Part shown: positions 1 to 37,883 of the stretch, one piece after another
Layout: the number at the start of each line of letters is the position of its first letter
How positions within the stretch are numbered: the stretch's first letter is position 1
Assembly: GCF_024494645.1 (NCBI RefSeq)
Contig: NZ_JANHDJ010000013.1
Span: forward strand, 1-37,883
Source of the DNA: Halohasta litorea
GTDB taxonomy: Archaea; Halobacteriota; Halobacteria; Halobacteriales; Haloferacaceae
Reading direction: 5' to 3'
Length of the DNA: 37,883 bases
The notes under the pieces: model-generated
What the model saw: only the letters and a program-made list of their open reading frames with translations
What the model was told of the DNA's origin: nothing
Database searches by the model: none
Translations under genes and position numbers: made by a program

Positions 1-129
1 GCTTCGCCGTGCGAGCGCGTTCCTGGTTCCGTGAGTTCCGCGAAATCGCGCTGATGTGTGCCGTCTATAACATCAAACGCTTCGTCAAACAGTGAAATCC
101 TACGCTGTATGGCGATTCAACACAGCCGT
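1..129 (+). mobile_element. IS5-like insertion sequence, right-hand end (partial)
   Basis: This is the 3' end of an insertion sequence whose body lies outside the window. It carries the last 30 codons of a transposase (3-95) and about 34 bp of terminal non-coding sequence. The 129 bases are the exact reverse complement of 37755-37883, so the same IS caps both ends in inverted orientation, with both transposase genes pointing into the window. Identity stops at base 129, where the truncated CDF gene begins. IS5-like is inferred from the transposase tail only. Confidence 0.85.
3..95 (+). CDS. IS5-like transposase, C-terminal 30 residues (partial)
   Basis: The open frame enters from the left edge and stops at TGA 93-95. 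The tail contains WFREFREIALMCAVYNIKRF followed by VKQ. This basic, Trp/Arg-rich ending is typical of the last helix of DDE transposases of the IS5-like haloarchaeal elements. The family is assigned by recognition of the tail, not by the catalytic residues, which are outside the window. An identical copy lies on the minus strand at 37789-37881. Confidence 0.65.
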   Translation, partial: FAVRARSWFREFREIALMCAVYNIKRFVKQ

Positions 130-422
130 TCGAGACGATGGAGACCGTAGGACCACCGCTCACCCTCCCCATACCGCTCAGCAATGTGTGCAGCCCCGAA
201 GGCCATCACATAGGCGAGTGCGTCGAATAGCATATGAAAAGCGTCGCTGAGCAGTGCCACTGACCCGAAGAGGAGGCCCCCAGCCAGTTCGGCGAGGAAT
301 CCCAGTAAGTTGATACCAGAGACTGCAGCCAGTGTTCGACTACTGGTCGAGGATGTGCTATGCTCGTGACTGTGATCGTCTTGTGAGCTGTCCTGACCGT
401 GATCAGGCTCGTGATTGCTCAT
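130..422 (-). pseudogene. CDF cation efflux transporter, truncated by IS
   Basis: This is the N-terminal part of a cation diffusion facilitator (CzcD/ZitB type), which normally exports Zn2+, Cd2+ or Co2+ in exchange for protons. The first 35 residues are rich in His, Asp and Ser, a usual cytosolic metal-binding leader. Two membrane segments follow, with the metal-site motif of TM2 (LLSDAFHMLFDAL, matching the family SDAxHxxxD), then the family stretch YGLHRLE. Exactly there the native sequence ends and the IS begins. The open frame runs three more codons into the IS and stops at 117-119. About two thirds of the protein, including TM3-6 and the C-terminal domain, are missing, so it cannot work. 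It has its own promoter at 449-475, which shares a motif with that of the P1B ATPase. Confidence 0.9.
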
Positions 423-448
423 TGTATCCTCCAGTTACCGTTCTTGTC

Positions 449-475
449 TTATTAAATCAAATGCTATATATAGCC
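449..475 (-). promoter_or_regulatory. Promoter of CDF gene with motif shared with the P1B ATPase
   Basis: Read on the minus strand, a TATA-like CTATATATAG lies about 40 bp upstream of the CDF start (422). It is followed by a GATTTAATAA stretch near the expected transcription start. The plus-strand blocks TTATTAAATC and TGCTATATAT recur with the same spacing at 3384-3411, upstream of the P1B ATPase. A second AT-rich block, TTATTAAAA, lies further upstream at both loci. A metal-responsive repressor acting on both is an inference. Confidence 0.6.
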
Positions 476-628
476 AAATATTATGTTATTTTTAATAAAA
501 TTTGAAGCACTTGTTATTAAAAATTGCGAATGCCGATCTCAAAATCGGTGGCTGGGTATAACGATCTGTAGTGACGTGACTGCCTACTCACCATAGTTGT
601 CCCTTCGAATCACAACAGACTCCGGCCC

Positions 629-922
629 CTACTCTTCAGTTGATGTCGGTGTCTTCTCCGACTGGTCATCCGAGTCATCATCGGAATCCCAGATATTTCC
701 TGCATCTCCAACGGCACCCGTGAATTCAATCGGACGTAACCAGACATACCACGCGCCGATGACAACGTGGCCATATCCGATTATGAAGACCCCTGTTGCG
801 AGCGTTCCGTATCCTATCGAGACGAGGTAGTTCTCTACAATCCCTGTGAGGGCAAACACTACTACTAACAGCATCGCATATCGCCGTTTCCCGGTGAATA
901 GCTCGTTCATTTGTGTTGTCAA
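629..922 (-). CDS. Small membrane protein downstream of P1B ATPase
   Basis: This 97-residue protein is of unknown function. A short basic N-terminus is followed by two hydrophobic segments (about residues 13-35 and 40-63). The C-terminal third is strongly acidic, rich in Asp, Ser and Glu. Its ATG overlaps the stop of the P1B ATPase gene by four bases (ATGA, 919-922), so the two are almost certainly translated from one transcript. An accessory role in metal efflux is suggested by context alone. No metal-binding Cys or His cluster is visible, and I do not recognise the family. Confidence 0.7.
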   Translation of the reverse strand: MTTQMNELFTGKRRYAMLLVVVFALTGIVENYLVSIGYGTLATGVFIIGYGHVVIGAWYVWLRPIEFTGAVGDAGNIWDSDDDSDDQSEKTPTSTEE

Positions 923-3360
923 CCTTCGATATCGTTTTCTTGGGAGCGGTTCGGTCGGATACGTGAGAGCCGCATTGCGTTGCCTGTCACACCAACAGTC
1001 ATTCCTGCATCGCCGATCAATACCGCGAGTGCGACGCTTACGTATCCGAGCGGAACTCCAACCGCGAGCAGGGCTTTGACGCCGAGACTGGCCCAGATAT
1101 TCTGTCGAATGACACTATTTGCATCGTGTGACAGCTCATAGAGGTACGGCAGTTTGGAGAGGTCGTCTCCCATGAGGGCAATATCGGCAGTCTCCAGAGC
1201 CGTATCTGTTCCGGCAGCACCCATCGCAATGCCGACTGTCGCGGTGGCAAGTGCCGGGGCATCGTTTATCCCATCTCCAACCATTGCCACACCGTCATAC
1301 GATTCAAGGAGTTCCTCGACAGCATTGACCTTGTCTTCCGGGAGGAGCTCTGCCCGGAAATCCTCGACACCGACCTCGTCGGCGATAGCTCGGGCAGTCC
1401 GTTTGTTGTCGCCGGTGAGCATCACGACTTCCACGCCGAGATCCTGCAGCCGGTCGACGGTCTGTTTTGCATCAGGACGGATATCATCAGCAACAGCGAT
1501 GATCCCCTCGACTTCGTCTTCGGTTCCAACGAGGACAACCGTCTTCCCCTCGTTTTCTAACCGTGGAACGGTATCTTCGACGAGGTTTAAACAGCCCTGA
1601 CGATCACACAACTCACGAACCTCACTGCTGAGTTCGTTTTCCGGACCAACGACATGGGCGTGTTCGAGATCGAACCCGAGATCCTCGAAGAACCCAAGCT
1701 TACCCGCATAGTGTGGGACTCCGTCTAGGGTCGCCTGCACTCCCTTCCCGGTTCGGCTCTCGAAGTCGGTCACCTCACGACTGGGAACGTTTTTCCCCTC
1801 GGCATGGGCGACGATCGCTTCACCGATAGGATGTTCACTTCGCGTTTCAAGCCCGCGAGCGCACTGGAGGACATCCTCCTCACTGTGACCATTCAGCGGG
1901 ATGATGTCGGTGACCGTCAGCTCACCCTTCGTCAGTGTTCCAGTCTTGTCGACGGCAATCGCCTCGACATCACCCATCGCCTCAAGGTAATTTCCACCCT
2001 TGATGAGCACGCCGTTTTTGGCAGCGCTTGTGATCCCTGAGACGACAGAGACGGGTGTTGAAATGACGAACGCACAGGGGCAGGCGAGCACGAGCATCGT
2101 GATCCCGTAGACGAACCACTGGGTCCAATTCGCACTGAAGACCAGTGGTGGAACAACTGCGACGAGAATCGCAACAGCGACCATTAACGGCGTATAGATG
2201 TCAGCGAATCGCTCGACGAACTGTTCGCGTTCGGTCTTGTTCGACTGGGCATCTTCCACGAGGTCGACGATCCGAGACAGCGTGTTGTCTCCCGCTTCCG
2301 AGGTGACTTCGATTTCGAGATAGCCCGTTTCGTTGATCGTCCCAGCAAACACCTCGTCGCCTGGAATTTTGTCAATCGGAACCGATTCGCCAGTGATGGG
2401 GGCTTCGTTAACAGCGGTTTCGCCCTCCCGGACCTCGCCGTCCATCGGAATCTTCTCCCCGGGCCGGACGACAACGATGTCGCCGACCGATACCTCGTCG
2501 ACTGGAATCGTGACCTCCTCACCGTCCCGTTTCACGGTCGCCTCATCTGGCGAGAGATCCATGAGTTCCCGGAGTGAGTTCCGCGTCCGGTCCATCGAAT
2601 ACCGTTCGAGTAGCTCAGAGATGCTAAAGAGGAACGCCAGTGTCGCAGCCTCGAAATAGAGACTTGTTGCAGGCGAGAGAAGGCTTGCAACGATGGCACT
2701 GATAATTGCGACACTCATCAGGAAATCGATGTCGAGGTTGCGGTTTCGAGCCGAGTAGTAGCCGTTTCGGAGGATCTCTTGTCCGCCGAAACCGATTCCT
2801 GCAAGGAAAAACACCTCAGAGAGCGAAAATATCACGCCAAGCACGTTCGCAACCTCACCGTTGAGGCCTGTTAGTGCCCACTCAACAAGGAGACCAAGGC
2901 CCAGAAACACACCGCTCACCGCGGTCTTCTTTGCTCGGAGGCTCCGCCAGACACTCGACCGGTCGTCAGTGTCTCCCTCAGTCGGTGAGTCGAGATCATC
3001 CGCTGCCGAGGAGCCAGTGACTTCGTAGCCAGCACTCTCGATGGCATGGACGAATGAACTGGAGTCACTACGGGAGCTATCGTATGCGACAACAACCGTT
3101 CCTGATGTTGGACGTGTATCGAACGACTCTATGCCGTCAACGGACTGTATGCTTTTTTCAACTTTCCCCGCACACGAAGGGCAGTCCATCTCAGGGACGT
3201 CGAAGGTAACGCTGTGTCCGTTTACCTCGGTCTGTGACTGGGTGTCCTTGTGTCCATCAGGATGATCGTGATTGTGGTCGTGCGAGTGATCGTGTCCGTT
3301 AATCGATTCGTTCGATGTGTCCTCGATATCTGGTGGTGGTGAATCTGCTTGGTCGCTCAT
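919..3360 (-). CDS. Heavy-metal translocating P1B-type ATPase (Zn/Cd/Co exporter type)
   Basis: This 813-residue ATP-driven pump probably exports Zn2+, Cd2+ or Co2+ across the cell membrane. The N-terminus carries a His/Asp-rich stretch (about 20-40) and one HMA domain with DCPSC (Cys60, Cys63). It then shows the TGES actuator motif, CPC at 427-429 in the metal-transport helix, the phosphorylation motif DKTGTLT with Asp471, and the hinge GDGINDAPAL. About eight membrane segments are expected, and the length is normal for the family with one HMA domain. CPC together with the His-rich leader fits the ZntA/CadA subgroup better than the copper subgroup, but the metal is inferred. It heads a unit with the 97-residue membrane protein (overlap ATGA), and the truncated CDF gene follows. 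Its promoter is at 3384-3411. Confidence 0.93.
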   Translation of the reverse strand: MSDQADSPPPDIEDTSNESINGHDHSHDHNHDHPDGHKDTQSQTEVNGHSVTFDVPEMDCPSCAGKVEKSIQSVDGIESFDTRPTSGTVVVAYDSSRSDSSSFVHAIESAGYEVTGSSAADDLDSPTEGDTDDRSSVWRSLRAKKTAVSGVFLGLGLLVEWALTGLNGEVANVLGVIFSLSEVFFLAGIGFGGQEILRNGYYSARNRNLDIDFLMSVAIISAIVASLLSPATSLYFEAATLAFLFSISELLERYSMDRTRNSLRELMDLSPDEATVKRDGEEVTIPVDEVSVGDIVVVRPGEKIPMDGEVREGETAVNEAPITGESVPIDKIPGDEVFAGTINETGYLEIEVTSEAGDNTLSRIVDLVEDAQSNKTEREQFVERFADIYTPLMVAVAILVAVVPPLVFSANWTQWFVYGITMLVLACPCAFVISTPVSVVSGITSAAKNGVLIKGGNYLEAMGDVEAIAVDKTGTLTKGELTVTDIIPLNGHSEEDVLQCARGLETRSEHPIGEAIVAHAEGKNVPSREVTDFESRTGKGVQATLDGVPHYAGKLGFFEDLGFDLEHAHVVGPENELSSEVRELCDRQGCLNLVEDTVPRLENEGKTVVLVGTEDEVEGIIAVADDIRPDAKQTVDRLQDLGVEVVMLTGDNKRTARAIADEVGVEDFRAELLPEDKVNAVEELLESYDGVAMVGDGINDAPALATATVGIAMGAAGTDTALETADIALMGDDLSKLPYLYELSHDANSVIRQNIWASLGVKALLAVGVPLGYVSVALAVLIGDAGMTVGVTGNAMRLSRIRPNRSQENDIEG

Positions 3361-3383
3361 TATCGGAGAGTAGAGACGAGAAT

Positions 3384-3411
3384 TTATTAAATCGACTGCT
3401 ATATATCGGCC
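3384..3411 (-). promoter_or_regulatory. Promoter of P1B ATPase with motif shared with the CDF gene
   Basis: On the minus strand a TATA-like GATATATAGC lies about 40 bp before the ATG at 3360 and is followed by GATTTAATAA. On the plus strand the blocks TTATTAAATC and TGCTATATAT match 449-475 in sequence and spacing. Repetition of more than the TATA box in front of two metal-efflux genes points to a shared operator. Confidence 0.6.
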
Positions 3412-3530
3412 ATCTCTTGGTAGTCCTTATTATTAAAATCGAATTGAGTTAATAACTTGTCGAGCTACGGTGCTGATGCTCACTGCACTGACCAGAACCT
3501 ATTTTCAGAACCAACCCCAACGACGGAACA

Positions 3531-4805
3531 ATGAGTGACTCCCAGCGGTGGCTTTCGAAACGGGACTTTATGCGAGTAGCCGTAGCCATCGGCGGGACAA
3601 GTGCATTGTCTGCTTGTCTCGAACGTACCGAGACGCCAGATCTCCCGCGAGGAACTGACGATCCCTCATCACTGCCTCCCCGGCAACATGCTTGGAACCA
3701 ATTTCTTGAGCGTGATGACCATGGAAACGTCAAACAGCCACGCCACCACGTTCTCCTGTATGTAGACTACACAGGAGACACACCGACCGAGAGTGAACGC
3801 GAAACTGTCGAAGCGGCGTTTACCTCTCTCGAACGTGCCTATCAACGTGGGTCTCACGGTCTGTTATTCACGGTTGGATACTCTCCCTACTATTTCGAGC
3901 GTGCGTTCGATTCGGGTCCAGGAGGCGTCGACCTACCGACCCCAGAGGCACTTGCACCGTTCGAAGATCCAACTCCTGATGACCCGGATGCCGTCGTGCA
4001 TCTCGCGAGTGACTACGCTCAGGTTGTGCTTGCAGCTGAGGAGGCACTCAAAGGCAACCGCGAGACGGTAAACGAGGTCGATGTCACCGATTTGGGTGAG
4101 GTGTTTGCGGTTCGGGATCGACGAACCGGATTTATTGGAGACGGCCTCCCTGCGGAAAATCAGGATGTCCAAGGGATACCTGATGATGAGCCCGTTTCTG
4201 AAGACGCACCGCTGTTTATGGGATTCAAATCTGGATTCGAAAAGAATCAGGCACCCGAAGAGCGTGTGACAATTCAGGACGGTCCGTTTGCAGACGGAAC
4301 GACACAACATATCTCCCGAATCCGTCTTCATCTCGACCAGTGGTATGATCAGGACAGTCGTTCCCAACGGGTCGGTAAAATGTTTTGTCCAGCTCATGCA
4401 GAACAAGACGCCGTTGAGGGTCCTGGAGACAACCTCGGGAACGATAGCCAGCTTGGGTCGTGTCCTGCACACACGGAGGAGGATGCCCGTACGTCGGGAA
4501 TGGTCGGTCATGCACAGAAAGTTGCGCGTGCCGAAGACGGTGAGAGACCCGTTATTCTCCGGCGGGACTTCGACACGACCGATGGAGATGCGGCAGGTGT
4601 CCACTTCGTTTCGCTCCAGGAATCGATTGCTGACTTCGTCGACACGAAACAAGCAATGAATGGAACCGATGTCGCAGAGAACTCCGCAGTTGGAACCCGA
4701 ACGAATAACGGTATTCTCCAGTATTTGACCGTTAAACGCCGGGGCAATTATCTCATCCCACCTCGCCAGTACAGATCGCTCCCAGTCCCAAACCCACCAC
4801 GATAA
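3531..4805 (+). CDS. Dyp-type peroxidase-like Tat lipoprotein (DUF7405-like)
   Basis: This 424-residue protein probably lies outside the membrane as a lipoprotein. The leader has SKRDF, a hydrophobic stretch and the lipobox LSAC, as expected for Tat export of a folded protein. The body resembles dye-decolourising heme peroxidases. A GFKSG segment (231-235) sits where the family has GFxDG, and a later ILRRDF followed by VHFVSLQ matches the family region that contacts heme. The Asp of GxxDG is replaced by Ser, so peroxidase chemistry may be altered. Two CPAH motifs (FCPAHAE and SCPAHTE) are unusual and could bind metal. EfeB in bacterial iron uptake is a Dyp-type protein, and a P19/Tp34-like lipoprotein lies downstream, so a role in iron, heme or copper handling is plausible. 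The family name is from memory. Confidence 0.75.
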   Translation: MSDSQRWLSKRDFMRVAVAIGGTSALSACLERTETPDLPRGTDDPSSLPPRQHAWNQFLERDDHGNVKQPRHHVLLYVDYTGDTPTESERETVEAAFTSLERAYQRGSHGLLFTVGYSPYYFERAFDSGPGGVDLPTPEALAPFEDPTPDDPDAVVHLASDYAQVVLAAEEALKGNRETVNEVDVTDLGEVFAVRDRRTGFIGDGLPAENQDVQGIPDDEPVSEDAPLFMGFKSGFEKNQAPEERVTIQDGPFADGTTQHISRIRLHLDQWYDQDSRSQRVGKMFCPAHAEQDAVEGPGDNLGNDSQLGSCPAHTEEDARTSGMVGHAQKVARAEDGERPVILRRDFDTTDGDAAGVHFVSLQESIADFVDTKQAMNGTDVAENSAVGTRTNNGILQYLTVKRRGNYLIPPRQYRSLPVPNPPR

Positions 4806-4898
4806 CAACACAGCGGTCTACTGAGGGATACATCTCCGGCCTGCGGTGTCTGCAAATCGGTGCGCCTAACAGTCGACCGACAGTAGGAACAGACAATA

Positions 4899-5639
4899 AT
4901 GGCGGAATCAGCAGCACCGACCACGGATACTCGACTCCAGCACGTCGGTGAGGCCGTGCTCGTACTCGCCGGAAGCTATCTAATTGCAGGGATCGTCGTG
5001 GCAATCACTGATCCACTGACGGCTGCGGTTGTTGGCTCTGCGGCCGACGGCAACATGGCCAAGATTGCCCGGACGATAATTCAGTATGGGACGGTGATAG
5101 GTATCGTTGCCTTCTATTTACGAGCCATCGACACCGATCGGCTTGTGAGGCTCGCGGTCCCCAGTCGTCGTACCATTGGGCTCATCATCGGCGGAACGGT
5201 CGTCCTGTTGGGTAGCCAGTACGCCATTAACCAACTCCTCCAGTTGGCAAACGTCGCGCCGGGTGCCAATCAGGCAGTGCTGACTGGCGTCGGCCATCCA
5301 CTCTACTATTTGGCTATGATACCGGTCTCACTGCTGTTTGTCGGTCCAGGCGAGGAGCTGTTGTTTCGGGGAGCCGTGCAGGGTCGACTTAGCGAGTCGT
5401 GGGGACAGTGGCTCGCGATTATCGCGGCAACAGTCCTGTTCGGATTGTCTCATGTTCCCGCAGTAACCGGTGGGTTCGGAGCCCAGCTCTCGTATGCGTT
5501 GCTGGCGGGAGTTCTCGGTGTCCTGCTGGGATATCTGTATATCAAGACCGACAACATCGTTGTTCCGGCAGTGATTCACGGCAGCTACAATGCGACACTG
5601 TTTGCAGGGCTGTATCTGGGCGAGATCGGCCTTCTTTAA
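4899..5639 (+). CDS. CPBP family intramembrane metalloprotease
   Basis: This 246-residue membrane protein of the CPBP/Rce1 (Abi) family has about seven to eight membrane segments. All three motifs are present: the glutamate pair EELLFRG (Glu152, Glu153, Arg157), FGLSHVP with His185, and VIHGSYN with His227. These residues form the intramembrane active site in the family. Substrates are unknown. In archaea such proteins are often linked to maturation of peptides or lipoproteins. The gene follows the peroxidase gene by 93 bp on the same strand and precedes a zinc-finger membrane protein, so it may process a component of this cluster, but that is inference. Confidence 0.9.
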   Translation: MAESAAPTTDTRLQHVGEAVLVLAGSYLIAGIVVAITDPLTAAVVGSAADGNMAKIARTIIQYGTVIGIVAFYLRAIDTDRLVRLAVPSRRTIGLIIGGTVVLLGSQYAINQLLQLANVAPGANQAVLTGVGHPLYYLAMIPVSLLFVGPGEELLFRGAVQGRLSESWGQWLAIIAATVLFGLSHVPAVTGGFGAQLSYALLAGVLGVLLGYLYIKTDNIVVPAVIHGSYNATLFAGLYLGEIGLL

Positions 5640-5721
5640 TGAGGACAACCCCTCGGTCTAAGAATTTCATAACACCTTCAAACGACCACCTGCTATCTTC
5701 CGAGATAAGGTAGCGATAGTA

Positions 5722-5988
5722 ATGGATTACATCAGTACAGAGGTCCCACCGAAACAAGCACCAGCCACTACCTGTGACTATTGTGGTCGACCGTTTGCAG
5801 CACAGGATCGCCTCACCCTCCACAAGGGGTTGGCACACTACGGCGTGATCAGTGCTTCCGAGAAGGAGGCGTTCAAATCCGAACTCGCCGACGAAGCAGA
5901 CGAACTTCGGACCTTCCGTCTCAAAGCCCTTGGAATGCTAGTCATCCTGTATTTCGGACTTCTACTAATGTATGCCATCTTCGCATAA
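5722..5988 (+). CDS. C2H2 zinc-finger membrane protein (DUF7410-like)
   Basis: This 88-residue protein has a single C2H2-type finger at its N-terminus (CDYCGRPF, then LHKGLAH) and one C-terminal membrane segment (about 66-86). The linker is charged and probably helical. Short proteins of this layout occur near terminal-oxidase and copper genes in haloarchaea. The finger may bind metal or protein rather than DNA, since it is tied to the membrane. The 3' end overlaps the next gene by 17 bp in another frame, which suggests translational coupling. Function is unknown. Confidence 0.8.
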   Translation: MDYISTEVPPKQAPATTCDYCGRPFAAQDRLTLHKGLAHYGVISASEKEAFKSELADEADELRTFRLKALGMLVILYFGLLLMYAIFA

Positions 5989-7480
5989 TACAGATCTGCC
6001 GGTCGATGAATCGGAGACCAAATCGAGTGCCGATCACTCAACAACAAAACTCGAACAGATGCGACTCCGTCGACCGCTTCGCCTCGGAATCCAGTTCGTT
6101 ATCTGGACCGTTGTGATCGCGTTCTTCGTCGACACTGTGTCTGCGGCGAACGGTCTGACACTGTCTGGTGGATCGCGTGATGAACTCGCCATCCCACAAT
6201 GGCTCTATCTCGGGACTGGAGGAGCGACTGTTGGTGCCTCTGCACTGCTTGCGAGTTTCGTCACGGATCGGATATTCATCCGCAAGATGCATGAATGGAA
6301 TCGTCCATTACTGCCGGTCGACCGCTGGGAAGGAGTGGTTACGAAGGTGGGTCGAGCAGTCGGAGTTGTAATTCTCATTCTCACAATATATGTTGGATAT
6401 ATGGGACCGCAACTCCCGAACGCGAGTTTCGCTATCCTCGTGACGTTTGCAGGCGGGCGGGCGGCACTTCCAATGGTCGCCTATCTCATTGGAAACGTGT
6501 GGCCGATACTCAATCCGTGGCGGACAATCGCTCTTGTGCTCCCTACCGGGTTCCGGACGTATCCATCGAAGATTAAACGGTGGCCTGCGGTCTTCGGGCT
6601 CCTAACGTTAGTCTGGATCGAAGTCATATTTCCCGTCAGTACGGTTCCAACCGTCCTCGCAACGGCTATTGTTGGGTATTCAGTGGTAACCCTTGCAGGT
6701 GCAGTCGTCTTCGGCGTCGACCCGTGGTTTGAGAATGGGGACCCGTTGGCTGTTCTCTTCCGGTTGTACGGAGCTGTGGCTCCCATACAACGCCATAATG
6801 GTACGATACAGGTGAAGCTCCCTGGCAGTGAGTTAACGGATGCTGAGATACTCTCAGACACATCAGACATAGCATTTGTCATCGCCCTTATTTGGGAACT
6901 CACCTTCAGCGGCTTCATCACGACGAGTGCTGGTGCTGGCACCGTTTCCACTCTTGTTGGAATCGTCCCTGTGGAACTCATACCCACTACAGTGCAAGCA
7001 ACAGTCGTCTATACCGTTCTTTTCGTGGTCGGCTTCCTCGTGTTCTTTGCGGCATATTGGTACGCAGCGAACCTCTCTCGGCAGTGGGTTGGAACGTATG
7101 TCTCTACAGAAACACTTCGACGGAGCTTCGCTCCATCACTACTGGCAATTGCGGCAGGATATCACTTTGCCCACTATGCAGGATTGTTTATTTCGTTGAG
7201 TCCTGCACTCGTGATGGCCCTCCAGTCACCGTTCACGCCGCTTGCAAACCCGATTGTTCTCACTCTCCCAGGTTGGTTTGGTGGATTATCGATTGCCTCT
7301 ATCTTGGTTGGACACCTCTTGGCAATCGGGGCAGCACATGCCGTTTCGTATAAGATATTTGCAAGTCGACTGGTCGCAATCCGCAGCCAGTATCCATTTG
7401 TTTTCGTTATGATCGGATACACCGTGATTAGTCTCTGGATTATCTCTTTGCCGAGTGCTATTCCACCCTTCCTCCAGTAG
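5972..7480 (+). CDS. Polytopic membrane protein, unknown function
   Basis: This 502-residue protein has about ten to twelve predicted membrane segments after a 30-residue polar N-terminus. A conserved-looking segment, NVWPILNPWRTIA (about residues 174-186), is a pattern I associate with uncharacterised large membrane proteins in actinobacteria and haloarchaea. His pairs occur in late segments (YHFAHYAG and GHLLAIGAAHA), which could bind metal or heme. The start overlaps the zinc-finger gene, and the lipoprotein gene follows 69 bp later, so all belong to one unit. As the only large membrane protein in the unit it is the natural candidate for the permease or electron-transfer component. That assignment is inference. 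Confidence 0.85.
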   Translation: MPSSHNTDLPVDESETKSSADHSTTKLEQMRLRRPLRLGIQFVIWTVVIAFFVDTVSAANGLTLSGGSRDELAIPQWLYLGTGGATVGASALLASFVTDRIFIRKMHEWNRPLLPVDRWEGVVTKVGRAVGVVILILTIYVGYMGPQLPNASFAILVTFAGGRAALPMVAYLIGNVWPILNPWRTIALVLPTGFRTYPSKIKRWPAVFGLLTLVWIEVIFPVSTVPTVLATAIVGYSVVTLAGAVVFGVDPWFENGDPLAVLFRLYGAVAPIQRHNGTIQVKLPGSELTDAEILSDTSDIAFVIALIWELTFSGFITTSAGAGTVSTLVGIVPVELIPTTVQATVVYTVLFVVGFLVFFAAYWYAANLSRQWVGTYVSTETLRRSFAPSLLAIAAGYHFAHYAGLFISLSPALVMALQSPFTPLANPIVLTLPGWFGGLSIASILVGHLLAIGAAHAVSYKIFASRLVAIRSQYPFVFVMIGYTVISLWIISLPSAIPPFLQ

Positions 7481-7549
7481 TGAACAAATCTATGCGTCTC
7501 TCTTTGGTTGAATCAGAAGTCCTAATCTAATCGTCCTATAACTCAGTAT

Positions 7550-8614
7550 ATGAAACGGCGAGACGCTATCCGAGCGGGTGGTAGTATTGTAGCCAGTGCA
7601 ACCCTCGCAGGGTGTCTCGATACCCTTGGATTCCAGACGCAGTCTGCGTGGCGCGATCCTCCACTGCCATCGAATCGTCCAGATGCGGTCTATTACCCAG
7701 CAATTGTCGAAGAGATGGGAATGTACGGGATGAAAGAGGTGCCAGCTGAAGGGGTCACGTTCGCACTGATGTTTTCGTATCCGCATCGGTTTTGGACGGT
7801 AACTGGATCAAATAAACAGCGAGTCGTCGTCAACTCTGATGATTCACTTCATCTCATGGCTTCCCTTTGGGATACAGAGTCCCAAACCGTTCTCCCGGCA
7901 GATATCTCGCTTGAAGTCCTCAATGACGGTGAATCGGTAACACAGCGATCACTGTGGCCGATGCTTTCTCAGACCATGGGCTTCCATTACGGCGACAACT
8001 TCAGCCTCCCCGATGAAGGACAGTATACCGCACGTTTGAGCGTCGGACCAGTACAAGCACGCCGAACCGGATCATTCGAATCCCGATTCGAGAACTCGAT
8101 GGAGACAGAGATCGATTTCGAATTCGACACGACCAACACCTACAATCTTGACCTCCGGCGACTCGGAACAAAATCCGGTGAACGTGGTGCTGTCGAACCG
8201 ACGATGGAAGAGATGCCTGCTGGCAGAACACCAATGGAATCAGAGCTTCCTGGAGAGATAATTGGAGCGGCTAGTTCGGGCGATGCTACGTTTGTCATCT
8301 CATATATAGAGAACGCGAGTCGGTTTGGTGACCGATCGTATCTCGCTGTCTCACCGCGAACCCCGTATAATCGTATCATGTTGCCACTTATGTCTCTGTC
8401 CGCCACAGTGGTACGCGGCGGGAGTACCGTATTCGATGATATACTCACTGAGACCCTTGATCCAGTATTCAGCGATCACTATGGAGGAACTGTCGGGCAG
8501 CTTCAGTCTGGTGATACAGTAACAGTTAGTGTCGACGCCCCACCGCAGATGTCGCGTCATGACGGGTATGAAACGGCGTTCTTCGATATGCCTCCTATCG
8601 AAGTCACCGTCTGA
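7550..8614 (+). CDS. P19/Tp34-like metal-binding lipoprotein (DUF7350-like)
   Basis: This 354-residue exported lipoprotein has the Tat leader MKRRDAIRAGG and the lipobox LAGC. The N-terminal half resembles the iron-transport P19/Tp34 family: YYPAIVEEMGMYGMK near the start of the mature protein, then WPMLSQTMGFHYGDNF and an LPDEGQYTARLSV strand. In that family Met, His and Glu residues from these motifs bind Cu2+ and Fe at a dimer interface. The C-terminal half (about 230-354) is a second beta-rich domain. P19-type proteins usually partner an Ftr1 or FetM-like membrane protein. Here the partner could be the 502-residue membrane protein. The unit ends here, where the IS200/605 element is inserted. 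Confidence 0.75.
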   Translation: MKRRDAIRAGGSIVASATLAGCLDTLGFQTQSAWRDPPLPSNRPDAVYYPAIVEEMGMYGMKEVPAEGVTFALMFSYPHRFWTVTGSNKQRVVVNSDDSLHLMASLWDTESQTVLPADISLEVLNDGESVTQRSLWPMLSQTMGFHYGDNFSLPDEGQYTARLSVGPVQARRTGSFESRFENSMETEIDFEFDTTNTYNLDLRRLGTKSGERGAVEPTMEEMPAGRTPMESELPGEIIGAASSGDATFVISYIENASRFGDRSYLAVSPRTPYNRIMLPLMSLSATVVRGGSTVFDDILTETLDPVFSDHYGGTVGQLQSGDTVTVSVDAPPQMSRHDGYETAFFDMPPIEVTV

Positions 8615-8756
8615 TACATAGTGCGAGCGCATACCCGCGTCTTCAGGCGCGGGTCAAGCGGACAATAGCGTGCACTTCCACCGACGATGGCACGGCTGGA
8701 TTTCCCACCGTGTACGGTAGTTTTAGGATACCACAGAAACATAGTGTGTAGTACGG

Positions 8757-9146
8757 ATGAAGACCACACGGCACGCAACGTACAACCTCAACTACCACAT
8801 AGTGTGGATACTGAAGTACCGTCAATCGGTACTCGTCGGTGACGTTGCAACCCGTGTACGAGACATCCTCCACGAAATAGCCGACGAGAAAGGGTTGGAG
8901 ATTATTGACCTCACCGTCCAACCCGACCACATCCACCTGTTCGTAAGTAGTCCGCCGAAACACGCCCCCTCGCTTCTCGCCAACTGGTTCAAAGGCATCT
9001 GTTCGCGGAAATATAACCACCGCTACGCCGACCACGACGGCGAGAAAATCAAGTGGGCACGCGGCTACTACGCAGGAACAGCGGGACACGTTTCGAGCGA
9101 GACTGTCGAGAAATACATCCAGCGCCACGAGGAGGACGAACAGTGA
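8757..9146 (+). CDS. tnpA: IS200/IS605 transposase TnpA (Y1 HUH)
   Basis: This 129-residue Y1 transposase cuts and rejoins single-stranded ends of the element during replication. The HUH motif is visible as PDHIHLF (His58, His60). The catalytic tyrosine is Tyr120 in VEKYIQRH. The length is normal for the family. The ORF ends in TGA overlapping the GTG of tnpB (9143-9146), so the two are translationally coupled. Confidence 0.93.
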   Translation: MKTTRHATYNLNYHIVWILKYRQSVLVGDVATRVRDILHEIADEKGLEIIDLTVQPDHIHLFVSSPPKHAPSLLANWFKGICSRKYNHRYADHDGEKIKWARGYYAGTAGHVSSETVEKYIQRHEEDEQ

Positions 9147-10378
9147 CCGAACTCACCGAGACGCTGGAACTCAAGCTTGTGGAGCCGAACGCCCACAAGC
9201 ACCGCAAACTCTGTGAGACGAAACAAGCGTACCAAGACGCGCTTGAAGCCGCGTTCAACGCCAACTGCACCACACAGTCAGCGGCCAACGACGTAGTGGT
9301 CAACTACGACCTGAGCGGCTACGCTAAGAACGCGCTCAAGAAGTACGTCCCGCAACTCTGTGGCGGAAGCTACGACGCGAAAGAGCTTCACGACGACCAC
9401 CCTGTTCGGTTCACGAACGAAGGCCCGAAGCTCGACCACAAACCACAGAACGCAATTGAGTGGTACGTCAAAATCCCGCACCACGACGACTACCACCTCT
9501 GGTTGCCCGCACGATCGAACCCCGAACAACGGGAGTGGTTGGAAGCGTTGCACGCGGGAGACGCGAAGATGGGTGAATGTCGGCTGTTCAACCGCGACGG
9601 TGAGTGGTACTTCCACATCGTCGCTACGCGAGACGTGGAGGAAGGAGAAACCAGTTCGGCGGAAACGCCGATTGGGGTAGACATCGGGGAAGCCTCTTTG
9701 TTAACGGTGTGTCACCGTGACAAGCGCGGCTCCCCGACTGCACCCAACCTCTGGAACGACGAAGGCAAGCGAGTCCGACAACTCCGTGAGACGTATTTCA
9801 CGGCGACTCGACGCCTTCAGAAACGCGGAAGTGAACGTATAGTAGAGTCCTACAGCGACGAGTTGTGGCGACACATCGACCACATCCTCCACACGGTCAC
9901 ATCGGAGGTCGTCGCCTACGCCGACCAATTCGAGAACCCCGTGCTGGTTCTGGAAGACTTGACGCATATCCGTGAGAACATGGACTACGGCGCGTTCATG
10001 AACCGCCGCCTCCACGGATGGGGATTCGCCAAGATGCACGCCCAGATTCGCTACAAAGCGGCTGAGAAAGGGATTCGTGTGGAGACAGTGAATCCCGCGT
10101 ACACCTCGAAGACGTGCCACTGTTGCGGTGAGCAGGGCTACCGTCCGAAGCAGGCGACGTTCAAGTGTTCTAACTTGGAGTGTTGGGTTTCGGAGTACCA
10201 AGCAGACGTTAACGCCGCGCTCAATATTGCAGACCGCTACCTCAGCGGAGAGAGTCACTCAAGAGAATACACGAGTGGCGATGACTCGGTTGAGGAAGGG
10301 GGACGTTTGACCGTCCTACAAGACAGCCAAGCCGATGCTGACACCCAGCAAGAGACGCTTGGAACGTATGCGTCTTGA
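9143..10378 (+). CDS. tnpB: TnpB RNA-guided nuclease (IS200/IS605)
   Basis: This 411-residue TnpB uses an RNA made from the element's right end to cut matching DNA. The GTG at 9143 is chosen as start: it overlaps the tnpA stop, and the protein then begins TELTETLELKLVEP, a usual TnpB opening. An in-frame ATG at 9053 would lie inside tnpA. The RuvC residues are intact: Asp180 (GVDIGE), Glu271 (LVLEDL) and Asp355 (QADVNAALN). A zinc ribbon sits between the last two (CHCCGEQG, then FKCSNLEC). The C-terminal tail is polar. With the structured right end the system appears functional. Confidence 0.92.
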   Translation: MTELTETLELKLVEPNAHKHRKLCETKQAYQDALEAAFNANCTTQSAANDVVVNYDLSGYAKNALKKYVPQLCGGSYDAKELHDDHPVRFTNEGPKLDHKPQNAIEWYVKIPHHDDYHLWLPARSNPEQREWLEALHAGDAKMGECRLFNRDGEWYFHIVATRDVEEGETSSAETPIGVDIGEASLLTVCHRDKRGSPTAPNLWNDEGKRVRQLRETYFTATRRLQKRGSERIVESYSDELWRHIDHILHTVTSEVVAYADQFENPVLVLEDLTHIRENMDYGAFMNRRLHGWGFAKMHAQIRYKAAEKGIRVETVNPAYTSKTCHCCGEQGYRPKQATFKCSNLECWVSEYQADVNAALNIADRYLSGESHSREYTSGDDSVEEGGRLTVLQDSQADADTQQETLGTYAS

Positions 10379-10450
10379 AACCTTAGGGCCGCGCTCGGCC
10401 TGAAATCCCATGGTGGGATTCCCACGACTTTAGGCGCGGGAGGAGGTCAA
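10330..10450 (+). ncRNA. Predicted omega RNA (TnpB guide RNA), scaffold part
   Basis: The 3' end of tnpB and the following non-coding bases form three hairpins: GGCCG-CGCT-CGGCC (10387-10400), AATCCCA-TGG-TGGGATT (10404-10420) and an imperfect one at 10421-10440. They end at the element boundary GAGGTCAA. In characterised IS200/605 elements the omega RNA covers this part, and the guide is the flanking DNA just beyond the boundary. The guide here would begin at 10451, inside the 3' end of the heme synthase gene and antisense to it. The 5' limit is approximate. Confidence 0.65.
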
Positions 10451-11860
10451 TCAGAACGCGAGTGTATCGATGATGATGGCGATCAGAAGAGTTCCGAGGT
10501 AGGCGTTTGAGGCGTGGAACGCACGGAATGCTGCAGATTCTGTCTGCTCATAATGGAGTCGGATGACTGCCCACAGAAACACAGCACCTAGGGCTACGCT
10601 GCCGAGAACATATGTTGCACCCAGTGCATCAACGACTGCAAGGACAGCCGTAGCGAGGAATGTCGCTCCAAGATACCAGAGAATATGACGGCGGGTGGCC
10701 GTCTCTCCGCGGACGACTGGTAACATAGGGAATCCTCCTCGTTCGTAGTCGTCCTTGTAAGCAAGTGCCAGGTTGTAGAAGTGTGCGGGCGTCCAAAGGA
10801 AGATGACTGTTGCGAGTGCCAACCCTCCGAATCCGATCTCTCCAGTGACGGCGACCCAGCCAATGAACGCTGGGAGTGCCCCCGCGAAGCCCCCGAGAAC
10901 AGTATTTTGGACTGTGTTCGGTTTCAGAATGAGCGTATAGACGATACTATAAAACACGATAGCTGCGAGACCGAAGGCAGCCGCGAGGAGGTTAACCCAA
11001 GCGAACAACCCAAGCGAGGCAACCGTCAGCAGACACCCGAATGCAATGGCATTACGTACGGGCACGAGGTCGGTAGCGAGCGGCCGGTCACTTGTTCGGG
11101 CCATTCGACGGTCGACATCACGCTCAAGGACGTGGTTGAACGTGCCACTAGCACCAATAGAGAGGACACCTCCACCGAGTGTCGCTAGGACGATCTCCCA
11201 GCTTACTCCTGGACCAGTGGTTCCAGCGAGCGCCATTGCTGCGAACGCGACGAGACAGAGCAACCACATTAGCCGTGGTTTCATCAATCTAATATAGGCG
11301 AAAGCAGTCATCTTTGCCCGCGTAACCGAATTGGTCGGCATCGTTACGTTACGCTCCGTTTCTGAAGGCAGTTCATGATCTGGAGACGACGTTGCTGTCG
11401 ATGGAACGTCCGATGGATCACCCGTTTCTATCTCAAGTGTCCATGCGAGCGCGGCGATGACTCCGGCGAAAATCATCATCCCCACGAGCAGGTGTATCGA
11501 AGAGAGATACGTCGACTCGCCATTCATTGCTACGACGGCACCGATCCCGGCTTGAATGACATAGAGGATTCCTGAGATAGCCAGTGCTGTACGCACTCGC
11601 TGATCAATCCTGCTGTGCCAGCTGGCGATAACGGTGACTGTACCAAGTAGTCCAACAAACATCGCTGCGAGGCGGTGTCCAACTACGAGATAGCCCGTGA
11701 CCGATGTCGGGAGGGTCCACCCGCTTCCACAGAGGGGCCAAGCATTGCATATAGTTGTATCTGTCAATGCGGTTGTCGCGCCGAGTAAGAGTAGCAAGTA
11801 TACTCCAATTGCTGTCGCTGCAAGGAGTCCAGGAAAGCGATTAGTGGACCACGATGTCAC
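10451..11860 (-). CDS. ctaB: Fused CtaA-like/heme O synthase protein
   Basis: This 469-residue membrane protein has two parts. Residues 1-150 resemble the COX15/CtaA heme A synthase fold, with four segments and a His in VVGHRLAAMFVG. Residues 185-469 are a UbiA-type protoheme IX farnesyltransferase, with the prenyl-diphosphate motif NHVLERDVDRRMARTSDRPL. It would turn heme B into heme O for a terminal oxidase. Fused proteins of this kind are known in haloarchaea. The N-terminal part is about half of full CtaA, so its own activity is uncertain. The IS200/605 right end abuts the stop codon, and the C-terminus LGTLLIAIIIDTLAF looks native. A halocyanin gene lies close by. Confidence 0.9.
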   Translation of the reverse strand: MTSWSTNRFPGLLAATAIGVYLLLLLGATTALTDTTICNAWPLCGSGWTLPTSVTGYLVVGHRLAAMFVGLLGTVTVIASWHSRIDQRVRTALAISGILYVIQAGIGAVVAMNGESTYLSSIHLLVGMMIFAGVIAALAWTLEIETGDPSDVPSTATSSPDHELPSETERNVTMPTNSVTRAKMTAFAYIRLMKPRLMWLLCLVAFAAMALAGTTGPGVSWEIVLATLGGGVLSIGASGTFNHVLERDVDRRMARTSDRPLATDLVPVRNAIAFGCLLTVASLGLFAWVNLLAAAFGLAAIVFYSIVYTLILKPNTVQNTVLGGFAGALPAFIGWVAVTGEIGFGGLALATVIFLWTPAHFYNLALAYKDDYERGGFPMLPVVRGETATRRHILWYLGATFLATAVLAVVDALGATYVLGSVALGAVFLWAVIRLHYEQTESAAFRAFHASNAYLGTLLIAIIIDTLAF

Positions 11861-11922
11861 TACCTACAAATTCGGTCGACAAACACTTAATCCCGACGCC
11901 CTCGTTGAAGAGAAATTCACAG

Positions 11923-12303
11923 TTACCCGTGATTATCATCAGTATCGACTGACGATTCAAACACCGACACTGATGGGGACCGTCGACCGAATCGCCAGTC
12001 GAACAACAGTAAAGCAATGCCAAGCACTGAAAGGGCTAGGAATGTCAACTCGATATTCGCAGCACGGAACGACTCCTGATCAAGCGTATTGTGAAAGAAG
12101 AAGAGATCAGCAACTGAACTGTGGTGAACATCGCTAACCAGTTCTCCAAAGCTCCCATCAAAGATTTTCTCAGCATCAGGTAGCAGTGCCCAGATCCCAC
12201 CGAAATACGCTCCTGTAAGACGGAAGCGAGTGACTGACAGTAGCCACAGGACCGCCAGAATACTCACAAATCCTACAATAAAATGGACGATGGCGAATGA
12301 CAT
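11923..12303 (-). CDS. Small membrane protein, unknown function
   Basis: This 126-residue protein has three hydrophobic segments (about 5-24, 30-42 and 84-102). It has a polar loop with GIWALLPDAEKIF and a His-rich piece, SDVHHSSVADLFFFH. The C-terminus is polar and acidic. The Pro-Asp and His-His pattern faintly recalls membrane-bound metal-dependent hydrolases of the YdjM type, but the protein is too short to claim this. It lies 62 bp upstream of the heme synthase gene on the same strand and may share its transcript. I do not recognise the family. Confidence 0.7.
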   Translation of the reverse strand: MSFAIVHFIVGFVSILAVLWLLSVTRFRLTGAYFGGIWALLPDAEKIFDGSFGELVSDVHHSSVADLFFFHNTLDQESFRAANIELTFLALSVLGIALLLFDWRFGRRSPSVSVFESSVDTDDNHG

Positions 12304-12572
12304 GTAGTGTTGTCGACAGCGCAGAGACGCTTGGTTAGGACCTTCTTATATCAAATAAGGATACATTACTTTGACAATCTTCGTGTATGTGCAGTTCCTG
12401 TTTGTAAATGAACCACGTGACGTGAGCAATATATAGATGAATCCGAAGAATACTGTGACCAAACAATTCATTGAATAGAACTCAGTACAGGAATTTTTTG
12501 AGACGTAAGGCGGTATCCTACACACTGAGAATCCGCGTTTCCCCCTTATACTGTGGTGGCTGATGTGTCGAC
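12304..12572. promoter_or_regulatory. Divergent AT-rich promoter region, with TATA box for halocyanin
   Basis: This is a gap between divergent genes with no convincing ORF. TTATAC at 12546-12551 lies about 24 bp before the halocyanin ATG (12573), so that transcript would be leaderless or nearly so. For the leftward gene a TATA-like GATATAAG (minus strand, near 12346) is a candidate. The rest is AT-rich with no clear repeat. Confidence 0.45.
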
Positions 12573-13118
12573 ATGGAGCGTCGACAGCTCATCAAGACTG
12601 CTGGAATCATTTCGACAGGTGGCGTAACCAGTCTCGCAGGCTGTACGAGTTCGGAGAACGGAAACGGTGATTCTGAATCGACAGGAACCGATAACTCAGG
12701 AGACTCAAATACGGTCTTGATGGTTACCGAAGGTAGCGAGTATTATTTCGATCCAATTGGGCTGTTCGTCGAGGCTGGCGAGACGGTTACGTTCGAAATT
12801 GAAAGTGGGAGTCACTCGGCGACTGCCTATAGTGAAGACACGAGTTCAGCCTCAGTAACTCGCATTCCAGATGGAGCAGCAGCGTTCAATAGCGAAATTT
12901 TGAGCGAACAGGGTGCGACCTATGAACACACGTTCGAAACTACGGGAACGTATGACTACTTCTGTCTCCCACACAAGACCTTGGGTATGGTCGGCCGAAT
13001 CGTCGTCGGTGAACCTGGCGGTCCTGCTGAAGGAAGTATGCCACCAGACGGACCCGTTCCTGAGAGTCAGACCATCGTCGACCAAGGGAGCGTCTCCTAC
13101 AGCGATTTTTCCGGGTAG
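12573..13118 (+). CDS. Halocyanin-like blue copper lipoprotein
   Basis: This 181-residue exported electron carrier has the leader MERRQLIKTAG followed by the lipobox LAGC, so it is a Tat-type lipoprotein. A Gly/Ser/Asp-rich linker (about 26-48) precedes the plastocyanin/azurin domain. The type 1 copper ligands are all visible: His81 (GSHSATAY), Cys131, His134 and Met139 (FCLPHKTLGM). A short acidic and Pro-rich C-terminal tail follows. It probably shuttles electrons between the quinol-oxidising side and a terminal oxidase, which fits the nearby heme synthase and Rieske genes. Confidence 0.93.
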   Translation: MERRQLIKTAGIISTGGVTSLAGCTSSENGNGDSESTGTDNSGDSNTVLMVTEGSEYYFDPIGLFVEAGETVTFEIESGSHSATAYSEDTSSASVTRIPDGAAAFNSEILSEQGATYEHTFETTGTYDYFCLPHKTLGMVGRIVVGEPGGPAEGSMPPDGPVPESQTIVDQGSVSYSDFSG

Positions 13119-13277
13119 GAGGATATCCAATCGTACCGTCTCTTTATTGCTTCACTAACAAAACGCCGGATCGGAATCCCAATCTGTGAGATTCCGCCAT
13201 TTGTTCATTGGAGACCCATACCATGATAGTGGCATGATGGCACATGAGCTGTTGGCTGAGATCTACAGTACACCCTC

Positions 13278-14240
13278 ATGACTAACCCTAAACAAGCCCG
13301 TGAACGGACTTCAGAAAGACAGACAACTAATCAAGAGTCCGTAGAGGGTGATATCTGTCCTGAGTGTCAGGGACAAATCACTCAAGATAGCGACCGTAGT
13401 GAGACGACCTGTGAGAGCTGTGGATTAGTCTTCGAGGAGAATCCAGTCGACCGTGGGCCGGAATGGCGAGCCTTCACCGCAGAGGAACGGGATCAAAAGA
13501 GCCGTGTCGGTGCTCCGACGACACAACTGAAGCACGACAAAGGATTGAGTACGACCATCGGCTGGCAAGACAAGGACGCCTACGGCCAATCGATCTCCGC
13601 TCGGAAACGCTCACAATTACAGCGTCTTCGAACCTGGGACGAGCGCTTCCGAGCAAAGGACGCACAGGAACGAAATCTCAAGCAGGCACTTGGTGAAGTC
13701 AACCGAATGGCGTCGGCTCTCGGTCTTCCTAAACCGGTTCATGAAACGGCTGGCGTTCTCTATCGGCGTGCGGTAGAAGAGAATCTACTACCCGGTCGTT
13801 CGATAGAAGGGATGTCGACTGCCTCACTGTATGCAGCTGCTCGACAGCACGGAATACCACGCCGAATAATCGAGTTCGCCGAGGTCAGCCATGTTACAGA
13901 AATTCGAATCCAGCGAGCATATCGTTATCTTTCGCGTGAACTCAACTTAGAAATTGAGCCAGAAGATCCGAAACGATATCTCCCACAGTTTGCTTCATCA
14001 CTGGAAGTAAGCGATGAAGCAGAACAGCTCTCTCGTGAGCTACTTGAAGTGGCAACAGATAACGCAGTACATAGTGGAAAGAGCCCAGCAGGGTTGGCGG
14101 CTGCCGCACTCTATGCTGCGACTACCCTCACGAACGAAAAACTGACACAGAAGACAGTGAGTAATGTGGCATATGTGAGTAGGGTCACGATTCGAAAACG
14201 ATACCAAGAGCTTCTCGAGGTGTACTCAGACCATGACTGA
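13278..14240 (+). CDS. tfb: Transcription initiation factor TFB (TFIIB family)
   Basis: This 320-residue general transcription factor recruits RNA polymerase to TBP-bound promoters. It has the N-terminal zinc ribbon (CPECQG, then CESCG), a B-reader-like segment including GPEWRAFTAEE, and two cyclin folds (about 120-210 and 215-315). The first holds VHETAGVLYRRAVEENLLPG and the second SPAGLAAAALYAATTL. Haloarchaea usually carry several TFBs, and accessory copies can serve subsets of promoters. Here the gene lies just left of the mercury module. The N-terminus is about 20 residues longer than the minimal form, polar and probably disordered. Confidence 0.95.
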   Translation: MTNPKQARERTSERQTTNQESVEGDICPECQGQITQDSDRSETTCESCGLVFEENPVDRGPEWRAFTAEERDQKSRVGAPTTQLKHDKGLSTTIGWQDKDAYGQSISARKRSQLQRLRTWDERFRAKDAQERNLKQALGEVNRMASALGLPKPVHETAGVLYRRAVEENLLPGRSIEGMSTASLYAAARQHGIPRRIIEFAEVSHVTEIRIQRAYRYLSRELNLEIEPEDPKRYLPQFASSLEVSDEAEQLSRELLEVATDNAVHSGKSPAGLAAAALYAATTLTNEKLTQKTVSNVAYVSRVTIRKRYQELLEVYSDHD

Positions 14241-14335
14241 TATATTTCTCACGCAACTCACAATCACTTGGCCCTGTTGAAGTCCTCTTATTTCTAGATA
14301 CCCAATCATGTGAATCTACTGAACACTACACGTGC

Positions 14336-14698
14336 TTATTGAACGATAGTGTCAGATCGAGTAGCCGCCCACTCAAGCAGCGGTTCGAGTCGCTCTCTAA
14401 CCGCATACCCTTCCTCAGTAAGCGCATATTCGACTCGAGGCGGAATTTCGTCGTACTGTGTTCGTGTCACTATTCCGGCGTTTTCAAACTCGCTGAGTCG
14501 TTTTGAAATCGTCGATGTACTTGCTTTCGAAAGGTGTGCTTCAATCTCAGCAAACCGCATCGATTCATGCGCACCGATGATGCTGATGAGCTGCATTGCG
14601 TACTTCCGGCTCAACGTATTGATGATCCCAGTCAGCGGACAATAACACGTTCCGTCAACATCACACGTTGGCGACGACTGTGAGGTAGAATCTGCCAT
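14336..14698 (-). CDS. HxlR-type winged-helix regulator with N-terminal cysteines, likely mer regulator
   Basis: This 120-residue HxlR/ArsR-like DNA-binding protein has a recognition region in FAEIEAHLSKASTSTISKRL, a wing, and the family ending VEYALTEEGYAV. Unusually, Cys12, Cys18 and Cys20 lie in a short N-terminal arm (TCDVDGTCYCPLTG). Most HxlR proteins have one Cys near this place, and three suggest a thiol site for Hg2+ or another soft metal. It is divergent from merA with 74 bp between the starts, and an inverted repeat lies in between. A role as the mercury sensor that represses merA follows from context and is not shown directly. Confidence 0.85.
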   Translation of the reverse strand: MADSTSQSSPTCDVDGTCYCPLTGIINTLSRKYAMQLISIIGAHESMRFAEIEAHLSKASTSTISKRLSEFENAGIVTRTQYDEIPPRVEYALTEEGYAVRERLEPLLEWAATRSDTIVQ

Positions 14699-14740
14699 TG
14701 CTTTGTGGCCTCGAACTTACTCTATTGCTTTGGACTCCAC

Positions 14741-14770
14741 AGTATAAACACTTCACTCTCCAAAGTGTTT
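14741..14770. promoter_or_regulatory. merA/regulator divergent promoter with operator-like inverted repeat
   Basis: AGTATAAAC (14741-14749) serves as a TATA-like box; on the other strand it reads GTTTATACT. The arms AAACACTT (14746-14753) and AAGTGTTT (14763-14770) form a perfect 8-bp inverted repeat with a 9-bp spacer, ending two bases before the merA ATG. The merA transcript would be nearly leaderless. A protein bound to the repeat would block both promoters, so this is the likely operator for the HxlR-type regulator. Confidence 0.65.
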
Positions 14771-14772
14771 CT

Positions 14773-16230
14773 ATGCCTCAACAGCAGTCATATGATCTCG
14801 TGAGTCTCGGCGGGGGAGCGGCTGCCTTCGCTGCCATTACTGAAGCCAATTCCCGCGAACTCTCAACTGCACTGGTCAACACCGGGCTCCCGCTCGGCGG
14901 AACGTGTGTCAACGTCGGCTGTGTCCCGAGCAAACACTTGCTTGCGATGGCTGAGACTGCTTCCGAACCAGCACACAACCCCTTCGATGCCGTCAAGTAC
15001 AGCGACGACGAACCATCGGTAGATTGGGCGGCTGCACTCGACGAGAAAAATTGGCTTGTCGAAAAGCTCCGTCACGAGAACTACGTCGACATCGCTGACC
15101 ACTTCGAGACCGACATCTACGAGGGATACGGCCAATTCGTCGATGACACGACGATTGAAGTCGTCGAAGGCATGGACAAAGGAGCTCGTATCACCGGCGA
15201 GAAAGTACTTATTGCAACGGGGAGCTCCCCGTGGACCGCACCGATCGACGGACTTGCGGACATCAATTACGAGACGAGTGAGACGATACTCGAACGCCGC
15301 GTACTCCCCGAGAGTATCGTTCTCATCGGTGGAGGATACATCGCTCTGGAATGGGGGCAGATTCTTCACCGGGTCGGCGTCGATATTACAATCTTGCAAC
15401 GGTCGGATCGCGTTCTGTCCGGGATGGAAGGCCAACTCGGTCGGGAAATCCAGCGACGTTTCCGTGATGAAGGAATCGAGATTATCACCGGAATCGACTT
15501 TGACCGTGTCCGATCTGTCCACGCGAATGACGATGGTTCACTCAATGAAACTAGGGTCGTTGTCGAAACTATGGTCGATGGTGAGAGTCGACAATTCGCC
15601 GCAGAAGAGCTGTTCGTTGCAACCGGCGTCAAGCCCAACAGCGAACATATCGGCCTCGATACGGTTGGCATCGAAACGAACGACCGTGGTGCAGTGGTGG
15701 TTGATAAACACTTCCAGACGGAGAATCCGGATGTGTACGCAGCGGGTGATGTTATCGGTGAACCCGAGTTAGAAACAGTCGCTGCAAAGGAAGGCAATCA
15801 CGCAGTAAAAAATGCCTTTGGAAATGAAGAGAAGACGATCAATTACAACGCCGTTCCCGCAGTCGTTTTCACGAGTCCTGAGGTTGCCGCGGTCGGCACA
15901 ACTGAAGTCGAATACATGGACAACCATGGGACATGTACGTGTCGGACGGTACAGATGGCCGATGTGCCGAAAGCCAAAGCCGTGAAGGACACGCGGGGGC
16001 TGCTCCAAGTCGTCAAGCACCACGAGACCGATGAGATCGTCGGGGTACACATGGTCGGGCCACGTGCTGCAGATATGATACCGGAAGCAACGCTTGCGGT
16101 GAAATTCGGCCTGACAGTTGACGATATTATCGATACGATTCACCCGTTCCCGACCTTCAGTGAAGCATTAAAACACGCCTGTCAGGCTTTCCGCCGAGAT
16201 ACGTCCACGATGAGCTGTTGCGTTGAGTAA
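14773..16230 (+). CDS. merA: Mercuric reductase MerA
   Basis: This 485-residue flavoprotein reduces Hg2+ to volatile Hg0 with NADPH in the cytosol. It has the FAD-binding GGGAAAF, the redox-active disulfide GGTCVNVGCVPSK (Cys45, Cys50), a second dinucleotide fold GGGYIALEWGQ, and AAGDVIGEPELETVAAKEG. The C-terminus carries the vicinal cysteine pair SCCVE (Cys482, Cys483) that hands mercury to the active site in this family and separates MerA from lipoamide dehydrogenase. There is no N-terminal MerP-like domain. The ATG at 14773 is chosen because the family start follows directly and the operator lies just upstream; an ATG at 14698 would read through the promoter. Confidence 0.95.
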   Translation: MPQQQSYDLVSLGGGAAAFAAITEANSRELSTALVNTGLPLGGTCVNVGCVPSKHLLAMAETASEPAHNPFDAVKYSDDEPSVDWAAALDEKNWLVEKLRHENYVDIADHFETDIYEGYGQFVDDTTIEVVEGMDKGARITGEKVLIATGSSPWTAPIDGLADINYETSETILERRVLPESIVLIGGGYIALEWGQILHRVGVDITILQRSDRVLSGMEGQLGREIQRRFRDEGIEIITGIDFDRVRSVHANDDGSLNETRVVVETMVDGESRQFAAEELFVATGVKPNSEHIGLDTVGIETNDRGAVVVDKHFQTENPDVYAAGDVIGEPELETVAAKEGNHAVKNAFGNEEKTINYNAVPAVVFTSPEVAAVGTTEVEYMDNHGTCTCRTVQMADVPKAKAVKDTRGLLQVVKHHETDEIVGVHMVGPRAADMIPEATLAVKFGLTVDDIIDTIHPFPTFSEALKHACQAFRRDTSTMSCCVE

Positions 16231-16442
16231 ACGACCTGTACTGATCATGTCCGATTGAATCTCGGGTATTCTTAATTGAATTCTCACAAACAGTGTCACT
16301 ATGTTGGCTTACTTGGTCCAATTCTGTCGAGATGTTGGATGCATTACTGAACTGGCTAAATCGAGTTTCCAATGTATGCAGTCACGGGGTCAGGCAACCG
16401 ATAATCGTACGCCATATCCCGTCGCGTACGTATGATCTGCTA

Positions 16443-16820
16443 ATGGGAGACGATTCAGTGCCGTCAGGGGACACTCCGGAGTTACAAGATGTCCTTGATG
16501 CACTGACAGATCCCGACTGTCGGGCCATTCTCCGTCAAACGGCTGAACCCATGACTGCAAACGAACTCACAGACACTTGTGACATCTCCAGATCGACGCT
16601 GTATCGGAAGCTGGATCTTCTCAGCTCAGCATCACTCGTTCGTGAACAGGATTCGATTAATCCTGGAGGAGGCCGCACCACTAGATATGAGCGGAATTTC
16701 GAAGATGTGGTAATCTCGATGAACGAGGACAATGCATTTTCGGTCGACGTCGAACGACCGCACCAAACTGCTGATGAACGACTTTCAGATATCTGGTCGA
16801 CGATGGGAGACGAAATATGA
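16443..16820 (+). CDS. Winged-helix (ArsR-like) transcription regulator
   Basis: This 125-residue DNA-binding protein starts at the ATG at 16443 (MGDDSVPSGD). The in-frame extension back to 16293 has a Trp/Cys-rich sequence unlike a haloarchaeal regulator. The core is LQDVLDALTDPDCRAILRQT, a usual opening for haloarchaeal ArsR-like proteins, then an HTH in TANELTDTCDISRSTLYRKL and a wing with GGGRTTRY. The last 30 residues are acidic. The stop overlaps the next start by four bases (ATGA), which ties it to the DUF7521-like membrane protein. This regulator plus small membrane protein pair recurs in haloarchaea. Confidence 0.88.
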   Translation: MGDDSVPSGDTPELQDVLDALTDPDCRAILRQTAEPMTANELTDTCDISRSTLYRKLDLLSSASLVREQDSINPGGGRTTRYERNFEDVVISMNEDNAFSVDVERPHQTADERLSDIWSTMGDEI

Positions 16821-17101
16821 ACGGAATAATCATGGCTATCGCCGCAGTCAAGGCAGTCATTCTCATTTTAGGCAGTGGAATCACCTACATTGCCTTCAAA
16901 GCATATCGACGGTCGAATGATCCCTCGATCGGTGTTCTCGGTATCGGATTTGGAGTAATTACGGTCGGTGCCTTCCTCTCAGGTGTGGCTAATCAATTCT
17001 ATTCCGTTACGCTCGAAACCGGTGTTCTGTTTAATAGCGTCTTCGTCGCAATTGGATTAGCGGTTATTCTGTATTCTCTCTATATGCAGCGACATTCATA
17101 G
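16817..17101 (+). CDS. DUF7521-like small membrane protein
   Basis: This 94-residue protein has three hydrophobic segments (about 5-27, 36-60 and 68-88) separated by short polar turns (AYRRSNDPS and SVTLETG). It is coupled to the preceding ArsR-like gene by an ATGA overlap. The pair is a recurrent haloarchaeal unit in which the membrane protein may signal to, or hold, the regulator. That idea is inference. The family name is from memory. Confidence 0.8.
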   Translation: MNGIIMAIAAVKAVILILGSGITYIAFKAYRRSNDPSIGVLGIGFGVITVGAFLSGVANQFYSVTLETGVLFNSVFVAIGLAVILYSLYMQRHS

Positions 17102-17225
17102 GCCTAGCTGTTGTTATTGTAATTATACAGATCTATGAATCGGGTTTTGCTGTCAGACCGATACTCATCACCGTGATACTGACAGACTCGTCAGGTACAA
17201 GGGCCCCGCTAGCCAAAATTTTGCA

Positions 17226-18434
17226 ATGCTATCGGACCGGCGACAATCGAAAGATCAGTCCAATGGATGGAGCCTAGAACAGATGGGGTCTGTTCGTCCA
17301 CTATCGCTCCTCCTGATGACTCTTCTCGCAGTTACCCAAATCCCGGTCGTCTCTGCACATGGGTCGACTGAGACGAGTGTGCTCACTCAGTGGCACGGAC
17401 TCGCACTCGTTTTTGCTGGCATCAGTTTCGTTGGTGGAGTTGTCCTTTTCAAACGACGGAGTCGTATCTCCCCAACAACCGCCATCTATGCAGTATCCGC
17501 TGGAATCACTGTGACTGCATTCGGTGCAATCCTTTTCGAAGGGCTGTCACCTGATCCGGTTTACGGCGCAAGTGCTATGCCATTCCCACGTTCTTGGTAC
17601 CAACCAATAGCGTTGGGCACTGGGTTTCTAATAATGGGGTTGAGCTTCCTGATAGGGAGGCTGCGTTGGCCGAACCGACCTCGATATACATTCCTTGGTA
17701 TGTTACTGGGTGCGTGGATTTCATATCCATATCTCATCCCAGGGACGGCCAGTGACACTCACCCACTGGGGTATGCTATCGTCTTGGGGACGCCAGTGTT
17801 AGTCGGCTATATCATCTGGAAAGATGCTGGGAGTGTTCTTCGTGCTGTCTATCGTGATCGAGTTGCACGTGGATTTGGGATCGGCGTTACAATTCTCACA
17901 GCAATATTCTTCACTACAGTGACTGGCTATCTGACGTTTCTTCCGCAAGAAGGAACAGGCATTCCACACGAAACGACAATAACCGTTCAGTCTGTAAGTT
18001 ATCAGCTCGTGATGTGGCCAACACTAGAGGTCTATCTACCACATATTCCGCTCTTTACTGCAGCTTCTCCCGGTGTGATAATCGTCGTTGCAATGCTGAG
18101 CGTTCTTATCGGGTTAAACGCCATGCTCATCGCCCGTCACTGGCGTATTGAGGAACAAGCTGGGATGACAGAGACTACTGCCGGAAGTGCTGCTGTAATC
18201 GGTTCGTGTACCTGTGGATGCTGTGGTCCACTCGTCGCCAAGATTGCGGTGTTGGCAGCTGGACCCTCCATTGCAGCACCTGTATACTGGGTGTTCGTTG
18301 ATACTGCCTCTCCTCTCGGCGCACTGTTCATCGTTGCCAGCACCGTCCTGTTTGTTGGGACACTCATCTATTCAGTCAAAACAGCGCGTCGACCGGATCA
18401 AGATCAGTCGACATCGATACGTCCAGCTGACTGA
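17226..18434 (+). CDS. Polytopic membrane protein with CxCxCC motif
   Basis: This 402-residue protein has a cleavable or anchoring N-terminal segment (about 28-45, ending VVSAHGS) and about nine further membrane segments. Its most striking feature is SCTCGCCGPL, with Cys328, Cys330, Cys332 and Cys333 at the start of a hydrophobic helix (VAKIAVLAAG). The mercury permeases MerT and MerF carry a CC pair followed by GPL- or VPL-like residues in their first helix, so this could be a soft-metal site. The His near the presumed outer face and the rest of the sequence give no family. A metal transporter or thiol-redox membrane protein is plausible. The nearness to merA (about 1 kb) is the contextual support. 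Confidence 0.8.
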   Translation: MLSDRRQSKDQSNGWSLEQMGSVRPLSLLLMTLLAVTQIPVVSAHGSTETSVLTQWHGLALVFAGISFVGGVVLFKRRSRISPTTAIYAVSAGITVTAFGAILFEGLSPDPVYGASAMPFPRSWYQPIALGTGFLIMGLSFLIGRLRWPNRPRYTFLGMLLGAWISYPYLIPGTASDTHPLGYAIVLGTPVLVGYIIWKDAGSVLRAVYRDRVARGFGIGVTILTAIFFTTVTGYLTFLPQEGTGIPHETTITVQSVSYQLVMWPTLEVYLPHIPLFTAASPGVIIVVAMLSVLIGLNAMLIARHWRIEEQAGMTETTAGSAAVIGSCTCGCCGPLVAKIAVLAAGPSIAAPVYWVFVDTASPLGALFIVASTVLFVGTLIYSVKTARRPDQDQSTSIRPAD

Positions 18435-18541
18435 TCTTCCCACTCAACAATCATTTCCAGTGCTGAACCGGAGGAGATGCAAGTCTTGTTTTATAGCTTA
18501 TTGCATCCTCCTTTTTGAACCGCGAAAGCGTACCCATCACG

Positions 18542-18757
18542 ATGGTTCAGCTGACACTGTGGCTGTGGGCTGGCACACTTGTTGTCGGGGTATTCGCTGC
18601 TCACTGGGGTGCCGAACGATTTGCGAAGCCCTTGAAGAAGCTTCGTCGACAGTGGGGTCTGACAGCGGTGGCTGGCGGTGCGTTCGTTGGACTTGCGGTG
18701 GCGAGTCCTGAGATCGGTATCAACGTCATGAGTGCAGGATGTAATATTTGTCAATAA
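18542..18757 (+). pseudogene. N-terminal fragment of a Na+/Ca2+ exchanger-type protein
   Basis: From the ATG at 18542, 71 residues can be read: a first membrane segment, then GAERFAKPLKKLRRQWGL and VGLAVASPEIGINVMSA. The last part is the alpha-1 repeat of CaCA-type antiporters, where the family has GTSLPEL-like residues followed by a long membrane domain. Here the reading ends after MSAGCNICQ, and nothing downstream continues the family. About four fifths of the protein are missing. It is most likely a remnant left by a deletion or rearrangement. Confidence 0.65.
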
Positions 18758-18810
18758 TGTGCCTTTTCAATATCAAAAGACACTTGATATAGTACTCCCA
18801 CTCATCGGGC

Positions 18811-19047
18811 ATGAATTCGTCACTATTAGACATTTTACCGGAATTGCTTGAACTGATGCTTTTTGGAATTGGGAGCCTATCGCTCTCGATTGGTGGCGTA
18901 TGGATTGAACGGACAGCATTCCTAACGGTTCAGGGGGGACAATCTACCCTTGGTGGTTGGGTTGCACTCATTGGGATTTTGGCGTTCTACTTTGCCTACC
19001 TCATGTTCACCGACAAGTTCATACCAAGAATTAAAATACTCAGATGA
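18811..19047 (+). CDS. Small membrane protein, unknown function
   Basis: This 78-residue protein has two membrane segments (about 12-32 and 46-66), an intervening Gly/Gln-rich turn and a basic C-terminus (FIPRIKILR). The start ATG at 18811 is preceded by AT-rich sequence with a TATA-like stretch near 18788. No family is recognised. Composition and segment layout support a real gene, but it has no neighbour to explain it. Confidence 0.55.
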   Translation: MNSSLLDILPELLELMLFGIGSLSLSIGGVWIERTAFLTVQGGQSTLGGWVALIGILAFYFAYLMFTDKFIPRIKILR

Positions 19048-19295
19048 TCTGGTAATATTTTGACAGAGCTAGTATTTTTTCAACTACTAATTACGGTGTG
19101 TAGTCAGTTGTTATTTTTCACGTACATTCCCATCATAGGACACAGTCTGTGTGCTCCAGCGCAGACTTGAACACAGATACGGCTTTCCATGGACAAATTC
19201 TATTCCAATATAATACACTAATTGAGGCCCGCTCTCAGGCGGCAACAGCTGTGTAGTCAGTGAGAGTCAAACGAGTCGACTGCGTTTCGGTTCCA

Positions 19296-19526
19296 TCACT
19301 CTGTCAGTGGGAGCGCGATGCCGAAGATGAAGACGGCGATCATGCCGACGATGACACCGCCGAACTCCAAAGCTGTGAACGTTGTGTTCAGCAGACCAGT
19401 CAGATCGCCAAACAGGAGGTGACCAGCCTCCTCACCGAGGAAGCCTAACACCACCAACAGAGCACCGCCAATGACACCAGTCTTAACCGCACGTGAATAA
19501 TCAAGGTTTCCGTACCTTCCTGACAT
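19296..19526 (-). CDS. DUF7860-like small membrane protein
   Basis: This 76-residue protein begins MSGRYGNLDYSRAVKTG and has two membrane segments (about 17-31 and 52-74) joined by a polar stretch with EEAGHLLFGDLTGLLNTT. The opening is one I associate with a conserved haloarchaeal family of unknown function. The length is complete. Its start faces a decayed region that carries the first copy of the repeated palindrome about 300 bp away. Confidence 0.7.
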   Translation of the reverse strand: MSGRYGNLDYSRAVKTGVIGGALLVVLGFLGEEAGHLLFGDLTGLLNTTFTALEFGGVIVGMIAVFIFGIALPLTE

Positions 19527-19538
19527 GGATATAATTGA

Positions 19539-19832
19539 TGGTCGATAGTTAAAGTAGGTTCCGAATCTACGTACTCAATAGGAGACACTGTTGGACTGTT
19601 AGAATCACTTCGGGGAGAACGCCTAAATGAGCTACTCAGTAACATCCTCGCCCGCTGGGTTCACGTCGTTCTGCACCGTCTTCGGCTCGAAGAGGACCAT
19701 AGCGACCGTGAAACACCGAACCGACTGAAGTATATAGCTGAGATTCGCGATGTGCGCGCCCTATATCAAGACGATCTCCCGGACAATAACATCAGTATCA
19801 CTAGCCGGGTTAGCAGTCTAACGCCGTACTGA
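19539..19832 (+). pseudogene. Start-less open frame, possible gene remnant
   Basis: A frame is open for 97 codons and ends at TGA 19830-19832. It reads like protein, with alternating Leu and charged residues (GLLESLRGERLNELL and YIAEIRDVRALYQDDLPD), but it has no ATG or GTG start in a sensible place. It may be the 3' part of a lost gene. The family is unknown. The stop overlaps the first base pairs of the palindrome copy at 19830. Confidence 0.3.
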
Positions 19833-19852
19833 CAACCACTGAGTGATTGTTT
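19830..19852. repeat. 23-bp palindrome, copy 1
   Basis: An imperfect palindrome with arms TGACAACCACT and AGTGATTGTTT around one central base. It matches three other copies in the window (consensus arms TAACAAYCACT and AGTGRTTGTTA). It lies 27 bp from the stop of the secY relic, as copy 2 does from the stop of the intact secY. Confidence 0.75.
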
Positions 19853-19879
19853 TGAGTTATACTGTCTGTGTGACTCGTA

Positions 19880-19930
19880 TCAGTTGAACAGTTGGCGCAT
19901 CATCGGATCCATCTCGATCAGTTGATCGTT
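19880..19930 (-). pseudogene. secY 3'-end relic
   Basis: Read on the minus strand, the last 16 codons plus stop give NDQLIEMDPMMRQLFN. This nearly repeats the end of the intact SecY at 25187, EEQLMEMHPMMRQLFN. No SecY sequence is recognisable upstream, where the frame continues for about 40 codons without similarity. The DNA match extends over about 40 bp, and a palindrome copy follows at the same place relative to the stop. It looks like the tail of a second secY gene that was lost. Confidence 0.7.
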
Positions 19931-20544
19931 CGAGTACCCTAACCCGAACGCTTCTGCTAGTTCCAGATTCTGTGGGAGTGTCAATAGCGTTGGCCTGTAA
20001 TTTCTCGGTAGAGTAACAAACAGAGTACCCCACAAAATGAATATAGAGCGGGATACCAATCGGGATACCTATCTTCCAGCGTATCAAACAGGGCTTCTAA
20101 CATTATACGCATCGGTGTCGACTGATCTTGATCCGTTCGACCCAGATGGGCTGGCTCCTCCCCGGTGTCCAACTGGCGGTACTCTAGGTGGCTGGCCTCG
20201 CCGGGCTCGGCCTGCTGTGGCGGTATCGATTTACCGGAAGCGACCTCAAGGACTGGCCGCCGAGGTTAGCTGTCGGTCGGTTCATAGCTCTCGGAAGGCT
20301 CGGTCGACACCGCATCGTGGACTGTGTCGCTGGGCGGGCTGAGGGGGAGTGATTAGAGTCGGGCGCTGATGGCGACGTCGGTGTCACCACCTGTTGTTAT
20401 CGTGTATCACGCCAACATGGACAGCAGTGAGACCATCCGTACCGAGCAGGTCACGAGTACGGACGATTTCCGCCTCGGAACCGATGGGTCGGCCATATGG
20501 CTACTTGGGTGAGAACGCTGAAATCCGAGATTGTGGCCGAGTAA
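19931..20544. other. Decayed intergenic stretch between secY relic and Rieske gene
   Basis: About 600 bases without a convincing intact gene. A minus-strand frame at 19981-20172 (63 residues, ending CLLLYREITGQRY) has one hydrophobic helix and might be real, but it has no support. A plus-strand pair of short frames follows: one broken by a stop (20146-20352, listed separately) and a 47-residue one at 20369-20512 containing TSTDDFRLGTDGSAIW. The composition is coding-like in places, so I read it as gene debris. Confidence 0.4.
20146..20352 (+). pseudogene. Small membrane protein gene with in-frame TAG
   Basis: From the ATG at 20146, the frame reads MGWLLPGVQLAVL, then TAG (20185-20187). It then continues as VAGLAGLGLLWRYRFTGSDL and a basic, Arg-rich end, up to TGA at 20350-20352. 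Without the stop it would be a 68-residue single-span membrane protein whose hydrophobic helix crosses the stop. No family is recognised. A nonsense mutation is the simplest explanation. Confidence 0.4.
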
Positions 20545-21387
20545 TTACTCCGGCCGTGGTCGGGAGACATACAGCGCAGTGGTGATCGAGAACGGATCAT
20601 ACACCGACTGATGACACTGACAGTACACCTTGTCGGCGGCGTTGTATTTGGGTGCATCGTTGGAGGATTTATACGTCGGCACACAACAGAAGTGGGTACA
20701 TTTGTTGAGCCACGCCATCACACCCCGATCGGTGCTCGCACTGAGCCATTCGTTATCCTGTGCAGCCTCTTCGATAATTTCTGATCGAATGATCTTCACG
20801 GGGAGAGGGTTTTTCGAGTCTTCGGAGCGCCAGACTGCCGCCGCTGGCTTCCCGATGCCGGGGGTCCCGATGCCGACTTCCGACTCCCATTCCTTGTAGT
20901 CAGAGAACTCCGAGATGTTGAACCGGTCGCCCTTTGATTTGTCGGACTGCCACTCGTAGCGGGTCCCAGGATCGCTTTTGAAGTAGTTATCGGATTCGTA
21001 GGTTGGGACGAGTGCGTTGTTCGATTCCAATCCACAGTACTGAAACCACTCCTGGGAATAGGTGACGCCGCCGAGCTCCTCACGGGCGACCTCAACTTCG
21101 ACACCTTCGACCGTTTCGGTATCGATCTCGGGCCAGACGCCTTTGATATACCCTTCGTCGTCGATCTCGATCGGGATCTGCGGCATCCCGCGCGGTGCAG
21201 GACCAGCAGTGTTTTCGATCACCTTTGCTTCGACCGGGCCACCACCGGCACCGGAGGTGGTCGTCAGCGTGTTCATCGCGACGGCTCCGGTGGCTCCAAC
21301 ACCGGCGAGGGCCGACCCGCCGACGACACCTTTGATGAACCGTCGACGACCAGATTCTGTCGGATATTTTTCGTCGTTGCGACTCAT
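20545..21387 (-). CDS. Rieske iron-sulfur protein
   Basis: This 280-residue electron-transfer subunit of a cytochrome bc-type complex begins with a Tat-like leader (SGRRRFIKGVVGGSALAG). That segment also serves as a membrane anchor in this family. The [2Fe-2S] domain shows CTHFCC (ligands Cys230 and His232) and CQCHQS (ligands Cys256 and His259). Cys235 and Cys258 are placed to form the usual disulfide. The partner cytochrome b gene, which normally follows in haloarchaea, is absent here. The gene is therefore an orphan copy whose complex must be encoded elsewhere. Confidence 0.92.
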   Translation of the reverse strand: MSRNDEKYPTESGRRRFIKGVVGGSALAGVGATGAVAMNTLTTTSGAGGGPVEAKVIENTAGPAPRGMPQIPIEIDDEGYIKGVWPEIDTETVEGVEVEVAREELGGVTYSQEWFQYCGLESNNALVPTYESDNYFKSDPGTRYEWQSDKSKGDRFNISEFSDYKEWESEVGIGTPGIGKPAAAVWRSEDSKNPLPVKIIRSEIIEEAAQDNEWLSASTDRGVMAWLNKCTHFCCVPTYKSSNDAPKYNAADKVYCQCHQSVYDPFSITTALYVSRPRPE

Positions 21388-21709
21388 GGTCGAAAATAGA
21401 AAGGGACCATTGAAAAGAATGTCGAAGTAGACGGTTTGACCGGGTAGATATTCCTCTGAAAATCCAGTACCAGCAAATCACGTTTCTCAGGTCATAACGC
21501 GGCAAGATCGAGGTCATGGGGTCATCTGGTGTCTCCTACATAGGTGTTGTATTACTTATACAGAATGTAGGCGTCACACAAGCTAATACGCCTGATTTCG
21601 ATGAATTCATCTGTCTCATACTGTGGTTGGCATATGATGAAGAAACAGAAATGCGGTCGACTAGGTTTCAATCTGTTAAAATCAGAGACAGTATAGGAGG
21701 GATGTACAT
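21388..21709. other. Divergent intergenic region, Rieske / phosphate permease
   Basis: A 322-bp AT-rich gap. A possible TATA element for the rightward gene is TTATAC near 21557, but it is far from the start. Closer to the start is a Shine-Dalgarno sequence, GGAGG (21696-21700), nine bases before the ATG at 21710. A 65-codon frame at 21516-21713 has no family and poor codon pattern, and is not called. Nothing else is visible. Confidence 0.4.
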
Positions 21710-22927
21710 ATGACATCTGTTACTTTCGTTCTCGTAATCGCACTGGTGGCAGCCCTGTTCATGTCGTTTACTGTTGGCGCAAACAGTAACTCAGCACCCG
21801 TGGCACCTGCAGTCGGTGCAGGCGCGCTTTCCGTGCTGAAAGCGGCTCTGTTAGTTGGCGTCGTGGCTGGACTGGGAGCGATTCTTCAGGGTGGCAGTAT
21901 TTCTGAGACGATCGGGAAGGACCTCGTCACCGGCGTAACGATCACGCCGCTCGCAGCGGCAGCGGCCCTGTTGACCGCGGCGACACTCATCACCATCGGG
22001 AACACATATGGATATCCGATACCCTCGGCGTTTACTGTTACCGGGGCGATGATCGGTGCCGGAATGGCCCTCGGCGGGGGGTTCGCCGTCGACGAGTACA
22101 TCGTTATCCTCGGGTTCTGGTTCGCGATCCCGATTGTGGAGGCCTGTATGGCATACGGACTGGCACGGGGGTTGCGGAGTGATGCCATTCCCAAACTCGT
22201 TGGTGTTCCGATTCTCGGAGGGGCAGTCGGGTATGCACTTGCCAATATCCAGCTGACGATCATCCCCACTGCCAGCGGCGCTCAGGGCTCGATCGCTCGG
22301 TATATTGCCACGACGTACCAGCTGCTCCCGACAGTTATCAGCGGCTCTTACACGGGAGGGATGGTTATAGTGAGCGTGATCTGTGGCCTCGCCGCACTGG
22401 TCGGAACTCGTCTGTTACTTCAGCGAGATAAAACCGTGGGAATCAACCAGTTCCTCATCATTCTGGGACTGATCGTCGTATTCACGAGCGGTGGCACCCA
22501 GGTCGGGCTCGCAACCGGGCCGCTTGAATCGATCTTCGAGTCTAATCTCGAACTGTCGTCGTTGTATTTACTGGCACTCGGCGGCGGCGGCATTCTCCTT
22601 GGTGCATGGATACGGGGCCCACGGCTCGTGCAGGCTGTCTCGAACGAGTATGCTTCACTCGGGCCGCGGCGGTCGATTGCGGCCCTTATTCCCGCATTTT
22701 TGATCGCACAGCTCGCCATCGTACTCGGGATTCCAATCTCGTTCAACAAGGTGATGATCGCAAGTATCGTCGGGAGTGGTCTCGCTGCCAGTCCCGGGAG
22801 CGGCAGCGGTGTCTCACCACGGAAAGTCGGTATCACGATCGGGTCGTGGGTTGGCTCGATGGTCGGGGCAGGTGTCATCAGCTACGGGCTCTACCAGCTG
22901 TTGAATGTCGTTCCCGGCATTGGATAG
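21710..22927 (+). CDS. pit: PiT-family inorganic phosphate transporter
   Basis: This 405-residue permease takes up phosphate with a cation. The first PiT signature is seen near the N-terminus as SFTVGANSNSAPVAPAVGAG, with a second related repeat in the C-terminal half (GIPISFNKVMIASIVGSG, then VSPRKVGITIGSW). About ten to eleven membrane segments fill the sequence, and the length is normal for archaeal PiT proteins. A strong Shine-Dalgarno site precedes the ATG. In haloarchaea such permeases often sit beside TrkA-type or UspA genes, and here a TrkA-type gene lies downstream on the other strand. Confidence 0.93.
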   Translation: MTSVTFVLVIALVAALFMSFTVGANSNSAPVAPAVGAGALSVLKAALLVGVVAGLGAILQGGSISETIGKDLVTGVTITPLAAAAALLTAATLITIGNTYGYPIPSAFTVTGAMIGAGMALGGGFAVDEYIVILGFWFAIPIVEACMAYGLARGLRSDAIPKLVGVPILGGAVGYALANIQLTIIPTASGAQGSIARYIATTYQLLPTVISGSYTGGMVIVSVICGLAALVGTRLLLQRDKTVGINQFLIILGLIVVFTSGGTQVGLATGPLESIFESNLELSSLYLLALGGGGILLGAWIRGPRLVQAVSNEYASLGPRRSIAALIPAFLIAQLAIVLGIPISFNKVMIASIVGSGLAASPGSGSGVSPRKVGITIGSWVGSMVGAGVISYGLYQLLNVVPGIG

Positions 22928-22937
22928 TCATACGGTT

Positions 22938-23003
22938 TACTGTAGACGGTTACCGCTCGATCGCCGCCCTGTCAGGCGATCGAGACGGCAACTTCCTACA
23001 GTA
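22938..23003. terminator. Nested hairpin between convergent genes
   Basis: The inner stem is CTCGATCGCC (22956-22965) with GGCGATCGAG (22975-22984), 10 perfect pairs and a 9-base loop. The outer stem is TACTGTAG (22938-22945) with CTACAGTA (22996-23003). It lies between the pit stop (22927) and the stop of the leftward gene (23011), the place for a bidirectional terminator or RNA-stabilising structure. There is no U-tract, so termination is not proven. Confidence 0.55.
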
Positions 23004-23010
23004 GACTGTA

Positions 23011-23436
23011 TCAGGAGATGATCTGGTCGATGATTTCTTCTTCGGCTGCCTGCGTTTTCATTGTTTCCCACGTCTCGAACTCAGTCGTGGTAGCGATGTA
23101 GTCGTTGAGTGGGTCGCGAGAGATGGCCTGTAGGTCGCCGATATCATCAACTGGCCATGGACTCTCCGTACAGAATGCGGAAAACGAGTCGAACTCGGTG
23201 TGGTCGCGCATGAACGGTTGTGAGAAGAACGTGTCCGATGTGACTCGGGTCCCCGCTTGCAGTTCATCGATTCGAGTGAGCGCAGTCTCAACCTTCTCTT
23301 CAAGATCCTCCAGCCCGGCAACCTGAAGATCCATACTACCAATGACGTCTGGAAGGCAGAAAAGGCTACGACCACTGAGTGTAGAGTTCCCGTCGTGCGA
23401 TTGGTGATCGCCAGCCCACAGGGCAACGTCGGTCGC
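23011..23436 (-). pseudogene. Hypothetical protein, probably broken at its 5' end
   Basis: An ATG at 23334 gives a 107-residue acidic, helical protein with no recognised family. The same frame, however, stays open and protein-like back to 23436, before that ATG (DVALWAGDHQSHDGN and LFCLPDVIGSM). Just beyond, another frame (23437-23489) also reads like protein (SGFIEVPVPALE). This suggests an older, longer gene with a frameshift and a lost start. It lies between pit and the TrkA-type gene and might have been transcribed with the latter. Confidence 0.5.
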
Positions 23437-23584
23437 TCAAGGGCAGGTACTGGCACCTCGATGAACCCGCTTGCCGAGGGAATGTCGTCCTAAATATATG
23501 GTCGGTCGACTGGAGATCACTCCGGTTGGTCTTTTTCCCCTCCCTCATCTACGAACTGACTCCTGAGAGCGGTCATCGCTCCGG

Positions 23585-24921
23585 TCAGATTTTCTTTGCG
23601 ACCTCGTCGACGACGTCGGTATCGACAAACGCGATCACCCGGTCACCGGTCTGGATAATCGTGCCGCCACGAGGTGTTCGAAGCGTACCACCCCGACTAT
23701 CGCGCCAATGACGAACTCGGATGGGAGATGGCGAGCCACGTCCATGAGTGAATCACCCGCAAGGATACTGTCACGGTCGACGACGATTTCGAGGACTTCT
23801 GCGGCATCGTGTTCGATGACAGAGACACTCTCGGCCCGTTGATGGTACACCTGTTGGAGGATCTCTCCTGTGATGATGTCCTGTGGATGGAATATCAGAT
23901 CCAGTTCACTTTCCTCGAAGATGTCGATGACTTCCGGCTGGTCCACGACAGCGGCAGTTTGCGCGCTCCCAAACTCACCGGCAAACTGGCCAATCAGATA
24001 GTTCGTGTCGTCGCTTTCCATCGCACCGATGACGAAATCGGCCGTCGAGAGATTGTCGAGGCCGAATGTCTCGATATCGCTTGGATCAGCTTCGATAACG
24101 GTCGTCGACTCCAGGTGATCCCGAAGCCACGCTGCGCGCTCGGAGTCCGACTCGACGATCCGCGTCGACAGCTCACGGTCCTCTATAAGTCGGGCTATCT
24201 GGTAGCCGACGGCAGTGCCACCGATAATGAGGAGTTCGTCATCCGGTGTCGGGGCTGGACGGTCCGAGACCTCGGCTGCAAACCGTGAAATACCGCTGTG
24301 ACTCCCGATCACGATGACCGAGTCACCTGCCCGAAAAACTGTCTCCCCCTTCGGGATGAGAACGTCTCCATCGCGGACGATTCCCGCAAACGTCAGCGAG
24401 GGGTGTTGGTCTGCCTCGGCAACCGTCCGGTTCGTGATCGGTGTCGACTCGTCAATGGGGAACTCTGCGACCTCGGCGATACCCTCGCCAAACGTATCGA
24501 AAGCTTTGGCTCCCGGCAGTGCAACCGTCCGGACAAGGATCTGGGCAGCCAACAGATCGACACAGAGCATCGTGTCGACGCCAAATTGCTTTTCGGACTG
24601 TTCCCAGACACGGAACAGCCCGACGTCTTTGACACGGGCAATCGTGTGGGTTTCTTGAGAGTTTTTGACAGCAGTACAGACCATCAGATTGGTCGCATCG
24701 TCGTCGGTCGTTGCAATAACGAGTGCTGCGGTTTCGAGTCCGGAGTCTCGAAGCACAGGCAGTGATCGACCGTCACCGACGACCCCAGTCACATCAACCT
24801 CTGTGGTGAGGGTATCGATCCGGTCTGCATCACGGTCAATGACCGTGAGGTTGTGAGAGTCCGACAGGTTTCGAGCGATGTTTGAGCCGACATCTCCGGC
24901 TCCGATAATGAGAGTCTCCAT
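23585..24921 (-). pseudogene. trkA: TrkA-type K+ uptake regulatory protein, frameshifted near the C-terminus
   Basis: TrkA-type proteins have two RCK units that bind NAD(H) and gate a K+ channel such as TrkH. The first nucleotide fold begins METLIIGAGDVGSNIARNL and the second DDELLIIGGTAVGYQIA; each is followed by a TrkA-C domain. The intact frame reaches FVIGAIVG and then runs into an unrelated tail, ending at 23635. In the next frame the family ending is plainly there (GGTLRTPRGGTIIQTGDRV, then DEVAKKI), with a stop at 23585. A one-base deletion at about 23694 (CCCCGAC where CCCCGGAC is expected) explains this. The repaired length is 445 residues, normal for the family. Only the last beta strands of the second TrkA-C domain are lost, so some function may remain. 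A sequencing error is also possible. Confidence 0.85.
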
Positions 24922-24967
24922 AGCCTATAATAGAATGCAAATTAGTATTATATTTCTTTTGCTCCCT

Positions 24968-24997
24968 TTGACCTCCTCCCACCCCTTCAGGGGTGGG
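24968..24997 (-). mobile_element. Solitary IS200/605 right-end-like sequence
   Basis: On the minus strand this reads CCCACCCC-TGAA-GGGGTGGG (a perfect 8-bp stem) followed by AGGAGGTCAA. The last 13 bases, GGGAGGAGGTCAA, equal the right end of the complete element (10438-10450). No tnpA or tnpB is nearby, so it is either a remnant or a small non-autonomous derivative. It lies about 50 bp upstream of the TrkA-type start (24921). The left limit of such an element could not be found. Confidence 0.6.
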
Positions 24998-25137
24998 CTT
25001 TCGCCTCGCTACCGCTGTAATCGCCACAGGGATGACGTACAAGTGCTTTGTGTATCCCGAATTCCCGGTTAGCTCTCCCCCGATTCAGGAGTATCCTGTT
25101 CGGTCGGAGCTTTGTGGTGCTGGGATACTGAGAGAAA

Positions 25138-25160
25138 TAACAACCACTAAGCTATTGTTA
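25138..25160. repeat. 23-bp palindrome, copy 2
   Basis: Arms TAACAACCACT and GCTATTGTTA around the centre; the right arm is the least perfect of the four copies. It lies 26 bp beyond the secY stop codon and upstream of the TrkA-type gene. Confidence 0.65.
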
Positions 25161-25186
25161 CAGCGCGCTGTGACAGCTGCTCCACG

Positions 25187-26656
25187 TTAGTTGAATAGTT
25201 GGCGCATCATCGGATGCATTTCCATCAGTTGTTCTTCAGCTATTTCTTCGTACAGTTTGTACGTGATACTCACCGTGAGCAGTAATGAGGTGCCGGAGAC
25301 ACCGCCGATAGTTCCGAGCATATTAGCGAGCACCGCGAGCAGTCCGACGAGGGCTCCGCCAAGTACTGCGACTTGTGGAATGTATCGTTCAAGAACCTTC
25401 TCGACTACTTGTGGGTTCTGACGGAAGCCAGGAATCTGCATGCCGGAACCAAGTATCTGGTTCGCAGTCGCCTCCGGACCCATATCGGCGGTCTCGACCC
25501 AGAAGATCGAGAATATCGCCCCGCCGATAAGCATAATTGCCAGATCTATCGAAACGCGAAGCATGATCTGCCACGGTTCGTGACCACCAACACCACCGGC
25601 CCACCACATCCACTGACTCGGGGTTTGGATCGGATTAACGTAGTAGAACAGCCCGTCGATGACCTGTCCATTCGAGTTGTACTCTCCAAGCCACATCGGC
25701 ATCGTCTCGCCCAGTTGGCTCGACAGAATGCGTCCAATAAACTGGATATTTGACTGAATCGCTCGGACAAAGATCATCGGCATCACGCTTGCGTAGATGA
25801 GTTTCACCGGGAACCGCCCGCGGCCACCCTTCACCCGACTGTGTGAAAGCGGGATCTCGACCCGGACGCTCTCCGCATAGACGACGATAGCGAAGATGAG
25901 TAGTGTCGTGAACAACGGAAGCAAGCTTCCGCCACCGAACAGCAGTGATTGGATCCACGTCATTGATAACGGAGCCCCAAGCGGAATATCTCCGAGAATG
26001 ATCTTAACCCAGAAAGTGAGAATGCCGTTTTGTTGGCCCGCCAGGCCCGGCACCGCGACGAGGCCACCGACGAGTTTCTGACTGACACCGGCGACGATGA
26101 ACAGGCCGACGCCGCTGCCGACACCCCATTTGCTGATTATCTCGTCCATGAAGAGGATCAGCACCCCGCCGACGGCGATCTGTGCGAAGATGAGCCACTT
26201 AACTGCCACGAGGGGAACGCCAAGTGCCTGTGCGACCTGCGGATTCGCTGGGAGGAACCCACCGGCAAACACCATCGGAAGACCGGTGAGGAAGATCATC
26301 AGCACAACCAAGAGCTTCTGGAGTCCCTGATAGAGGATTTGGTCACGTGGGTCCGAGGTGTCGAGTCCCAAGAGGTTCGCCCCGCTGAGCAGTTGGAGGA
26401 CGATGCTCGCGGTCACGATGGGACCGATCCCGAGATGCAACAGGGTGCCCTGACCGCCCGCGAGGATCGACCGGAACTGACCGAAAACGTCACTCCCCTG
26501 GTTCGCGCCGAAAAGGTAGACGTTCGAAAGGAAGAAATACAGCAGCAAGGTTCCGGCGGTCCATGCGAGTTTACGCCGGAACGACACGTGCTTGTCAGGG
26601 CGCGCGACGACCGGCATCCGTGTGAGGATCGGCTCGGCAGCCGTCTTCCAGCTCAC
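25187..26656 (-). CDS. secY: Preprotein translocase subunit SecY
   Basis: This 489-residue central channel of the Sec translocon has ten membrane segments. Recognisable parts are the N-terminal SWKTAAEPILTRMPVVARP, the plug region after TM1, RVEIPLSHSRVKGGRGRFPV in the large cytosolic loop between TM6 and TM7, and the C-terminal EEQLMEMHPMMRQLFN. The GTG at 26656 is chosen as start: GGAGGTG (plus strand 26661-26667) is a strong Shine-Dalgarno site, and the family start WKxAAEPxLTRMP follows at once. The usual neighbours (ribosomal protein genes before, adk after) are missing, so this is probably an additional copy. A frameshifted membrane protein gene lies just upstream, and a palindrome copy follows its stop. 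Confidence 0.95.
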   Translation of the reverse strand: MSWKTAAEPILTRMPVVARPDKHVSFRRKLAWTAGTLLLYFFLSNVYLFGANQGSDVFGQFRSILAGGQGTLLHLGIGPIVTASIVLQLLSGANLLGLDTSDPRDQILYQGLQKLLVVLMIFLTGLPMVFAGGFLPANPQVAQALGVPLVAVKWLIFAQIAVGGVLILFMDEIISKWGVGSGVGLFIVAGVSQKLVGGLVAVPGLAGQQNGILTFWVKIILGDIPLGAPLSMTWIQSLLFGGGSLLPLFTTLLIFAIVVYAESVRVEIPLSHSRVKGGRGRFPVKLIYASVMPMIFVRAIQSNIQFIGRILSSQLGETMPMWLGEYNSNGQVIDGLFYYVNPIQTPSQWMWWAGGVGGHEPWQIMLRVSIDLAIMLIGGAIFSIFWVETADMGPEATANQILGSGMQIPGFRQNPQVVEKVLERYIPQVAVLGGALVGLLAVLANMLGTIGGVSGTSLLLTVSITYKLYEEIAEEQLMEMHPMMRQLFN

Positions 26657-26741
26657 GGACCCACCTCCAAGGAGCGCGCTGGTCGGCAACAGTGCAGGTC
26701 GACGAACCGGCTGACTGCGACAGTAGTGTACATGCTTTGGG

Positions 26742-27589
26742 TCAGAGCCACTGCTCAGGCTGCGTCGCTGCGGTCGACACGAAGCGGCCGCTATCGACCC
26801 GGTAAGACGAGTCGTTCGGCTCCGTATCGCCGACCGTCGAGACAGCCGAGTAGGCTTCGCGTGAAAGTTCAGCACCGGGAGCAAAAAACACTACTGATTC
26901 GAATACTGGAGCATCTCCTCGGGCGGCACTGCATCGACGACTCGAAGCGGGTGGCGGCGGCCTGCCCGGTCGAACACCGACACGGAGTCCGTCTCCCACG
27001 GCGGCACCGCCACAAACACGACTTCACTCAGGTCATCACGTTTGGTGAGCTGCGGCCCGGACTGCGGATGGGTCAAGAACCGCCCATGGGTACGCCCGGC
27101 GGGGACGTGGAGGTCGACGCCGAAGACGCTGCCGACGGCGTTCGGCTCACGCGGGAGATACAGATGGGTAAACACCGGCATCGAACTGGCAGCATCCACC
27201 GGGGCGTTGAGTCGGTCTGCGGGGGTGGTCGCCAGTCGCATCGAGAGTGTCTCGGGCTCGGCCTCCGCAGCGTACTCGAGCAGCGCATCTAAAAGCGGCC
27301 GCGTGACGAACACTGGCCACCGCGTGTCGGTTCCGACCGGTGTGTGGTCTATCGCCTCGGTCGCCGACGACGAGCCGGGAGCGATGCGGTCGCCGAGGAC
27401 GGCCCCGGCGACCGCACCCATGCCGAGGAGTTCGAGATCCAGATCGATCCCCACACCCAGCCCCGACAGCGGTATCTCCGGGAGCAGATCCAAGACGATT
27501 CCCACTGTGCCGAACCCAACGATGAGCACTCCGAGAACGAAGACGGCAGCCCATCGAGTCGACTCGAACCGGTTGCTGACAGCGTACAT
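26742..27589 (-). pseudogene. Membrane protein of unknown function, frameshifted
   Basis: The first 232 codons (27589-26891) give two membrane segments (about 13-35 and 52-66) and a soluble domain containing PVFVTRPLLDALLEYAAEAE and a repeated acidic pattern. The frame stops after EEMLQYSNQ. The next frame continues at that point as FESVVFFAPGAELSREAYS and runs another 50 codons to TGA at 26742-26744. That tail has the strong GC3 pattern of a real coding sequence. A single-base change near 26905 would join them into a protein of about 281 residues ending 85 bp before the secY start. No family is recognised. A sequencing error is possible. Confidence 0.65.
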
Positions 27590-27766
27590 ACTGCCGCCTT
27601 CACCGCGAGGGTGTTATGTGTTCCTTTTCGAACTGACTTCCGCGGAACGAGCCGTCGACACTCCCGTGAAAGGAGCCGCTGTCGACGATGCACCCAAGCC
27701 CGCGATGGGACACCCAAGTCGGCGCGGGGGCATCGTAGTCGACTGGGTGGGGGAGAAACGAAAATC

Positions 27767-27789
27767 TAACAATCACTTAGTGGTTGTTA
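27767..27789. repeat. 23-bp palindrome, copy 3
   Basis: Arms TAACAATCACT and AGTGGTTGTTA around a central T. It lies in the divergent gap between the frameshifted membrane protein gene (start 27589) and rdfA (start 27873), about 85 bp before the rdfA ATG. Confidence 0.8.
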
Positions 27790-27872
27790 CAAAGAGGATC
27801 GGGGGGACGATATCGGCGGTCACGGCACCGTGAACCACCGGATCAGAGGATACCCTTAAGAGCCCGTGACTC

Positions 27873-28637
27873 ATGAATATGGCAAGAACAATGGGTTGCA
27901 AAGTCGACCGTCTCACGGACCGCTACGAACTCACCCCGCCTCGCTCCGAGGACGACTCTATCCACGCGTATCTGCAACGACGCTGGACGGGGGTCGACGG
28001 ACGGGAGCCGGAGGGATACAAATCGCTCACCCAGTGGTTCAACAAGCGACTGCTCGCCCGGATCTACGAGACCCACGGCCGCGATACGGTGGCGGCCCAT
28101 CTCGACACCGAGTACGAACTCATCACGGGCGACGACACAGTCGACCGCGACGAGCTCGCAGCAGATCTCACGACCGACGGGTTGGAGATCGATGAGCTCG
28201 CTGGCGAACTCATCTCGTGGAGTACGATGCGACACCACCTCAAGGGGTGTCTCGACGCCGAAAAGGAGGTCCCATCGGCTTCGACAGACTGGGAGCAGAA
28301 CACCGTATCGAGGGCGAAACAGCAGACCGCAGCGAAGGCCCAGTCGGTGCTTTCGTCGCTCACCTCGAAGGATCGACTCCCGGATGCCGACCGAGCCGAG
28401 GTCGACGTGCAGGTCAAACTGGGCTGTCCGGACTGCTCGGTCCGCGTCCCCTTCGAGGACGCGGTCGAACGGGGCTACGTCTGCGAAACTCACTTCGAGG
28501 AACGCACCGAGTCCGTCACCGACCGGCTCCGGACGAAGCTGTCGGCGCTCACCGTCCCCGTTCCGGTCGTCGAAGCAGCCCAAACGCTCTTGCTCGAAGA
28601 TCCGTATCTCTTCGAGGCAGCACTGGCAGGTGTCTAG
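27873..28637 (+). CDS. rdfA: Rod-determining factor RdfA
   Basis: This 254-residue protein belongs to the haloarchaeal family linked to the rod cell shape. The family opening MGCKVDRL is found at residue 7, so the ATG at 27891 is an alternative start. A helical N-terminal domain is followed by a zinc-finger-like part, CPDCSVRVPFEDAVERGYVC (about 184-203), with CETH as the last ligand. The C-terminus is helical. The SMC-related gene starts two bases after its stop, and the two genes form a pair in many haloarchaea. The gene is downstream of palindrome copy 3. Confidence 0.85.
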   Translation: MNMARTMGCKVDRLTDRYELTPPRSEDDSIHAYLQRRWTGVDGREPEGYKSLTQWFNKRLLARIYETHGRDTVAAHLDTEYELITGDDTVDRDELAADLTTDGLEIDELAGELISWSTMRHHLKGCLDAEKEVPSASTDWEQNTVSRAKQQTAAKAQSVLSSLTSKDRLPDADRAEVDVQVKLGCPDCSVRVPFEDAVERGYVCETHFEERTESVTDRLRTKLSALTVPVPVVEAAQTLLLEDPYLFEAALAGV

Positions 28638-28639
28638 TC

Positions 28640-30427
28640 GTGAGCTGGCATCTAAGCTTAGAGAACATCGCCGGGATACAGTCGGCTGCGGCCACCCTCG
28701 AACCGGGTGTCAACGCGGTTCGGGCGAGCAACTGGCAGGGCAAATCGAGTTTTCTCGCGGGGATCGAAACCGTCTTCGGAACGGCAACGCCGCTCACCGA
28801 GGGCCGTGAGACGGGACGAGCAACCATCGAGACCGACGACCGAGCGGTGGCCGTCGAACTCGACCGAACCGACGGTGTCGTGCGGTCGACGGGCGAGCCC
28901 CTTCTCGCCGACGAGTACGACCGCGTGTGTGCAGCCCTCTTTGCGTTTCTCGGCGAGGACAACGAAATCCGGCAGGCGGTTCAGCAGGGTGAGGACCTCG
29001 AAGCACTGCTGACCCGCCCGCTCGACTTCGAGGATATCGAATCTCGGATCGCGTCCCTCCGTCGGGAACGCGACCGGATCGAACGGGAACTCGAAGCGGC
29101 GACCACAGCAGCCGACCGCCTCCCACAGCGGCAGGAACGGGTTACCAGCCTCGAATCCGAGCTCGACGAGTTGCGGGCCGAACGGTCGACGCTCGATACC
29201 GACGAGACGGCCGCCGAAGAGACGCAGCGAGAGGCGTTGAGCGACCTTCAGGCCGAACGGGACCGGGTGACGACGCGCATCGAGCGGCTGGAATCGACGG
29301 TCGACCGGGTCCAAAACCGGCTTACGGACCGGCGGCACGACCTCGAAGAACTCACCGTTCCGGATCACGACGATGTCACAGCTGAACTGGAATCGCTCCG
29401 CGATGATCTCCGAGAGATCGAACGCGACAGGGAACTCTTACAGTCGGTGTTTGAGGCGAACAGACGTATCGTCGACGAGGAACGGACGGAGCTCCTGACG
29501 GAGGTCTCCCACGACATGCTGTCGGACACGTTGGCATGTTGGGTCTGTGGCCAAGAGGCGACACGGGATACTATCGAGGTGCAACTCGACGCCCTCGATA
29601 GCCGGATCTCGGAACTGGGTGCCACTGCCAGAGCCCAACGTGAGCGCGTCGACACACTCGAAGCCAAACGTGACGAGGCTACCCAAGCCGAACGTCGAAC
29701 GGCCGATCTCGAAAGCGAGATTGCCGACCTCGAAGCCAAACTCGCCGAAACCGAACAGTCGCTGGCCGAATCGAGGGAGAAACGCGAGGATTTGACCGCC
29801 CGGATCGACGACCTCGACGAGGACGTCGCCGCCACCAAGGACCGGCTCACCGAACTCGAAAGTGAGATCAAGTACACCGAAGCCGAGTTGGCCGACGCCC
29901 GCGAGGAACTCACGAAGGCCGAACAGCAGGCCGACAGGCGGGAGCCGCTTCGGGAGGACTACGAGTCGCTGTCGGCGGAGATCACCGAGCTTCGAGACCG
30001 GAAAGAGACTGTCAAACGCCGGACGCGGGAGGCGTTTTCGGCGGCGATGGACGACCTGCTCGAACGCTTCGAGACCGGCTTCGAGACGGCCAGACTCACC
30101 CCTACCTTCGAACTCGTCGTTGCCCGCGAGGGCCGCCAAGCGCCTCTCGATGCGTTGAGTGAGGGCGAGCGTGAGCTACTCGGATTCGTCGCCGCACTCG
30201 CTGGCCACGAGGCCTTTGACGTCGGCGAACGTGTCCCCGTCATGCTCCTGGATGAACTCGGCGGGCTCGCCAGCGACAACCTCGAAGTACTGGTCGCGTA
30301 TCTCGCCGACCGGACGCCGTACCTCGTTTTGACGGCCTACCCCGAACACGCTGACTTCGACGCCAACGAGCTTTCGCCGACCGACTGGCAGGTCATCTCT
30401 CGTGACGCGGACCTCCGGGCGTCATAG
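28640..30427 (+). CDS. Archaea-specific SMC-related / Rad50-like protein
   Basis: This 595-residue ABC-type ATPase has the layout of Rad50 and SMC proteins. The N-terminal Walker A is ASNWQGKSS (Lys35). Two long coiled coils (about 140-290 and 310-490) flank a zinc-hook motif, CWVC (300-303). The C-terminal half has the signature LSEGERELLGFVAAL and Walker B VPVMLLDE. Start: the GTG at 28640, two bases after the rdfA stop, opens with SWHLSLENIAGI as in the family. The upstream part of the frame lies inside rdfA. It probably dimerises through the hook and acts on DNA together with RdfA. That partnership is inferred from gene pairing. Confidence 0.9.
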   Translation: MSWHLSLENIAGIQSAAATLEPGVNAVRASNWQGKSSFLAGIETVFGTATPLTEGRETGRATIETDDRAVAVELDRTDGVVRSTGEPLLADEYDRVCAALFAFLGEDNEIRQAVQQGEDLEALLTRPLDFEDIESRIASLRRERDRIERELEAATTAADRLPQRQERVTSLESELDELRAERSTLDTDETAAEETQREALSDLQAERDRVTTRIERLESTVDRVQNRLTDRRHDLEELTVPDHDDVTAELESLRDDLREIERDRELLQSVFEANRRIVDEERTELLTEVSHDMLSDTLACWVCGQEATRDTIEVQLDALDSRISELGATARAQRERVDTLEAKRDEATQAERRTADLESEIADLEAKLAETEQSLAESREKREDLTARIDDLDEDVAATKDRLTELESEIKYTEAELADAREELTKAEQQADRREPLREDYESLSAEITELRDRKETVKRRTREAFSAAMDDLLERFETGFETARLTPTFELVVAREGRQAPLDALSEGERELLGFVAALAGHEAFDVGERVPVMLLDELGGLASDNLEVLVAYLADRTPYLVLTAYPEHADFDANELSPTDWQVISRDADLRAS

Positions 30428-30497
30428 CCAGTCGACAGGCCAGACAGCTATCAGTTTCCCGATACAGTTTTGTGTTCTGAAAGGTAACCCTGAGATA

Positions 30498-30716
30498 ATG
30501 AGCCACTTTACCGACCAGCATCGCAAAGGTGTCGCTGCGTTTACCAAAAGCCTCGAACACAAACGGGTGAGCTGTACTAACTGTGGGTTCGAAGCCCGCG
30601 TCCTCCACGACGACTGGAAGACGCACGTCGAAACCGACCCGAAGACGGGACACATCCTCTACAGGCTCACCTGTCCGGACTGTCGGTCGGAGCGCGTAGT
30701 CGACATCGACATCTGA
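30498..30716 (+). CDS. Small zinc-finger protein (HVO_0649-like)
   Basis: This 72-residue protein has two CxxC pairs (CTNCGFEARV and CPDCRSERV) that would bind one zinc ion. Between them lies a stretch rich in His, Asp and Lys. The ATG at 30498 (MSHFTDQHRKG) is chosen; the longer frame from 30402 overlaps the end of the SMC-related gene and has no family sequence. Small proteins of this type are common in haloarchaea and often regulatory. The specific role is unknown. Confidence 0.8.
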   Translation: MSHFTDQHRKGVAAFTKSLEHKRVSCTNCGFEARVLHDDWKTHVETDPKTGHILYRLTCPDCRSERVVDIDI

Positions 30717-30780
30717 TCGGGACGGGTCGTGTGAGTGAGCCAGCACGTTTCCGCGGTCGCCCAGCTGCTGCACTGTTCGC

Positions 30781-31530
30781 CTACGCCTCGGTCTGCGGGA
30801 CGGCGAGCCCCCCGACGACGAACAGGAGGCCCGCAAGGGCGGCGAGCACGAGCAGCTCCCTCGTGGCAGGGGCCCGGAGGTACGTCACAGCCCGGACCCC
30901 CCGAGCGAAGTAGGTCAGCGGTGACAGCGCGACGAGCGGTCGGAACCACGCCGGGAGCAGCTCCGGTGCGACGAACGTCTCCGAGAGGAACACCATCGGG
31001 AGCGCGACGGCGTTGCTCGCGGCGACGACCCCGTCTTGGGAGTCGGCGACCCGCCCGAGAACGGCCCCGAGGCCACAGAAGACAACGACCGCGAGAACGA
31101 CGAACGGTACCACCAGCGGGACGAAGACGGTCGTGGCGTCGGTTAGTACCGACAGGGCCGCGAGGACCACCACGCTCGCCGCGAGGATGATACCGGCGTT
31201 GACGACGATGTGCGCCGCGAGCCACTCGAAGCGGTTCAGCGGTGTCGTGGCCAGTTTCTCGAACCGTCGACCGTCGCGGTGGCGGGCGATACTGCTGCCG
31301 ACCCGTGTCAGCGGCGTAAACAGGACGATCACCGACAGGTAGCCGGGGACGTAGTAGCCCGTCGGGTGGCCGAACAGCCCGCTCCCGGTCGGATCCGCCC
31401 CCACGACCGCCCCGAAAATGCCGACCAGGATCAGCGGAAAGCCGAAGGTGAAAAACACCGCCGTCCGGCGGCGGAGGAACGACCGCGAGGCCGCACGGGC
31501 CTCGGCACCGATGCGGGCGATGGTGGTCAT
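30781..31530 (-). CDS. ABC-2 type transporter permease
   Basis: This 249-residue permease has six membrane segments, the usual form of the ABC-2 family. The ABC-2 core is visible in GRRFEKLATTPLNRFEWLAA, followed by three hydrophobic helices and a loop with LPAWFRPLVALSPLTYFARG. The start overlaps the ATPase gene by four bases (ATGA, 31527-31530), so the two are one unit. Substrate unknown; drug or lipid export is typical of the family. Because the partner ATPase is damaged, the pair is probably inactive unless another ATPase serves it. Confidence 0.88.
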   Translation of the reverse strand: MTTIARIGAEARAASRSFLRRRTAVFFTFGFPLILVGIFGAVVGADPTGSGLFGHPTGYYVPGYLSVIVLFTPLTRVGSSIARHRDGRRFEKLATTPLNRFEWLAAHIVVNAGIILAASVVVLAALSVLTDATTVFVPLVVPFVVLAVVVFCGLGAVLGRVADSQDGVVAASNAVALPMVFLSETFVAPELLPAWFRPLVALSPLTYFARGVRAVTYLRAPATRELLVLAALAGLLFVVGGLAVPQTEA

Positions 31531-32417
31531 CGACTAGCCTCCGAGCCCGGGACCGAGTTACCGGCGGTCGCCCGTGGTCCCGGCCGTGCCTTCGAGCCGG
31601 TCTCGGCGTCGGTCAGGGAGAGATACACGTCTTCGAGGGTGGGTTCGGTCCACGACAGCGCGTCGTATTCGATGCCACAGTCCGAAAGCGCCCCGAGTAC
31701 CGATCCGATCTCGGTCGGGTCGACGTCGTGGACGACTACCCCCGTCTCGGTCGCGGCCGCAGCGACCGGCAGCGCCTCGGGATCGGTCGGGGGCTGACCC
31801 GCCGTTTCGATCTGGAGTCGGGTCCCACCGCCGTAGTCGTCGACGAGGTCGGTCGGCGTGCCGGTCGTGACGAGCCGCCCGTCGGCGAGCAGGCCGACGC
31901 GGTCGACGAGGGTTTCGGCCTCCGCCATGTAGTGGGTAGTCAGGAACACCGTCGTCCCGCTGGCGTCGAGGAAGAGTAGATCTGGATCATTCACGAGCGT
32001 GATGCCGACGCAGGCCCGCCGCTGTTGGACGCCCGAGAGGTTCGCATACCGGGTGTCGGCCGCCTCAACGAGCCCGACCTCGCCGAGGATCTCGTCGACG
32101 GGACGGGCGTCCTCGTAGAGCCCGGCGTAGTAGTCGAGGAGTTCCCGCGCCGACTGCCGCTTGGGTGGGGTAAATGACTGGGGGAGGAGGCCGATCTGTT
32201 CGTCGTCGACGTCGGGTGGCGTCGTCCCGAAGACGCTCACCGAGCCAGTATCCGGCTCGGTCGTCCCCGTCACCGCCCGGACCAGCGTGGTCTTCCCTGC
32301 ACCGTTGGGGCCGACGAGTCCGAACACGGTCCCCTCGGTGATCGACAACGAGACTTCATCGAGGGCGACGGTGTCTTCGTACTGTTTCGATATACCTTCG
32401 GCTGTGACAGCGGCCAT
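31527..32417 (-). pseudogene. ABC transporter ATPase with internal deletion of the catalytic region
   Basis: 296 residues. Walker A is GPNGAGKTT (36-44), and a Q-loop-like LLPQSF and a C-loop LSGVQQRR follow. Walker B LLFLD ends at Asp151 and continues directly as ASGTTVFLTTHYM. In working members the catalytic Glu, the EPT motif, the D-loop and about 20-30 residues of helix stand between LLFLD and the His-loop. They are absent here, so an in-frame deletion at about 31965 has removed the ATP-hydrolysis residues. The C-loop also has Val where the family has Gly (LSGGQ). The rest of the frame is normal. The protein may bind ATP but should not hydrolyse it. Confidence 0.85.
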
Positions 32418-32526
32418 CAGCTTCGAGTTACGGAGCGTGTGAAGTAAGCGGTTCGATTCTGCACTGTCACGAGACGAGCGGCGTCACGTCCGTGCTGTCG
32501 GCGAGCGCGTTGCATCGCCCGAACAG

Positions 32527-32549
32527 TGACAATCACTTAGTGGTTGTTA
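32527..32549. repeat. 23-bp palindrome, copy 4
   Basis: Arms TGACAATCACT and AGTGGTTGTTA around a central T. It lies in the divergent gap between the ABC ATPase (start 32417) and the DUF106 gene (start 32674), about 110-125 bp from each. Confidence 0.8.
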
Positions 32550-32673
32550 ACATCGCTCGGTAGCCACTGGCCGACCGATTGGTGGTGTCCAGAGCCTGAC
32601 GTCTCGGGACGGTCGTCGAACACGCGCGAACGGAAGCGTTGATAACTAACTAGCCGCTAGCTCCCGTCACGGA

Positions 32674-33588
32674 ATGACAGCCGACCAGCTAGAGGCACTT
32701 GTCGACAACCCAGCCACGCGGGAGGCACTCAGGGTCGTCATCGAGCGCACCGACGGTGGGAGCGAGGAAATCCAGTGGGACGACGTAAGCGACGTCCTCT
32801 CGAGCGGCCAGTGGGGCCAGTTGATCAGCCAGGAGGTCCTCGTGGGCACGAGCAGTGGATTCGCCCTGGCGAACCCCGACCGTGTCGGCGACATGCTCGC
32901 CGACGGGCCCGACGAGACCGATGCCAGCCACGCCAACGACGCCGATGAGGTTCATCCCGATACCATCGAGTCCGAATCGTGGACCCGCTACGACAAGCTG
33001 GCCGGTGTCATGTCGCTCGTCTTCATGGCAGGCTACTGGAACCCACAGGTCAGGAACGTCGTTGCATCGATCGACGACGTGTTGCTCGGGCCAGTGACCG
33101 ACGTCCTGCCGTTCTATGCCGTCATTCTGGGACTGGCGGTGCTCACCGGACTGTACTCCACGGTTCTCCAGGACCGACTGATGGACCACGAGGCCATGGC
33201 GGCCTACCGCGAGCGGATGGAGGAACTGAAACAGCGGCGCGAGGCGGCCAAAGAGCGAGGTGACGACGAGGCACTCGAAGCGATTCAGGAAGAACAGATG
33301 GAGGCCGCCGGGGACCAGTTGGGGATGTTCAAGCTTCAGTTCCGACCGATGGTCTGGATCATGCTCCTGACGATACCGGTCTTCCTGTGGCTCCGTTGGA
33401 AGGTCAGCGGCGGTCACCTCGGCAACACGGCCGGGATGGTCCTCCCGCTGGTGGGATCGGTCGGCTGGCAGGGCACTGTCGGCCCGATGCCGACCTGGAT
33501 CGTCTGGTACTTCCTCTGTTCGCTGGCGTCCCGACAGATCATCCAGAAGATGTTTGGTATCCAAACCTCCCCGTCTTCAGAGGGGTGA
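32674..33588 (+). CDS. DUF106 / YidC-Oxa1-superfamily membrane protein
   Basis: This 304-residue protein of the archaeal DUF106 family is related to YidC, Oxa1 and EMC3 membrane insertases. The N-terminal 100 residues are cytosolic and contain SSGQWGQLI and an acidic linker. Membrane segments lie at about 112-128, 145-163, 225-243 and 265-285. The cytosolic coiled coil between the second and third (YRERMEELKQRREAAKERGD) is the hallmark of the superfamily. On haloarchaeal chromosomes the gene usually sits next to secY and adk. Here it is alone but in the same window as an orphan secY. A palindrome copy lies upstream. Confidence 0.9.
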   Translation: MTADQLEALVDNPATREALRVVIERTDGGSEEIQWDDVSDVLSSGQWGQLISQEVLVGTSSGFALANPDRVGDMLADGPDETDASHANDADEVHPDTIESESWTRYDKLAGVMSLVFMAGYWNPQVRNVVASIDDVLLGPVTDVLPFYAVILGLAVLTGLYSTVLQDRLMDHEAMAAYRERMEELKQRREAAKERGDDEALEAIQEEQMEAAGDQLGMFKLQFRPMVWIMLLTIPVFLWLRWKVSGGHLGNTAGMVLPLVGSVGWQGTVGPMPTWIVWYFLCSLASRQIIQKMFGIQTSPSSEG

Positions 33589-33638
33589 CACGTTGACACA
33601 TCACAATTGATTTACCGAGGCATTGATCCTCTCTACGT

Positions 33639-33662
33639 GGCACGCCGTAGTTCCAGCGTGCC
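33639..33662. other. Hairpin in the DUF106 / APC permease gap
   Basis: GGCACGC (33639-33645) and GCGTGCC (33656-33662) form a perfect 7-bp stem with a 10-base loop. It lies about 50 bp after the DUF106 stop and 135 bp before the permease ATG, and may be a processing or termination structure. The rest of the gap shows nothing else clear. Confidence 0.35.
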
Positions 33663-33796
33663 GTCTCGACGACGGTTGCTCCGCTTGGCCACACTCCACC
33701 GTGGGCGCCTGTCGGTGAGGAAACCGTCATCGAGACTTGTTTTCGACCCGACAGCCGAGAACCAGACTTACGAGTGTGGACTCTGTAGGGAGCACA

Positions 33797-35158
33797 ATGA
33801 CCGACGGCAGCCTCGGAGTGAGCGAGGCCGTTTCGATGGCTCTCGGTGGCATGATCGGCGGCGGGATCTACGCCGTCTTGGGCGTCGTGACGACGATCGC
33901 GGGCGGCGCGACCTGGATCGCGTTCGTCATGGCCGGGATCGTCGCTGCCTGTGCGAGCTACTCCTACATCGGCTTGAACCGGCTCGTCGCCGACGCCGAC
34001 GGCACCGGCGGCGGTGGCTCGGTGACGTTCGTCCAGTCGTTTACGGGGAACTCCGATCTCGCAGGGATGGTCGGCTGGACGCTGTTGGTTGGCTACATCG
34101 GGTCGATGGCGATGTACGCCTTCGCCTTCGGTGAGTTCGCCGTCGCACTCCCGCTGCTCCCGGCGTCCGCCGCGGGGGTTCCGCTCCGCCCGGTAATCTC
34201 CGTGGGCGCGGTCGCTGGCTTCGTCGGGCTGAACCTCCTGGGGGCACGCGCGACCGGGTCCGTCGAAACCCTGCTGGTCGGCGCGAAAGTCCTGGTACTG
34301 GTCGCCTTCGGTGTCGGTGGCGTGCTCTATGCGCTGGTAACACCCTCGATTAGCGTCGACCTCGGCGGCTCGCAGATCGCCTCGTTCGGTCCCGTTATGG
34401 CCGCTGGCGTCTCCTTCGTCGCGTTCCAGGGGTGGCAACTGCTGTTCTACGATCAGGAGAGCATGGCCGATCCCCTCGAAGAGATCCCGAAAGCGATCTA
34501 CAGCTCGATTCCGGTCGCCGTAGCGATCTACGTCGTGGTGGCCGTTGCGACCTACGCCCTCGCGCCGCAAGCACTACAGGCTAACCCACACACGGCGCTG
34601 ACCGAGGCGGCCTCGACGGTCGCGGGCGCGGTCGGTTTCGCAACCGCCGGCGGGGTCGTCCTCTCGCTGTCGGCGCTATTCTCGACCGGGAGCGCGATCA
34701 ACGCGACGCTGTTTTCGGCCGGCTACTTCGCTAAGGGGATGCTATCTGATGATCTACTCCCCGACCGCGTTGGTGATTCCAGTGTCAGTGGCGTGCCGAG
34801 CCGGACGCTGCTCATCCTCGGGGCCATCACGGCCGTCTTCAGCGCCTACGGCAGTCTGGAGGCGATCACCTCCTTCGCGTCGCTGTCGTTCATCGTCGTC
34901 TTCGGCGCGATGAGCGCCCTGGCGTTCACCCAGCGCGATGCCGAGCCACTCACCGGGCTTTGGCCCGCCATCGGCACCGTTGGTACAAGCGGCTTTTTCG
35001 TCCTGCTGTTGTACCACCTCTTTCGCGCCGAGCGGGGCACCTTCTACGCGGTCGTGCTCATCGCCGTCGCGGTCGTCCTCGTCGAACTCCTCTACTTCGA
35101 GCGGGCCGTGATCGAAGAAGAGATCCCCTACATCGCGGTCGGCGACCGGGCAGATTGA
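33797..35158 (+). CDS. APC-family amino acid permease
   Basis: This 453-residue APC-superfamily permease has about twelve membrane segments. TM1 carries the unwound family motif GGMIGGGIYAVLG. The sequence AFQGWQLLFYDQESMADPLE in the middle corresponds to the APC substrate region of TM6 and its loop. The ATG at 33797 (MTDGSLGVSEAVSMALG) is chosen because TM1 follows at the usual distance; the in-frame extension to 33737 is basic and unlike the family. Substrate is unknown; amino acids are usual. It points at the leftward APC-Usp permease gene, with 68 bp between the stops. Confidence 0.9.
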   Translation: MTDGSLGVSEAVSMALGGMIGGGIYAVLGVVTTIAGGATWIAFVMAGIVAACASYSYIGLNRLVADADGTGGGGSVTFVQSFTGNSDLAGMVGWTLLVGYIGSMAMYAFAFGEFAVALPLLPASAAGVPLRPVISVGAVAGFVGLNLLGARATGSVETLLVGAKVLVLVAFGVGGVLYALVTPSISVDLGGSQIASFGPVMAAGVSFVAFQGWQLLFYDQESMADPLEEIPKAIYSSIPVAVAIYVVVAVATYALAPQALQANPHTALTEAASTVAGAVGFATAGGVVLSLSALFSTGSAINATLFSAGYFAKGMLSDDLLPDRVGDSSVSGVPSRTLLILGAITAVFSAYGSLEAITSFASLSFIVVFGAMSALAFTQRDAEPLTGLWPAIGTVGTSGFFVLLLYHLFRAERGTFYAVVLIAVAVVLVELLYFERAVIEEEIPYIAVGDRAD

Positions 35159-35226
35159 GCTCTGACAGCAATCGAGACACATCGTCGGATCATCCACTCT
35201 CCTCGTCGACAGCGGTTCCGGAACGG

Positions 35227-37635
35227 TCAGGTCCGCTGGTTTCGGAACCAGCGGGTGAGCCGGGAAGTGATACCCACGTACCGTTTGGCCATGATCACCG
35301 TTCCGTCGACCTGTGTGCCGATGGCTTCCGGGACTGAGCCGAAGACGAGTTGCTGCAAGAGTCCCTCGCGGGACGAGCCGACGACCGTCACATCGTGGGC
35401 GGCGGCCCGCTCGACGATGGCGTCGACCACCGACTCGGCTTCGATGGTCTGGGTCGTAACTGGAACGTCGTCAAGCACAGCTCCCGTCCGGTCGAGGATG
35501 CGTTCGGCAACCGCTGGTTCGGCTTCGCCCGGTGCAGTGACGTAGATCACCTCGACGCTCGCGCCGGTCGACCGCGCGATGGCGTGGGCGACTTCGGCAG
35601 CGAACTGGGCGTGTGGTCCGCCAGCCGTCGGTACGAGGATCGACTCGACGTCACCGACGGGGGCCATGCGCTCGACGAGGACATCACAGCGGGCCTCGGT
35701 GACGACACGGTCGACGTTGCTGCCGAGGACGTAGTCAGTCCGGCGACTGCGGCCACGCCAGCCCATCAACACGAGGTCAATGTCGTCCTGTGTAACCGTG
35801 TTCAGGATTGCGGTCGCCGGGTCGTTACCGATGCGGATTTTGCCACGGACGGGGATGTCATGGTCGCTCTCGTCAGCGAATGCCAGTGCTTGGTCGATGA
35901 CGTTCCGTTCGGTATCGACGAATTTTCTCCCTTCGGACAGCGGCGTCTGCCGTGGGACCGTAACCACACTCACAACCTCTATTTCGGCGTTCCGTTCGGC
36001 GGCAAGATCAAGGGCGGTCCGCATCAACTGCTCGACGCTCTCGGGGTCGGCAATAGGAACGAGTAGCCGCTGGTCGCGGCCCTCGCCCTCTGGCACGCGC
36101 TCGGTGGCCACCGTGGGTGTCTCAGCTTCGAGTTTTTCTTCTTCTTTCCGTTCGGAGTAGCCATAATAGACAGCGAGGCCGAGGCCCATCCAGATGATCG
36201 TCGTCAGGAGGGCGATAAAGCCGTGGGAGTCCGGCCCGAGGCCGATCTCCATGCCGAGTGCCGACAGCAAAAACGGCGTCAACAGGAACTGGAGGACGAT
36301 CCCGATCAGAGGCGGCCACGGCATGTAAGGGACCTCGAAGGTCCGGGGTAGGTCGCGATGGGTCTTCCGCATCTTGATGACCGTCCAGTTGACCTGCACG
36401 AACAGGAGTATGAACATGATGTCGGCCGAGGCGGCGACGGCTTCGATGGGGAGGACCACCGCCATCGCGGCTATGAGGATCGCCGAGAGGAAGATCGCCC
36501 AGTGAGGGGTCCGCTTGTCGGGGTGTATCTTCTCGAAGATCCCCGGCAGTGCCCGGTCCCGTCCCATCGCAAACGAGACCCGCGACGAGGAGTAGACGGT
36601 CGCGTTGAGCGCCGACATCGTGGCGGTCAGCCCGGCGATCAACAGCAGCGGTACTCCGTAGGGGACGAACTGACCGGCGGCTTCGATGATCCCCAGCTCA
36701 CCGAGGTTCCCGAGCAGTTGCCAAGTCGGCGCGTCGGGGGTGAGACCCGCACTCGCTGCGAGCTCCGGGACGACGCTGATCCCGCCGATGGCCGCAAACG
36801 AGACCAGGATGTAGATCGGGACGACGATGAGCAACGAGTAGAAGACGGCCTTGGGGATGTTTTCACCTGGATCGACGACCTCCTCACCCGACTGGACGAT
36901 GATCTCGTAGCCCTCGAAGGCGATGTAGGTAAAGCCCATCGCCCCGATGATCCCGATGGCACCGTTCGGTGCGAACCCCGGATTCGCAACGAATTTTGCT
37001 GGCCAGTCGGGCGTGTTGAACGTCGCCAGCAGCCCGAAGGCGACGAACACTCCGAGAATCACGACCTTGATCGCGGTCACGACAACGCCAGCTTTCCCGG
37101 TCTCCTCGGCCCCTCGGTAGTTGATGTAGGCGAACAGACTCACCATCAACACGGCGAGGAGCTTCTCGACGAGGAGCCGGTCGACGACCCCCAACAGGAG
37201 GAACTCTCGGGGGAGCAGCCCAGCGTACACGATGAATTCGGTCAGGAAAACCCCGAAGGTGACGGCGTACAGCGAACACGCGACCGCGTGGGCAAACCAG
37301 CTCATCCAGCCCGCATAAAAGCCGTTGGGGTCGACGAGCGCCTCTTTGACCCAGAGGTAGCCACCACCCGCCTCGGGGAAGGCCGCACCGAGTTCGGCAT
37401 ACGAGACGGCCGTAAACAGCGCCACGAACCCGTTCAGAAGGAACGCGACAGTCAGTGCGGGCCCAGCAAGCCCCGCCGCGAACCCCGTCAACGCAAATAC
37501 TCCGGCCCCGATCATCGCACCGACACCGATGAACGTGATGTCGAACAGGCTCATGTCCCGCGATAGTTCCGTCTCGACATGGTCATCGGCTACTGTAGAT
37601 TCTGAACTATTCGAATCTACATGGCTATCGCTCAT
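35227..37635 (-). CDS. APC-family permease fused to two UspA domains
   Basis: This 802-residue protein has, after a polar N-terminus of about 30 residues, an APC permease core with about twelve membrane segments and the TM1 motif GVGAMIGAGVFALTGFAAG (up to about 490). Two universal-stress-protein domains follow (about 520-660 and 665-790). Each starts with a LLVP or ILVP strand, and the first has the ATP-site-like GNDPATAIL, then GWRGRSRR. Such permease-Usp fusions are well known in haloarchaea, and the Usp part may sense nucleotides and gate transport. The gene is complete, and its start lies about 120 bp from the right-hand IS. Confidence 0.93.
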   Translation of the reverse strand: MSDSHVDSNSSESTVADDHVETELSRDMSLFDITFIGVGAMIGAGVFALTGFAAGLAGPALTVAFLLNGFVALFTAVSYAELGAAFPEAGGGYLWVKEALVDPNGFYAGWMSWFAHAVACSLYAVTFGVFLTEFIVYAGLLPREFLLLGVVDRLLVEKLLAVLMVSLFAYINYRGAEETGKAGVVVTAIKVVILGVFVAFGLLATFNTPDWPAKFVANPGFAPNGAIGIIGAMGFTYIAFEGYEIIVQSGEEVVDPGENIPKAVFYSLLIVVPIYILVSFAAIGGISVVPELAASAGLTPDAPTWQLLGNLGELGIIEAAGQFVPYGVPLLLIAGLTATMSALNATVYSSSRVSFAMGRDRALPGIFEKIHPDKRTPHWAIFLSAILIAAMAVVLPIEAVAASADIMFILLFVQVNWTVIKMRKTHRDLPRTFEVPYMPWPPLIGIVLQFLLTPFLLSALGMEIGLGPDSHGFIALLTTIIWMGLGLAVYYGYSERKEEEKLEAETPTVATERVPEGEGRDQRLLVPIADPESVEQLMRTALDLAAERNAEIEVVSVVTVPRQTPLSEGRKFVDTERNVIDQALAFADESDHDIPVRGKIRIGNDPATAILNTVTQDDIDLVLMGWRGRSRRTDYVLGSNVDRVVTEARCDVLVERMAPVGDVESILVPTAGGPHAQFAAEVAHAIARSTGASVEVIYVTAPGEAEPAVAERILDRTGAVLDDVPVTTQTIEAESVVDAIVERAAAHDVTVVGSSREGLLQQLVFGSVPEAIGTQVDGTVIMAKRYVGITSRLTRWFRNQRT

Positions 37636-37754
37636 GATTTCAAAGTTTATGGAACTGAATAACGAAGCTTTCGGTTTGCTGTACTCGTCGTTTTCGTGTC
37701 AGGATTAGGTACAATACGCCATATTCGATTAAGACAATATTTCAATCGGGATCG

Positions 37755-37883
37755 ACGGCTGTGTTGAATCGCCATACAGCGTAGGATTTCACTGTTTGAC
37801 GAAGCGTTTGATGTTATAGACGGCACACATCAGCGCGATTTCGCGGAACTCACGGAACCAGGAACGCGCTCGCACGGCGAAGC
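37755..37883 (-). mobile_element. IS5-like insertion sequence, second partial copy (inverted)
   Basis: Exact reverse complement of bases 1-129. Identity ends at 37755, and the left flank (ATCG before it) differs from the flank of the other copy, which defines the IS end as close to this base. The body of the IS continues beyond the window. Confidence 0.85.
37789..37881 (-). CDS. IS5-like transposase, C-terminal 30 residues (partial, second copy)
   Basis: Same sequence as 3-95, on the opposite strand. The frame enters from the right edge and stops at 37789-37791. See the left copy for the basis of the family assignment. Confidence 0.65.
   Translation of the reverse strand, partial: FAVRARSWFREFREIALMCAVYNIKRFVKQ

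Follow-up and report, generated by a model that had tools for sequence, protein, structure and literature searches.

A clade-specific palindromic site accompanying the RdfA and SMC-related gene pair of haloarchaeal plasmids

Introduction

The stretch of Halohasta litorea DNA analysed here (the window: 37,883 nucleotides, contig C4 in full) carries a 23-bp palindrome at four places amid genes for a second SecY, a second EMC3-like insertase, an ABC transporter, RdfA and an SMC-related protein. Which of these genes does the palindrome belong to, and which protein would recognise it? Haloferax volcanii depends on RdfA to form rods, yet no molecular activity is ascribed to the protein in the paper that named it; RdfA-family and SMC-like genes are mostly adjacent (PMC10869688). 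The full text of that paper contains neither 'DNA-binding' nor 'helix-turn-helix', and a DNA site was not found there either. The RdfA-Sph3 pair of H. volcanii (HVO_2174-HVO_2175) places the same two protein families side by side as in the window, HVO_2174 being taken to belong to the chromosomal RdfA branch. A semi-palindromic haloarchaeal operator, TATCA(N4)TGATA, has been described for CsmR, with rdfA and sph3 in the CsmR-associated regulon (PMC13286277); the window sites differ from it in sequence, length, centre and regulator. A matching motif, a description of the site or a DNA-binding activity of RdfA was not found in the literature searched, and the RdfA-linked palindrome seems to be undescribed so far.

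Four palindromic sites in the window

The sites and their weight matrix (PWM) scores are as follows.

Site 1: 19830..19852, strand (.), TGACAACCACTGAGTGATTGTTT; 3' of the secY2 relic; 31.5 bits
Site 2: 25138..25160, strand (.), TAACAACCACTAAGCTATTGTTA; 26 bp past the secY2 stop; 33.2 bits
Site 3: 27767..27789, strand (.), TAACAATCACTTAGTGGTTGTTA; 83 bp upstream of rdfA, in the divergent orf232/rdfA region; 37.5 bits
Site 4: 32527..32549, strand (.), TGACAATCACTTAGTGGTTGTTA; divergent ABC-ATPase/EMC3 (DUF106) region; 37.8 bits

An initial annotation had reported four copies, all between genes. Both points hold: each copy matches the consensus TAACAAYCACTNAGTGRTTGTTA with 0-2 mismatches, four of four are intergenic, and 100 shuffles of the window yielded no match to the palindrome (0 expected by chance). 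The suggestion that the site might be specific to this replicon is likewise borne out within the genome (34 contigs, 3.81 Mb), where a search at up to three mismatches returned nothing beyond the four copies on the window contig. The coordinated changes that had been read in the dyad, however, are not there: in all window copies, positions 7 and 17 read T/G or C/A and are never complementary. The arm of the window motif is TRACAA and its centre CTNAG.

The genes around the sites are the following.

19882..19987, minus strand: secY2 relic derived from the 3' end of the gene (a 46-nt match at 89%; about 35 codons), with a site still behind it
25187..26617, minus strand: secY2, second SecY
26891..27589, minus strand: orf232, conserved 232-aa partner gene upstream of secY2
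27873..28637, plus strand: rdfA (PF21811), proposed binder of the site, with HTH-like residues 106-126
28640..30427, plus strand: archaea-specific SMC-related protein (ASRP/Sph) with a CxxC hook (NF045487)
30781..31530, minus strand: ABC-2 transporter permease
31527..32417, minus strand: ABC transporter ATPase
32674..33588, plus strand: second EMC3/TMCO1-like (DUF106) membrane insertase

A single duplication may have given rise to sites 1 and 2, which follow the secY2 relic and secY2 respectively; the other SecY of the genome is a 500-aa open frame on contig C28. The RdfA protein is a member of its Pfam family (136.6 bits against PF21811, cut-off 27). Its SMC-like partner scores 469.6 bits against NF045487, passing the curated cut-off of 300, and has the CxxC zinc hook (CWVCGQ), which identifies it as an ASRP (PMC9389158). 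PADLOC matches of this protein concern coiled-coil ATPases in general, and no defence system was inferred from them. Together, the second SecY, the second EMC3/DUF106 protein and the 232-aa protein form a plasmid-borne cluster that recurs in several haloarchaeal families (window 25187-33588; L192-L202, L213, L215) and looks like an accessory translocon. Elsewhere the window encodes a small transposase-like protein followed by a TnpB-like protein with a Cas12f1-like TNB domain (8757-10378), an extra TFB (TFIIB) (13278-14240), and an amino-acid permease fused to universal stress protein domains (35227-37635), the last of which is found near most rdfA-ASRP loci of the window clade.

Conservation of the site across haloarchaea

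A weight matrix built solely from the four window sites detected 56 further sites. All 26 test loci (together 555 kb), rdfA-bearing neighbourhoods from about 12 haloarchaeal genera, contain at least one, although several of these loci are close relatives and the counts are therefore not independent events. In 1.45 Mb of control loci the same matrix found no site, and every one of the 56 outscores the control maximum. Nineteen of the test loci were fetched by the RdfA protein alone, the others via the motif (L041-L044 and L039), an earlier match (L324) or EMC3 (L320). Strong sites in RdfA-fetched loci, for which the motif was not used, come from Natrinema, Natrialba, Halobacterium, Halocatena, Haloarcula, Haloplanus and Haloferax. 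L190, L198, partial loci and the weak L216 fall outside the set; no site was seen in L190 and L198, which lie at contig ends. The annotated plasmid records of Natrinema caseinilyticum, Haloarcula pelagica, Haloferax lucentense and Haloferax alexandrinus agree on the sites, and in the complete plasmid records read the rdfA-ASRP loci are plasmid-borne.

When 18 named genomes carrying the cluster were scanned in full, the listed sites of 0-1 mismatches fell inside the cluster or next to it, with one exception. This is a lone site in Haloferax sulfurifontis, TGACACTAACTTAGGGATTGTCA (L321:9502-9524), far from rdfA on the same contig and kept in H. denitrificans; located upstream of a metallo-beta-lactamase-like gene, it is possibly a further target. 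A recent natural deletion is seen in genome G040, where twin sites are kept (L040:8867-8945), rdfA is gone and ASRP is reduced to a 107-residue fragment.

The site follows rdfA-ASRP

A second-type EMC3 is encoded in eight other genomes of the 170 in the family (58-68% identity). All eight, together with the window genome, are among the 24 genomes with a relaxed motif match (hypergeometric p ~5e-9), and in seven of the eight the sites share the cluster with the second EMC3. A tie of the motif to EMC3 or SecY2 was nevertheless rejected. The eighth genome (G039) carries the second EMC3 on contig C8 with no site within 20 kb, and rdfA-ASRP on contig C2 with twin sites. No site was found on a Haladaptatus plasmid with a related EMC3 and no rdfA in the region read, nor at the housekeeping secY/EMC3 loci (L318, L046). 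Conversely, pNATPE02, G063 and G067 have rdfA with sites and no EMC3/SecY in the stretches read, the pNATPE02 site lying 13.7 kb from rdfA. Because EMC3 genes away from rdfA are siteless (L093, L319) and rdfA-ASRP without EMC3 or SecY has sites, the site follows rdfA-ASRP and not the translocon genes. The only genes common to all sampled loci of the two RdfA clades compared below are those of RdfA and ASRP; what else matched was either a reading frame overlapping these two genes or, in a single locus, a generic ABC ATPase.

A sister RdfA clade has its own version of the site

On megaplasmids of Haladaptatus, Haloterrigena, Natrinema halophilum and Natronococcus, rdfA is preceded by other 23-bp dyads, for example ATTAACAGACTAAGTCTGTTAAC and ATTCACACCCTAAGGGTGTAAAT. 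They share the CTNAG centre of the window motif but differ in their arms (TTAACA or TTCACA), and belong to a sister clade that was never searched with the window motif. All 16 possible self-complementary centres were compared over the 300 bp that precede each of 109 different rdfA genes: at a strict cut-off CT.AG gave 23 upstream matches in 21 of the 109 loci, whereas the next-best centre gave 2. In the 78 chromosomal paralog loci the same centre gave one match. At a looser cut-off, 24 of the 34 loci of clade 12 have CT.AG dyads, as twins 53-70 bp apart in seven of them, and the half-site TAACA is two bases closer to the centre than in the window clade.

The matrices for the window type (A-type) and the sister type (B-type) give negative scores on each other's sites. 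In a maximum-likelihood tree of the 109 RdfA proteins, all 25 loci assigned by an A-type matrix made from window sites only fall in one clade of 31 (support 99/92); 32 of 35 B-type loci, assigned by a matrix trained on the clade that it marks, fall in another clade of 34 (support 95/98). Four Haloarcula genomes (G208, G387, G409 and G326) combine a locus of one clade with a locus of the other, and either locus carries the site type of its clade; the type of site therefore follows the gene and not the host. The CTNAG-centred dyad thus exists in two or more clade-specific versions, the window palindrome being one of them. This palindrome is a genuine DNA site of the RdfA-ASRP gene pair, conserved and specific to its clade.

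Such palindromes are not universal at RdfA loci. The dyad is missing in most loci of RdfA clades 13-16 and, apart from the single match mentioned above, at the 78 chromosomal loci, whose RdfA proteins are 25-36% identical to that of the window. On plasmid pCBA1229 of Halorubrum sp. CBA1229, two identical dyads, TGAAACGCCCTTAGGGTGTTTCA, are located behind the ASRP gene (L227:10515 and 10717), beside another repeated palindrome, GCGTCCGTGACAAGGACGC.

RdfA as the candidate binder

The initial annotation had proposed a dimeric regulator joining the translocon, rdfA/SMC and transporter genes. This is well supported: the sites are not random, hardly any falls inside a gene, and they are retained at the orthologous genes of several families; no regulator had been named. 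RdfA is probably a DNA-binding regulator and the palindrome its landing site. A structure model of RdfA, computed from 99 sequences, is confident for residues 9-130, with helices 106-112 and 116-126 at high confidence. These helices bear a conserved SW[SG]TMRxHL segment that, in the model, reads like a helix-turn-helix. In structural comparisons, chains of bacterial sigma domain 4 recur over the 106-126 part, at Z values of 2.1-3.3 that are below any firm threshold. A library scan with RdfA gave no match except Pfam RdfA, and a fold search no firm DNA-binding match.

As expected for the operator of a self-encoded dimeric regulator, a palindromic CT.AG site is located upstream of the putative regulator's own gene in the 21 of 109 loci (strict cut-off) and 24 of 34 clade-12 loci (looser cut-off) counted above. 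From these observations we infer RdfA to be the binder, to act as a dimer and to exert its effect on transcription. The N-terminal helical domain of RdfA, with its HTH-like residues, would bind the 23-bp dyad as a dimer; the centre would be common to the group and the arms (TRACAA versus TTAACA/TTCACA) would set clade specificity. Bound upstream of promoters, RdfA would control the plasmid cluster, that is rdfA-ASRP, the second EMC3, orf232-secY2 and the ABC transporter. In the sister clade it may act mainly on rdfA-ASRP itself via the twin sites.

Discussion

We consider it reasonably likely that the palindrome is the cognate site, or operator, of the adjacent RdfA, a predicted helix-turn-helix dimer that would control transcription of the cluster. 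The placement of the sites bears on this reading in both directions. Most occupy spacers between divergent or tandem genes, with 41 to ~230 bp separating them from the start codon that follows; these distances are approximate, since gene starts outside annotated records come from a simple gene caller. Because most sites lie upstream of the expected TATA position, activation fits better than repression. In several genera the stop codon of emc3 (TAA or TGA) is itself the start of the site behind it (L192:6040, L193:14240, L196:15521, L197:14105, L042:8945, L041:9180). Three sites (G014, G072, pNATPE02) separate convergent genes, an unexpected position for an operator; a strong match is inside the ASRP gene of a Natrialba locus (L196); and the ABC-ATPase site of Haloferax is merely 21 bp from the ATPase start. 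The convergent, in-gene and 21-bp sites do not fit one simple operator position, and several A-type loci lack a site at the promoter of rdfA. The two sites kept in G040 beside a remnant of rdfA-ASRP likewise count against the operator reading, as do the RdfA clades and chromosomal loci that lack a CTNAG dyad.

The main rival to the operator reading holds that RdfA occupies the sites mainly so that ASRP is nucleated or loaded on the replicon, like ParB-parS for bacterial SMC, any effect on transcription being secondary. By this analogy RdfA, ASRP and the CTNAG dyad might form a three-part system, in which a sequence-specific protein would nucleate an archaeal SMC-related ATPase at a few megaplasmid sites, and clade-specific arms would keep paralogous systems apart as in the parallel partition systems of bacterial plasmids. 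In the ParB-parS and omega-parS systems of bacteria, a few palindromic sites are found near the gene of the binder, and promoter control and DNA organisation are possible together. Several features are consistent with loading: site, RdfA and ASRP are the sole triad common to both clades, replicons have few sites, within ~20 kb of rdfA, and the plasmid location of the loci, the convergent placements and the close spacing of the twins all point the same way. However, most sites occupy intergenic regions that hold promoters, including those of transporter and translocon genes. Moreover, the window RdfA matches only Pfam RdfA, unlike the bacterial binders, and no ParA product was found in the annotated plasmid regions read. 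We therefore regard ASRP loading as the chief function of the sites as rather unlikely, and the three-part system drawn from the analogy as equally tentative.

It is quite improbable that a different regulator, with its gene elsewhere in the genome, uses the sites as operators to control the accessory translocon cluster. Sites do flank EMC3 and SecY2, and further HTH genes are present near some loci, but the example considered, a TetR gene beside a MATE gene, was rejected, with no site near it in the loci read. Furthermore, the site type tracks the RdfA clade and not the host genome, clade-12 loci share only rdfA and ASRP with all clade-17 loci, and EMC3 without rdfA is siteless. That the dyad acts at the RNA level, as a hairpin, a terminator or a processing site, or is a functionless mobile repeat is very improbable: some copies are right behind secY2 or overlap the emc3 stop codon, but many are upstream of genes, positions 7/17 are often C-A, unpaired in RNA, and the copies recur at the same places across genera, in one neighbourhood per genome.

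The operator reading leads to a concrete prediction, namely that RdfA binds DNA and recognises CTNAG dyads. Text searches of the literature turned up neither a partner protein nor a cis site for ASRPs, and the dyads supply candidate cis sites for these archaea-specific SMC-related proteins. They are also a likely control element of the second Sec/EMC3 translocon on haloarchaeal megaplasmids.
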